Below the pieces are notes generated by a model. The model was not told where the DNA came from. It did no database searches and saw only the letters and a program-made list of their open reading frames with translations. From Sphingomonadales bacterium (GTDB lineage: Bacteria; Pseudomonadota; Alphaproteobacteria; Sphingomonadales; Sphingomonadaceae), in the NCBI GenBank assembly GCA_017309275.1, contig JAFKLT010000068.1, forward strand, positions 1-47,793: DNA of 47,793 nucleotides. The letters run 5' to 3'. Shown piece by piece: positions 1-47,793 of the stretch. Each line of letters starts with the position of its first letter. The first letter of the stretch is position 1. A program made the position numbers and the translations under genes.

Positions 1-254
1 CCGCTATCGCGCACGTCCGCTTTTGGGCAGCATCTCGCTATCCTAGCATCAGCGCAAAACTGCTTTCCCCATAGCTCAGCCCATGATCACCGCGGTTCGG
101 GCACCGAAGACTTTCTGACGCCTGACGGCGTCCGAAACTCTCAACGTTTCCAGCCTGTCGGCTTTCGGACTGAAAATGAAAGAAGCAGACATTGAGCTTC
201 GCCAAAGCGTCGTCCTTGCGAAAACCGACATTGGTCTGTGCTGGCCGACGGCGG

Positions 255-710
255 CTAGCCGGCAGGAGGCCGGGCAGACGGATCGATCGAACCGAATAGC
301 GTTTCCAGCAGCGGGCATTCCGGGGTCTTGCCATCCGCGCATCGCACGACGGTTTCGGCAAGCACCGACTCCATGGCCTGAAGATCCGCGATCTTGGTAC
401 GAATGTCGGTCAGATGGACCACGGCGACCTCGCGCGCTTCGGTGCATGGGCGATCGCGGTCCTCGGCCAGCCGAAGCAGCGCGCGGATCTCGTCCAGCGT
501 GAAGCCCAGTTCCCGCGCGCGCCGCACAAAGCCGAGCCGCATGAGATGACCATAGCCATAGAGCCGGTGACCGCCGTCGCTGCGCGCAGGCGCGGAGAGC
601 AGGCCAATTTTCTCATAATAGCGGATCGTCTCGATGTTGCATCCGGTGCGCCGCGACAGTGCTCCGATGGGGAGCCGGGGCGCTGTGTCCTGCAGATTTT
701 TCCGATCCAT
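255..710 (-). CDS. merR: MerR-family mercury-responsive regulator
   Basis: A 151-residue MerR-family regulator, predicted to repress the divergent mer genes without Hg(II) and activate them with it. The N-terminal winged helix (about residues 12-80) has the family pattern IETIRYYEKIGLL and GGHRLYG. Three cysteines fit mercury binding: C89 at the start of the dimerisation helix, and C124 and C132 in the C-terminal loop. From memory, Tn501 MerR uses C82, C117 and C126; the first spacing (35) is identical and the second is one shorter here. I chose the ATG at 710 over an upstream in-frame start because it gives the normal family length and leaves the operator outside the gene. The family is certain; the Hg specificity rests on the cysteines and on merTPA next door. 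Confidence 0.93.
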   Translation of the reverse strand: MDRKNLQDTAPRLPIGALSRRTGCNIETIRYYEKIGLLSAPARSDGGHRLYGYGHLMRLGFVRRARELGFTLDEIRALLRLAEDRDRPCTEAREVAVVHLTDIRTKIADLQAMESVLAETVVRCADGKTPECPLLETLFGSIDPSARPPAG

Positions 711-723
711 GCTGAAATACCTC

Positions 724-754
724 TTGAACCTGTAGCCGCTACAGATCCTATCTA
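724..754 (+). promoter_or_regulatory. mer promoter and MerR operator
   Basis: A -35 box TTGAAC (724-729) and a -10 box TATCTA (749-754) are separated by 19 bp, the over-long spacer typical of MerR-activated promoters. Inside it lies a perfect inverted repeat CTGTAG-CCG-CTACAG (730-744). It sits between merR (minus) and merT (plus) and so probably controls both. Confidence 0.88.
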
Positions 755-784
755 GGGTCAACAACGTGATTCGGAGAACAGAAA

Positions 785-1156
785 ATGACCCAGCCGAAAA
801 CGGCTTCCAGACGTGGTGCGTGGATAGCGATTGTTGGAGGAAGTCTGGGCGCGCTCGGCGCGGCCTCTTGCTGCATCGTCCCGCTAGTGCTCTTCACACT
901 GGGCGTCAGTGGCGCATGGATCGGCAACCTGACCGCGCTCGCCCCCTATCAGCCCATCTTCCTGGCGGTGGCGATCGCCTTCCTGGCCGCCGGGTTCTGG
1001 CGGATCTATCGTCAGCCGCGCGTGGTCTGCGCCGAGGGCGAGTGCGGCACGCCTTCCTCCAACCGCTTGGCAAAGACGGCCTTGTGGCTTGCAACGGCGC
1101 TGATCGGACTCGCCGTCCTCTTCCCCTATCTCGCCCCCCTATTCCTCGACCTTTGA
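785..1156 (+). CDS. merT: Mercuric ion transporter MerT
   Basis: A 123-residue inner-membrane protein that moves Hg(II) from periplasmic MerP to cytoplasmic MerA. The vicinal cysteine pair C29-C30 lies in the first membrane helix (motif GAASCCIVPL), and a second pair, CAEGEC, lies in the loop before the last helix. Three hydrophobic segments are visible (about residues 13-36, 48-71 and 93-118), as expected for MerT at near its usual length of about 116. It is the first gene after the mer promoter, with merP starting 11 bases downstream, so the two are cotranscribed. Confidence 0.95.
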   Translation: MTQPKTASRRGAWIAIVGGSLGALGAASCCIVPLVLFTLGVSGAWIGNLTALAPYQPIFLAVAIAFLAAGFWRIYRQPRVVCAEGECGTPSSNRLAKTALWLATALIGLAVLFPYLAPLFLDL

Positions 1157-1167
1157 ACAAGGAGACC

Positions 1168-1452
1168 ATGATGAAGAAGCTTACCCTGTTCGCGGCCGCG
1201 GCTGCGCTGTTCGCATCCGGGCCGGCCTTTGCCGCAATCCGGACCACCACCTTGGCGGTCGAGAACATGACCTGCGTGACCTGCGCTCCCACCGTCAAAA
1301 AGAGCCTGTCGCGCGTACCCGGCGTGACCGCTGTCGAAGTGTCGGCCAAAACGCATACCGCGACGGTCACCTATGACGACGCCAAGACCAGCACCGCGGC
1401 GTTGATCGCGGCGACCACCAACGCTGGCTACCCTTCCCGAGTCCGCAAGTGA
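1168..1452 (+). CDS. merP: Periplasmic mercury-binding protein MerP
   Basis: A 94-residue protein with a signal peptide (MMKKLTLF, hydrophobic core, cleavage near AFA-A at about residue 22) followed by one heavy-metal-associated domain. The metal site is the MTCVTC motif. It captures Hg(II) in the periplasm and passes it to MerT. I chose the ATG at 1168, which follows an AAGGAG ribosome site at the right distance; the reading frame is open further upstream but overlaps merT in another frame and has no such signal. merA begins 10 bases after the stop. Confidence 0.94.
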   Translation: MMKKLTLFAAAAALFASGPAFAAIRTTTLAVENMTCVTCAPTVKKSLSRVPGVTAVEVSAKTHTATVTYDDAKTSTAALIAATTNAGYPSRVRK

Positions 1453-1462
1453 AAGTCGTATC

Positions 1463-2902
1463 ATGAGTGATTGCTGCAATCGGGGCGACGGCTCTCAGGC
1501 CAAGAAGTACGACCTTATCGTCGTGGGCGGCGGCTCGGCTGGGTTCTCGGCCGCGATTACCGCGGCGGAGCAAGGAGCCCAAGTCGCCGTTATCGGTGCC
1601 GGCACCATCGGCGGAACCTGCGTCAACGTCGGCTGCGTTCCTTCCAAGGCGCTGATCCGCGCGGTCGAGAGCATTCACCACGCGAATGCCGCGCCGATGC
1701 GGTTCAACGGTGTCGAGGCCGGGGCACGAATGGCCGATTGGGGCAAGGTGATCGCCGAAAAGGACTCGCTCGTCTCGGGCCTTCGTCAGGCGAAATATGC
1801 GGATCTCCTGCCTCTCTACAATAATATCGCCTACCATGAAGGCACGGCGCGGCTCGTCGAAAATGGCGTCGAGGCCGGTGGAAGGCGGTTCACCGCTGAC
1901 CGGATCGTGATTGCGACAGGTACGCGTCCGGCGGTGCCGGCTATCCCGGGCCTTCCGGACGTCGATGCGCTCGACAGCACTACCGCGCTCGACCTGACCG
2001 AGTTGCCGAAATCGATGATCGTCCTCGGGGGCGGCTATATCGGTGTGGAACTCGCCCAGATGTTCTCCCGCGCCGGCGTCGACGTGACGCTCGTTTTCCG
2101 CAGCCGCCTTCTCCCCGATATGGAGCCGGAGATCGGTGCCGCGCTGACCGACTATCTTTCGAGCGAAGGCATCACGGTTCTGGGCGACCTCGCCTATCAG
2201 TCGGCCCACAAGACGGCGGAAGGGGGCACTGCGCTCACCGTCCTGCGCAACGGGGTCGCCGAAACCATCGTCGCGGAGCGCCTTCTCGTAGCGACCGGGC
2301 GCGCCCCGAATGTGGAGGACCTCGGTCTCATCGAGGCAGGGGTGAAGCAGACGCTCAGCGGTGCCATCATTGTCGATGACCATATGCGAACCTCGGTGCG
2401 CGGCGTCTATGCCGCCGGCGATGTGACGGGCCGAGACCAGTTCGTTTACATGGCAGCCTATGGCGCAAAGATCGCCGCCAAGAACGCCTTGAACGGCGAT
2501 AGCCTGCGGTACGACAATTCGGCCATGCCGGCCGTCGTATTCAGCGATCCGCAGGTAGCCAGTGTCGGCTTCACCGAAGCGCAGGCTATCGCGGCAGGAT
2601 ATGCAACGCGAACCTCGACCCTCCCGCTCGAGAATGTTCCGCGCGCATTGGCGGCTCGCGACACGCGCGGCCTGATCAAGCTGGTTGCGGATGGCCGGAC
2701 CCGCAAACTGCTGGGCGCGCATATCTTGGCGCCGGAAGGTGCGGACAGTATCCAGACCGCCGCCATGGCGATCCGCTGCGGCCTCACGATCGACGATCTG
2801 GCGGAGATGATCTTCCCCTATCTGACCACGGTCGAAGGACTGAAGCTGGCTGCGCAGACATTCGATCGGGATGTGAAAAGGCTGTCCTGCTGTGCAGGAT
2901 AA
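1463..2902 (+). CDS. merA: Mercuric reductase MerA, short form
   Basis: A flavin disulfide reductase (479 residues) that reduces Hg(II) to volatile Hg(0) with NADPH. Seen: the FAD-binding start VVGGGSAGFSAA, the redox-active pair in GGTCVNVGCVPSK (C53, C58), a second dinucleotide fold VLGGGYIGVELA, the FAD motif YAAGDVTG, and the C-terminal vicinal pair C476-C477 (SCCAG) that marks MerA rather than dihydrolipoamide dehydrogenase. There is no N-terminal heavy-metal domain; the protein begins with a short tail carrying its own CC pair (residues 4-5). This makes it a short-form MerA, with MerP the only separate metal-binding domain of this operon. Confidence 0.96.
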   Translation: MSDCCNRGDGSQAKKYDLIVVGGGSAGFSAAITAAEQGAQVAVIGAGTIGGTCVNVGCVPSKALIRAVESIHHANAAPMRFNGVEAGARMADWGKVIAEKDSLVSGLRQAKYADLLPLYNNIAYHEGTARLVENGVEAGGRRFTADRIVIATGTRPAVPAIPGLPDVDALDSTTALDLTELPKSMIVLGGGYIGVELAQMFSRAGVDVTLVFRSRLLPDMEPEIGAALTDYLSSEGITVLGDLAYQSAHKTAEGGTALTVLRNGVAETIVAERLLVATGRAPNVEDLGLIEAGVKQTLSGAIIVDDHMRTSVRGVYAAGDVTGRDQFVYMAAYGAKIAAKNALNGDSLRYDNSAMPAVVFSDPQVASVGFTEAQAIAAGYATRTSTLPLENVPRALAARDTRGLIKLVADGRTRKLLGAHILAPEGADSIQTAAMAIRCGLTIDDLAEMIFPYLTTVEGLKLAAQTFDRDVKRLSCCAG

Positions 2903-2935
2903 GATTGCTCGGTCGCGTCGCGGCGGTGAGATGAC

Positions 2936-3352
2936 ATGAGTAGCCCGCGCGGTTCCGATCCCGCCAGCGGCGCCGGGGATTGGTCGGGTAACTGGCGCAC
3001 GCTTGTCGGGCTCTGGGCTATTCCCGGCCTAGCCATGCTGGCCGCCATGTGGCTGGAACCTACGCCCCGCGCGGTCATCTGGACCGTCATGCTGGCCTCC
3101 ATGGGTGCGGCTTGTATCATGAACGCCAGACGGTGCGGCCGGACTCATTGCCGTTTCACCGGACCGTTCCTGATTGGGATGGCGATACTGGTCGTCGCCT
3201 ACGCGATTGGGATGCTGCCGCTGGGGCCACATGGCTGGGGTATTCTGGGCGGAGTCACGCTTGGCGGGTTTGCCGCTCTGTGGTGGGGCAGCGAACGGGC
3301 ATGGGGCAAGTTCTCGCGTTCCAAAGATAAGGGCGTTTCTCGCAGCTGTTAG
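2936..3352 (+). CDS. Small membrane protein of the mer operon
   Basis: A 138-residue protein with about four hydrophobic segments (roughly residues 22-42, 46-62, 78-97 and 101-118). Between the second and third lies a cysteine motif, RRCGRTHCRFTGP. I do not know a named family for it, but I recall similar short membrane proteins with an RCGRxHC-type motif in mer operons of alphaproteobacteria. It starts 33 bases after merA on the same strand, so it is probably cotranscribed; a role in Hg uptake or in handling thiol-bound mercury is inference only. The C-terminus ends in cysteine. Confidence 0.7.
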   Translation: MSSPRGSDPASGAGDWSGNWRTLVGLWAIPGLAMLAAMWLEPTPRAVIWTVMLASMGAACIMNARRCGRTHCRFTGPFLIGMAILVVAYAIGMLPLGPHGWGILGGVTLGGFAALWWGSERAWGKFSRSKDKGVSRSC

Positions 3353-3480
3353 GTTTCGTGGGAGATCGGACGTCCGGCCACTGCTATAATGGCCCATTTG
3401 CGAACGACTGGTTTTGGGCCACGCGTCGCTGGCGGTGAATGGCCGGGCTTGGGCGCAAAGCCGACCAGTCGTCTTGCCCA

Positions 3481-4394
3481 TCAAACTTGCCAAAGTGGCC
3501 GCTGCAGCCAGTTCGCGGGAAAACCCATCGATCGTATATCGCCCTCGGGATGGGTCGCGATGTGCGCCGCCACATCGGCAAGCCAGGTCGAGTCCGGCGC
3601 CACGGTATTGATGACGTGGCCGATCATGCAGATGCCGTTGTAAAGCTTCGCCGGTGCCTGAGTGGCATTCTGGTCGATGGTCGCCTGTAGGGATTTGGGC
3701 TTTTGCGCGAGCTTCGGAGGCGTAAGGAAGCCCCGGTTCCACAGCCGGCCGTGATGCGCGCAGATATTACGGATGTCGGTCACATGGCGGACCAAGGGCA
3801 CGAGAACGGTCTCCGGAAGACCAAGGGGCGCGGCGATGCGCGTTCGAAGAGCGCGGTCTGCGAGGCTCGAATACCAGCGCGAAAGGTGACCGAAGGACAT
3901 CATTTCTGCGACCATCCAGACCGGCGGCAATGCTGGCAGATCGTAGTTTTGCCGATAATGCTTGATATAGGTCTCGTTCGAACGCCCCACTTCGCCAGCC
4001 AGTTTCGAGAGGCGAAGGTGATAGTCGGTGCGGTCGCTATAAAGACTGGCGTCGAGATAGCTGTGTCCATCGCCAAGCCCAGCCAGATGATAAGCCCAGC
4101 TTCCGCGCAATGCCACTTCGACATGCTCGGTGCCGCGCATCAAGAGGCGCCGGAGTAGCCGATCGAAATCATAGAGGGCGGTGACGCGTTCGAATGTCGT
4201 GCCCGGAAGGAAGCGCGGCCCCGCCTGTCCCTTCGGATGTTCGAAATAGAGCCAGTAGGCGCTCAGCGGTAGTAGCTCACATGGCGGAGCCACGCCTCGG
4301 CCGCCGGCTCGTCGGCAACGATCATGCCGTTTGCCCGGAGGTGAGCGATTTGCTGCGTGTAGGTGAGAGTCGGTTTGGAATAGGCGCGTGACAT
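3481..4394 (-). pseudogene. Abi_2 family HEPN protein, frameshifted
   Basis: An AbiD/AbiF-type abortive-infection protein split by a one-base deletion. The natural ATG at 4394 gives the family N-terminus (SKPTLTYTQQIAHLRANGM, then RHVSYYR) but hits TGA at 4263-4265, after 43 residues. The rest of the family sequence (LSAYWLYFEH onward) continues in the next frame to the stop at 3481. Adding one C near 4266-4268 would restore SYYRLSAYW. The catalytic HEPN motif RNICAHH and the following GRLWNR are intact, so the break looks recent, or it is a sequencing error. A longer frame starting at 4407 yields a nonsense N-terminus and should not be used. Intact members are predicted RNases acting in phage defence. 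Confidence 0.85.
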
Positions 4395-4422
4395 TGACCG
4401 TCGTCATGCGTCAATGGCGCCC

Positions 4423-4482
4423 AAAATAAAAGACCCGCCCAGTGTGCATATCCTTGCGGACAGAGGCCGGGCGGGTGCGATT
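4423..4482 (-). ncRNA. Candidate abiF-type small RNA ending in a terminator
   Basis: On the minus strand a promoter-like pair, TTGATT (4512-4517) and TATGTG (4489-4494), has a 17-bp spacer and would start RNA near 4482. The transcript forms an 8-bp stem ACCCGCCC/GGGCGGGT (4469-4476 with 4433-4440), a loop with an inner TCC-GCAA-GGA hairpin, then CTTTTATTTT, an intrinsic terminator. It stops about 30 nt before the abi start codon. Abi_2 genes are known to be preceded by a conserved small RNA (abiF RNA motif); I infer that this is such an RNA, possibly an antitoxin or regulator. An alternative is a plain leader terminator. Confidence 0.55.
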
Positions 4483-4622
4483 GATGCCCACATAGGATAG
4501 ACAAGCGAACAAATCAATAACAAGCGTTGCAGCGCAACACGAAATAGGACCCTTCCACCCCGGCGTCACGCGAACGAAGGAAGGAGCGTCCCCAAGGCCC
4601 TGCCAAGGGTAGCCACTCCACA

Positions 4623-5549
4623 TCAGGCCGTCGGAATACGGGCCTCCAACTCGGCAACGCGCTCCGAACAGATCGCATGCACCGCGCGGCCGAGCTCCTC
4701 AACATGCGCAGCGAGCCACAGCAGGTCCGCCTCGCCGATGCGATAATGTTTCGAGTAGCGGGCCTTCACATAAGCCTCCTTCAGCTTCTCGAAGCGTGTG
4801 CGATCAGCCTTCAACGTGCGAGGCCACGCATCCACCAACCGCATATCGATCCGTTCCGCCTGCGTTCGCAGGAACCCGAGGTTGTGCACATGCGGTGTGT
4901 AGAAGGTGCATACCAACAGGACGCAATGATAAAGGCTCTCCGCCGCTTGATGAAGAACGAATGACGCCTGCTTGAATGCGCCTTCGGCGCGTCCTGCCTC
5001 ATGCATTTTGAAGAATGCGTTTGCTTGAGGCATCCACTCCTCAAAATATTCCTTCGCCATCGCCAACGCCTGCTCAGGCGTCTTCGGCTTCGGCGTGTGC
5101 AATTCCTTATCGTCAAATTCGTAGAGCGCGATCCCGTCGCGCGCGACGTCCATGAAGAAATAGCGCCCGTGCGCCAGCCCGTCGTTCACCTCCTGCAGGG
5201 TGTGAACGATGAAATTCACCGGCGTGTGCAGTGTCTTGTCGATCGCAAGTTCGCGGGTCAGCCGGTCTTCGAGCTTCGACCAGAAGTCGATCTTGTCGGT
5301 GAGGCGCTTGTCGTTGACGATGATCAGCAGATCGAAGTCCGAGCGATAGCCCTTCGCCGTGTGCGGCTCGTCGACCCAGCCGCCGCGGGCATAACTTCCG
5401 TAGAGGATGACCTTGTCGATCCGGCCCTTCTTCTTCCAGCCCATCGTCGAAAGCGCGACGGCATCCCCGAATTCTTCGAAGATGATCGCCTTCACGCGGT
5501 CGAGCTCGCGCTGCTTGTTGGCCGGGAGATGATCGAGATCTGTACGCAT
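4623..5549 (-). CDS. Fused nucleotidyltransferase-HEPN protein
   Basis: A 308-residue protein joining a minimal nucleotidyltransferase to a HEPN domain. Residues 46-80 carry the polymerase-beta signature: GSYARGG (51-57) followed by SDFDLL with the metal ligands D71 and D73. Residues about 165-295 are an all-helical HEPN-type half, with the AAESLYHC segment, THxL-like HNLGFL, and KARYSKHYRI near the end. As separate genes, HEPN toxins and MNT antitoxins form toxin-antitoxin pairs in which the MNT modifies the toxin; here both are in one chain. The start at 5549 follows GAAGGAACG. It is last in the minus-strand block, 65 bases after the DUF2493 gene. Confidence 0.85.
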   Translation of the reverse strand: MRTDLDHLPANKQRELDRVKAIIFEEFGDAVALSTMGWKKKGRIDKVILYGSYARGGWVDEPHTAKGYRSDFDLLIIVNDKRLTDKIDFWSKLEDRLTRELAIDKTLHTPVNFIVHTLQEVNDGLAHGRYFFMDVARDGIALYEFDDKELHTPKPKTPEQALAMAKEYFEEWMPQANAFFKMHEAGRAEGAFKQASFVLHQAAESLYHCVLLVCTFYTPHVHNLGFLRTQAERIDMRLVDAWPRTLKADRTRFEKLKEAYVKARYSKHYRIGEADLLWLAAHVEELGRAVHAICSERVAELEARIPTA

Positions 5550-5614
5550 CGTTCCTTCCTTCTGTGGTCACAAGCTCGCCCGATGGCAAGCATGGTCGGG
5601 TCCAGATCGACACC

Positions 5615-6556
5615 TCATGGCGCCTCGCGGATGCGGAAATCCCAGACCGGAATGCCGAATGCGCGCGCCTTGTCGACGAGATTGTCCTGGATGCCGGTGC
5701 CCGAGAAGACGATGAGCCCAGTGGGCATGGCGTCGATCATGCGCTCGTTGCGCTTGAAGGGAGCGGCTTTCCGGTCGCGGTTCCAGTCGGGACGGAAGGC
5801 CACCTGCGGCACCTTGCGGGCATCGGCCCAGCAGGCAGCGGCGCGCTCGGCGCCGGTCGGGGTTGCGCCGTGGAGCAGGACCATGTCGGCATGACGGGCA
5901 TGAACCTTGTCGAGCGCCGACCAGATATGCCGATGATCGTTGCACGAGGGTCCGCCGCTGAAGGCGATGCGGGTGCCCTCGGGGATCAGCGCCTTGGCCT
6001 TTTCGCGGAGGCGGCGGTCCATGAAGTCGCGGCTGTCGATCATCGCCGCCGTCATCGCCTGATGGCGGATGCGCGACCCGGTGCGCGGGACCCACGCCTT
6101 GCGGGCGTGAATGCGATATTGGTCGGCAGCGCACTCGCGGAAAAATTCCATGGCGTCGCGCCGCTCGATCAAGGTGATGCCCTCGGCGATTGCGCGTTCG
6201 AGTTCGACCGAACGGATTTCGCTGCCATCCTGCTCGCGCTGGAGATCGCGCTGCGCCGCCTCGTTGCGGTCGAGATCGCGCTCGATCCGCGTGCCAGCGC
6301 CATGGAAGAGATTGACGACGCCCCAGAGCAAATCCTCGAGATCGGGTTCGATCCTGGTGTCGACGAGGCAGCCCGCGAGTGCATCGAAGATGTCGGCGAC
6401 GGCGCCGCCGGCGAGCCGATCATCGGGAAGCGGCCGCCCGTCGGGTTCGTCCTCGAAGGGGCGATAGCCGTAGAGCTGCATTTCCTGGAGGAGATGTGCG
6501 CTGGCGCCGGGCTCGGCGGGCTCGCCGCGTTCGGAAAAGTCTGACAGGTCGCTCAT
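5615..6556 (-). CDS. DUF2493 (SLOG-like) protein
   Basis: A 313-residue protein whose C-terminal third (about 195-310) is a DUF2493/YspA-type Rossmann-like domain: IAFSGGPSCNDHRHIWSALD, then LLHGATPTGAERAAACWA, FRPDWNRD, and GLIVFSGTGIQDNLVDKA. This family belongs to the SLOG superfamily, predicted to bind nucleotides or their derivatives. The N-terminal part is helical and acidic. I chose the ATG at 6556; the frame is open upstream but the translation there is arginine- and proline-rich noise. The gene is a regular member of sphingomonad plasmid and integrative-element cores next to Toprim and ParB genes. The exact biochemical role is unknown. Confidence 0.82.
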   Translation of the reverse strand: MSDLSDFSERGEPAEPGASAHLLQEMQLYGYRPFEDEPDGRPLPDDRLAGGAVADIFDALAGCLVDTRIEPDLEDLLWGVVNLFHGAGTRIERDLDRNEAAQRDLQREQDGSEIRSVELERAIAEGITLIERRDAMEFFRECAADQYRIHARKAWVPRTGSRIRHQAMTAAMIDSRDFMDRRLREKAKALIPEGTRIAFSGGPSCNDHRHIWSALDKVHARHADMVLLHGATPTGAERAAACWADARKVPQVAFRPDWNRDRKAAPFKRNERMIDAMPTGLIVFSGTGIQDNLVDKARAFGIPVWDFRIREAP

Positions 6557-6678
6557 GTCATGCCTCGCTTCTGGTAGCCGCGCCTCTCGCGGCCTTCGCG
6601 GCGACGCCCCCGCGGCGGCGGGTGCGGGTCCGCACCGCGCGGGACGCGCGGCCGAAGCTTCAGCGGAGGATGGCGAGG

Positions 6679-6737
6679 GCGCGGCTATTTTGTTTCGCGA
6701 TGCAAAGGGGCGCAGCCCCGGCGGAAAATAGCCGCGC
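6679..6737. repeat. Long inverted repeat with inner hairpin
   Basis: Perfect 13-nt arms GCGCGGCTATTTT (6679-6691) and AAAATAGCCGCGC (6725-6737) enclose a second hairpin GGGGC-GCA-GCCCC (6707-6719). It lies between the Toprim and DUF2493 genes (both minus). On the minus strand the inner hairpin is followed by TTTG, so it may act as a terminator or a processing site; the outer arms would form a cruciform-capable structure. The rest of the 317-base gap (6557-6873) shows no gene. Confidence 0.75.
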
Positions 6738-6858
6738 ATCCGCCATTGCGGTGCCCGCACCCGTCGCCGCAGTCGCCCTCCAGCGAAGGCCGGAGGTGCG
6801 GCCTCCGCAGGGAAGCAATGGCCAAAACGGTCGGACGTTAGATGAAGCGGTGATCCCG

Positions 6859-6890
6859 ATGTCCGAAATAGCACTATATATTTCGGACAT
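6859..6890. repeat. Perfect 12-bp palindrome at the 3' end of the Toprim gene
   Basis: ATGTCCGAAATA (6859-6870) and TATTTCGGACAT (6879-6890) form a perfect inverted repeat with an 8-bp spacer. It straddles the stop codon (6874-6876) of the Toprim gene. No T-run follows on either strand, so a simple intrinsic terminator is unlikely; it resembles an operator or recombination site more. Confidence 0.8.
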
Positions 6891-7926
6891 GGAAGCGGGC
6901 CGCATCGAGCGGCATCAGCCGGGCGCGAAGCCGGGCCGCCATCTCTTGCCGGCCCATCCGAAGAAGATCGCTGTTGAAATCGTCGAGCCGCGGATCGAGC
7001 GGAACGATCTCGATCCCAAGTGGCTCGGCGCGCTCGATCAAGGTCTTCATCGCCCAGGACCCGGCAGCGTCGTCGTCGCGCGCGACATAGAGACGGCGCA
7101 GCGGTTCGGGGAAATGGATGGCGGCAAGATGCGCCGCCGACAGACCGGCGATCATCGGCATGCCCGGCAGCACCTCGCGTAGCGACAGGATCGTCTCGAT
7201 ACCTTCGCCAGCGGCCATGACGTCCGCAGCGGGTCCGAACCGCACGCCATGCCCAAGGAGATTTCCCATCGCGCGGCGGGGACAGGCGACGGGCGCCTTG
7301 CCTCCCGCCGGATCGAGCCAGGTGCGATGGACGCCGGAGATTTGACCGGCGTCGTCGGTCACCGCGGCGATCATGGCCGGCCAGGCGGCACGGACATCGG
7401 GCGGGTCATCGCTTGTTGCCCGGTAATAGCAGCGCGGATGAAAGCGGATCGCACCATTGCCTGGGTCGATATCGATCCCGCGCGATAAGAGATAAGCAGC
7501 GGCCAAGGTTCCTGATATCGGCTTCGACGCAGCCCAAAGCTGCCGCGCCGCCGCAGGCGTTCCCGTCGACGCCTTGCGCGATCGCGGCGATCGAGACCCC
7601 GCTGGCTGCGGCATCAACATCGGCATGCTCAAAAATCGCCGCGCCTCGGCGAGGGTCTCGCGCAAATCGACGTGACCGCAACTGGCGGCGATGACATCGA
7701 GCAGATCGCCATGTTCGCCGCTCGCGGCATCGGTCCATTTCCCCGCCCGGCCGCGCCCGTCGCCCGACGACGACAAGAGAAGGTAAAGGCTGCGACCGGG
7801 CGTCCCCCGGACATCGCCGACAAGCCAGTAGCGGCCTTCGCGGCGGCCGTTGGGGAGATAGTGGCGGCAGACGGCTTCGGCATTGTCGGCGAGGCGGCGC
7901 GCCAATTCACGGGCTGGACTTTCCAT
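6874..7926 (-). CDS. Toprim-domain, primase-like protein
   Basis: A 350-residue protein of the DUF7146/Toprim type common on alphaproteobacterial plasmids. The N-terminal part contains AVCRHYLPNGRREGRYWLVGD, which recalls the zinc-ribbon-like start of these proteins without its four cysteines; the C-terminal half is Toprim-like, with MAAGEGIETILSL (the conserved glutamate) and LYVARDDDAAG (the acidic DxD part). Related proteins are primase or TraC-like factors that handle plasmid DNA. I chose the ATG at 7926, which follows GGAAGGAGCC; a start at 7992 is possible but has no comparable ribosome site. Catalytic activity is inferred, not shown. It is in the minus-strand block between the peptidase and DUF2493 genes. 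Confidence 0.8.
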   Translation of the reverse strand: MESPARELARRLADNAEAVCRHYLPNGRREGRYWLVGDVRGTPGRSLYLLLSSSGDGRGRAGKWTDAASGEHGDLLDVIAASCGHVDLRETLAEARRFLSMPMLMPQPAGSRSPRSRKASTGTPAAARQLWAASKPISGTLAAAYLLSRGIDIDPGNGAIRFHPRCYYRATSDDPPDVRAAWPAMIAAVTDDAGQISGVHRTWLDPAGGKAPVACPRRAMGNLLGHGVRFGPAADVMAAGEGIETILSLREVLPGMPMIAGLSAAHLAAIHFPEPLRRLYVARDDDAAGSWAMKTLIERAEPLGIEIVPLDPRLDDFNSDLLRMGRQEMAARLRARLMPLDAARFHVRNI

Positions 7927-8178
7927 GCGGGGCTCCTTCCAAGGCCTTGCGCCCGCGCAGATGTCGATCAAAAGGCGATCGGCGATCCGCACGGACAGCT
8001 CGGCACCGGCAGCCCCTGCCAGCGCGTAGAGCGTGATTTTGTCACAAACGGGACTTCAGAATCAAGCATGACCTGCCTGCCCGTCTGGCGGTGGGACCTG
8101 CGGAACCGGCGGCGTCGAAGCCAATCGGATCATGGCGGACACTATCGGTCGGCAGGCTATAACGGCGGATGCCGCGTA
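7927..8178. other. Gap without a convincing gene
   Basis: A 252-base spacer between the M20/M28-like peptidase and the Toprim gene, both on minus. Short open frames here show no recognisable motif. The minus-strand frame upstream of the Toprim start stays open for about 40 codons, so a longer N-terminus for that protein cannot be excluded. Confidence 0.5.
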
Positions 8179-9144
8179 TCAGGTCGGCATGAGCGGACGA
8201 TAACCCCGGTCGTCGTCCATTTCCTCGGCCCACAGCGCCATCTGGAAGTCATCATAGCTGACCCCGCATTGCTCGAGCATCCAGGCCGCGAGCGCCGGAT
8301 GATCGGCGACGGCTTCGACGAAATCATCACCACCATGCCTGCGCCCGCGGTCGAACCACCAACCGGCCTCTTCCTGGACGGAAGGATCGCGCTCGATCAC
8401 CAGCTGCGACGCATCGAGTTCGAGCATGGCTGCGAGCAATTGCTCGCAGTGGACGACATCGAGCGTCTCGCGCGGCCCGTGCTGACGCTGATAGCCCACC
8501 GACAGATTGGTGCATTCGGAAACGATGCCGGCATATTCATTGGTGTCGGTGTAGACGCCGGTATCGTCGGGGGCATAGCGGAACCCCATATTCTGCCGGT
8601 TGAGCGCCGCCGCAAGACTCGATGCGAAGGCATCGGAGCATGTCCGGCCATAGCTCTGGTGGGTGATGACATCGCCAAGCCCCGCGCGGTCGAAGGCGAT
8701 CGCCGCGTCGATGTCCGCGAGAAGTTCGGGCGTGTGGCGCTCGATCCAGCGCGAGCCGAGGCAACCCTGCTCCTCGCCGCGATGGAAGAGGTAGAGGCCG
8801 GGACGCGCGGCCGCGATCATGCCGAGCATGATCCACAGTCCCGCGCCGTCGTCGGCGCCGAGCGACATGCCCGCTTTGCCGTCGCACAGATGCGCGATGC
8901 CATATTCATCGACGCCCACCGCCTGGTGCCCGCCGACGGCCGCGACCGTATCGACATGGCAGCTCCACAATGTGCGCGGGCGATCGCCGATTTCCAGCAT
9001 TCGGTTGCCGAAACCATCGGCGCGGATGCCGGGAACCCGGTCGAGATATTCGCGGCAGAAGGCGCGTTCGGTCGCGCTGTCATGGGGCCGTGCCCAGGAC
9101 AGGATTTCGAGGAGGCCGGCGCGGCCCGCAAGGTCATGGGTCAT
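8179..9144 (-). CDS. M20/M28-type zinc peptidase-like protein
   Basis: A 321-residue cytoplasmic protein with the ligand pattern of a di-zinc M20/M28 aminopeptidase: H63 in SCHVDT, D98 in GADDGAG, the catalytic-type glutamates E124/E125 in HRGEEQG, D152 in AFDRAG, and a late histidine in YQRQHGPRE. These match peptidase T-like enzymes, so peptidase activity is likely, although such genes on mobile elements may have another substrate. There is no signal peptide. It starts four bases after the stop of the upstream Cys-rich gene (9148), so the two are translationally close. Its role in plasmid or element biology is unknown. Confidence 0.75.
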   Translation of the reverse strand: MTHDLAGRAGLLEILSWARPHDSATERAFCREYLDRVPGIRADGFGNRMLEIGDRPRTLWSCHVDTVAAVGGHQAVGVDEYGIAHLCDGKAGMSLGADDGAGLWIMLGMIAAARPGLYLFHRGEEQGCLGSRWIERHTPELLADIDAAIAFDRAGLGDVITHQSYGRTCSDAFASSLAAALNRQNMGFRYAPDDTGVYTDTNEYAGIVSECTNLSVGYQRQHGPRETLDVVHCEQLLAAMLELDASQLVIERDPSVQEEAGWWFDRGRRHGGDDFVEAVADHPALAAWMLEQCGVSYDDFQMALWAEEMDDDRGYRPLMPT

Positions 9145-9147
9145 GGA

Positions 9148-10746
9148 TCAGGCTCCTGTCTGGCAAGGGGTTGCGGTCGCTGCCAGAGGCGCTGCGGCGG
9201 CGGAGGTGAGGCCATCGACCGGCGTCGGCATGTCGGGAGGATAGCCGTGCGCGCAGGCACAGCTGCACGGCGGAAGAGATCCACGTCGCAAGTCTTCGAG
9301 GCGAGGTCGCTCGGCTGCTTCCCGTTCGTGCCTCAGCCGTTCTTCGCGGGCACGCTCACCGGCTGCCTGCCATTTGGCGACCTCGAGTTCGATCGCCGAC
9401 ATTTCGTACCGAAACCAGTCGCGAGCGAGGACATGGGCATTGGCGAGCGATGGATCGTCATCGTCGACAGGATCGGGCAGATAATCCGCACAAAGCCATT
9501 CACCATGATATTCGGTGAGATCAGTCGCATGATACCATTCGCCCGAGGCATCGCATTTCCGGCAGCAGGTCGCGAGCCACCATTCGCCGCGATCTTCGAT
9601 GTACACCGCACCGAAGGCCTCGACATAACCGTCAAGCACGTCATGCTCATCGCCATCGGCGAGCACCGGGATGAAGGTTTCGGCATCGCTGTAGCTGCGC
9701 TCATTATGCGCGCAGAAGGTCGTGTGATCGGTGAAGCAATTATAGCACCATTCTTCCGACGAGCCGTCGCCGAAATAGACTTCCTCATGCGGCGTCGTTT
9801 CGCGGTCGCACCGCGGGCAGTACCAACATCGGTCCCCCAGGCCGTTGGTATTCTCGGACGGGATCTCACCATGGCCGATGATGAGATATTCGCCGTCGTC
9901 GGCGAGGTCATCGCCCGCATCGATATAGGGAACGACGAAGCTGCCGCCATCGACGAGCCGCCGGATGCGTGCGCCATTGAGGCTGCCCTTCGCATAGCCC
10001 GCATTTTCGAGCAGCAGCTTGAGCCGCGATACATCGCCATAGATGCTGGTGTAGATTTTGAGTTCGGGCCACACCACGCTGCGCGCGCGGGCATCGTCGC
10101 GGGCGCCGATATAGGCGAGCGCCGTGTCGGGACCGGCATAGACGCGCACCGGGTGGCAATAGCTCTCGAAGTCGCTCGCGCCGTGCGACATGCAGCTGCC
10201 GGGACCGCCGACATAAACCTCCTCGATTTCGTCGGCGTCCTGCGTGATCTTGAGCGCATCTTCTGCAAGCTGGACCGAAAGCCGGGCGCACCAGCCCTCG
10301 ATCGCTTCATTGTCCAGATGGGCAGAAAAGAAGCGATTAAGGTAGCGGCCCGGCGACATCACGAGCTGGCGGTCGACCTCGCCCTTCGCCGCATTCTCGG
10401 TGAAAGCGATCTTGCCCGCCTGCTCGGTCGAGACATGGCAGAAATGCTCTTCGTGCTTCTCCTGATACCAGGGCTCCTCATGCCAGGGCGTCGGCGCATA
10501 GGTGCCGTCGGCGAACCGCAATTTCTCGCGAACCGGCCAGTCGACGTCGCCGATCTCGGCGCCCGCGAGCGCGATCCGGAGCTGCGCATCGGGCGCGCGG
10601 AGGAGAAGCTGTTTCCGCGCGGCTTCGGCTTCGTCAAAGGAAGGCCAAAGATATTGCTGGTCGCCATTGGGTGCGAAAAGGAATTCGATCGTGACCGGCC
10701 GCCACTCGGCTTCCGAGTGCGGGCAAAGGATTTGAAACTGTGCCAT
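9148..10746 (-). CDS. Cysteine-rich element protein of unknown function
   Basis: A 532-residue protein I cannot assign. It is acidic, rich in Trp and Tyr in its middle, and carries putative zinc-binding clusters in the second half: CWYCPRC, then CYNC about 25 residues later, then CCRKC. The last 80 residues are a charged helix (AGERAREERLRHEREAAE) followed by a small CSCACAH motif. The start at 10746 follows a GGAG site. It lies between parB and the peptidase gene and seems to belong to the same conserved block of sphingomonad plasmids and integrative elements. Zinc binding is inferred from the cysteine pairs only. Confidence 0.65.
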   Translation of the reverse strand: MAQFQILCPHSEAEWRPVTIEFLFAPNGDQQYLWPSFDEAEAARKQLLLRAPDAQLRIALAGAEIGDVDWPVREKLRFADGTYAPTPWHEEPWYQEKHEEHFCHVSTEQAGKIAFTENAAKGEVDRQLVMSPGRYLNRFFSAHLDNEAIEGWCARLSVQLAEDALKITQDADEIEEVYVGGPGSCMSHGASDFESYCHPVRVYAGPDTALAYIGARDDARARSVVWPELKIYTSIYGDVSRLKLLLENAGYAKGSLNGARIRRLVDGGSFVVPYIDAGDDLADDGEYLIIGHGEIPSENTNGLGDRCWYCPRCDRETTPHEEVYFGDGSSEEWCYNCFTDHTTFCAHNERSYSDAETFIPVLADGDEHDVLDGYVEAFGAVYIEDRGEWWLATCCRKCDASGEWYHATDLTEYHGEWLCADYLPDPVDDDDPSLANAHVLARDWFRYEMSAIELEVAKWQAAGERAREERLRHEREAAERPRLEDLRRGSLPPCSCACAHGYPPDMPTPVDGLTSAAAAPLAATATPCQTGA

Positions 10747-10937
10747 GGATGGGACTCCGCGCAGCCGCGCGCATGCCCCGAAGAGGCGCGATCGCGGGCT
10801 GCATTGCTGATGGGGTGGCGCAGGGTTAGCGAGGGTCGGGGGTCAGCGTCCGGACCGAGAGCCGTGACTGGCCTCGTGTCGCCTCAAGCCGTCAAAGGCC
10901 GACTTTCCCGGGCACCGCTGCGCCGTGAAGAAGATCC

Positions 10938-10959
10938 GGCGGGGGCATGCGCCCCCGCC
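10938..10959 (-). terminator. Probable terminator of parB
   Basis: GGCGGGGGC-ATGC-GCCCCCGCC forms a perfect 9-bp GC stem nine bases beyond the parB stop. On the minus strand it is followed by GGATCTTCTTC, a weak pyrimidine tract, so termination may be partial. The rest of 10747-10967 holds nothing else I can support. Confidence 0.65.
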
Positions 10960-10967
10960 CGGATGGC

Positions 10968-13052
10968 TCACTCCGCCGCGACGGGCAGCTCGGCGTCGCA
11001 GGGATCGCCCTCGTCGGCATCGGCGGGTACCGCCATTTCACCGCCGTCCGGATCGATGTCGTCCAGACCCGGCGTTCGCATCGGCGCCGGGAGCCAGGTC
11101 GTTTCTTCGACCAGCCGTTCGGCCTCGCGGGCCATATCGGCTTTCTTGAGATGGCCGATCATGCGGGCAGCTTCGTCGCCGCGCGCCTCGGCGACATCGG
11201 CGAGGATCTGCGGCTTGGTCACACCGCTGAAATAGCCTGCCGCGGTCGGCCGCCACCCCGCGCCATGCACATCGAGCCCCGCGGCCAGCGCGAGGACATG
11301 GCTGTGGGCGATCCGGCGCTCGACGCCATGCGCCGAGATGCGGCCATTGTCATATTTGGGAACGACCTCGGCCTGGGCGTTGACGCAGAGCGAGCCGCAA
11401 TGCGCCAGGAGCTGCGACTGCTCCTCCCCATCGAGGGTGAGCAGAAAGCTCCACACTTCCTTATCCGACTGCGGCAGCCGCGCCTTCCATGCCCCCGAGC
11501 GCGCGTCGATCGCCTGCGCGGGCGCGCAATCGCGCAAACCGGCAGGGGCATTGGAAAAGGAGACGCGATTCGCCGCGATCTGGACGCAGCTCTCGCGGCT
11601 GAAGCTGTAGAAGCAGCCCAGCACGAGGACGTGGAGAACGGCGACGAAGGCGAGCGCCGGGTCTTGCGCGACCCTGTCCTGCAGCGCGAGGGTGCGCCAA
11701 GCCGTGAGGTCCGAGACGAGACGGTCGGGGAGCGGGCGCAGCGCACCCGGTTCCTCAGCTCCTTCGGCGTCATCCTGCGCCTTCTTCGGTTCGCCGTCGC
11801 CGCGGCCAGTGGAGCGCGCCGTATCGCCCGGCTCCGACGCGCTGTCACTGCCGAGTCCATCACGCAGTTGATCCTCGGGCTTCACGAAGCCGCGCTCGAC
11901 GCGCACCGACCCATCGCGGTCGAGCGAGACGAATGCGCCCGCCACCGCCATGTCCGCGGGATCGAAGATCAGCGGCCGGTCGACCAAAGCACCGAGTTCG
12001 GCATCGATCGCCTCGATCCGCGCATGCACCTCGTCGGGCACGTCGTGCGCATCGGCCCATTCATCGCCGAGTTCCTCGCCTTCGGCTTCAAGCTCGGCGA
12101 CGCGCGTCGCTTCGGCTTCGGTCATCGCGACCTCTTCGCGGTCGATCTCGCGATACCCGCGCGTTGCGTCCCACGGCAGGTCGATCGCGGTCGTCACCCA
12201 TTTCCAGCCCTCGGCGAGGATGCGCGCGCCCTCGGCCTTCAGCTTGGCATCGACAAGCCGATCGAGAAGTGCGGGGTCGGTGAGCCAGCCGCCGCCATCG
12301 GATTCGAACAGGTCGCGCGCGATGCTGCCGCCCGCTTCGAGATAGGTGTCGAGACCGACGAAGCGCGCCCTTTTGTCACCCGCGCGAACGCTGTTCTCGG
12401 TGAGCTTCTGGCGGATCCAGGTCGCCGACTTGTTGAAGCTATGTTCGAGCTGGTCCCAGACCTCTTCTTGCCGCGTATGGTCCTCGGCGATGGTGAAGGC
12501 CATGAGCTGATCGAGCGTCATCGCCTCATCGGCATAGAGCTCGAGCAGCTTCGGCGAGACGCCGGCGAGCTTCAGCCGCTGCCGCACCGCGGCGGGCGTG
12601 GTGTGAAAATGCGCGGCGATTGCCTCGATGCCGGCGTCCTTCTCGACCATCGCCTGCATCGCGCGAAATTCGTCGAGCGGATGCAGTGCCTCGCGAAAGC
12701 TGTTTTCGGCGAGGCTGTCCTCTTCGGCGAGTATGTCATTGGCCGCACCGCCCACGACACAGGGGATCGGCGCGTCCTTCGCGAGCCTTTTCTGCTTCAC
12801 CAGCAGTTCGAGCGCGCGGAAGCGCCGGCCTCCGGCTGGAATTTCGAATTCCCCCGTTTCCTGCCCCTCGCCATCGAGCAGCGGCCGCACGTTGAGGCTC
12901 TGGAGCAATCCGCGGCGCGCGATGTCGGCCGCCAGCGTGTCGATCGATACCCCCGCCTTCACGCGCCGCACATTGGCCTGCGACAGGCGCAGGCGGTCGA
13001 GGGGAATGTCGCGCGACGGGGCGAGGGTGATTTTCGGAAGCGATTTGGCCAT
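10968..13052 (-). CDS. Large ParB-family protein
   Basis: A 694-residue ParB/RepB/Spo0J-type protein. Residues about 15-120 form the ParB N-terminal fold, with IPAGGRRFRAL in place of the usual GERRxRA box and LAENSFREALHPLDEF in place of ENxQRxxLNPxE. A helix-turn-helix follows (IEAIAAHFHTTPAAVRQRL). The long C-terminal half, with acidic linkers, is well beyond chromosomal ParB length (about 300), as in plasmid and integrative-element relatives. No parA partner is next to it, so partition is not certain; it may be a regulator or a CTPase/nuclease-like ParB. The ATG at 13052 follows GGAGAAGG and was preferred to the frame start at 13085. Confidence 0.85.
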   Translation of the reverse strand: MAKSLPKITLAPSRDIPLDRLRLSQANVRRVKAGVSIDTLAADIARRGLLQSLNVRPLLDGEGQETGEFEIPAGGRRFRALELLVKQKRLAKDAPIPCVVGGAANDILAEEDSLAENSFREALHPLDEFRAMQAMVEKDAGIEAIAAHFHTTPAAVRQRLKLAGVSPKLLELYADEAMTLDQLMAFTIAEDHTRQEEVWDQLEHSFNKSATWIRQKLTENSVRAGDKRARFVGLDTYLEAGGSIARDLFESDGGGWLTDPALLDRLVDAKLKAEGARILAEGWKWVTTAIDLPWDATRGYREIDREEVAMTEAEATRVAELEAEGEELGDEWADAHDVPDEVHARIEAIDAELGALVDRPLIFDPADMAVAGAFVSLDRDGSVRVERGFVKPEDQLRDGLGSDSASEPGDTARSTGRGDGEPKKAQDDAEGAEEPGALRPLPDRLVSDLTAWRTLALQDRVAQDPALAFVAVLHVLVLGCFYSFSRESCVQIAANRVSFSNAPAGLRDCAPAQAIDARSGAWKARLPQSDKEVWSFLLTLDGEEQSQLLAHCGSLCVNAQAEVVPKYDNGRISAHGVERRIAHSHVLALAAGLDVHGAGWRPTAAGYFSGVTKPQILADVAEARGDEAARMIGHLKKADMAREAERLVEETTWLPAPMRTPGLDDIDPDGGEMAVPADADEGDPCDAELPVAAE

Positions 13053-13138
13053 GGGCCTTCTCCATGACGGGCCGCCGCGAGACACTCTCCCGGCTCCTGA
13101 AACCCGTCACGAAGCCCCGGCTTCCCTCTTCCTCGAAC

Positions 13139-13159
13139 GGGGCCGCCACCGGCGGCCCC
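13139..13159 (-). terminator. GC-rich hairpin after the DUF2958 gene
   Basis: GGGGCCGCC-ACC-GGCGGCCCC is a perfect 9-bp stem with a 3-nt loop, 16 bases after the DUF2958 stop and before parB. There is no T-run, so it could be a Rho-aided terminator or an mRNA stabiliser between the two genes. Confidence 0.5.
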
Positions 13160-13175
13160 GAACAAGTCCGCGGCC

Positions 13176-13577
13176 TCAGCCCCGCGCCGAAAGCCGGCGC
13201 GCCGCTGCGTGCAGGCGCTGCTCGCCAAGGATGATCGAGCCCGCCGCGCGCGCCGCTTCGGCATAGACCGACAGGGGATGGCGTGCCTCGAAGTGAAGGT
13301 CGCGCTCGATGCCGAGCCCGAAGGGCAGGCGCACCCCCTCGAGTTCGGCAAGCGAGAAACTTCCGAGTTCGGGGCATCCGAACCCCAAGTCCGCGAGGCC
13401 GAACAGGATGCCGTCGGCATCGACCTCGGTTGCAAGCCAGGTCGCGGCGCCGACGGGGCTGAAGAAGCGCACGACAGGTCTGGGATCGGGCTCGCGCGCG
13501 CCGCGCGCGATCGCGTCGTGCCGCGCGGCAGCATTGGCGGCGAGCGCGGCTGCGATTTCCGCAGTGAGCAGTTTCAT
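13176..13577 (-). CDS. DUF2958 protein
   Basis: A 133-residue protein of the DUF2958 type, recognised by the start MKLLTAEIAAALAAN, the segment PVVRFFSPVGAATWLATE, and FGLADLGFGCPELGSFSLAEL followed by IERDLHF. Its biochemical function is not known; it is a constant companion of ParB, Toprim and DUF2493 genes on alphaproteobacterial plasmids and integrative elements. The start at 13577 follows a strong GGAAGGA ribosome site. It is the first gene of the minus-strand block and is divergent from the LexA-boxed operon, so the gap 13578-13809 probably holds both promoters. Confidence 0.82.
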   Translation of the reverse strand: MKLLTAEIAAALAANAAARHDAIARGAREPDPRPVVRFFSPVGAATWLATEVDADGILFGLADLGFGCPELGSFSLAELEGVRLPFGLGIERDLHFEARHPLSVYAEAARAAGSIILGEQRLHAAARRLSARG

Positions 13578-13790
13578 GCTGCGATCCTTCCGGTGAATTT
13601 GCCGCCGTGGCGGTGGGGCTTTGCATAATGCGTCATTTCGGTTCTCCGCGGGGGACCGGCAGCAAGCCTCTCTCGCCGCACTCCGTCCGCCACGCGGCCC
13701 GGCAACCCCCGCGCTCGCTCGCGGCGGCCTGCCGCCGCGGGACCGAGGATCATGGGCGGGCCCAGCCGTGCGCAGTGGGCTTGCCATGTT

Positions 13791-13805
13791 GTTCTTCCTA
13801 TGTTC
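13791..13805 (+). promoter_or_regulatory. LexA-type SOS box
   Basis: GTTC-TTCCTAT-GTTC fits the alphaproteobacterial LexA site GTTC-N7-GTTC exactly. It ends four bases before the start codon of the DUF6771 gene, and the operon behind it ends with two SOS-associated SRAP proteins, which supports a real site. No better -35/-10 pair is evident, so I do not mark a promoter. Confidence 0.72.
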
Positions 13806-13809
13806 TCAT

Positions 13810-14007
13810 ATGGGCATGGACAGAATCGATACCGCCCGAGTCGCAGAAACCCTGCTTGCCGCTCCCGGCTGGGCGCGCGTGGGCCTCACCGCACCTACAA
13901 GTCACATGCGCGTCGAAGCGGCGTTCGAGCTTGCCCGCGTCATCGCCGAAAGCGTGGGTGGAAGCCCCGAGCCCGCGCATATCGACCAGCTCGGGCTTTC
14001 GCTGTGA
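13810..14007 (+). CDS. DUF6771-like small protein
   Basis: A 65-residue protein (or 63 from the second ATG at 13816) with RIDTARVAETLLAAPGWARV and a helical second half. It resembles short sphingomonad proteins I know as DUF6771; the function is unknown. It is the first gene after the LexA-type box, with almost no 5' leader and no ribosome site, so translation may be from a leaderless transcript or from the downstream ATG. The next gene starts two bases after its stop. Confidence 0.65.
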   Translation: MGMDRIDTARVAETLLAAPGWARVGLTAPTSHMRVEAAFELARVIAESVGGSPEPAHIDQLGLSL

Positions 14008-14008
14008 C

Positions 14009-14338
14009 GTGGGCGGCTGGACCAGAGAAGGTGGGCGGCGCGCAACGCATCTGTTCGAGGCCGCGGCATGGTATCAGGCGGTCAGGCCGGTGTGCCGCTG
14101 CGGCCATAGCGCGACCTTCGATCCTTATGGTCTGTGGTGGAAGTTCCAGCGCAAGATGTGGGACGATGATCTTGGCAAGGCGCGCGAAAAATTCTGGTGC
14201 GCGCGCTGCAAGGCACGGACCGGCAAACGCGTTCGGCCGATCCGGCTCGAACTGGTCCAACCGAGCAAGGACGATATTCAATTGCCCATGCCCGACGAAC
14301 GTGAATGGAAGCGCGCGCTGAGCCGCTTCCGGGCCTAG
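14009..14338 (+). CDS. Small zinc-ribbon protein
   Basis: A 109-residue protein with two cysteine pairs, CRCGH (about residues 31-35) and CARCK (about 69-73), spaced like a zinc ribbon, around the segment DPYGLWWKFQRKMWDD. I do not recognise the family. There is no ATG in a suitable place; I chose the GTG at 14009, two bases after the DUF6771 stop, because translation would be coupled there. The frame is open further upstream, so the start is uncertain. It sits inside the operon behind the LexA-type box and before the two SRAP genes, so a DNA-damage-linked role is possible by context. Confidence 0.6.
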   Translation: MGGWTREGGRRATHLFEAAAWYQAVRPVCRCGHSATFDPYGLWWKFQRKMWDDDLGKAREKFWCARCKARTGKRVRPIRLELVQPSKDDIQLPMPDEREWKRALSRFRA

Positions 14339-14349
14339 GAGACCGTCCG

Positions 14350-14859
14350 ATGGACATCGAGAATGACGACGCCCTTGTGGGCATTGGCAAGAGCCATCGC
14401 GTGATCATCTGGGATGGACAGCAGGAGCGTGAGAAGGAGCTCCACTGGGGCCTGCCGTCTCACAATCCCGACATCTTTCAGATTCCGCTGCTCAAGTCCG
14501 AGACCGCGATCATCGACCGCCCGTGCCTGCTGCTTGCCAATGAGTTCGGTTTGGTGAAACGGGGACGCACAGTTTATTCGGCGAGCCTCATCGGCGAACC
14601 TTTCCTATGCATCGCGGCGACCTGGCGCCCCGGGAACCGCGATTGGCCCGACAGTTTCGCGGCGCTCACCGTCCCCGCCTATGCCGATCTTGCGCATCAT
14701 AAGGACCGCCATGTCGGGGTGGTTCATCCTGACGATCTCTTCGACTGGTTGATGGGAAAGCGTCCACCGCTGGACTTGCTGCGGCCCTTCCCCAAGGATA
14801 GCTTCAGGATCACGCCGCCGATCCAGCAGAATTTCGACGACCTACTCGGAGCGGCCTGA
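14350..14859 (+). CDS. Degenerate SRAP-like protein
   Basis: A 169-residue protein that follows the SRAP (YedK/HMCES) layout without its active site. Seen: HWGLPSHNP in place of the usual WGxP strand, RPCLLLANEFG in place of RCLxPxxxFxE, IAATWRP in place of AGLWxP, and DRHVGVVHPDD in place of DRMPVILHPED. There is no Cys2, and the Asn-Ala-Arg motif is missing. It therefore cannot form the thiazolidine crosslink with abasic DNA that SRAP proteins make. It lies 14 bases before an intact SRAP gene and may be a regulatory or DNA-binding partner. The ATG at 14350 was chosen because upstream sequence belongs to the previous gene. Confidence 0.65.
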   Translation: MDIENDDALVGIGKSHRVIIWDGQQEREKELHWGLPSHNPDIFQIPLLKSETAIIDRPCLLLANEFGLVKRGRTVYSASLIGEPFLCIAATWRPGNRDWPDSFAALTVPAYADLAHHKDRHVGVVHPDDLFDWLMGKRPPLDLLRPFPKDSFRITPPIQQNFDDLLGAA

Positions 14860-14873
14860 CGGAGGGCCGCCCG

Positions 14874-15524
14874 ATGTGCAACCTGGTGACGCTGAATTCG
14901 ACGGTCGACGAGGTGGCATCCTATTTTAAATCGCGCCGGCCGCAGGCCACCAACGCCTCGCCCGGCGATGTCTATCCCGGCGGACAGGGTTTCGTGGTGA
15001 GGCAGGACGGCGGCGAACGCGTTCTTCAGGCCATGACCTGGGGCTTCCCGGTGCGCCTCAAACATATGAAACCGACCAGCAAGCCGAAGCCGGTCAACAA
15101 TGCGCGCGACGACAAGCTGATGTCCTTCTGGCGCCCCTGGTTCACCAGCCCCGCACATCGCTGCCTCATCCCTTTCACCTCCTTCGCCGAAGCCGAAGGC
15201 GAGAAGGGCAAGATGACGCGAACCTGGATCAGCGTGACCGACCAGCCGCTCGCCGCATGGGCGGGTCTCTGGCGGCCGACCGACGAATGGGGCGATTGCT
15301 ATACGGGCGTGATGGTCGATGCGACCGAGGAACTGTTCCACATCCATGATCGCATGCCGGTCATCCTGCACCCCGAAGATCATGATGCCTGGCTTTATGC
15401 GCCTGCCGAAGAGGCGATGGCGCTGGTCGCAAAATATCCCGCCGATCGCCTCGCCGTCGAGCGCACCGAAGTACCCTGGTTCAGCCGCAAGGCGCCGCCC
15501 GCGGATGCGCCATCACTGCTCTGA
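14874..15524 (+). CDS. SRAP-family abasic-site protein (YedK/HMCES-like)
   Basis: A 216-residue SOS response-associated peptidase-like protein. All hallmark residues are seen: Cys2 (exposed after removal of Met1), the Asn of PVNNARDD (N75/N76), E106 in FAEAEG, and H158 in FHIHDRMPVIL. In this family Cys2 crosslinks covalently to abasic sites in single-stranded DNA and shields them during replication. Length is normal for the family. It is the last gene of the operon behind the LexA-type box at 13791, a fitting position for an SOS function. A 255-base gap to luxR follows, without a gene I can support. Confidence 0.93.
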   Translation: MCNLVTLNSTVDEVASYFKSRRPQATNASPGDVYPGGQGFVVRQDGGERVLQAMTWGFPVRLKHMKPTSKPKPVNNARDDKLMSFWRPWFTSPAHRCLIPFTSFAEAEGEKGKMTRTWISVTDQPLAAWAGLWRPTDEWGDCYTGVMVDATEELFHIHDRMPVILHPEDHDAWLYAPAEEAMALVAKYPADRLAVERTEVPWFSRKAPPADAPSLL

Positions 15525-15779
15525 AAACGGGCGGTGTGCAGCCGGAATAGATCCAGAAGCGGGTCCGATTGTCAGACCCAAGCCCTTTACCCGGATTATC
15601 AACCTGTTACATCTCGCTGACCGATCGATCGCCATGCGCCGGGCTGCGGGAACAGCGGTCGGACAGGGCGTGAGGACCCGTCGGAAATTCCCCCGTTCGC
15701 CCGCGCCGAAATGGAAAAGGTTCGCGGCGATAGTTGGAGCGGACCGCAGGCGAGCGGGTCGGGAACGCGCCGGCGGCCG

Positions 15780-16541
15780 ATGAACGATGTGAAGCATTAT
15801 CAACTGACAGAGGAACTCGCACAGGAATTTACAGGAGCAGACAGAGAAGAGCAGCTCTTTGCCGCACTGACCAAGGCTGCGGGCCGAATGGGGTTCGACC
15901 ATTTCGCGCTTGCTTTCGATCGGCGCGGAACCGGCGAACCGGCGTCGATTCTCGTGCACAATTATCCCGACGCCTGGGCCAAGGTCTATGTCGGCTTCGA
16001 TCTCAGCGGAACCGATCCGATCCGCCGCGCTAGCGAGCGATCGCTGACCGGCTTCGAATGGCGCCACGTCGATCGCTATATTCCGCTGAGCCGCGGCGAC
16101 CGCCAATTGCTGTCGGTGGCGCGCGATAGCGGCGTCGGTGACGGCTTCACGGTTCCTCGCCATCTGCCCGGCGAGGCATCGGGAACCTGTTCCTTCGCAG
16201 TCCGTCCGCACGCGGACATTCCGGCGGACATGCTCCACGCCGCCGAAATCCTCGGCGCGATCGCCATCGCTTCGGCGCGTGAGTTGATCGGCTCCTCTCC
16301 TTTACGGCCACGCCCGATACTTACCGAACGGCAACGCGAATGCGTGCTCTGGTCGGCGCGCGGCAAGACCGCCGGCGAGATCGCCGATATTCTCGGGATC
16401 AGCGAAGAGACGGTCGTGCGCCACCTCAAGATGGCGCGCGAGCGCTATTCGGTGCATTGCCGCTCGATGCTGATCCTGTGCGCGCTGTTCGACGGGCTGA
16501 TCGGCTTCTCGGACATCTACGACTGGTGGCGCCCGAACTGA
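15780..16541 (+). CDS. luxR: LuxR-family quorum-sensing regulator
   Basis: A 253-residue acyl-homoserine-lactone receptor/regulator. Residues about 10-165 form the autoinducer-binding domain (DHFALAFDRRG, YPDAWAKVYVGFDLSGTDPI, GDGFTVPRHLPG, with the family Trp and Asp positions). Residues about 180-245 are the LuxR helix-turn-helix (LTERQRECVLWSARGKTAGE, then ETVVRHLKMARERY). It is immediately upstream of luxI on the same strand with a palindrome between them, which makes it the cognate receptor by position. The ATG at 15780 has only a weak ribosome site; an earlier start at 15711 would add a basic, non-family N-terminus. Confidence 0.92.
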   Translation: MNDVKHYQLTEELAQEFTGADREEQLFAALTKAAGRMGFDHFALAFDRRGTGEPASILVHNYPDAWAKVYVGFDLSGTDPIRRASERSLTGFEWRHVDRYIPLSRGDRQLLSVARDSGVGDGFTVPRHLPGEASGTCSFAVRPHADIPADMLHAAEILGAIAIASARELIGSSPLRPRPILTERQRECVLWSARGKTAGEIADILGISEETVVRHLKMARERYSVHCRSMLILCALFDGLIGFSDIYDWWRPN

Positions 16542-16567
16542 CGCGCCACGCATAATCGCAAAATCCT

Positions 16568-16583
16568 TGCCCAGAAATGGGCA
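16568..16583 (+). promoter_or_regulatory. Candidate lux box
   Basis: TGCCCA-GAAA-TGGGCA is a perfect palindrome, 6+4+6, centred about 63 bases upstream of the luxI start codon in the 97-base gap between luxR and luxI. Position and size suit a LuxR binding site and positive feedback on luxI. Confidence 0.7.
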
Positions 16584-16638
16584 TGGCGGCCGCAAAGGAT
16601 CGATGGTCTGATTCCGGCTCCACAGCCAAGGAATCATC

Positions 16639-17265
16639 ATGATCGCACAATCGACGCGGGCGCCCGACGCGCCCGGGGATGCCGCGCTGCGCGGCATGTT
16701 TGCCGCGCGAAAGCAGGTCTTCATCGACCAGCTCAAATGGGATTTGCCCGTCCTCGACGGCCGTTTCGAGCTGGATCAGTTCGACACGCCCGACGCTCGT
16801 TATCTGATCCTGCTCGACCCGCACGATCTGCGTCATCGTGCTTCGGCGCGGCTCCTGCCCACCACGGCGCCGCACCTTCTCGGCGACATCTATCCGCATC
16901 TCTGCACCGATGGCCCGCCGACCGGCACCAGTATGTGGGAGATAAGCCGCTTCTGCCTCGACCCCGCGCAGACGCCCGACGAGCGCCGCGACGCGCGCAA
17001 CCAGCTCGTGACCGCAATTGCCGACTATGCGCTGAACAACGGGATAAATGAATATGCCGGGATCGCCGAGGCGGGCTGGTACCATAGTATCAGCAAGTTC
17101 GGCTGGGCTTGCCGCACGCTGGGACCCGTCCACCGAGATACAAATTGCCGGATCGTCGCGTTCAACATCACGATCGACGAAGACACGCTCCCCGGCCTGA
17201 AACGAACGGGGACCTATGCGCCGCTCATGCTCAAATATGAGGAAGGCGGGGAGCCGGCGCTATGA
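16639..17265 (+). CDS. luxI: Acyl-homoserine-lactone synthase
   Basis: A 208-residue LuxI-family synthase that joins an acyl group to S-adenosylmethionine to make the signal. The family positions are visible: MFAARKQVFIDQLKW (R, F, W), the acidic DQFDT segment, YLILLD, SARLLPTT (R), and WEISRFCLD (E and R). The acyl chain length cannot be read from sequence. The ATG at 16639 follows AAGGAATC. Its stop overlaps the phyH start by 4 bases (ATGA), and phyH overlaps gntR the same way, so the three form one translationally coupled operon. Confidence 0.95.
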   Translation: MIAQSTRAPDAPGDAALRGMFAARKQVFIDQLKWDLPVLDGRFELDQFDTPDARYLILLDPHDLRHRASARLLPTTAPHLLGDIYPHLCTDGPPTGTSMWEISRFCLDPAQTPDERRDARNQLVTAIADYALNNGINEYAGIAEAGWYHSISKFGWACRTLGPVHRDTNCRIVAFNITIDEDTLPGLKRTGTYAPLMLKYEEGGEPAL

Positions 17266-18140
17266 AGAAGGATCTCACCGAAGCCGATCTTTGCGCGATG
17301 CTCGTCGAGGAATTGCGCCGCACCGGCTATTGCATCGTCCGCAACGAGGCGATCGCCCGCGTCCACGCCCTGGCGAAGGATCTCGACCCGATCTTCGCCG
17401 CGACGCCCTTCTGCGAAGGCAATTTTTACGGCTGCCGCACCAAGCGGTTCGGCAGCCTGCTCAAGCGCTCGCAGCATATGGCCGCATTGGTGCTGAATCC
17501 GATCATCCTCCCCGCCGTCGAGACGATCCTCGGAACGGGATGCGACCGGATCCAGCTCAACCTCACCCAGGCAATCGAGATCCATCCGGGCGAAGTCAGG
17601 CAATATCCGCACCGCGATCAGGATATGTGGCGCGGCGCCGATGGCGCCCAGGAATATCTGGTCAATGTCCTATGGCCGCTCACGCCCTTCACGAAAGAAA
17701 ATGGCGCGACGCGCATCTTCCCGAACAGCCATGGGGCTGCGGGCATGGCAAAGACCGATCTCGGCCAGCCGATATTCGCCGAATGCGAGCCGGGGTCAGC
17801 GATCTGCTTCCTCGGATCGACCGCACACGGCGCGGGAACGAACCTCAGCAAGGAAGTCCGGCGCGGCGTGCTCGTCAGCTACAGCCTCGGCTGGCTCAAG
17901 CCCTATGAAAATCTGTGGCTCGCCTATCCCCCCGAGGTCGCTCGGCATTTTCCGCCCGAACTGGCTGCGCTCGCCGGTTATGCGCAGCATCGCCCCAATC
18001 TCGGCAATTATGAAGGCCAATGCCCTTCGGTCTTGCTGACCGATGAAAGGCCCGCCCATCTCGGCGCGATCGATGCCCTGCGTCCCGACCAGGCCGAGGC
18101 GGTCGCCACCTTCGCCGCCACCGAAAGGACAGGCGCATGA
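17262..18140 (+). CDS. Phytanoyl-CoA dioxygenase (PhyH) family protein
   Basis: A 292-residue Fe(II)/2-oxoglutarate-dependent oxygenase. The facial triad is visible as YPHRDQD (His and Asp) and the distal His in TAHGAG; the 2-oxoglutarate-binding Arg is probably in RRGVLVSYSLGW. These enzymes hydroxylate small molecules; the substrate is unknown. Its coupling to luxI (4-base overlap) suggests quorum-controlled production or modification of a metabolite, or modification of the signal itself. PhyH genes next to luxI are known to me from other sphingomonads, so the link is conserved rather than accidental. Confidence 0.88.
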   Translation: MKKDLTEADLCAMLVEELRRTGYCIVRNEAIARVHALAKDLDPIFAATPFCEGNFYGCRTKRFGSLLKRSQHMAALVLNPIILPAVETILGTGCDRIQLNLTQAIEIHPGEVRQYPHRDQDMWRGADGAQEYLVNVLWPLTPFTKENGATRIFPNSHGAAGMAKTDLGQPIFAECEPGSAICFLGSTAHGAGTNLSKEVRRGVLVSYSLGWLKPYENLWLAYPPEVARHFPPELAALAGYAQHRPNLGNYEGQCPSVLLTDERPAHLGAIDALRPDQAEAVATFAATERTGA

Positions 18141-18748
18141 GCCCCGCGCACGTGTTCGAGCCGACCTATGAGGCGATCAAGCGCCGGCTGATGACAGGCG
18201 AATGGGCAACTGGTGCCAGAATCGAGGCCGCGCGTCTCGCCGATGACCTCGGGGTCAGCATGACCCCGGTACGCGACGGTCTCTACCGCCTCAATGGCGA
18301 GCGCATGGTCGACTTCACGCCGGGCGACGGCTTTCATGTTCACCGCCTTACCGAGACCGAGTTTCGCGACCTGCTCGAGCTGCACCTGGTCCTGCAACTC
18401 GCCGCGCTCGCGACAGCGCCAAATCGGCTGGCAACGCCGGTGAGCGCCGATCAGCCCTATCCCGATCGGATCGCCGATCTGTTCCTGGCGGTGGCGGATC
18501 GATCTTCGAACTCCGAGATCGTCGCCAACATCGCCGCAATCGGTGACCGGCTCCAGTTCTCGCGGCATTTCGACGCCGCGATCCTTGGCGATGTCGAGGC
18601 TGAATATAAATTGCTCGAGGCGGCCATTGTCGATGCCGCACCGCAGACCGAGATGCGGAGCCTGCTGCTCGGCTATCATGAGCGGCGCGCGCGCGAGGCC
18701 AATGCCTATGCGCGCGCACTCGCAGCGCATCCCGGCCGCCAGTCCTGA
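18137..18748 (+). CDS. GntR-family regulator
   Basis: A 203-residue protein with a GntR winged helix at residues about 5-70: TYEAIKRRLMTGEWATGARI, then LADDLGVSMTPVRDGLYRL and GDGFHVHRLTE. The remaining 130 residues are helical, like an FCD/VanR-type ligand domain but shorter and lacking a clear metal-ligand set. It is coupled to phyH by a 4-base overlap, so it is made with LuxI and PhyH. It may sense the PhyH product or autoregulate the operon; this is inference. About 250 bases without a gene follow before the sigma factor. Confidence 0.85.
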   Translation: MSPAHVFEPTYEAIKRRLMTGEWATGARIEAARLADDLGVSMTPVRDGLYRLNGERMVDFTPGDGFHVHRLTETEFRDLLELHLVLQLAALATAPNRLATPVSADQPYPDRIADLFLAVADRSSNSEIVANIAAIGDRLQFSRHFDAAILGDVEAEYKLLEAAIVDAAPQTEMRSLLLGYHERRAREANAYARALAAHPGRQS

Positions 18749-19002
18749 GCGGCCAATATTGCCGGATCGACGCTTTTGCTTGTCACAGCCGCCCGCAATT
18801 GACATGATTCGGGCGCGCGGGAGCATTGCTGGCAGCTTTCGCGCGAACTATTTCGCCAGGCATTATATGCGCCAGTCCTTGACCGGACCGGCGGCCGAAC
18901 CGGACCCTGGATCGCACAAGCGACCGAACGGCGGCGCAGCACTGGGAGACGAGCATTTCGCTTCGGCGGGATGGTTCGGCTCGTGCCTTCGGGACAATTG
19001 CT

Positions 19003-19611
19003 GTGTCTTCCTGTACCTGCTGCGACGACGCTCCGCTACGCCACCCCTTTTCGGTGTCGTCGGCCTGTCATGTGCATCCCGACGATCGCCCGGCACCGGC
19101 CGAACATCGGCCCGCCACCGGACAGGATCTGGAGACGGTGTATCGCACGCACCGCTCGTCGCTCTTTCATTTCCTGCGCCGCAAGGCGGGACCCGAGGAA
19201 GCATCCGACCTGGTGCAGGAAGTCTTTGCTCGTGCGGCAGGCAGCGAGCAACGGCATCAGCTCGTCAACCCGGGCGGCTTTCTTCGCCGGATTGCGCAGA
19301 ATCTGCTGATCGACCGGGCGCGACGCCGCAAGTCTGCGCCGAAAGCTCTATTTTCGCTGCGCGAAGAAAGCGATGCCGTGACGCCCGCCACGCAGGAATG
19401 GAATCTCGAAGCGGCGGACCTTCTGGAACTTTACGAGAAGGCCGTTGACGCAATGCCGCCCAAGACGCGCCGCGTCTTTCTGATGCACCGGGTGGACGAA
19501 CTTTCCTATCGCGAGATACATGAACAGCTCGGCATCAGCATTGCGACGGTGGAATATCATATGATGAAGGCGCTCGGTCGGATCGCGAAGGTGGTGGACA
19601 GCGAGAAATGA
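19003..19611 (+). CDS. ECF RNA polymerase sigma factor, FecI-like
   Basis: A 202-residue ECF sigma factor. Region 2 reads YRTHRSSLFHFLRRK with the DLVQEVFARA box and FLRRIAQNLLIDRARRR; region 4 reads MPPKTRRVFLMHRVDELSYR with the helix-turn-helix EQLGISIATVEYHMMKAL. The GTG at 19003 is the best start I see; another GTG at 19054 would remove a Cys/His-containing tail and is equally possible. It overlaps the fecR-like gene by 4 bases. In this locus it should direct transcription of the TonB receptor and perhaps the lasso genes when the receptor is occupied. Confidence 0.88.
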   Translation: MSSCTCCDDAPLRHPFSVSSACHVHPDDRPAPAEHRPATGQDLETVYRTHRSSLFHFLRRKAGPEEASDLVQEVFARAAGSEQRHQLVNPGGFLRRIAQNLLIDRARRRKSAPKALFSLREESDAVTPATQEWNLEAADLLELYEKAVDAMPPKTRRVFLMHRVDELSYREIHEQLGISIATVEYHMMKALGRIAKVVDSEK

Positions 19612-20597
19612 CGAAGGCCGGCGACGACGATTATCCGGTCGACGAGGTTGCGCGGGCTTGGCTCGTCAAGATGCGCGGCGAGGATGCGGAGGTGCTGCGC
19701 GGCGAATTCGACGCGTGGTTACAAGCATCTGCAGAACATCGCGAAGCCTATCGGCACGCCGAAAAGCGGATGGCGGCGCTTGCGATCCTCAAGACGTCAC
19801 AGCGCCACGGAACCACGCATGCCGAGGCGCGCCGCGGCCCGATGCGCGGCTGGTTCACATGGGGAGCGGTCGCTACTGCGTTCGCGCTCCTGATCATCGC
19901 GATCGGGGCCGCGGGCGCCCCCTTTCCCGGCCAGCCAGGCGGCGGCGCGACGGCTTTTGCCGCCGAACCTCTCGAGACGCAGCGCGGCGAGATTCGCACC
20001 TTCCGGCTCGTCGACGGTTCGCGCGCGACGCTCGACACCGACAGCCGGCTCGACGTGGCCTTTTCGCATGGCGAACGAAGCGTTCGTCTCGTGAGGGGCC
20101 GGGTTAGACTGTCGGTCGCGCCGGGCGATGTGCCACTCCGGATCGAGGCCGGGCGCGGCGAAGCGACGGCAAACGATGCGGAAATCGATCTGCGTCTCGC
20201 CGCATCGGGGAGAGTGGTCGCATCGCTGCGCCGCGGCGCAGCAGAGGTACGCGCGGATGCAGACGTCGATCAGACCATGCCCCTCAAGGCGGGAAGCGCT
20301 CTCGCCTATGGACCCGGCAACCGGTTGGAACCTGTCGCGGCGCCGGCGGCCGTCATTCAGCCAGACTGGACCGAAGGTTGGGCAGATTATCGATCGATCA
20401 AACTCGGCGCGCTCGTCGCGGAAGCCAATCGCTACGCTGCGGTGCCGATCGTGATCGACGAAAGCGCAACAGCCGCCCGCGAAGTGTCGGGCCGCTTCCA
20501 CATCAGCCAGACCGACGCTTTCGCCGAGCGGATCGCCATATTGTTCGGTCTCGCCGTCGAACGGAGGTCTGACGCCATCCACCTCCGCCGCCGATAA
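19608..20597 (+). CDS. FecR-family anti-sigma/sigma regulator
   Basis: A 329-residue inner-membrane regulator. Seen in order: an N-terminal cytoplasmic DUF4880 part (DEVARAWLVKMRGEDAEVLR, HREAYRHAEKRM), one membrane helix at about residues 83-103, the FecR periplasmic core (LVDGSRATLDTDSRLDV, SVRLVRGRVRLSV), and a C-terminal DUF4974/STN-like part (ALVAEANRYAAVPIVID, VSGRFHISQTDAFAERI). It relays the signal from the TonB receptor's STN domain to the sigma factor encoded just upstream, with which it overlaps by 4 bases. The receptor gene follows after about 100 bases. Confidence 0.9.
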   Translation: MTKAGDDDYPVDEVARAWLVKMRGEDAEVLRGEFDAWLQASAEHREAYRHAEKRMAALAILKTSQRHGTTHAEARRGPMRGWFTWGAVATAFALLIIAIGAAGAPFPGQPGGGATAFAAEPLETQRGEIRTFRLVDGSRATLDTDSRLDVAFSHGERSVRLVRGRVRLSVAPGDVPLRIEAGRGEATANDAEIDLRLAASGRVVASLRRGAAEVRADADVDQTMPLKAGSALAYGPGNRLEPVAAPAAVIQPDWTEGWADYRSIKLGALVAEANRYAAVPIVIDESATAAREVSGRFHISQTDAFAERIAILFGLAVERRSDAIHLRRR

Positions 20598-20607
20598 ATT
20601 TTTTACC

Positions 20608-20625
20608 GAGCGACTAAGGTCGCTC
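20608..20625. repeat. Inverted repeat before the TonB receptor gene
   Basis: GAGCGAC-TAAG-GTCGCTC is a perfect 7-bp inverted repeat just after the fecR stop. It is preceded on plus by TTTTTTACC, so on the minus strand it looks like a terminator (followed by GGTAAAAAATT, not a good T-run). It may instead be part of the receptor promoter; a CGTC at 20636-20639 could be an ECF-type -10. Confidence 0.5.
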
Positions 20626-20696
20626 CTATCTTCCCGTCATCGCACCCCCACTGGCCGTCTGCCTGATGCACGGCCGAGAATATTGGGGGAGTGAAA

Positions 20697-23228
20697 ATGT
20701 CGATGAAATCCCGTTCGCTGGCCGCACTGCTCGTCGGCACAGCAGCCTTGCTTTCGCCCGAAGGCGCGCAGGCCATGCAGGCGCCGCGCCAATCCTATGA
20801 TATTCCGGCGCAGGATCTGGGCGACGCTCTGCGCCGTGCCGCCGCGCTCGCCGATATCGAGCTCTATGTCAGCGCGCAGGACATCGAAGGGAAGAGGGCG
20901 CCCGCCGTGCGGGGTCAGCTCACGCCGCGCGAAGCCATCGAGGCGCTTCTCGCCGGCAGCGGCCTCACGGCGCGTTTCGAGAGCCGGTCGGTCATTATCC
21001 TGAGCGACGCCGCCGTTCCGGCCATCCCCGCGGGCGAGCCCGAAGTCATCATCGTCACCGGGTCGCGCATCGCGGGCGCTCCTGCCGCCGCGCCGGTTAT
21101 CGACATCAGTGCCGAGGATATTCGCAACGCGGGTCATGCCGACCTCGGCGAGGTGGCGCGAAGCCTGCCCCAGAATTTCGGCGGCGGGCAGAATCCCGGG
21201 ATCGGGTCGGGTCAGGGCGTCGCGAACGAGAATGGAAACGTCAATGGGGCCTCGACCTTCAACCTCAGGGGGATAGGGCCGAGTGCAACGCTGACGCTGC
21301 TCAATGGCAATCGCTTTGCCTACAGCGGCACGCAAAGCGCCATCGACGTGAGTGCGATTCCGGCAGCGGCGGTCGAACGGATCGAGATCGTCACCGACGG
21401 CGCGTCGGCGATCTACGGCGCCGACGCGGTGGCGGGCGTGGTCAATATCCTGCTGCGCAAGGATTATGAAGGAATCACGACGAGTGCCCGGCTCGGCGGA
21501 TCGACCGACGGGGGCAATTTTCAGCAGCAATATGGGCTGCTCGGGGGCGCAAAATGGTCCGGTGGCGGCTTCCTTGCGGCCTATGACTATTTCGAGAATA
21601 GCGCGATCCTTGCGCGCAATCGCAGCTATGCAGCGAGCAACAACCCCGCCTCGACACTCTACCCGGAGCTCAAGCGGCATAGTTTTCTGCTGAGCGCTCA
21701 TCAGCAGGTGGTTGCCGGCGTACAGTTGAAGACCGACGCGATCTACAAGCGCGGCGATATGACTTCGGTGCGCGGTCTTATCGTGGACCGTCCGATCACG
21801 ACGCGCGGTACGATTGTCACCAATGAGTTCGAAACGTTCGGGATCGCCCCAACGCTCGAGGCCGAGATCGGCGGCAGTTGGAACGCGCGTATCTCCGCTT
21901 TCTACGGCAGCGATGATACCTATGGCGAGACGCAGAATTTCACCAACGGTGTGGCGACGCGCCCCATTCGCATATTCAACAATCGCAGTGTCAGCGTCGA
22001 AGCCGGTGTGGAGGGCGCGATCTTCGCGCTACCCGCCGGCGATGTGCGGCTCGCCGCCGGCGGCGGCTGGCGTCGCAACCGGCTCGTCGCAGAGGTCAAC
22101 GGCCGTGGTTTCACCGGACGCCGCGACAATCTCTATGCCTATGGCGAGCTCTTCCTGCCGCTGGCCAGCCCTGCACAGGACCTCGCCTTCCTGCACCGCG
22201 CGTCGATCACCGCAGCGCTGCGCTTCGAGGATTATTCGGATGCCGGGAGCATCGTGATTCCGAAGCTCGGCTTCGTCTATGCGCCGGCTGCGGAACTGAG
22301 CATCGGCCTGTCGTGGGGCCGGTCCTTCAAGATGCCGACGCTCAACCAGCAGTTCAGCGGCTACACGCCGGTGCTGCTGCCTGTGACCGGCTACGGTACG
22401 ATGTTCCCGGCGGGTTCGACCTACATCTATCTCGGCGGCCGAAATCCGGACGTCGGTCCCGAGCGATCCGAGAATATCACCCTGAGCGCGACCTTCCGGC
22501 CGTCACCCCGGCTTCAGATCGTCACCAGCCTGTTCCGGATCGATTATCGCGACAGGGTTGCGCCGCCCTTCGGCTCGCCGCTCGGAACGCTGAGCAATCC
22601 GCTCTACGCCGATTTCATCACCTTCAACCCGTCGGCCGTGTTGCAGGCCGAGGCGATCGCCGGCGCGGCCGATCCCCTCGGGAACGGAACGAGCGGCCCA
22701 TATAGTCCTGCCACGGTGATTGCGATCATCGACGGCCGCGACCGGAATATCGCCGCGCAGCGCTATGAAGGCGCCGATCTGGCGATCCGCTACCGGGCTC
22801 CGCTTGGCAAGCAGACGGTGACGCTCACCGCCAATGCCACCTGGCTCGACAGCCGGCAGCGACTGCTACCCGGCCTTCCGAACATCGATCTGGCCGGCAC
22901 GATATTCAATTCGCCGCACTTTCGCGCCAGGGGCGGCGCGACCTTCGGTGACGAGCGCTTCACACTGGCGGCCTTCGCCAATTTCACGGGCGGCGTAACC
23001 GATCGGCGGCGCGCCGTGCCGGTGAGTGTCTCACCCGTCACGATGTTCGATCTCTCCGCACGCGTGAAGCTTGGGCGCCTTGCCGAAATATCGGTCAATG
23101 CGCTCAATATCCTCAATGCCAAGCCGGATATGACTGCAGTCGCGTCCGCTAGCGACACGCCTTTCGATACTACCAACTATTCGGCTGTCGGGCGTTTCCT
23201 CGGCGTCACGATCAGCCGCGACTGGTGA
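20697..23228 (+). CDS. TonB-dependent receptor with STN domain
   Basis: An 843-residue outer-membrane transporter. A signal peptide (MSMKSRSLAALLVGTAALL, cleavage after AQA) is followed by an STN signalling domain (YDIPAQDLGDALRRAAAL, LLAGSGLTARF), a TonB box-like VIIVTGSRI, the plug (LPQNFGGG, FNLRGIGPSATLTLLNG, RIEIVTDGASAIYGADAVAG) and a beta-barrel to the terminal SRDW. The STN domain is what couples the receptor to FecR and the sigma factor. Lying directly before the isopeptidase gene, it is predicted to import the lasso peptide. The ATG at 20697 is preferred to GTG 20691 because GGGGGA lies six bases upstream of it. Confidence 0.92.
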   Translation: MSMKSRSLAALLVGTAALLSPEGAQAMQAPRQSYDIPAQDLGDALRRAAALADIELYVSAQDIEGKRAPAVRGQLTPREAIEALLAGSGLTARFESRSVIILSDAAVPAIPAGEPEVIIVTGSRIAGAPAAAPVIDISAEDIRNAGHADLGEVARSLPQNFGGGQNPGIGSGQGVANENGNVNGASTFNLRGIGPSATLTLLNGNRFAYSGTQSAIDVSAIPAAAVERIEIVTDGASAIYGADAVAGVVNILLRKDYEGITTSARLGGSTDGGNFQQQYGLLGGAKWSGGGFLAAYDYFENSAILARNRSYAASNNPASTLYPELKRHSFLLSAHQQVVAGVQLKTDAIYKRGDMTSVRGLIVDRPITTRGTIVTNEFETFGIAPTLEAEIGGSWNARISAFYGSDDTYGETQNFTNGVATRPIRIFNNRSVSVEAGVEGAIFALPAGDVRLAAGGGWRRNRLVAEVNGRGFTGRRDNLYAYGELFLPLASPAQDLAFLHRASITAALRFEDYSDAGSIVIPKLGFVYAPAAELSIGLSWGRSFKMPTLNQQFSGYTPVLLPVTGYGTMFPAGSTYIYLGGRNPDVGPERSENITLSATFRPSPRLQIVTSLFRIDYRDRVAPPFGSPLGTLSNPLYADFITFNPSAVLQAEAIAGAADPLGNGTSGPYSPATVIAIIDGRDRNIAAQRYEGADLAIRYRAPLGKQTVTLTANATWLDSRQRLLPGLPNIDLAGTIFNSPHFRARGGATFGDERFTLAAFANFTGGVTDRRRAVPVSVSPVTMFDLSARVKLGRLAEISVNALNILNAKPDMTAVASASDTPFDTTNYSAVGRFLGVTISRDW

Positions 23229-23239
23229 GGAGCGCCAAT

Positions 23240-25420
23240 ATGAAAATCGCACTCCGATCCGGCCTCCCGGCCGCAGCGCTCCTTGCCGCCGCGGCGCTCT
23301 CCCCTGCCACGCAGGCAGGGGAGAGCATGGGCAGGCCCTGGACGCTCGAGGATATACTCACAGTTCCGGAGGTGAATGAGATCGCCCTGTCGGATAATGG
23401 CCGCCTCGCGATTTACGCTGCCGAGATTGCCGACCTCGATGTCGGAAAGCCAAGATCGCATATTCGCATCGTGGACGTCGCTACCGGTCGGACGAAGGAA
23501 TCGCGGACGGTCGAGACGATCAAATCGCTAAAAGCCGTCCCCGGGACACTCGGCTGGAGCGCTTTGATGGACCTTGGAGAAGGCCAGCAACTCTACCGGA
23601 TCGACTCCGAGGGCAAGCTGCTGCCACTGATCGTGAACCCTAACCCCGTGCCAGTGGGAAAGGCCGACATGTCATTCCCGCTCGGCGGCGCCATACGCCC
23701 GTCGCATATCGGCATCCTCGACTATGACTGGTCGCCCGATGGCAAATGGCTCTGGTATTCACAGCTCAGGGCCAAGTCCGACGGACCTCGTGTCCGGTTC
23801 GATGAGGAAGTGACCGCCCTACTTGGCCGGAGACGGTCAACGATCGACGTCGAAGTCGACTTTTTTCTTCGGAATCCTGAGGGAGACACGACGAGGATCA
23901 TGGCGCGCCCATCGACAGATCGCGTCGCCACCCGTGGTGGGGGGCGCGTTCTGTGGCGCGGCAATGAAGTCCAGTTTCGGATCGAGACGAGCGACGGCAC
24001 TTTGGGCGGTGCCTTCGAATTCGTGGCGTGGAACCGCGTCAACAGGACGGTGCGCACGCTCGCGAAACAACGCGACTTGCTCAGCATGTCGATTCTCGTC
24101 GGCCCGCGCGGTGGGCAGCTTTCGACAAGCGGTCTGGGCAGCGATCGGGAGTTGATCGAGACCTCGGCAGAAGGTCGACCACACAGCTATGGTCGTGTCG
24201 CATTCGACATCGGCGATTCTCGTTCGGCTGGCTGGAAACGTAGCCGCGATGGCAAACGGGTGGTGATCGGGACCAGGGGGCTCGGCGACGCGCGCTATGG
24301 TCTCGCGCTCATCGATAAAACAGGGGTGCGTGAACTCCGCGCGGACGCGAGCCTTACGCGATGCGGCTTCGACGGCATGCTCCGGTCTGCCATTTGCGTC
24401 GAGGAAGGCATGTCCCGGCCGCCGCGCCTCGTTCGCGTGGATCTCGGCACAGATAAGATCACAGACCTTGGTCCCATCTCACCAAGACATGAGGAGATCG
24501 AACCTCTTCAGACAATTGCACGCACCTTTGTCAGTCGCGACGGCTATTGGTCGAGCGGCTATGTCTTGCTCCCGCGCGGCCACCGTGCCGCCGACCGACA
24601 CCCAGCGGTGGTCGTGACCCACGGCACCGATGCAGACGACCGCTTTGCCGAGCCCGCAAACCAGTGGAACTATCCAGTCCAGCTGCTTGCTGAACGCGGT
24701 TATGTGGTTCTTCTCCTCAACGACCCCTCACCCGGCCAGTCGAAGGATTTGATGGACGCCATGCACGCCTGGCTACGCGGTAAAGGTCCCCCCGATCCTG
24801 AAACGGTTCAACAAAAACTCTGGCTGACCGGCGTGCACAGCTTCGAGGATGCCGTGACGGAACTTGCCGCCGAGGGGCTGATCGATCCGGCCCGCGTCGG
24901 CATCGCCGGCTACAGTCGCGGCTCCCAAATGGTCAACGTTACCGTGACCAACTCAAAAATGTTTCGCGCGGCCTCGAGCGGCGATGGCGGCTTTCTGGAA
25001 CCCGCCGGCTATGCAACGGGGCGCTCCAGTTATGATGCGGTCTATGGCGGTGCCCCGCTCAGCGACAATATCGAACGCTGGCGCCGATTTGCGCCGTCGC
25101 TGAATGCCGACAAAGTCTGTGCCGCGGTGTTGCAGCAAGTGGCTTCGGCATCGCCGTCACAGATCGAACTGTTCGAGGCTTTGCGTGCGGCGGGCGTGGC
25201 AACCCAGATCAGCTACTATCCGGGAGCAACAGCGGCGTCCGACGAGACGCATGTCTTCTACCTGACAACCAACCGATTGCGCGCGATGCGCGAAAACATT
25301 GCGTGGTTCGACTATTGGCTGCTCGACAAGCGGGACGCCGATGCGCCTTTCCCAGATCATGTGGTGAAATGGGATCGCTTGAAGAAGAACTTGCCAGATC
25401 GCTGCGCCGCCGCGCCTTGA
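23240..25420 (+). CDS. Lasso peptide isopeptidase (AtxE2-like)
   Basis: A 726-residue S9-type hydrolase with a signal peptide (residues 1 to about 26). The N-terminal half is a beta-propeller-like region (YDWSPDGKWLWYSQL); the C-terminal half is an alpha/beta hydrolase with the nucleophile Ser559 in GYSRGSQM and a candidate catalytic His671 in DETHVFY. AtxE2-type enzymes cut the isopeptide bond of a lasso peptide, turning it into a linear peptide for degradation or release of cargo. It follows the TonB receptor by 11 bases, with a GAGGAG ribosome site, and its stop is 7 bases from the stop of the convergent precursor gene A2. The locus makes this function nearly certain. Confidence 0.92.
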   Translation: MKIALRSGLPAAALLAAAALSPATQAGESMGRPWTLEDILTVPEVNEIALSDNGRLAIYAAEIADLDVGKPRSHIRIVDVATGRTKESRTVETIKSLKAVPGTLGWSALMDLGEGQQLYRIDSEGKLLPLIVNPNPVPVGKADMSFPLGGAIRPSHIGILDYDWSPDGKWLWYSQLRAKSDGPRVRFDEEVTALLGRRRSTIDVEVDFFLRNPEGDTTRIMARPSTDRVATRGGGRVLWRGNEVQFRIETSDGTLGGAFEFVAWNRVNRTVRTLAKQRDLLSMSILVGPRGGQLSTSGLGSDRELIETSAEGRPHSYGRVAFDIGDSRSAGWKRSRDGKRVVIGTRGLGDARYGLALIDKTGVRELRADASLTRCGFDGMLRSAICVEEGMSRPPRLVRVDLGTDKITDLGPISPRHEEIEPLQTIARTFVSRDGYWSSGYVLLPRGHRAADRHPAVVVTHGTDADDRFAEPANQWNYPVQLLAERGYVVLLLNDPSPGQSKDLMDAMHAWLRGKGPPDPETVQQKLWLTGVHSFEDAVTELAAEGLIDPARVGIAGYSRGSQMVNVTVTNSKMFRAASSGDGGFLEPAGYATGRSSYDAVYGGAPLSDNIERWRRFAPSLNADKVCAAVLQQVASASPSQIELFEALRAAGVATQISYYPGATAASDETHVFYLTTNRLRAMRENIAWFDYWLLDKRDADAPFPDHVVKWDRLKKNLPDRCAAAP

Positions 25421-25427
25421 TCCGTGC

Positions 25428-25571
25428 TCAATCGTATTCGCCGATTCCTGCGAAGGGTATGTAGCGCGAGCCGGTGTCTTCCTCGACGGGGCCGACCGGT
25501 TCCAAACCGCGCGTCTGCGCACTAATCGCACCAAGGTCCAAAAGCTCCAACTTGGCGTCTCTGTCTTCCAT
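25428..25571 (-). CDS. Second lasso peptide precursor (A2)
   Basis: A 47-residue precursor too short for most gene finders. The leader, residues 1-21, ends LLDLGAISAQTR with the Thr at position -2 that lasso processing needs; it closely matches the leader end of A1 (LIDLGAISVETR). The predicted 26-residue core starts at Gly22: ring GLEPVGPVE, closed from G1 to E9 (a 9-residue macrolactam), then a 17-residue tail, residues 31-47, that includes SRYIPFAGIG and ends EYD. GGAGGAAGAG precedes the ATG. It lies 64 bases downstream of the cyclase gene, an unusual place for a precursor. I do not know this core from the literature. Confidence 0.9.
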   Translation of the reverse strand: MEDRDAKLELLDLGAISAQTRGLEPVGPVEEDTGSRYIPFAGIGEYD

Positions 25572-25635
25572 TGCTCTTCCTCCAAATTGCGGTTCGAATT
25601 GAACGCGCATCACATTCTTGTTCTCATGATCAATT

Positions 25636-27342
25636 TCACTCCCAATATCGGGCCCAATTCTCTGCGGCGACGAATGTGAGGATCCTGTCGATGCGATCCG
25701 TGCCGCGCCAGCTTGGGTCTTCGGGTGTGTCAAGAAGAGCAAGATCCAAGATCCCCGACTCCGCAAGGATCCCGCCGCGTAGGCGATCGTGGAGCGCAGA
25801 TCGGTGGGCGCGATAGATCGACAGGTGAAAGTCGCCAGGTCCGCCCTTTTGTGTTCGCGCGGTGATCAACTCCGGTAAACATCCCTCGAATGCTTTTCTC
25901 GCCACAGCGCGATTCTGTCCTCCGGCGATCCAATCCCAAGTCGGGATCGCAAGACAGGCTTCGATGATCGGCTGCGACATCAGCGGGGCAATGTGGGGAG
26001 GCATCGTCGCGCGCGGATAAAGCTCGATGCCCTTCTGCGCTCGCATCAGAAATGCGGCGTGTACAGTCTTCCCCGGAAGAATGTCGTCAGGCGCATCGAG
26101 CCAGGGGTGGGAGGCGCCCTCCGCCCTGATCTTTCGTCCGACTTCCTTTCCCAGGCCCGCAAGATTGATGAGAGGACTATGCCGCCCTCGATTTCGTCGA
26201 TAGCGGTCCCAGCCGTGCTTCAAGACGGTCTTGGTATCGGCTCCGGTCAACAGGGTGAGATCGTAAAGGGTGGACGCGAGGGATGGCCGCGGACCTTCGG
26301 CCAGAAGCCGATCAATAAAGGGCACAGCGCTTCGTACACCACAAAGGATGCCGTCGCCGCCATTGCCGGAAAAGAAGGCATCGACGGGTAGTTGGCCGAG
26401 CAAGCGCCGATGGATCGCCTCATTGGTCTGCTTGTAGAGCGGAGCAACGGGCCAAGGATGATGTGGCGCTGCCGAGACGGTGACGTCAATGTCTTGCAGC
26501 TCGCGATGCTCCTCGATCAGCAGCGTGCCGATCGACTCTGCAAGCGCCCGGGCGTACCTGCGCTCATCTCCATCGAAATCGGGGCTCACCAGATTCAGAC
26601 AGGTCAGCCTCTTGGCCATATTCGCTGCCGAGGCCGCAACAATCGAGGAGTCGAGCCCGCCCGACACGCCGACCATGATCGAGGGGAAGCAGGTAGCCCA
26701 CGCTCCGACGCAGTCCGCTATCGTGCGCCTCAATGCGTCAGCCATATCGTCGGCGCCAAGGCCGGAACTGGCGACATGATCCCAAGGCGACCAATATTGC
26801 TCGGTCCGTAATTCACCCTTGTCGATGACCAGGCATTCGCTGGCGATCAGTTCTTCGACGTCCGATACACATGTCCGTCGCCCCCGAAGATCGCCACCCG
26901 CCAGGATGCGAGCGATCTCATCGAGATTTGCCGAACCAGGGGCGGGGTTAGCGAGGTCAGTAATCGATCCTGCAAGCGTCACGCGGCCGCGATCGCGGCG
27001 GACATAGCAAGGAAGAAGTCCCGATGGATCGCGAAATATCCGTACCGCACCCCCTGGGTCGGCATGGACCATGACGTAACCGCCCCAATATTGCCTCAGC
27101 AGCCGTTGCGCATCATTGGCCGCAAGACCATCGCCCTCGCCGACTTCAAAAGCCTCGACCCGGCGGCTGGGTGGGCCTCTCGTAAAAAGATGACCGATGA
27201 TGACGGTCCGAGGAGGCACTGCGATTGCCGGTTCGGCGGTCCATATCCTCACGCCAGATATTTCGAAAGTCGGCGGTCCCTGCTGCTCCGGAGCCTGACG
27301 GTTGGTCGACATCTCGACCTCAATTCGAAACCCGCCTTTCAT
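25636..27342 (-). CDS. Lasso peptide cyclase (C protein)
   Basis: A 568-residue asparagine-synthetase-like enzyme that activates the side chain of Asp/Glu at core position 9 with ATP and closes the macrolactam ring with the amino group of Gly1. The N-terminal glutaminase-like part (about 1-190) lacks the nucleophilic Cys2 of true asparagine synthetase. The synthetase part has the ATP-binding SGGLDSS at 227-233 and GNGGDG further on, and ends FVAAENWARYWE. The ATG at 27342 overlaps the stop of the B gene by one base (TGATG). A start at 27312 (MSTNRQ) with an upstream GAGG is a real alternative. Confidence 0.9.
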   Translation of the reverse strand: MKGGFRIEVEMSTNRQAPEQQGPPTFEISGVRIWTAEPAIAVPPRTVIIGHLFTRGPPSRRVEAFEVGEGDGLAANDAQRLLRQYWGGYVMVHADPGGAVRIFRDPSGLLPCYVRRDRGRVTLAGSITDLANPAPGSANLDEIARILAGGDLRGRRTCVSDVEELIASECLVIDKGELRTEQYWSPWDHVASSGLGADDMADALRRTIADCVGAWATCFPSIMVGVSGGLDSSIVAASAANMAKRLTCLNLVSPDFDGDERRYARALAESIGTLLIEEHRELQDIDVTVSAAPHHPWPVAPLYKQTNEAIHRRLLGQLPVDAFFSGNGGDGILCGVRSAVPFIDRLLAEGPRPSLASTLYDLTLLTGADTKTVLKHGWDRYRRNRGRHSPLINLAGLGKEVGRKIRAEGASHPWLDAPDDILPGKTVHAAFLMRAQKGIELYPRATMPPHIAPLMSQPIIEACLAIPTWDWIAGGQNRAVARKAFEGCLPELITARTQKGGPGDFHLSIYRAHRSALHDRLRGGILAESGILDLALLDTPEDPSWRGTDRIDRILTFVAAENWARYWE

Positions 27343-27983
27343 CAGACGGCGAAGATCGGTCGATAGTGGAGAACCATGTCCAAGGAGTCGGTCAGGACGG
27401 TATCGCCGACCTGAACCCAACTATGGGCGGCGAAGGGCATGGTGACGCCAAACACAAGCGAGGCTGCCACGCCGCGGCACCCAAGCATCCGTGCCATGGC
27501 AATGCCGCGCACGAGGCATTGGTCATCTGATGACATATAGCGCTTGGCGCGAACGAACGCGGCGGCGATTTCGCGGCAATCGTCCGCACTGGATGGCGCC
27601 AGTCGATCCGACCTGCGTCCCAGGCCGGTTACAATATCGGAAAGAGACTTGTTTTGAAGATCGCGGCGGGCTCGTCGCTGCTCCCAGATACAGAATATTG
27701 TCGTCGCCATAGAAGCCTTGGCGGTCGGCTCATCAACGAGACTGCGCGCAGCCAGCGGTGGAAGGATTGCAGGCGCAGGTTTACCGGTTTCATCGTCGGC
27801 AAGAAGGCCGAGGTCACGCAGATGATGTTCATCCGCAGACGTCCCGCCACCGCTCAGCACTCGGCCAAACTGTTCCGCTGATTGATCGGTGAGAAGAAAA
27901 TAGCGGTCGGCGGAGAGATCGAACAAGACGAAGCCACTGTCAAACTGACAGTAGTGCAGGCCCGATCGCAGCATGGCGGACAT
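27342..27983 (-). CDS. Lasso peptide leader peptidase (fused RRE-B protein)
   Basis: A 213-residue fusion of the two B-type functions. Residues about 1-75 are PqqD-like, the RiPP recognition element that binds the leader (HYCQFDSGFVLFDLSADRYF). Residues about 85-213 are the transglutaminase-like cysteine protease that cuts leader from core, with C156 in SSDDQCLVRG, H187 in AAHSWVQ and D199 in LTDSLDMV. A longer frame starts at 28034, but that ATG lies inside the A1-B hairpin; I chose the ATG at 27983, which matches the usual short lead before the RRE. No good ribosome site is visible at either. Confidence 0.88.
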   Translation of the reverse strand: MSAMLRSGLHYCQFDSGFVLFDLSADRYFLLTDQSAEQFGRVLSGGGTSADEHHLRDLGLLADDETGKPAPAILPPLAARSLVDEPTAKASMATTIFCIWEQRRARRDLQNKSLSDIVTGLGRRSDRLAPSSADDCREIAAAFVRAKRYMSSDDQCLVRGIAMARMLGCRGVAASLVFGVTMPFAAHSWVQVGDTVLTDSLDMVLHYRPIFAV

Positions 27984-28010
27984 TTCGATAATTGCGCGGG
28001 GCAATGCGAA

Positions 28011-28038
28011 TGGCGTGCCGCATGCGAGCGGCACGCCA
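28011..28038 (-). terminator. A1-B intergenic hairpin (attenuator)
   Basis: TGGCGTGCCGC-ATGCGA-GCGGCACGCCA forms a perfect 11-bp stem with a 6-nt loop right after the A1 stop and before B. No T-run follows. In lasso operons such hairpins keep precursor mRNA in excess over the enzyme mRNA; here that role is inferred from position. Confidence 0.8.
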
Positions 28039-28044
28039 CCGCTT

Positions 28045-28179
28045 TCAGTCGTCGGCCGTGATGCCGCCGGCGAACAGATAATGTTCGCCCTGATCCTCGT
28101 CGACCGGTCCGAGCGGCTCGATACCGCGGGTTTCGACGCTGATGGCGCCGAGGTCGATCAGTTCGTTGAAGTCTTTCAT
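28045..28179 (-). CDS. Lasso peptide precursor A1 (sphingopyxin I-like)
   Basis: A 44-residue precursor. Leader residues 1-18 begin MKDFNELIDLG and end SVETR with Thr at -2. The core starts at Gly19: ring GIEPLGPVD, closed from G1 to D9, then a 17-residue tail, residues 28-44, that includes GEHYLFAGG and ends TADD. From memory, this core is the same as sphingopyxin I from Sphingopyxis alaskensis; I could not verify it here. GGAAGAAGC precedes the ATG. It is the first gene of the minus-strand A1-B-C-A2 unit, followed by the strong hairpin. Confidence 0.93.
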   Translation of the reverse strand: MKDFNELIDLGAISVETRGIEPLGPVDEDQGEHYLFAGGITADD

Positions 28180-28693
28180 TGCTTCTTCCTTCCCAATTCG
28201 CGACCAGAATGAGTCGCATTCAGGAAGTTATGCCTCGGGCAGAGTGGCATCCATTTTATAATCCAATAATAATCGGATACCCATCAATCTCCCAAAAAAG
28301 TGACCGAGCCAAGGAAACGCACGTCGGGGCGCGCACCACTACCTTTAGCTTTCGCCTGGACATCCGTAGCGGAACCCGGTCACACACTTCAACAATTGCG
28401 AAGTGCGCGATTTCATCCCCGATCAACGGAACAATTAGCAATGACAACTGGAACCGAAATTGGATGTTTCTGCGAACTGCATCGAGGTTCGATGGACAGG
28501 TCTCCAAGACAGGGCCTGCGATAGCCGCAGCCGCTTCCCATTCGTAGACGGCTTATGGTCGACCTTGCAGATTCATTCCGATGCCACGATCCCAAGTGGT
28601 GACATTATGGGGACAAAACCCATCAAAGGCCGCTTTGTCACCAAACGTCGCAGTGCGCCTGGAGGTCTAAGTCACTGGAAAATGTAGGAAAAC
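28180..28693. other. Gene-free upstream region of the lasso operon
   Basis: About 510 bases with lower GC than the neighbours and no convincing gene. The minus-strand promoter of precursor A1 should lie within the first 120 bases; an AT-rich stretch near 28254-28272 (ATTTTATAATCC on plus) is a likely -10 area, but I cannot fix the boxes. The right end abuts the tRNA-derived attachment site. Confidence 0.5.
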
Positions 28694-28739
28694 TGGAGCG
28701 GGCGAAGGGATTCGAACCCTCGACCCCAACCTTGGCAAG
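28694..28739 (-). mobile_element. Attachment site: 3' fragment of tRNA-Gly(GCC)
   Basis: On the minus strand the sequence from CTTGCCAAGG (anticodon loop GCC) through the T-arm GGGTTCGAATCCC to the acceptor end CCCGCTCCA matches the last 46 nt of a tRNA-Gly(GCC) gene. The 5' half is missing: upstream sequence (28740 onward) does not pair or match. This is the expected product when an element integrates in a tRNA 3' end. The missing 5' half lies on the integrase side, so the integrated element extends rightward from here, and DNA left of 28694 is the host side. Confidence 0.82.
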
Positions 28740-28917
28740 AAATTACAGCAACTACGCCAGAACTTCTTTTTCTACGCCAAGGCACGAAAAAGCAAGCTTT
28801 TGTTGACTTCAGCCTACGATATTCTATCCTCGACCTACCCTGCGAAGCGGTGAATTTCTATTACGTCCTTATTACTTTTCGAATCTGCCACCCTCGCGTA
28901 ATATGATGGAGGAACTT

Positions 28918-30186
28918 GTGGCGCTTGCAAAGCTCAATAAGCGGACGGTCGATGCGCTGGCTGTACCAGCGACAGGCCAGGCGTTTCTTTGGGATACCGA
29001 GATCAAGGGTTTCGGTGTCCGTGTCGGCGCAACCGGGACGAAAACCTTCGTCATCCAGTATATGAATGAGGAAGACCGGGTTCGGCGAGTGAAGATCGGG
29101 CGCTTCGGCGTGATGACGGTCGAACAAGCCCGCGAGCTGGCAAAGATTCAGCTGGGCAAGGTCGCCTCTGGCGAAGATCCCGCAGAGGAGTCGCGTCGGG
29201 TCCGGAAGGATCTCAACGTCGCCGAGATGTGCGAATGGTATCTCGTCGAAGCGCGAGCCGGCCGCATTCTTGGACGGAAGAACCGCCCGATCAAGGACAC
29301 CTCGCTCAACATGGACGAGAGCCGCATCCGGACGCACATCATCCCGCTGATGGGCAAACGCCTCGTGCGGAAGCTGACGATCGCCGACGTCGAGGCCATG
29401 CAGAATGACATCGCCACGGGTCAGACCCGAAAGCCTCCCTCGGGCGGGCGCGGCGGCCGACCGACGGGCGGCGCCGGCGTTGCCGGGAGGAGCCTCGGCA
29501 CCCTTCAGGCCATTCTCGGCCACGCAAAGCATAAGGGGCTGATTGCAGAGCATCCCACGAAGGGCGCGAAGAAGCTCGCGACCAAGAAGAAGACCCGGCG
29601 TCTCAGCATCGCCGAGATCGAGCTGCTGGGCCGGGCGATCGGCCGGGCCGAACTGGGTTCCGAGAACCCCGTTGCGCTTGCCATCGTGAGAACGCTGCTT
29701 CTGACCGGCTATCGGCGGGAAGAGGCGCAGGCACTGCAGCGGCAGTGGGTCAACCCAATGGGCGGTTACGTCGCGTTCCCCGACACGAAGAGCGACGCGC
29801 AATATCGGGCGATTGGACCCGAGGCGATCAAGATCGTCGTCGCACAGCCCGAAATTGCCGGCTGCCCCTACGTCTTTCCCGCGTCGAATGGCGAAGGCCC
29901 GTTTACCGCCGTCAGCGACTGCTTGGCCCGGCTATGCCGCTCGGCCGGCATTGAGGGCGTGACGCCGCATACCCTGCGCCACACCTTCGGGAGCATGGCG
30001 GGCGAACTCGGCTTCTCCGAGCTCACGATCCGCGCGATGCTAGGCCACGCGTCGCAAAGTGTGACGCAGGACTATGTTCATATCGATGAAGCCGTGAAGC
30101 TGGCGGTCAGCCGCACTTCGGACGAGATCGCAAAACATCTCGAGACTGGCGTGAGGAAGGCGTCAAAGATGAAGTTCGCCGCCTGA
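28918..30186 (+). CDS. int: Tyrosine integrase with Arm domain
   Basis: A 422-residue phage/ICE-type tyrosine recombinase. Seen: the DUF4102-like arm-binding N-terminus (FLWDTEIKGFGVRVGATGTK, RRVKIGRFGVMTVEQAREL), a core-binding domain, and the catalytic set R in TGYRREEA, K in PDTKSD, H-x-x-R in HTLRHTFGS, H in MLGHASQ, and the nucleophile Y in QDYVHID. I chose GTG 28918 because GGAGG sits six bases before it; ATG 28903 is possible. It lies 180 bases from the tRNA-Gly fragment, its probable target, and its stop abuts that of the next, convergent gene. Confidence 0.93.
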   Translation: MALAKLNKRTVDALAVPATGQAFLWDTEIKGFGVRVGATGTKTFVIQYMNEEDRVRRVKIGRFGVMTVEQARELAKIQLGKVASGEDPAEESRRVRKDLNVAEMCEWYLVEARAGRILGRKNRPIKDTSLNMDESRIRTHIIPLMGKRLVRKLTIADVEAMQNDIATGQTRKPPSGGRGGRPTGGAGVAGRSLGTLQAILGHAKHKGLIAEHPTKGAKKLATKKKTRRLSIAEIELLGRAIGRAELGSENPVALAIVRTLLLTGYRREEAQALQRQWVNPMGGYVAFPDTKSDAQYRAIGPEAIKIVVAQPEIAGCPYVFPASNGEGPFTAVSDCLARLCRSAGIEGVTPHTLRHTFGSMAGELGFSELTIRAMLGHASQSVTQDYVHIDEAVKLAVSRTSDEIAKHLETGVRKASKMKFAA

Positions 30187-33100
30187 TCAGGGCGGCGAAC
30201 CGTCGCGCGCTTCCATTTGCTCGAGAAGCTGCACTCCGATGATCTCCAAATCGGACTTGCCGATATCGGCAACTCTCCGGATCGAGAGGTCATGCTTTAG
30301 TATGGCAAGGTCCATCATCAGATCGGGCTCACCATTCTCCTTCACATAAGTGGGAACCAGAATGAACGAGCCACCCGCGGGATAGTTATCGAGAAAAAAC
30401 CTCAGATTCGTGTCGGCGGCAGGTTCGAGCAGCTTGAGGCGGCTCGGCATGCTCACCAGCGTACCAGCGAAATCCCCTGGCTCGGTTCCCGCCATCAATA
30501 GCACCGCATAGTGGGACGGGGGCCGACCAGGTAGTTCGCGCAAGATCGCGATGTGGATAGCCCCTTCGACATCTCGTGCGCCGAACCGCTCGCGCCAACG
30601 CTCGAAAATTTGGCGTCCCGCCTCGCGATCCTCAAAATGCAATCCGACGATCGGGAGATCATGCTGCAGACCGAGCATCACGCCGATCCAGCGGGCCTGC
30701 TCCCATTGCGGAATGTCCAAGATCGAACGCACTTCGACGCTGCGGTGATCGCCAGTCGCGTATCGCTCGCTGATTGTTTCTTCTTCGGGATCAGCCTCTG
30801 GCACCCGTACAATTACCGGCCGGTCGGCCTTCGGCGGAAACCGCTCGAGCGATAGCTCGTTCCAGTCCGTCAGTCGCGACGCTGGACTGTTCATCGCCCG
30901 GATACGGCTGTTCGAACTCGCGACTGCGGCGCTGACGCGCTCAAGGAGTGATTCTTCCCGAAAAAGCTTCTCCAGAGATATTTTTTGCCGGTCCGCGAGT
31001 GAGGTCGCGACGAGCATCAGCGTCGAGAGAAGCAGGAATTGGCTATGGGTTCCGCTCTCACCGAGATGATCGGCGGGTGTCGATCCGGCAGGCCAATGAA
31101 GTTTGGCGCGCATGTTATTGCCATCGAAATCAACGCTCGGTGCCGTGGCAACATCGCTTTCCACGAGATCGATATCAAAGCGCTCGACGAATGCTCCGAT
31201 CCGCAGGCCGATAACCGTAGCAAACAGCGTGTCGATAACCGCCAGCAGGGTTTGGCCGGCGAGCAGCGCTGTGTCGCTGCCCGATAGATGCACCGCGACG
31301 CGCATGCCGATAACGCGGGTCTCGATGCTGTGCGGTTGCGGGCTGCCGGTAACCAGCGGCCGACCACCGAGGTCGCCCGCTGGCTGGTTGGCCGCGCGCG
31401 CGAACATGCCTTCGAGTCCCCCTTCCGGCTCCTCCTCGGGCTGACGTTCGCCCAGGCGCTCCGCATAGCCCAAGGCGTAGAGAAGCGCGCCGCAGGACAT
31501 AGGCAAACCAAGGCGTTCCAGAACCGTCGGGAGGCCCGCCATCACCTCGAAGTCATCGGCCGAGCTGTTGAGAAACTGGCAAGTGAGGACGCCATCAAAT
31601 TCCTTCAACCTCTCGTCGACGCGAACCTTCGAAGCGTCGTCGAGCGGCAGCAACTTTCGGCAACCATTCACCATCCGGATCGCGTCGAGCGCCTCGGGCA
31701 GCAGCCGCAACTCGATGTCGATCCAGATGAGGAGCATCAACGCGGGAACGAGGGTAACCGACGGATGGCTATCGTGCTCCGAATCCGCAATTATCGATGC
31801 GACAGCAAACAGCGCCGCGGCACGAGCAGCCCAGAGCGTGCCGGTGCCCCGATAGGCGACCGCGAGCATGTAGCTCGCTTCGATGAGCTCTTCCGCATAT
31901 TCGCGCTTGGTGAGCTGATGCGTGGCCCGTCCGAGTAGTCGAATTATCTCAAGGCGGTCGGCATTTGTGTCGAGCCGCCGCGCCCTTCGCAGCAGAATAC
32001 GTCCACTCTCGCCTTCGCCGACCCGCTTTCCCATGAAGGCTGCGAGCTTGTCGACCAGTTCACCATAGGCCGGATCGTTCCCGGCAAGCGGCCCCACCTC
32101 CTCGATCAGCTGCGAGAGCCGCTCCGCATCATATTCAGCGAGCCCCGACGCGGCTTCGAGGATAGCTTCGACTTCCTGCCAAAAGGGGGAGATTTCGTCG
32201 CGTCGGTCGAACGCAAGGGAGGTGATCTCGAGCATTAGCGAGGTCGTGCGCGCTTCGAGCGCATTGTTGGGACGGTCTTTCTGACCCGCCAAAAATTCGA
32301 GGCGAGCGACCAGCGCGGACCGGCGTTCCAAGAGGCGAACCTGTTCGGCTGAACGATAGCCCTGTGCGACCGCCGTAATCAGGCACTGCAGAAGGTTTGC
32401 AAGGCGTTCCGCGTGTCGCGCCGCGGGCGAGCCAAGCGCGAGTTCGGCGAACGCGTCAAATTCGCGGTCCAGGAGGTCAAAGTCGTCGAACCAGTAGAAG
32501 GCCGTCCATAGCCGCTGATAGCGTGCTTCGATCTGCTGGCTGAGCAGACCATGTTGATCGGCGATGCGGATCGCCCGTTCAAATCGCCCATGGGTCTCGA
32601 AAGGCGGCCGCTCCAACTCCTTCGAAAGCGTCGCAGCGAGCAGGGCGTCGGTCACGCGCTGCGCCTCGATGCCGGCATAAGCGGCCGGGTCCTGGATTTC
32701 CTTCTCCAGATCTTCGAGCTGCTGCGACCGCGCATAGTCAGCTGGCCCGACCCGCGCCTTCTCGTTTCGCTTCCCGACTCCGAGATAGTCGACAGCGATA
32801 TCCTGATTTCCGTGCGTCAGAACCCGGTCTATGATCCAGCTCCGGTCGAATATCTCGACGCGAAAGCCGAATTTCTCGGACAGCTCATCCTGAATCTTGG
32901 CGACATCTTTGGAGCGGCCGTAACGCGAGGTGGCGATGAACACCTTTGTATAGGGACGCCCCGTCGCCGCGATCCCCTCGATGTCCGATCGCGCCTTCTG
33001 CTGCCACTGCTTTTTCGCGCTGAAAGCAAACGCCCAGCGCTCGCTTCCCGAGTTGGCCTCGCCTACATAGTGAAGTGTCGTAATCTCGTCGGAGACCGCA

Positions 33101-33393
33101 AAGGTCTCACTGTCGGCCTTGCTGTCGCCACCGCCCTCCGGGCCCGTCGCAGGCTTCAGATTCTTGCAGACGATGCGCTCGCAAAGCTTGCGGCAGAAGA
33201 TCTCGAAATCATGGGTCTCGTTGCGCGCTGTGACATACTCGAGGCGCTGCTCCAGCTCATAGGCTTCGAGGATGAAGGCAGGCTCGGACCCGCTATCGGA
33301 AAACTCGTCAGGTCTCAGCTGGCGCATGAATTCCGAGGGAAGGATGGCGCGTGTGGCCGCAAGCTGATCGGCCGAATCGTCGGGCTGGTCCAT
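30187..33393 (-). CDS. Large nuclease-TPR protein, candidate defence gene
   Basis: A 1068-residue cytoplasmic protein I do not recognise by name. Residues about 60-170 look like a PD-(D/E)xK nuclease: FEIFCRKLCERIVCKNLKP, then GGGDSKADSET (D90), then WAFAFSAKKQWQQKA (K127/K128) and a helix-strand ending VFIATSRYG. Residues about 230-700 are helical and repeat-like, in the manner of TPRs, and the rest is a mixed alpha/beta region. This is the plan of many anti-phage proteins, a nuclease joined to a large sensor. It is next to the integrase and has a LexA-type box directly upstream. The function is inferred from fold and context. Confidence 0.65.
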   Translation of the reverse strand: MDQPDDSADQLAATRAILPSEFMRQLRPDEFSDSGSEPAFILEAYELEQRLEYVTARNETHDFEIFCRKLCERIVCKNLKPATGPEGGGDSKADSETFAVSDEITTLHYVGEANSGSERWAFAFSAKKQWQQKARSDIEGIAATGRPYTKVFIATSRYGRSKDVAKIQDELSEKFGFRVEIFDRSWIIDRVLTHGNQDIAVDYLGVGKRNEKARVGPADYARSQQLEDLEKEIQDPAAYAGIEAQRVTDALLAATLSKELERPPFETHGRFERAIRIADQHGLLSQQIEARYQRLWTAFYWFDDFDLLDREFDAFAELALGSPAARHAERLANLLQCLITAVAQGYRSAEQVRLLERRSALVARLEFLAGQKDRPNNALEARTTSLMLEITSLAFDRRDEISPFWQEVEAILEAASGLAEYDAERLSQLIEEVGPLAGNDPAYGELVDKLAAFMGKRVGEGESGRILLRRARRLDTNADRLEIIRLLGRATHQLTKREYAEELIEASYMLAVAYRGTGTLWAARAAALFAVASIIADSEHDSHPSVTLVPALMLLIWIDIELRLLPEALDAIRMVNGCRKLLPLDDASKVRVDERLKEFDGVLTCQFLNSSADDFEVMAGLPTVLERLGLPMSCGALLYALGYAERLGERQPEEEPEGGLEGMFARAANQPAGDLGGRPLVTGSPQPHSIETRVIGMRVAVHLSGSDTALLAGQTLLAVIDTLFATVIGLRIGAFVERFDIDLVESDVATAPSVDFDGNNMRAKLHWPAGSTPADHLGESGTHSQFLLLSTLMLVATSLADRQKISLEKLFREESLLERVSAAVASSNSRIRAMNSPASRLTDWNELSLERFPPKADRPVIVRVPEADPEEETISERYATGDHRSVEVRSILDIPQWEQARWIGVMLGLQHDLPIVGLHFEDREAGRQIFERWRERFGARDVEGAIHIAILRELPGRPPSHYAVLLMAGTEPGDFAGTLVSMPSRLKLLEPAADTNLRFFLDNYPAGGSFILVPTYVKENGEPDLMMDLAILKHDLSIRRVADIGKSDLEIIGVQLLEQMEARDGSPP

Positions 33394-33394
33394 A

Positions 33395-33409
33395 GAACAA
33401 GTCTAGAAC
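33395..33409 (-). promoter_or_regulatory. LexA-type SOS box
   Basis: On the minus strand GTTC-TAGACTT-GTTC fits GTTC-N7-GTTC and ends one base before the ATG at 33393. The layout is the same as at 13791: the box directly abuts the start codon. One chance match or so is expected in a window this size over both strands, so the site needs testing. Confidence 0.5.
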
Positions 33410-33454
33410 ATCGCGATTTCACACGCGAGCGGGAATTCCCTCCGGCATGCTCCG

Positions 33455-35323
33455 CTACGCTTTCGGAAGAAGGGTCAGCGCGACTCTTAGATCCGCATCG
33501 GTCTCGCACGCCTCGATCGGGCGCCGACCGGCAAGCTTCGGGTGCGCGCTGTTGAGGAAGAGGTGCGCGCGGTCCGGATCGCGGAAAGCCTTGTTGGAAG
33601 CGGTCGTGAGCCGCTTGCGCAGTTCGTCCGCCGCTTCCGCCGCCAAAACCCGCCGCTTCCTCGCGTCCTCCGCCCGCTCGATATGGCTGAAGGCGCGCCA
33701 ATAGAGATCGTCGCTGCCGCACGCCCATTCGGTGATAGGTACCCCGTCGACGGCCGTCGATGCGAGCAAGGCCTCGGCCTCGTCCTTGAGCAGGTTTTGC
33801 GCAGCGATGGCGAAATTCCTTCGCCGGATCTCCTTCGCGTCCTCGATCCGCTTGCGCTCGGCGGCTTCTTTCGCCTCGCGCTTCTGCCGGATCCCGTCGC
33901 GCCACTCCTGAAAGGGCAAGCCGCAAAGATCGTCGACGATCGGAAGATCGCGGTAGCTGCGCGACATGTCGAAGATCGCCCGGACCCGCTTGTCCAGCGC
34001 GCGAAAATCGTCGCCGCCTTCCGCCGCTACCTTCCAGGGATTTCGGCCGTCGACATTATATCGCCGCATCCAGCGCCGGCTGAAACCATCGGGATCGGGA
34101 TGGCCGGCATCCTTGGCGATGCAGGCAACGGTGCGCTCAAGGTCATGGCGATTGTGAACGCGGGCATGAAGATCGGGGTCGACATAGAAGCGCTGCTCGT
34201 CACGCTCCCACACCACAGCCTGCCGATCGGTGAAGAGATTGAAGAGATACTCGATCACCGCTTGGCTGGGCGACCCGAAACTCTCCCGCGAGTAGCCGGC
34301 CGCCGCGAGTGCCTTCGGTTTGTAATTGCTGAGATCGGTGCGCAGCATCCATGTCGGCAGCACGCTCTCGAGATTCGCCTCGTTCGGCCACTCGCCATGG
34401 ATATGGATGTCCGATCCCGCCGAGTATTTGATGCTCGGCGTGTAGATCAGGGCATGCACGAGCGCCGCCTGCCAAAGCTGCGGCCTTACCGTGAACCAAT
34501 GGCCCATCCGGCTCTTGGCCCCGAGCAGATAGTCCAGTTCGGCATATTGCAGGTCGGCCATGATCTCCCCGACCCATTCGGTATCGACGGGAGGCTTCTG
34601 CGGTCGCTCCAGGATATGCCATCGGAGCGCCTCGCCCTTGCGCGTCGCTTCCGCCGTGACCCGCTCGGACAGCCGCTGCGCGGAACGCTCGCGATCCGGA
34701 TGATGGATCCAGTGCCGCGGTGCGTCGTGCAAAATCTGCTCGTCGAGTTCGGCGCCATCAAGCTGGCGCCAACGCACTCCGGAAAGATCGATCTCGATCA
34801 TCGGGCAGCCTGCGCGCGCGACCTTCTGCTGCTTCTCCTCATCGACCGCGTGCGACACCTTGAATTCCACCGCGCGGCGATCGGACCCGATCCACACCAT
34901 GGCATCGGGCTGGAAATCGCCCTCCGATGTCTCCAGCCTCACCTCGTCGAGCGCGAACTGCCCACCTTCGAAAACGACCTCCTCCAGTCGCTCCTCGCGC
35001 AAGACAAGGCTTGGCAGGGTGACCCGCCGGACAGCAGCCAGCAGCAGCTTGGCGTAGAGATGCAGGGCCGTCTCGCCTGAGCATCGGCTGTCGGACTGGT
35101 GCGCGAAATGTTTCCGCATCTTCTTCGGGAGCCGAAGGGTCAGTCGTTCCTTGCATCCAAGGCAGGTAAAGGGGCCGTCGCGGTGCGATACGATCTGCTC
35201 GACGTGCCGAACCACGCCATCGCCGCATGCAGCGAAAGGCACCCGCAAGCCCGAGGGATCGGGCTTCGTTGTGCAAGGCCGCTGAGGTAGGGTCGGCCAC
35301 TCAGGAGCAAAATGCTCGTCCAC
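33455..35323 (-). CDS. CoiA-like nuclease with ParS/Xre-like tail
   Basis: A 622-residue protein. The N-terminus carries the CoiA-family zinc-finger layout: CLGCKERL (C54, C57), KHFAHQSDSRC (H72, H75, C81), then ETALHLYAKLLL. A PD-(D/E)xK nuclease core follows with D140 in QPDAMVW and E153-x-K155 in AVEFKVSH. The middle is helical and unassigned. The last 35 residues, LNSAHPKLAGRRPIEACETD and onward, resemble the toxin-binding motif of ParS/Xre (DUF2384) antitoxins. CoiA proteins act in competence; element-borne relatives probably process DNA in conjugation or defence. It lies just upstream of the minus-strand nuclease-TPR gene. Confidence 0.75.
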   Translation of the reverse strand: MDEHFAPEWPTLPQRPCTTKPDPSGLRVPFAACGDGVVRHVEQIVSHRDGPFTCLGCKERLTLRLPKKMRKHFAHQSDSRCSGETALHLYAKLLLAAVRRVTLPSLVLREERLEEVVFEGGQFALDEVRLETSEGDFQPDAMVWIGSDRRAVEFKVSHAVDEEKQQKVARAGCPMIEIDLSGVRWRQLDGAELDEQILHDAPRHWIHHPDRERSAQRLSERVTAEATRKGEALRWHILERPQKPPVDTEWVGEIMADLQYAELDYLLGAKSRMGHWFTVRPQLWQAALVHALIYTPSIKYSAGSDIHIHGEWPNEANLESVLPTWMLRTDLSNYKPKALAAAGYSRESFGSPSQAVIEYLFNLFTDRQAVVWERDEQRFYVDPDLHARVHNRHDLERTVACIAKDAGHPDPDGFSRRWMRRYNVDGRNPWKVAAEGGDDFRALDKRVRAIFDMSRSYRDLPIVDDLCGLPFQEWRDGIRQKREAKEAAERKRIEDAKEIRRRNFAIAAQNLLKDEAEALLASTAVDGVPITEWACGSDDLYWRAFSHIERAEDARKRRVLAAEAADELRKRLTTASNKAFRDPDRAHLFLNSAHPKLAGRRPIEACETDADLRVALTLLPKA

Positions 35324-35373
35324 AGGCCGATCATAATCGACCCTGTGGCTGCATACAAAAGACTCTTTACCGC

Positions 35374-35589
35374 CTAACGCCGCGCCTTCGCAAAACCGCG
35401 ATCGGTCGCAATGAACCGCTCAAGCATCGGCGGTATCAGCCGTTCGATCGGCAGTGGCTCGGACAGACCATTTTCCTTCGCGTGTGCCGCGGCATAGTCG
35501 GCCAGATCGCGCGCGAGCTTGCCCGTGAGTTCGACAGTGGCCTTGACCGGCTTCTCCTCGACGATTGGCCCGAGGCGTAATCCGCTCAT
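35374..35589 (-). CDS. DUF2274 protein
   Basis: A 71-residue protein with KATVELTGKLARDLADYAAA and IERLIPPMLERFIATDRGFA. I recognise it as DUF2274, which regularly follows trbI in alphaproteobacterial trb operons. It overlaps the trbI stop by 4 bases (ATGA). It resembles a small ribbon-helix-helix-like or accessory conjugation protein; its role is unknown. Confidence 0.85.
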   Translation of the reverse strand: MSGLRLGPIVEEKPVKATVELTGKLARDLADYAAAHAKENGLSEPLPIERLIPPMLERFIATDRGFAKARR

Positions 35590-36806
35590 CGCCCATCCGC
35601 CTGCGGCTCGAGAATGAGGTCGCGGGTGACGATCACGCGGAGCGCGAACCCCGGGCGAATGGTGAGCGTCGGGCGAACGGCGAGCTCGCGCTCGACGATG
35701 CGGCGTCCGGCCTGACTCGTGCTGTCCTGCATCCCGTAGCGCAGCGCCCGGGCGAGTTCGTCGTCGCCGCCGACGCTAAGTTCGCTTCCGACCCCGAGCA
35801 GGGTCGAGACGAGCGCGGCCCGGACCATCCGGCCCCAATGATTGTTCACCCTGTCCTCGAGCCCCGACATGCCTGCGGCGTCGGCGCCGGGCTGGCGTTC
35901 GAGGCGGATCGATCGTCCTCCGGGAAGGATCAGGCGATCCCATGCGAGGAGCATCCGGCTCTGACCCGCCGCGATCTCGCTGTCATATTCGCCGATCAAC
36001 CGCGAGCCCTGCGGGATGAGCAGGATGCGCCCGGTCGGACTGTCGTAGACATTCTGCGTTACCTGCGCGCTGATCTGGCCTGGCAGGTCGGAACGAATGC
36101 CCGTGATGAGCGCTGCCGGAATCACGGTCCCGGCCTGAACGATCAGCCCGGAGCTCGGCGTGATCAGCCGCTCGGCGCTTTCGAGGGGCTTTTTCGGCCC
36201 CGACGCCAGAAACTGGCGCCGCCCCTCACTGACCGTGCGAGGCTCCGCCGCCTGCTCGGGCTCGGCCGCCGTAGCGGGCACAATGTCTGTTGCTGCGGAA
36301 CTTGTGGTTCCGCCTGCCAGAAAGAGCCGGCTCGTCTGGGCGCTCTCACGCTCCTGCATGGCACGCTGCCGCGCCTGCTCGGCCGCGGCCTCGCGCGGGT
36401 CGGGAGGCGCGCCCGCCTCTGCTCCGATCGGCGGCACGGGGATGGCATCGCCGCCTCCCTGCGCCGCGACGATCGGCCGGCCAAGGTCGCCGGGGAGCGG
36501 CGGGCCAAGCTTGGGCACGGCGCCGTAGTCGGCAGGCGCCCCGGTGACCGCGTCGGGCCGCGCATTGTTGCTCGCCTCGTATAGCTCCTGCCGCTCGGCC
36601 GGGGCCGGCGTGCGTAGCGCCCACATCAGCGATGCCGCGATCGCGATGCCGCCGGCACCACCGATGACCGCCAGCGTTTTGCGCGACAGACGCATGACCC
36701 GCGGCGTCTCGCCCGCGAGGCGGAACGCATCGGGACTCGCGGGGGCGATCGGCGCTACGTCGGCCTCGGGCACTGCCTCGGCGCCGGGCTGGTCGGGCGC
36801 CGTCAC
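35586..36806 (-). CDS. trbI: Conjugal transfer protein TrbI (VirB10-like)
   Basis: A 406-residue type IV secretion component that links the inner and outer membranes. One membrane helix is at about residues 44-63 after a short cytoplasmic tail, followed by a Pro/Ala/Gln-rich periplasmic stretch and the VirB10 domain at about 190-400: GTVIPAALITGIRSDLPG, YDSPTGRILLIPQGSRLIG, LLAWDRLILPGGRSIRL, NNHWGRMVRAALVSTLLG. Length is normal. It overlaps trbG upstream and DUF2274 downstream by 4 bases each, the usual trb order. Because the rest of the operon is absent here, the element probably cannot transfer by itself. Confidence 0.94.
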   Translation of the reverse strand: MTAPDQPGAEAVPEADVAPIAPASPDAFRLAGETPRVMRLSRKTLAVIGGAGGIAIAASLMWALRTPAPAERQELYEASNNARPDAVTGAPADYGAVPKLGPPLPGDLGRPIVAAQGGGDAIPVPPIGAEAGAPPDPREAAAEQARQRAMQERESAQTSRLFLAGGTTSSAATDIVPATAAEPEQAAEPRTVSEGRRQFLASGPKKPLESAERLITPSSGLIVQAGTVIPAALITGIRSDLPGQISAQVTQNVYDSPTGRILLIPQGSRLIGEYDSEIAAGQSRMLLAWDRLILPGGRSIRLERQPGADAAGMSGLEDRVNNHWGRMVRAALVSTLLGVGSELSVGGDDELARALRYGMQDSTSQAGRRIVERELAVRPTLTIRPGFALRVIVTRDLILEPQADGR

Positions 36807-37639
36807 GACCGCCCTCGCGGGCGCGGCGTTTCGCGTTCGATCCGCACGGCCTTGGCGCCTCGCCCGCTGCCGAGGCGAAGTTCGGCGCGATCGAAGAGGC
36901 GGTCGACGATCATGTATCGGCCATCGACGCGGTAGTTGAGCAGTTCCGCCGCGCCCTTCTCGCCGATCGCGAACAGCGGGGGCATGTCCGCGGTTGCGAT
37001 CGCAGCGCCAAACTCGACGAAGAGCTGGCGGCTATCGTCAAAGACCCGCACCGGCCGCCAAGGGACCTTCGCGCCCGAGATACGATAAGCAAAGCTCAAC
37101 GCCGCGAAATCGATGCCGCCGGCAACCGGAGCGAGCCGCGCCTGTTCGGTCTCGGCGGCGCGAAGCGCGATCAGCTCGTCCTGCGGGTAGGACCAGGAGA
37201 CCGCCGCCATATAGGTGGCGGGCGTCGCGCGCAGCTCGATGTGATAGGTCCGACGGCTGGTGTTGATGACCAGATTCGTCATGATGTCGGGGCGCGTGGG
37301 CTTCACCAAAATATGAACGCGGCGCGACGCGCCCGTCCCGCTCACCGTATCGCCGATGACCCAGCGCACCGTGTCGCCGGCCGCGACCGGCCCCGGACCG
37401 ACAAGCTCCTCGCCTTCCTGCAATGCGATGTCGGTGACCTGTCCGGGGGCGGTATAGACCTGGAACAACGCGCCGTCGGCCCATGCATATTTCTGGATGG
37501 CGTTGAGGAAGGTCGCGCGCTCGGGCTGGACGCGCGCCGCGTCGTTCGCGCGGCCGACCTGCGTGCGCGGATCGGCGGGTGCGGCCTGCGCTGGCAGCGC
37601 GAGCGTGGCGGCGCCGATAAGAAGGGTAAGGCGGATCAT
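36803..37639 (-). CDS. trbG: Conjugal transfer protein TrbG (VirB9-like)
   Basis: A 278-residue periplasmic/outer-membrane core component of the trb type IV secretion system. A signal peptide (MIRLTLLIGAATLALPAQA) precedes the VirB9/CagX domain: YAWADGALFQVYTAPGQVTD, LQEGEELVG, VHILVKPTRPDIMTNLVINT, RTYHIELRA, FDDSRQLFVEF. The ATG at 37639 overlaps the stop of the trbF remnant (ATGA); the frame is open upstream but codes noise. It overlaps trbI by 4 bases. Confidence 0.93.
   Translation of the reverse strand: MIRLTLLIGAATLALPAQAAPADPRTQVGRANDAARVQPERATFLNAIQKYAWADGALFQVYTAPGQVTDIALQEGEELVGPGPVAAGDTVRWVIGDTVSGTGASRRVHILVKPTRPDIMTNLVINTSRRTYHIELRATPATYMAAVSWSYPQDELIALRAAETEQARLAPVAGGIDFAALSFAYRISGAKVPWRPVRVFDDSRQLFVEFGAAIATADMPPLFAIGEKGAAELLNYRVDGRYMIVDRLFDRAELRLGSGRGAKAVRIERETPRPRGRS
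36807..36807 (-). other. trb operon coupling point
   Basis: The three stop/start overlaps at 37636-37639, 36803-36806 and 35586-35589 show that the surviving trb genes are still translationally coupled, which argues for recent decay of the operon rather than old scatter. Confidence 0.4.
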
Positions 37640-37767
37640 TGGCTGAGCTCCTTCGACCAAGAAATGGGCATCACCGCATAGCCTTTTGTCGTTTCGATAA
37701 GGACGATGATCGTCATCATCGTGCGGGCGAGGCTCCAGCCGAGCGATTGAGCGGTGGAAAGCGGCAT
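37636..37767 (-). pseudogene. Remnant of trbF (VirB8-like), 3' end only
   Basis: A 43-residue frame ending KGYAVMPISWSKELSQ. The last residues resemble the end of TrbF, which normally closes with a YVxxIxWxxEL-type motif, and the 4-base overlap with trbG is the normal trbF-trbG arrangement. The N-terminal 200 or so residues of TrbF and all upstream trb genes (trbB-trbL, expected on the right) are missing. The break lies between about 37700 and 37840. The short N-terminal part from ATG 37767 (MPLSTAQSLGWSL) appears to be foreign sequence joined by the deletion. Confidence 0.6.
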
Positions 37768-38049
37768 GGGTTTGGCTCCTGTCCTTTCGGAGCGGGACCG
37801 TTCCCGCTCGACAGTCGCCCCGCCGGCCGGGGGCGGGCCGCAATCACCGCAGCAAGGCTGCGGCCGCACGCGAAGCGTAGCGGACCCTTCACGGGTTGAT
37901 TGAAGGAGGCCCGGCTCCGAGCCCAGGGACCAGCGGCTATCGAGAGCGGGTACGGTTTCGCGGGGGAGAGGCCCTCACGCCTTCCTCCCGGACCATAATC
38001 TGCGTGCCCCGTCGCCCCGGTGTGCGCGAAGAACAGGGAGAATTATCGG

Positions 38050-38964
38050 ATGTCAGGTCAGCAAAGCGAGTTCGGATATTATCCGCGGCCGCTCGATATC
38101 ACGGTTGGACCGGTGTCGATTGCGACCCGCGATGGGCTCGACGATATGGTGAAGAGCGTCAACGAGGACGAATGGCGCGAGGGCAAGTGGATATATTCGC
38201 CGTTCAGGGAGGTTTCCCACCTCGGCGGGGGGCTTAACACCCGCCCCTATCCCGCTCGGGTTTTCAGTCTCCCGAAGACCCACGACATCACCCATGCCAC
38301 GGCGCCGGACCTCGACCAGGTGAACTTTCATGTGTGGAGCCTGTCGTTCTTCAAGGGAATGCGGTTCACGATCACCGAGGCCGGGTTTCTTGATTCGACG
38401 CCAGTCGAGCCCGATGTCCTCGTCGACTTCCTTCTGCTGGGTGGCAGCCTGGAGAAGTCGATCGAACTCGCGGAGGCATTCTGGATCGACAATCTCGCAG
38501 TGCCCGAGCGAGCGCGCATCTGGGTCGCCGCAGTCCATGCCCTGTTCCTGAGTCAGAACCCGCAGCATCTACAGTTCGAACGCTTTCTGTATCTTTATAC
38601 CGCGCTCGATGCCTGCTTTGCACTTGCGAAGTCTTTGAACCCTCCGGCAAGGAATTTGTCACATGGGCAGCGCATCGCCTGGATGTGCGACTGGCTCGGG
38701 GTGCCGGTTCCGGCATGGGCCGATCCGGCTGCAGCGGGCGGGGTAGAGGTGGCGGCGATGCGCAATCCGATGATCCACGAAGGCCTCTACATGGGCGAGC
38801 CGCTCGGCTTTGCACTTCATGGCGTAGGCGGGGGGCCAAACCTCACCCTCGAAATGTCCGGCTTGGTTTCCCGGCTGCTCGTCGCGCTCCTCGGCGCGCG
38901 AAACAATCGCTATATAACCAGTTCCACCGGCACCCGCCAAAGACAGGGGCTCGACCTTGGCTAA
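38050..38964 (+). CDS. HEPN/ApeA-like protein
   Basis: A 304-residue protein with a mixed N-terminal half (WIYSPFREVSHLGGG, NFHVWSLSFFKGMRFTIT) and an all-helical C-terminal half with the HEPN signature RNPMIHEG (R238, N239, H243, R-x4-H) near its end and FLYLYTALDACFALAKS before it. This architecture resembles ApeA-type predicted RNases. It begins a tight three-gene operon; AGGGAG lies seven bases before the ATG. The next gene starts inside its last three codons. I infer an RNase effector; the N-terminal half may sense the trigger. Confidence 0.7.
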   Translation: MSGQQSEFGYYPRPLDITVGPVSIATRDGLDDMVKSVNEDEWREGKWIYSPFREVSHLGGGLNTRPYPARVFSLPKTHDITHATAPDLDQVNFHVWSLSFFKGMRFTITEAGFLDSTPVEPDVLVDFLLLGGSLEKSIELAEAFWIDNLAVPERARIWVAAVHALFLSQNPQHLQFERFLYLYTALDACFALAKSLNPPARNLSHGQRIAWMCDWLGVPVPAWADPAAAGGVEVAAMRNPMIHEGLYMGEPLGFALHGVGGGPNLTLEMSGLVSRLLVALLGARNNRYITSSTGTRQRQGLDLG

Positions 38965-39808
38965 ACCTGCAAAGACAAAAGCGCCCGCCTATGAGCAGCG
39001 CCTGATCCTGTTTCTCGACTTCCTGGCCTTCAAGGAGGTGGTGGCCGAGACCGAGCGCGACGCGACGGCGCTCGAGCGCCTCGTCGCGGCACTCGACGAG
39101 GTGGGCCAGACGGTCGAGCCTGGCCTTTCGAAGAGCGAGCGCGTCACCCAATTCTCGGATTCGCTCGTCCTGTCCTACAAGGTCGAAGAGACCTCAGCAG
39201 TCTTCTGGATGATCGATGCGATCGCCCGCACCGTCGTGCTCCTCGCCGATCGCGGCTATCTGCTGCGCGGCGCCGTGACGGTCGGGAAATTGCTTCACGA
39301 CAAGCGGCACATTGTCGGGCCGGCAATGGTCAAGGCCTATGAGCTGGAATCGCGCACCGCATGCTTTCCCCGCGTGATCGTCGACCGCGAGGTGCTCAGG
39401 ATGGCGCGCACCTACAGGCAACCGCAGCATTCGGGGCCGCAGGAAGAGCGCTATGTCCGGTCCTTTCTGGATGAGGACAAGGACGGCTGGCTGTTCATCG
39501 ACTACCTCTCCTGGGACAAGGTGGTCGAGGCCATGGGCTGCGAACATGACGCCTATCCGGACTATCTCGGCCGGATGGCACGGTTGATCCGAAAGGGGTT
39601 GAAGCATGCCGACCCGCGTGTCGCGCGCAAATATCTGTGGCTGCGCAAGCGCTTTCTCAAGGCGATGAAGCCCTATCGGGACCTTCCCGCCAATAAGGTG
39701 AACGATCCCGATTTCTGCGCGGCGATCGACGCGCTGCCGCGAATGCGCAAGCGCGCCCGCAAGGCGCGGAAGCGCGTGAAGGCATTCGACGCAAAGGCAG
39801 CTGCGTGA
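38957..39808 (+). CDS. Predicted nucleotide-cyclase-like protein
   Basis: A 283-residue protein whose first 150 residues follow the class III nucleotide cyclase fold: ILFLDFLAFKEVV (D21, as in the hFxDxxGF strand), VTQFSDSLVLSY (D68, as in the GD hairpin), LRGAVTVGKLLHD and IVGPAMVKAYELES (as in the GIHTG and GxxVNxAxRLE segments). Both metal-binding aspartate positions are present. The C-terminal part is basic (KRARKARKRVKAF). The start is TTG 38957 with AGGGG upstream, overlapping the HEPN gene by 8 bases; it ends overlapping the third gene. Whether it makes a cyclic nucleotide is inference. Confidence 0.6.
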   Translation: MAKPAKTKAPAYEQRLILFLDFLAFKEVVAETERDATALERLVAALDEVGQTVEPGLSKSERVTQFSDSLVLSYKVEETSAVFWMIDAIARTVVLLADRGYLLRGAVTVGKLLHDKRHIVGPAMVKAYELESRTACFPRVIVDREVLRMARTYRQPQHSGPQEERYVRSFLDEDKDGWLFIDYLSWDKVVEAMGCEHDAYPDYLGRMARLIRKGLKHADPRVARKYLWLRKRFLKAMKPYRDLPANKVNDPDFCAAIDALPRMRKRARKARKRVKAFDAKAAA

Positions 39809-40923
39809 TGGAGCCTCAAGGTGTCGCGGGAAGCGACGGCAAGGCCGCGGCACCGACCGCCAAGGCTGCCCCGGCGGTCCCCGAACGCCAGCATCCATCC
39901 ATCTTCCACTATCCGATCGACGCCTGCGACGTCAGCGACAAACCCTCGCTCGAAGCGTTTCGCGAGAAACTCCAGCATTGGTCCGAGCTGTTTGAGCGTG
40001 ATCCCGACGCATCGCTCGCCGGGCAGTTCGCCGACATGATGTGGTTCGACATAGCCTGGCGCACGGCGAATGAGGCGCGGCAGTTCGCTGATGACGACGG
40101 CACCCGCGGCTCGACCGCGCCGCTGATCGCGATGATGCTCGACCGCGGCTATCTTGCCGGACAGGTCATCTCGATCACCCGGCTGCTTGAGAAAGCACCT
40201 GCGAACCAGCCAAAGAAGGCCGTGATCTCACTCCCGCGGATCGTCGACGAGATGCGCGCGGCGCGCGAGATTATGACGCGCGAGAATTTCGTGTGCCGCG
40301 ACGCGCTGCCTTATGACTATGAAGCCTTGCTGGCGGCGGAGCTGGAGCGGCTGTCCGCCGAAATGGCGGCCAATCCGAACAAGGCGCGGCGGGTGAGCCT
40401 CAGCCTGTCGGGACCCGAAGGGTTCGATCAGGCGCGGAAGGAGCATGAGTTGTTCGACCTGTTGTCGGGGGTCGCTCCGGAAAATCGGGCGCGCGGCGAC
40501 CTGATTGGCGAGGCCTTTTTCGACCGGCTGGACGAGTTGCTCGCGCGGCCGCCGCTTCCCGAGATCAAGGCGCTGCGCAACAAGAGCATCGCGCATGCGG
40601 CCGACGCTTTTTCGCGCGCGCAGGCGAAAGGGCTCCGGTCAGGCCTCACCATTCACGATCTCGACCGCGCCCATTATCTGCTGTTCGCGGTATTCCAGAC
40701 GCTGTCGGTCGTGCTGTTCGGCGTCTGGCGCGCCTCGCCCGTCCCCGTTCCGCAGCACAATATGTTCGAACATCTCACCGAGCCGTTTCTCGCCGGGAAG
40801 CGGCTCGAGGCGATGCGCGCCTTCTGGGACAAGCATATCGGCGAGCGCGAAGGCTGGATGAACGACGCTTTCCGCGAGGTCGTACCCGATCCCGCAAAGG
40901 CCAAAGCCGGAGACGGAAGCTAA
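39808..40923 (+). CDS. HEPN AbiU2-like protein
   Basis: A 371-residue, mostly helical protein. Residues 30-80 (FHYPIDACDVSDK, FADMMWFDIAWRT) and 105-130 are hydrophobic helices. Near residue 257 it has ALRNKSIAHAAD, a HEPN R-x5-H motif (R257, N258, H263) of the AbiU2 type, followed by LDRAHYLLFAVFQ. It starts at ATG 39808, sharing one base with the previous stop. HEPN proteins of this kind are predicted RNases of abortive infection. It is the last gene of the operon; the next gene, 80 bases on, belongs to metal resistance. Confidence 0.72.
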   Translation: MEPQGVAGSDGKAAAPTAKAAPAVPERQHPSIFHYPIDACDVSDKPSLEAFREKLQHWSELFERDPDASLAGQFADMMWFDIAWRTANEARQFADDDGTRGSTAPLIAMMLDRGYLAGQVISITRLLEKAPANQPKKAVISLPRIVDEMRAAREIMTRENFVCRDALPYDYEALLAAELERLSAEMAANPNKARRVSLSLSGPEGFDQARKEHELFDLLSGVAPENRARGDLIGEAFFDRLDELLARPPLPEIKALRNKSIAHAADAFSRAQAKGLRSGLTIHDLDRAHYLLFAVFQTLSVVLFGVWRASPVPVPQHNMFEHLTEPFLAGKRLEAMRAFWDKHIGEREGWMNDAFREVVPDPAKAKAGDGS

Positions 40924-40981
40924 ATCCCACTCCGTTGGCAACCCTGCTTTCCGAGCGACGCCGCTTGCCTTTTTGCTCTAG

Positions 40982-41004
40982 ATAGGGGTAGAGGGTATCC
41001 CTAT
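40982..41004 (+). promoter_or_regulatory. Candidate RcnR/DmeR operator
   Basis: ATAGGGG-TAGAGGG-TATCCCTAT contains the inverted pair ATAGGG/CCCTAT with an inner G-rich stretch, as in RcnR/DmeR-type Ni/Co operators. It covers the start codon at 41003, so the repressor would block its own translation start; the transcript may be leaderless, with a weak -35-like TTGCCT at 40965-40970. Confidence 0.6.
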
Positions 41005-41278
41005 GGCACATCTTTCAGGCGATAATTCCGAACTCATTGCGCGCGTCCGCCGCATCAGCGGACAGGTTGGCGCGATCGAGCGAGCGCTCCAGTCGCAGGC
41101 GCCGTGCGCCGAAGTTCTGCATCTTGTTGCGGCAGTCCGCGGCGCGGTCGCCGGGCTCATCGAGGAAGTGATCTCCGATCATCTCGAGGAGCATGTCTCG
41201 CGCCCGGGGCTGACCGACGCCGAGCGCGCGGCCGGTGCCGAGGAGTTGCTCACCGTTATCCGCCGCTACAGCAAATAG
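41003..41278 (+). CDS. Ni/Co-responsive repressor (RcnR/DmeR-like)
   Basis: A 91-residue all-helical CsoR/RcnR/FrmR-family repressor. The metal ligands fit the Ni/Co-sensing RcnR set exactly: His3, Cys35 (APCAEVLH), His60 and His64 (SDHLEEHV). FrmR formaldehyde sensors and CsoR copper sensors use other combinations. The start at 41003 keeps His3 in place. The transporter gene begins 10 bases after its stop. It represses this two-gene operon until cobalt or nickel is in excess. Confidence 0.9.
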   Translation: MAHLSGDNSELIARVRRISGQVGAIERALQSQAPCAEVLHLVAAVRGAVAGLIEEVISDHLEEHVSRPGLTDAERAAGAEELLTVIRRYSK

Positions 41279-41287
41279 GATCGCATA

Positions 41288-42250
41288 ATGGCCACTACCC
41301 CCATTGCGGACGCGCGTGTCCACGATCATATGTTCTTGGGCGCGTCACATGACGAGAATGCCCGGCGCACGCTGCTCGTCGTCGTTTTGACCGCGCTGAT
41401 GATGGTCGGCGAGATCATCGCCGGCTACATCACGGGATCGATGGCGCTGCTCGCCGACGGTTTCCACATGGCGACGCATGCTGGTGCCCTCGGCGTGGCG
41501 GCGATCGCTTATGGTTATGCGAAGCGCAATGCGCACAACGCGGCCTACAGCTTCGGAACCGGCAAGGTCGGCGACCTCGCCGGCTTCGCCTCGGCGATGG
41601 CGCTCGGGCTTGTTTCGCTCGGCATCGGTGTCGAAGCGGTGTCGCGACTGTTCAATCCGACCAACGTAGCCTTTCTCGAGGCGACCGTCGTCGCGGCGGT
41701 TGGCCTTGGCGTAAACATTGCGAGCGCGTTCCTGCTGTCGGGCGGGCATCATCATGGTCACGGGCACGGACATCACCATGGTCATGATCATGGCCATGGT
41801 GACGATCATCATCACAACCATGGCCCAATGGCGCAGAGCGGGGATAATAATCTGCGCTCGGCCTATGTGCATGTGCTTGCCGATGCGTTGACGTCGGTCC
41901 TCGCCATCGCAGCCCTGCTTGCGGGTCGCTATCTCGGATGGGTGTGGATGGACCCCGTCATGGGGATCGTCGGCGCGATCGTGATCGCGCGCTGGTCGTG
42001 GAGCCTTATGCGCGACACGGCCGCGGTCCTGCTCGACCGGAGCGACGATCATGTGGCGGAGGAAGTCCGCGAGCTGGTCGAGGCGCCCGGCGATGCCCGG
42101 ATCGTCGATCTTCACGTATGGCGCCTTGGACCCGACGCGCATGCCGCGATCGTCAGCGTCGCCGGGCCTGCCGGTCTCACTGGCGCGGCGATCCGCGAGC
42201 GCCTCGCGCCGGTCCACGAGCTGCGTCACGTCACGATCGAGTGCAACTGA
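41288..42250 (+). CDS. dmeF: Cobalt/nickel efflux transporter DmeF (CDF family)
   Basis: A 320-residue cation diffusion facilitator. The N-terminus has HDHMFLGASHDENARRT, typical of DmeF, and the membrane part has the metal-site motif LLADGFHMATHAG and later HVLADALTSVLA. A histidine-rich loop (positions near 152-180, a run of HHHGHGH-type repeats) separates helices 4 and 5, and the cytoplasmic tail ends in VHELRHVTIECN. It exports Co(II) and Ni(II) by proton exchange. It is paired with the RcnR-like gene 10 bases upstream. Confidence 0.93.
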   Translation: MATTPIADARVHDHMFLGASHDENARRTLLVVVLTALMMVGEIIAGYITGSMALLADGFHMATHAGALGVAAIAYGYAKRNAHNAAYSFGTGKVGDLAGFASAMALGLVSLGIGVEAVSRLFNPTNVAFLEATVVAAVGLGVNIASAFLLSGGHHHGHGHGHHHGHDHGHGDDHHHNHGPMAQSGDNNLRSAYVHVLADALTSVLAIAALLAGRYLGWVWMDPVMGIVGAIVIARWSWSLMRDTAAVLLDRSDDHVAEEVRELVEAPGDARIVDLHVWRLGPDAHAAIVSVAGPAGLTGAAIRERLAPVHELRHVTIECN

Positions 42251-42253
42251 GCG

Positions 42254-42427
42254 ATGCGCTCGCCCTGCATCGAATTATGTGCGTTCGACGGTCGGACGGG
42301 CTGGTGCCGCGGCTGCGGCCGCACCCAGCCCGAATGCCGGAGCTGGAAGAAAGCCTCGCCATTCCAGCAGCGCAAGCTGGCCTCGGAGCTTCCGCGCCGA
42401 TTGGCGAAACTCACGCAGGAAAAATGA
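42254..42427 (+). CDS. DUF1289 small Cys-rich protein
   Basis: A 57-residue protein, easily missed for its size. It fits DUF1289 along its full length: RSPCIELCAFDGRTGWCRGC, then RTQPECRSWKK and ELPRRLAKL. The four to five cysteines (5, 9, 18, 21, 28) probably bind a metal. The function is unknown, though DUF1289 proteins are widespread in proteobacteria. It starts 4 bases after the dmeF stop, so it is cotranscribed with the Ni/Co genes, and is followed by a strong terminator. Confidence 0.85.
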   Translation: MRSPCIELCAFDGRTGWCRGCGRTQPECRSWKKASPFQQRKLASELPRRLAKLTQEK

Positions 42428-42428
42428 C

Positions 42429-42450
42429 GGCCCCGCCCGAAGGCGGGGCC
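42429..42450. terminator. Bidirectional terminator
   Basis: GGCCCCGCC-CGAA-GGCGGGGCC is a perfect 9-bp stem with a tetraloop, lying between the convergent DUF1289 (plus) and DUF736 (minus) genes. No T-run follows, but the position suggests it ends transcription both ways. Confidence 0.75.
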
Positions 42451-42457
42451 GCTGGGC

Positions 42458-42778
42458 TCAGCTCGGCGGGTTCCAGATGAGCACCTTCTTCATCGGGTCG
42501 TCGCCGGGCGCGTTCGCGATATTCGCGTAGATCGTGCCGAATTCGGGGGCCGAGAGGGTGACCGAGACATATTCGGTGCCGTTCGACTGCGACGTGCGGG
42601 TCCAGCCCGCGCCGACCTCGTAGCCGTTCTTGCGCGCGATCACGCGGAAGTCGGGCTCATTGTCCTTCACCTTGCGGCCGTTCGGGACGATCGCGATCGG
42701 CGCGGCAACCAGAAGGGTCGTCAGCGTGCCTTCGAAGCTGCCGTCGGCCTTGACGGTGAGATTTGCGATGGTGGCCAT
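42458..42778 (-). CDS. DUF736 protein
   Basis: A 106-residue protein of DUF736: IANLTVKADGSFEGTLTTL, RKVKDNEPDFRVI, GAGWTRTSQSNGTEYVSVTL, and PEFGTIYANIANA. The ATG at 42778 follows AAGGAGAC. DUF736 is a standard marker of alphaproteobacterial conjugative plasmids and integrative elements, usually close to transfer or partition genes; it may be a single-strand-binding-like or OB-fold protein but this is unproven. Here it stands alone between the metal genes and dnaE2. Confidence 0.9.
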   Translation of the reverse strand: MATIANLTVKADGSFEGTLTTLLVAAPIAIVPNGRKVKDNEPDFRVIARKNGYEVGAGWTRTSQSNGTEYVSVTLSAPEFGTIYANIANAPGDDPMKKVLIWNPPS

Positions 42779-42868
42779 GTCGTGTCTCCTTGGGTTGCTC
42801 GGGACCATCCCCGATGGCGCCAACCGAAGGGCCCGCGAGCCGCCGTCACCGAGCGGTACGCGAGGGCG

Positions 42869-42885
42869 AACCCCCGCAGGGGGTT
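42869..42885 (-). terminator. Hairpin between dnaE2 and DUF736
   Basis: AACCCCC-GCA-GGGGGTT is a perfect 7-bp inverted repeat, 80 bases past the dnaE2 stop. It could end the imuB-dnaE2 transcript; no T-run follows. Confidence 0.5.
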
Positions 42886-42964
42886 GACGGCATGAGGCGA
42901 GCCGAGGCCCGCAGTCAGGCAGCCAAGGAGGGAGTGGTCCTGCAACCGGAGCATTTGGCCACCA

Positions 42965-45900
42965 TCAGTGAAAGTCATGGCTCCGGACGCGCAGCGCAGG
43001 TTCGCGGCTATCGGGCCCGCCCCCGTTCCGCGCTCCGTCTCCCCGTCCCGGCGCAATGGAAAGCGAGCTGCGCCCGACCTGCCGCAGCATTGCGTCATGA
43101 TCGGTTATCCGGTCGCAGATGATATGGATGATCTCGCCTTCCTTCTGAACGCGGCCGCGGATCGCGATCATCGACGCCGCCATGACCTGGCGCCGATAAA
43201 TGTCGAAGCGATCGGGCCAGAGGATGCCGTTGGCGATACCGGTCTCATCCTCGATCGTGATGAACAGCACGCCCTTGGCTGAGCCGGGGCGTTGCCGGAC
43301 GAGGATCACGCCCGCGACCTCGATATTCCGGCCATCGCGGATATTGGCGAGATCCGCGCAACGGACGATCCCCATCGCGTCCAGTTCGTCGCGCAGGAAA
43401 CTCAGGGGATGCGCACGCAAACTCAGTTGAAGCGTGCGATAATCCTCCACCACCTCGCGTCCTTCGGTCATCGGCTGCAGCGAGGTCGGCGGTTCGAGCC
43501 CTTCGGGCGAGAAGCTCGCCGCGCGCGCGTCGGCTGCCGCGAACAGCGGCAGCGGCGCCTCGCCAAGGCCGCGAACCTTCCACAGCCCCTGCCTCCGGTC
43601 CTCGGCAAGGCAGCCGAATCCATCCGCTTCGGCGATCCGTTCGATCGCGGCGCGCGGCACGCCGGCGCGGCGCCAGACATCCTCGACACAATCATAGGGC
43701 ACATCGCCCCGCGCCCCGACGATCGCGGCGCCATGGACATTGGCGAGCGATCGAACCTGGCGGAAGCCAAGGCGCACCGCGAGATAGCGCCCACCGGTTT
43801 CCTCGAGCGTGCAGTCCCAATGGCTGTCGTTGATCGAGACCGGGCGCACCTCGACGCCATGGTTTTGCGCGTCGCGCGCGATCTGCGCGGGCGCGTAGAA
43901 GCCCATCGGCTGCGCGTTGAGCAAGGCCGCGCAGAAGACGTCGGGATGATGATGCTTCATCCAGCACGACGCATAGGCGATTTTCGCGAAGCTCGCGGCG
44001 TGGCTCTCGGGAAAGCCATAGCTCCCGAAGCCCTCGATCTGCTTGAAGGTGCGCTCGGCGAAATCCTTGGGATAACCGCGCTCGACCATGCCGCCGACGA
44101 GCTTGTCGTAGAAATGCGATACGCCCCCGGTGAGCTTGAAGGTCGCCATCGCGCGGCGAAGCTGGTCGGCCTCGACCGGCGTAAAGCCCGCCCCGACGAT
44201 CGCGACCTTCATCGCCTGCTCCTGGAAGAGCGGCACGCCGAGCGTCTTCTCGAGCACGGCGCGAAGCTCGGGCTTGGGATATTCGGGCTTCTCCTTGCCC
44301 TCGCGCCGGCGCAAATACGGATGGACCATGTCGCCCTGGATCGGGCCGGGCCGCACGATCGCGACCTCGATCACGAGATCGTAGAAGCATTTGGGCTTGA
44401 TCCGCGGCAGCATCGACATTTGCGCACGGCTCTCGATCTGGAAGACGCCGAGCGTGTCGGCCTTCTGGATCATGCCATAGACCGCCGGGTCATCGTCCTG
44501 CAGGTCGGCCATGCCGACATCGACGCCCTTGTGATCGCGCAGCAGATTGAAGGCGCGGTTCATGCAGCCGAGCATCCCCAAGCCCAGCACGTCGACCTTC
44601 ATGAACTTGAGGACGTCGATATCGTCCTTGTCCCATTCGATGATCTGCCGGTCCTCCATGCGCGCCGGCTCGATCGGCACGAGATCGTCGAGCCGCTCTT
44701 CGGTCAGCACGAAGCCGCCGGGATGCTGCGAGAGATGCCGCGGCGTGCCGATCAGCTGCCGCGCGAGATCGAGGGTGAGGCGGAGCCGATAATCTCCGGC
44801 GTTGAGGTTGAGCTCGGCGATCCGTTCCTCGGGGATGCCGTCGACCGACCAGCCCCAGACGAGGCCGGTGAGCATCTTGGTGAGGTCGCGCGGCAGCCCA
44901 AGCGCCTTCCCCACCTCGGCGACCGCGCCGCGGGTTCGGTATCGCGTGACCACGGCGGTCAGCGCGGAGCGGTGACGGCCGTAGGTCTCATAGATCCACT
45001 GGATGATTTCTTCGCGCCGCTCATGTTCGAAGTCGACGTCGATATCGGGCGGCTCCTTGCGCTCGCCCGACACGAAGCGCTCGAAGAGCAGCTCGTGCTT
45101 GATCGGGTCGATCGAGGTCACGCCGAGCAGGAAGCAGACGCAGCTGTTCGCGGCCGACCCGCGCCCTTGGCACAATATGCCGCGGCGCCGGCTCTCGGCG
45201 ACGATCGAATTGACGGTCAGGAAGTAGGGCGCGTAGCCGAGCTGGCCGATCAGGCGAAGCTCATGATCGATCTGTTTCCGGTAGGCAGGCGGAACGCCGC
45301 CGGGAAACATCCGCGCAGCGCCTTCCTCGGTGAGCGCGGCAAGCGCCTCCTGCGCCGTCCGTCCCTCCATCACCTGCTCATAGGGATATTGGTATCGGAT
45401 CTCGGCGAGGTCGAAGCGGCATAGCGCCGCGATGTCGGCGGTCGCCGCGATCGCGTCGGGAAAGAGCGCAAAGCGCCTTTCCATCTCGGCCGGGCTCTTC
45501 AATGCCCGGTCCATGAAGCGCTCGCGCTTGAAGCCGAGCGCATCGATCGTCGTTTTCTCGCGGATCGCGGTCAGCACGTCCTGCAGCGGCCGACGCTCGG
45601 GCGCATGGTAGAGGATGTCGCCGAGCGCTACGCTCCGTACCCCGAGTTCCCGCGCCAGCGCGTCGAGCGCGCGAAGCCGTGCGAAGTCGCCTGGACGGCG
45701 CCGCAGTGAGAGCGCCAGAAAGGCGCGTGGGCCGAAGGCGCCGCGCAGCTCGGCGAGATCGAGCCGGGTGCGTTCGTCCGCTGCATCGGGCAGGAGGATC
45801 GCGACGATGCCTTGCGAACTGGCGGCGATGTCGGGCCAGTCGAGCCAGCAATTGCCCTTGCCGCCGCGCCCCTTGCCCAAGGACAGCAAGCGGGTCAGCC

Positions 45901-46174
45901 GCGACCAGGCGGCCCGATCGGTCGGATAGAGAAGGATCGAACGCCCGTCGCGCAGATCGACGCGCGTTCCGGCGATCAGCCGAACGCCGGTCGCCTCCTG
46001 GCCCGAAAGGCCGCGCACCATGCCCGCGACGCTGCCCCGGTCGCACAGCCCTAGGGCCGAATGGTCGAGGAGTGCGGCCGCCCCGAACAATTCTTCCGGC
46101 GCAGAAGCCCCCCGCAGAAAGGAGAAATGACTGGTGGCGTATAGTTCGACGTAGGTAGTGATCGGGGTCGTCAT
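42965..46174 (-). CDS. dnaE2: Error-prone DNA polymerase DnaE2
   Basis: A 1069-residue C-family polymerase used for damage-induced mutagenesis. Seen: the N-terminal PHP domain ([18 protein letters not shown]), the palm with the catalytic Asp motif [44 protein letters not shown], the finger motif [19 protein letters not shown], and a C-terminal OB fold ([20 protein letters not shown]). Its length of about 1070 is typical of DnaE2. It overlaps the imuB stop by 4 bases (ATGA), the normal imuA-imuB-dnaE2 arrangement. Chromosomal versions are LexA-controlled through the imuA promoter, which would be outside the window on the right. Confidence 0.95.
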
Positions 46175-47793
46175 CCGAAGACGCCGTGCATATACCAGCT
46201 GAGGTCACCCGTATTGTCGGTGATCGCGTCGCCGCGGCGGAACAACCAGAAGCGCTCGCCGCTCTCCGCCTCGACCCGGAAATAGTCACGCACGGCCCAC
46301 ATTTCGCCCGGGCGGCGCCACCATTCGCCGTGAATGCGCTCGGGTCCATCGCCCGCGACCACGGCATAGGTCCGTCCGCGCCACGCGAAGCGGCGCGGCG
46401 GATGATCGGGCAGCAACGCCACGACGCCCAGCAACGCCTCGGGCAGCGCGAGCATACGGATGGGACGCGCCCACGACGGCCAACCGTCAGGCTTGGCCAA
46501 GGGACCGGCGCGTCCGATCGCGCGCTCGGGAACATCGCTCTCGATCGAGCGCAACCGGAACAAGGCCGCCTCGCCCGCGCGTCCGCCGAGCGCGTCGACG
46601 AGCGGAGCGAGGTCGGGCGGGCACGGGGTGCCATCGAACGCCGCGCCGCCGATCGCCTCGGCGCCGAGCGTCTCGACCTGCGGCGCCGCGAGCGTCACCG
46701 CCTCGATCCCGAGACCTGGTTCGATGCGGTCGATGCGGAGCTTGAACAGGCGGAGCAGATGGCTCGCGTCCCGCGTCGCCCGCGCCGTCCCGACCGCGAT
46801 GACCTGTTCGCCCATATCGAGCCGGTCGCAGCGCAGGACCAGGCTCCGTATACCGAGCCCGCGCTCGCGCAGCGCGGGCACGAGATCGGCGAGCAGGTCG
46901 GCAATGACCTGTTCGATCGCCTCCGCCGTGCCGATCGGCTCGAGCAGCGACCGCCGCGCCTCGGGCATTTCGAAGGGAATGACCGGCACGATCGGTTCGG
47001 GCACGAACCCGCGCGCCTGATCGAGCCGCTCGACCGCAGCACGGCCGAGGCGCCGGGCCAGCGGCCCGCGCGGCATCGGGTAGAGATCGGCGATCCGCTC
47101 GATCCCGAACCGGGCTGCGGCGGCGAGCGCTTCCGGCGTGAGCCGGAGCGCCGCCAGCGGCAAAGGTGCGAGCGTCTCTCCTTCCCTCCCTTCCGGCAAG
47201 ACTGTAGCCGCCCGCCCGCCATAGCGCGCGAGCGCGTAAGCGGAGCCGGGTGTCCCGGCGATCGCGACACGCGCGGAGAAGCCGAGGCGCTTCAGAAAGC
47301 CGAGCAGCCGCGCTGCAAAGCGCTCCTCGCCGCCAAAGAGATGCGTCGTCCCGGATAGATCGAGCCAGATTCCGTCGCTTCCGGACACGGCTGCTGTCGG
47401 CGTCCAGTAGCGGGCAGCATGAAGTGCGAGCCGATCGAGCCAGGCGCGGTCGGCCTCGGGATCGGCGTCGAATATCTCGAGGTCGGATACCAGCGCTCGC
47501 GCATGCGCCGCGGCCATGCCGGGCGCCAGCCCGAGGTCGAGCGCCGCCGGGCAGGCCGCGGTCACGACGTCGCGCTGGCCGGAGCGCGCGACAATGATCG
47601 TCGGACGAGCACCCCAGAGCAGTGGCAATGGAGCGGCTGCGCCGGGAGGCGGCCCGTCATCGCCGCGGAGCGCCCGGAAGACCGGTGCCGCCGCTTCGCT
47701 CCGTCGACCCAGCTCACGCATCGTCGGCCGCTGGTGCGCAGGCAAGGCGTCGAACGCCGACCGATCGGAGCGCGCCCCATCCGACGCGGCCTG
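46171..47793 (-). CDS. imuB: ImuB, Y-family polymerase-like (5' end outside window)
   Basis: At least 540 residues are visible and the reading frame is open to the right edge, so the start and the N-terminal strand lie beyond 47793. Seen: [20 protein letters not shown], the palm-like [19 protein letters not shown], helix-hairpin-helix-like [19 protein letters not shown], the little-finger region, and the ImuB C-terminal part [19 protein letters not shown]. ImuB lacks polymerase activity and brings DnaE2 to the clamp. It is coupled to dnaE2 by a 4-base overlap. The TTG at 47745 is not a start. Confidence 0.92.

Follow-up and report, generated by a model that had tools for sequence, protein, structure and literature searches.

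The three-gene cassette at positions 38050–40923 of the window (the whole stretch of DNA analysed, 47,793 nucleotides) is best explained, with a probability of about 0.57, as a stack of exchangeable anti-phage modules, probably co-transcribed and lying at a site where an integrative conjugative element carries cargo, in which genes A and C would encode independent HEPN RNases and gene B would be optional. The product of A most likely acts on its own as an abortive-infection RNase, in which the N-terminal part, a putative sensor, would hold the C-terminal HEPN nuclease inactive before infection; the HEPN domain, presumably dimeric, would then cut host or phage RNA and the cell would stop. C is predicted to add another RNase of this kind, an AbiU2-like HEPN protein that acts independently. 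B would be a divergent protein of class III cyclase-like type, binding nucleotide and metal; at loci where it comes directly after A, it may tune A via a nucleotide. That A and B constitute a signalling pair is plausible but unproven.

All three genes lie on the forward strand and overlap, as the initial annotation had reported. Gene A (38050–38964, ATG start, 304 aa) has a second open start, a GTG located 30 bases upstream of the ATG, and shares 8 bases (38957–38964) with gene B (38957–39808, TTG start, 283 aa). The stop of B overlaps the start of gene C within the hexamer GTGATG (39805–39810), by 1 base if C begins at its ATG (39808–40923, 371 aa; used here for residue numbering) and by 4 bases if it begins at the alternative GTG (39805–40923, 372 aa). 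The GTG is the likelier start, because S. italica carries GTG-ACG at the same place. A weak terminator-like stem followed by a T-run (40952–40967, forward strand) lies 29 bases 3' of C, in a scan whose total is near chance (4 found against 2.4 expected, s.d. 1.6). On the other side, the cassette adjoins a CagX (TrbG-like) conjugation gene (36803–37843, reverse strand), and the stretch common to the window, Sphingopyxis terrae and S. italica starts at 37664, inside the CagX ORF. A tyrosine integrase gene (28903–30186, forward strand), together with Abi_2 and Polbeta-HEPN genes on the same element, which gives the window HEPN-type genes other than A and C, bears out the earlier description of the cassette as cargo of an integrated element carrying other defence-like genes.

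Comparison with the Sphingopyxis relatives revealed purifying selection on every gene, with dN/dS values of 0.09–0.12 for A and 0.10–0.12 for C (window against S. terrae and S. italica) and of 0.03 for B (window against S. terrae only). The B protein differs from that of S. terrae at one of 283 residues. Synonymous divergence between the window and S. terrae is lower in B (0.06) than in A (0.14) and C (0.20), so recent exchange of B is possible and may account for part of this identity.

The HEPN motifs previously read at R238/H243 in A and R257/H263 in C, and the aspartates D21 and D68 in B, were all recovered at those residues. In A the motif is RNPMIH (R-x4-H), within a C-terminal RN-x3-H-E signature whose R238, N239, H243 and E244 are each present in 36 of 36 aligned rows, window included. 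These rows were picked from the loci fetched: 6 of 19 viral A loci, for example, were used and the other 13 left out of both the A tree and the motif count. The partial copy L036 was likewise omitted from tree and count, and L059 from the count; in the latter metagenome-assembled genome the A gene is frameshifted, and its pieces were kept apart. In C the motif is RNKSIAH (R-x5-H). H263 is invariant in the 7 rows, which include the window and exclude partial relatives (L021–L023, L048), and R257 is kept in 6 of them, L038 having Ala. A lone R-x4-6-H proves nothing, and the motifs of A and C exceed chance because they are conserved in relatives. A raw R-x-H expression, tried as a HEPN detector in neighbouring ORFs, was discarded as uninformative, since it fires in many unrelated ORFs.

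A belongs to the phrog_5937 family (E 3.2e-76). It has no Pfam match, no recognised nucleotide-sensor domain and no hydrophobic stretch of membrane-span strength; its profile retrieved a single chance match from the PDB (E 1), and a single-sequence scan of viral contigs gave no useful match. The putative RNase activity of A and C is read from the motifs. Across NCBIfam, Pfam and PADLOC, neither A nor B had a useful match, any that appeared being sub-threshold and due to chance. C contains three borderline hydrophobic windows (maximum 1.79), and its profile found no useful match in the PDB. The phage collection yielded no useful match to either B or C.

For B, profile–profile comparison (hhalign) supports a relationship to class III nucleotidyl cyclases: PF00211 aligns over 138 columns (E 4.9e-6, probability 86) with the metal-Asp regions opposite each other, a class assignment made against PF00211, with the GGDEF and mCpol profiles outside the comparison. 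As controls, A and C gave E values above 0.5 in the same comparison, and the best of 40 column-shuffled profiles reached 0.12. A profile search of the PDB pointed the same way, with adenylate cyclases making up 7 of 8 matches, all weak (E 0.4–2.2); a PDB search with the B sequence alone gave no useful match, and none of 22 B family members matched PF00211 in Pfam at E ≤0.1. Both metal-binding aspartates are invariant across the 36 rows of an alignment that includes the window and omits near-copies and L089. Class III cyclases carry an Asn and an Arg that act as transition-state residues. In B the aligned positions are V125 and E129, and the pair is not conserved in the family: the first column holds V in 13, N in 10 and I in 8 of 36 rows, and the second Arg in 2 of 36. 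The cyclase-like identity proposed earlier for the middle gene is supported by profile homology and both aspartates but not by the Asn/Arg pair. The family has conserved residues of its own, namely R104 (35/36), G105 (36/36), R139 (32/36) and K225 (36/36). B matches phrog_23933 (E 3.1e-25) and belongs to a family without a name in the curated protein libraries searched. Stops interrupt the B copies of L006/L049 and L014/L050, and the L030 copy is split; all were left in that state.

The initial annotation took the overlaps within the trio as a sign of obligate co-production. A neighbourhood search across 58 profile-confirmed A loci outside the window, not all independent and including several near-identical viral copies, found all three genes together at one, in S. 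terrae, and the trio was rejected as a fixed system. Such rarity is the outcome that the initial annotation had itself named as speaking against its proposal. S. italica (1/58) keeps A and C without B, with a 57-base spacer at B's place, which does not support obligate co-production. A and B are adjacent without C in Roseitalea and Roseibium (2/58), lie about 930 bases apart in one island (G056, 1/58, with distant versions of both), and A occurs without B or C within the stretch fetched at the remaining 53 loci. A does not seem to need B, because B is missing from the stretch fetched at 54 of 58 A loci; it may have been lost from two of them, since in L060 only 143 bases follow A before the contig end and in L036 A is truncated beside a transposase-like gene.

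The other modules are separable too. B was found without A or C at 25 of 25 loci in one search and 31 of 31 newly numbered loci in another (many on the same contigs), in 11 of 12 class-search regions and in 4 of 4 plasmid regions fetched from 50 records; prophage-like contigs and plasmids carry it without A. One B relative is flanked by hsdR and hsdM genes (L046) and another lies beside a HaeII endonuclease gene (L089). All five loci fetched for C lack A and B. A module apart from the other two is not always a lone gene, however: by simple ORF calling, another close same-strand ORF accompanies A at 16 of 47 loci, B at 16 of 37 and C at 3 of 6; this is exemplified by L064, where a 940-aa HD-CE/HATPase gene overlaps A, and L067, where a 355-aa gene with a sub-threshold MTES_1575 match follows A by 21 bases. 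Searches of the window's own family matched only its own genome (149 genomes in each search), and the order of G095 (2 genomes) gave no useful match.

The arrangement that does recur is A with B immediately after it, in two lineages of Alphaproteobacteria. The spacing is −8 bases in Sphingopyxis and +3 in Roseitalea and Roseibium, although the B proteins are only 52–54% identical between these groups, and in the B tree the A-linked copies and one unlinked viral B form a well-supported five-row clade. The recurrence in two distant lineages, together with this clade, exceeds the linkage expected of a random stack.

This linkage favours a two-gene second-messenger system, in which B would sense infection or be constitutively on, its product would switch A on (Pycsar-like) or hold A off (Panoptes-like), and C would be a passenger. 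The cyclase homology of B with its invariant aspartates, the co-occurrence of distant A and B in G056, and the less frequent coupling of mCpol genes (another palm family) to HEPN RNases reported in PMC12657218 agree with such a system. Against it stand the A loci without B, S. italica among them, the variable Asn/Arg positions, the absence of a recognised nucleotide-sensor domain in A, and an A tree whose starred branches require B to have been gained or lost at least twice; we regard it as possible but on the unlikely side. A broader version, in which B founds an unnamed, widespread, mobile-element-borne class III cyclase-like family with altered catalytic residues, its nucleotide product gates the HEPN RNase of a two-gene immune system, and C is a second RNase added in Sphingopyxis, also appears improbable. 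Tight A–B coupling, and the placing of a nucleotide-handling family beside a HEPN protein, would also suit a role of B as antidote or regulator, blocking or modifying a HEPN toxin A, as is reported for HEPN–MNT, where a nucleotidyltransferase modifies the toxin, but B occurs without A and A is evidently tolerated without B, which makes toxin–antitoxin logic quite doubtful. Least credible is the single abortive-infection system originally proposed, in which one cyclase would govern both HEPN effectors: the overlaps and the near-identity of B (to which recent exchange may contribute) speak for it, but the trio recurs once and both A with C and A with B exist without the third gene.

The preferred reading of A as a free-standing module accords with its distribution in phages. 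Three records of P2-like coliphages or prophages (L122, L123, L124) each have an A relative as a single gene flanked by the portal and replication-endonuclease genes, a site described as the tin/old defence hotspot (PMC9122126, PMC9519451); the window copy instead lies beside conjugation genes. Coliphage-type A matches occur in 90 of 5426 E. coli genomes, one of which was looked at. The passages retrieved from the two hotspot papers give no sign of a test of the A family, though their supplementary tables may contain one.

Natural alleles with and without B offer a means to test cyclase-like control of a HEPN RNase. A signal-producing B would be a cyclase whose catalytic residues are non-canonical, whereas a B that produces no signal would be a nucleotide-handling protein of defence or counter-defence. 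The A and B families, spread over phages, plasmids and islands, are known here only as unnamed PHROGs.

PADLOC includes Pycsar models, and PADLOC-DB gave no match for A, B or C at E ≤5, nor for 10 relatives, in line with the original view that the trio corresponds to no named system. Among the literature matches listed, titles and opening lines of abstracts mention neither the trio nor a class III cyclase/HEPN pair, and the passages retrieved report defence assays on none of the three genes. B shares with class III cyclases, including Pycsar PycC, the 138-column profile match and the aligned metal-Asp regions, but differs in the Asn/Arg positions and in having HEPN-motif neighbours. Pycsar pairs a pyrimidine cyclase with a TM or TIR receptor; the cassette has no TIR match in Pfam, and membrane-span-like stretches are absent from A and reach three borderline windows in C. 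Panoptes (mCpol plus a membrane effector, PMC12657218) likewise places a small nucleotide enzyme beside an effector-like gene. B matches class III cyclases (mCpol being outside that comparison), A shows no membrane-span-like stretch, whereas the Panoptes effector is of the OptE 2TM type, and the cassette shows no evidence of decoy signalling. C resembles AbiU2 (PF18734) in its R-x5-H motif, although the score is sub-threshold (20.2 bits, E 0.00044; gathering cut-off 26.8) and the best-matching stretch, residues 103–187, does not contain the motif. Finally, among the HEPN families of the 2013 survey (PMC3710099) is Bxe_C0808, given as "in operon with AbiU2", a layout that, by its description, is like that of A and C.

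The locus is best read as a stack of separable modules: a HEPN-motif gene (A), a class III cyclase-like gene (B) and an AbiU2-like HEPN gene (C), overlapping on the forward strand. A spans 38050–38964 (304 aa), B 38957–39808 (283 aa, TTG start) and C 39808–40923 (371 aa from ATG, or 372 aa from a GTG at 39805), so that A and B overlap by 8 bases, and B and C by 1 base with the ATG or 4 with the GTG. The GTG is the likelier start, because Sphingopyxis italica has GTG-ACG at that place. The initial annotation had placed the three ORFs at the same coordinates, with overlaps of 8 bases and 1 base, and had located the HEPN residues R238/H243 in A and R257/H263 in C and the Asp positions D21/D68 in B; all of these gene-level observations were reproduced, the second overlap being 4 bases if C starts at GTG. 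The GC content of the genes is 0.61–0.65 against 0.64 for the window. A scan for a sigma-70-like promoter returned none; terminator-like sites occurred in numbers near chance, with a single weak site directly 3′ of C.

Scanning genome contigs with an alignment of A identified 25 loci. Sphingopyxis terrae carries A, B and C (tblastn identity 97, 100 and 95%; B 99.6% unrounded), S. italica carries A and C, Roseitalea and Roseibium MAGs carry A and B, and the other 21 have neither B nor C near A. Those MAG loci share 88.6% identity across 8.2 kb, their names point to one study, and they may represent a single mobile element. Both partners were likewise missing from all 19 viral A loci (several of them near-copies), the four fetched plasmid loci (six records), the three fetched phage records (of four, one just 2.6 kb), the single E. 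coli locus fetched (90 genomes with a match), two of three genomes from a class search and three of four from a phylum search. In the third class-search genome, G056, about 930 bases separate a distant A from a distant B on its upstream side, and the interval holds a DUF6650 gene (8296–8811 of locus L035, reverse strand); the fourth phylum-search genome holds a short A remnant (L182) unconfirmed by profile. At locus L060 the contig stops 143 bases past A, and at L036 a transposase-like ORF lies next to a truncated A. Altogether, 59 A loci were examined and 58 confirmed by profile: one trio, one A+C, two adjacent A+B, one A+B on the same island and 53 with neither. The proposal that the three genes form an obligate second-messenger system is thus not upheld, the trio occurring at 1/58 A loci and A+C and A+B existing as well. 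The genes are infrequent in the genomes sampled: A, B and C were found in 4, 13 and 5 of 385 from the class and A in 5/349 from the phylum (the window's own genome included in both), and among 149 from the family each was present in the window's own genome alone.

B and C also occur elsewhere. Relatives of B are frequent on plasmids (50 records, four fetched) and equally so in viral contigs (25 loci in one scan and 33 in another, the sets overlapping) and in islands; the fetched B stretches that also hold A are those of S. terrae, Roseitalea, Roseibium and G056 only. One B-family gene lies inside a type I restriction operon, between hsdR and hsdM (L046, 7040–7789, reverse strand), and another adjoins a HaeII endonuclease gene. 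Relatives of C unaccompanied by A or B were seen on a Sphingomonas plasmid (47% identical), in one viral contig, twice in genome G079 and once in a short contig of genome G238. By simple ORF calling, which was wrong at loci L052 and L059, no same-strand ORF of at least 80 aa lay within 40 bases at 31/47 A, 21/37 B and 3/6 C loci; the remaining loci have one, some being A/B/C pairs and others unrelated or likely spurious. Among the unrelated ones, an HD-CE/HATPase gene overlaps A at L064, and a 355-aa gene lies 3′ of A at L067. Together with the presence and absence of partners, this survey indicates that A, B and C are mutually free as a rule, yet not always single genes.

Natural alleles exist with and without B. 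The S. terrae locus shares 95% DNA identity with the window across 7.3 kb, which suggests that the window comes from a Sphingopyxis; S. italica encodes A and C 85.9 and 91.1% identical to those of the window, with a 57-base spacer where B would be. Over their first 6.9 kb, the loci of S. terrae and S. italica have an overall identity of 95%, but their A proteins one of 87%, so the common region is a mosaic. Estimates of dN/dS against both relatives were 0.09–0.12 for A and 0.10–0.12 for C, and 0.03 for B (S. terrae comparison only); synonymous divergence was lower in B (0.06) than in A (0.14) and C (0.20), which may reflect recent exchange of B. Conservation sets these motifs apart from chance matches: in alignments selected from sequences already fetched, R238, N239, H243 and E244 of A were each conserved in 36/36 rows (A and 35 relatives), D21, L23, F25, D68, G105 and K225 of B in 36/36, R104 and E131 of B in 35/36, and H263 and R257 of C in 7/7 and 6/7.

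The nature of B was addressed by profile comparison. No Pfam model came up repeatedly across 22 B-family members, and NCBIfam gave no explanatory model for the window B or five relatives. A 36-protein B profile matched 18 PF00211 cyclase domains drawn from genomes over 138 columns (E 4.9e-6, probability 86), PF00211 being the one family covered by this comparison; a smaller, earlier B alignment gave E 1.7e-4, the A and C profiles E >0.5, and 40 column-shuffled B profiles nothing better than 0.12. Against the PDB, a 22-row B profile returned eight matches, seven of them adenylate cyclases and each weak (E 0.4–2.2), and the B sequence alone none. Class III cyclases carry the motifs D-x-x-G-F, G-D-A and the helix D-x-V-N-x-A-x-R-x-E-S, for which B has, in the same order, F-x-D-x-L-G-F, F-S-D-S and P-A-M-x-x-A-Y-x-L-E-S. 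A Gly present in the other 35 of 36 rows is missing from the window B, whose sequence at that point is LDFLAF. At the cyclase Asn position it has V (V, N or I in 31/36 rows), and at the Arg position E (Arg in 2/36). B is thus related to the cyclases and is a putative enzyme, one that keeps the two metal-binding residues (D21 and D68) but lacks the usual Asn/Arg pair.

This missing catalytic pair weakens the most interesting of the surviving alternatives, signalling between A and B, as do the many A loci without B. In its favour, the A-then-B linkage is repeated. By the starred branches of the A tree, the presence of B must have changed at least twice, and in the B tree the Sphingopyxis and Roseitalea/Roseibium proteins and one unlinked viral B form a starred five-row clade, the G056 B being distant on a long branch. 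The linkage is thus old or recurrent, not obligatory. Under separable modules, the best-supported account, A and C, either of which occurs in the absence of the other, would both be HEPN RNases of abortive infection, and B an optional cyclase-like module.

Support for describing the genes as cargo of an integrated element that bears further defence-like genes comes from adjoining CagX and TrbI genes, an integrase gene (28903–30186) and, close to the window's left end, an Abi_2 gene (3481–4407) and a Polbeta nucleotidyltransferase–HEPN fusion (4623–5549), both on the reverse strand. Sequence that the window shares with S. terrae and S. italica starts sharply at 37664, inside the CagX ORF, so the upstream part differs from both; read by eye, the S. 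terrae upstream proteins look like other conjugative-element genes. A gene encoding a RovC DNA-binding domain (PF10074) lies ahead of A in Roseitalea. Next to the integrase, asparagine-synthase-like and transglutaminase-like genes lie side by side (25636–28034, reverse strand), a pairing as in lasso-peptide clusters, and a 1068-aa ORF (30187–33393, reverse strand) adjoining it matched nothing in Pfam or PADLOC. A LuxR-type regulator is encoded at 15711–16541, and a tRNA-Asn called by ARAGORN at 41584–41671 (forward strand), inside a cation-efflux ORF, is probably spurious.

Among the literature matches listed, none described the trio or a pairing of a class III cyclase-like protein with a HEPN protein. 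The mCpol genes are reported to be less frequently coupled to HEPN RNases (PMC12657218), PycC cyclases to have two catalytic Asp residues (PMC11224242), and PMC13092281 reports HEPN domains in defence systems and DUF6650 in one such system, a recent tie of that family to defence. In P2-like phages, the position flanked by the portal and replication genes has been described as a defence hotspot (PMC9122126, PMC9519451), and coliphage relatives of A occupy that same site. The HEPN family Bxe_C0808, listed in an operon with AbiU2 in PMC3710099, offers a precedent for the gene layout of A–C.
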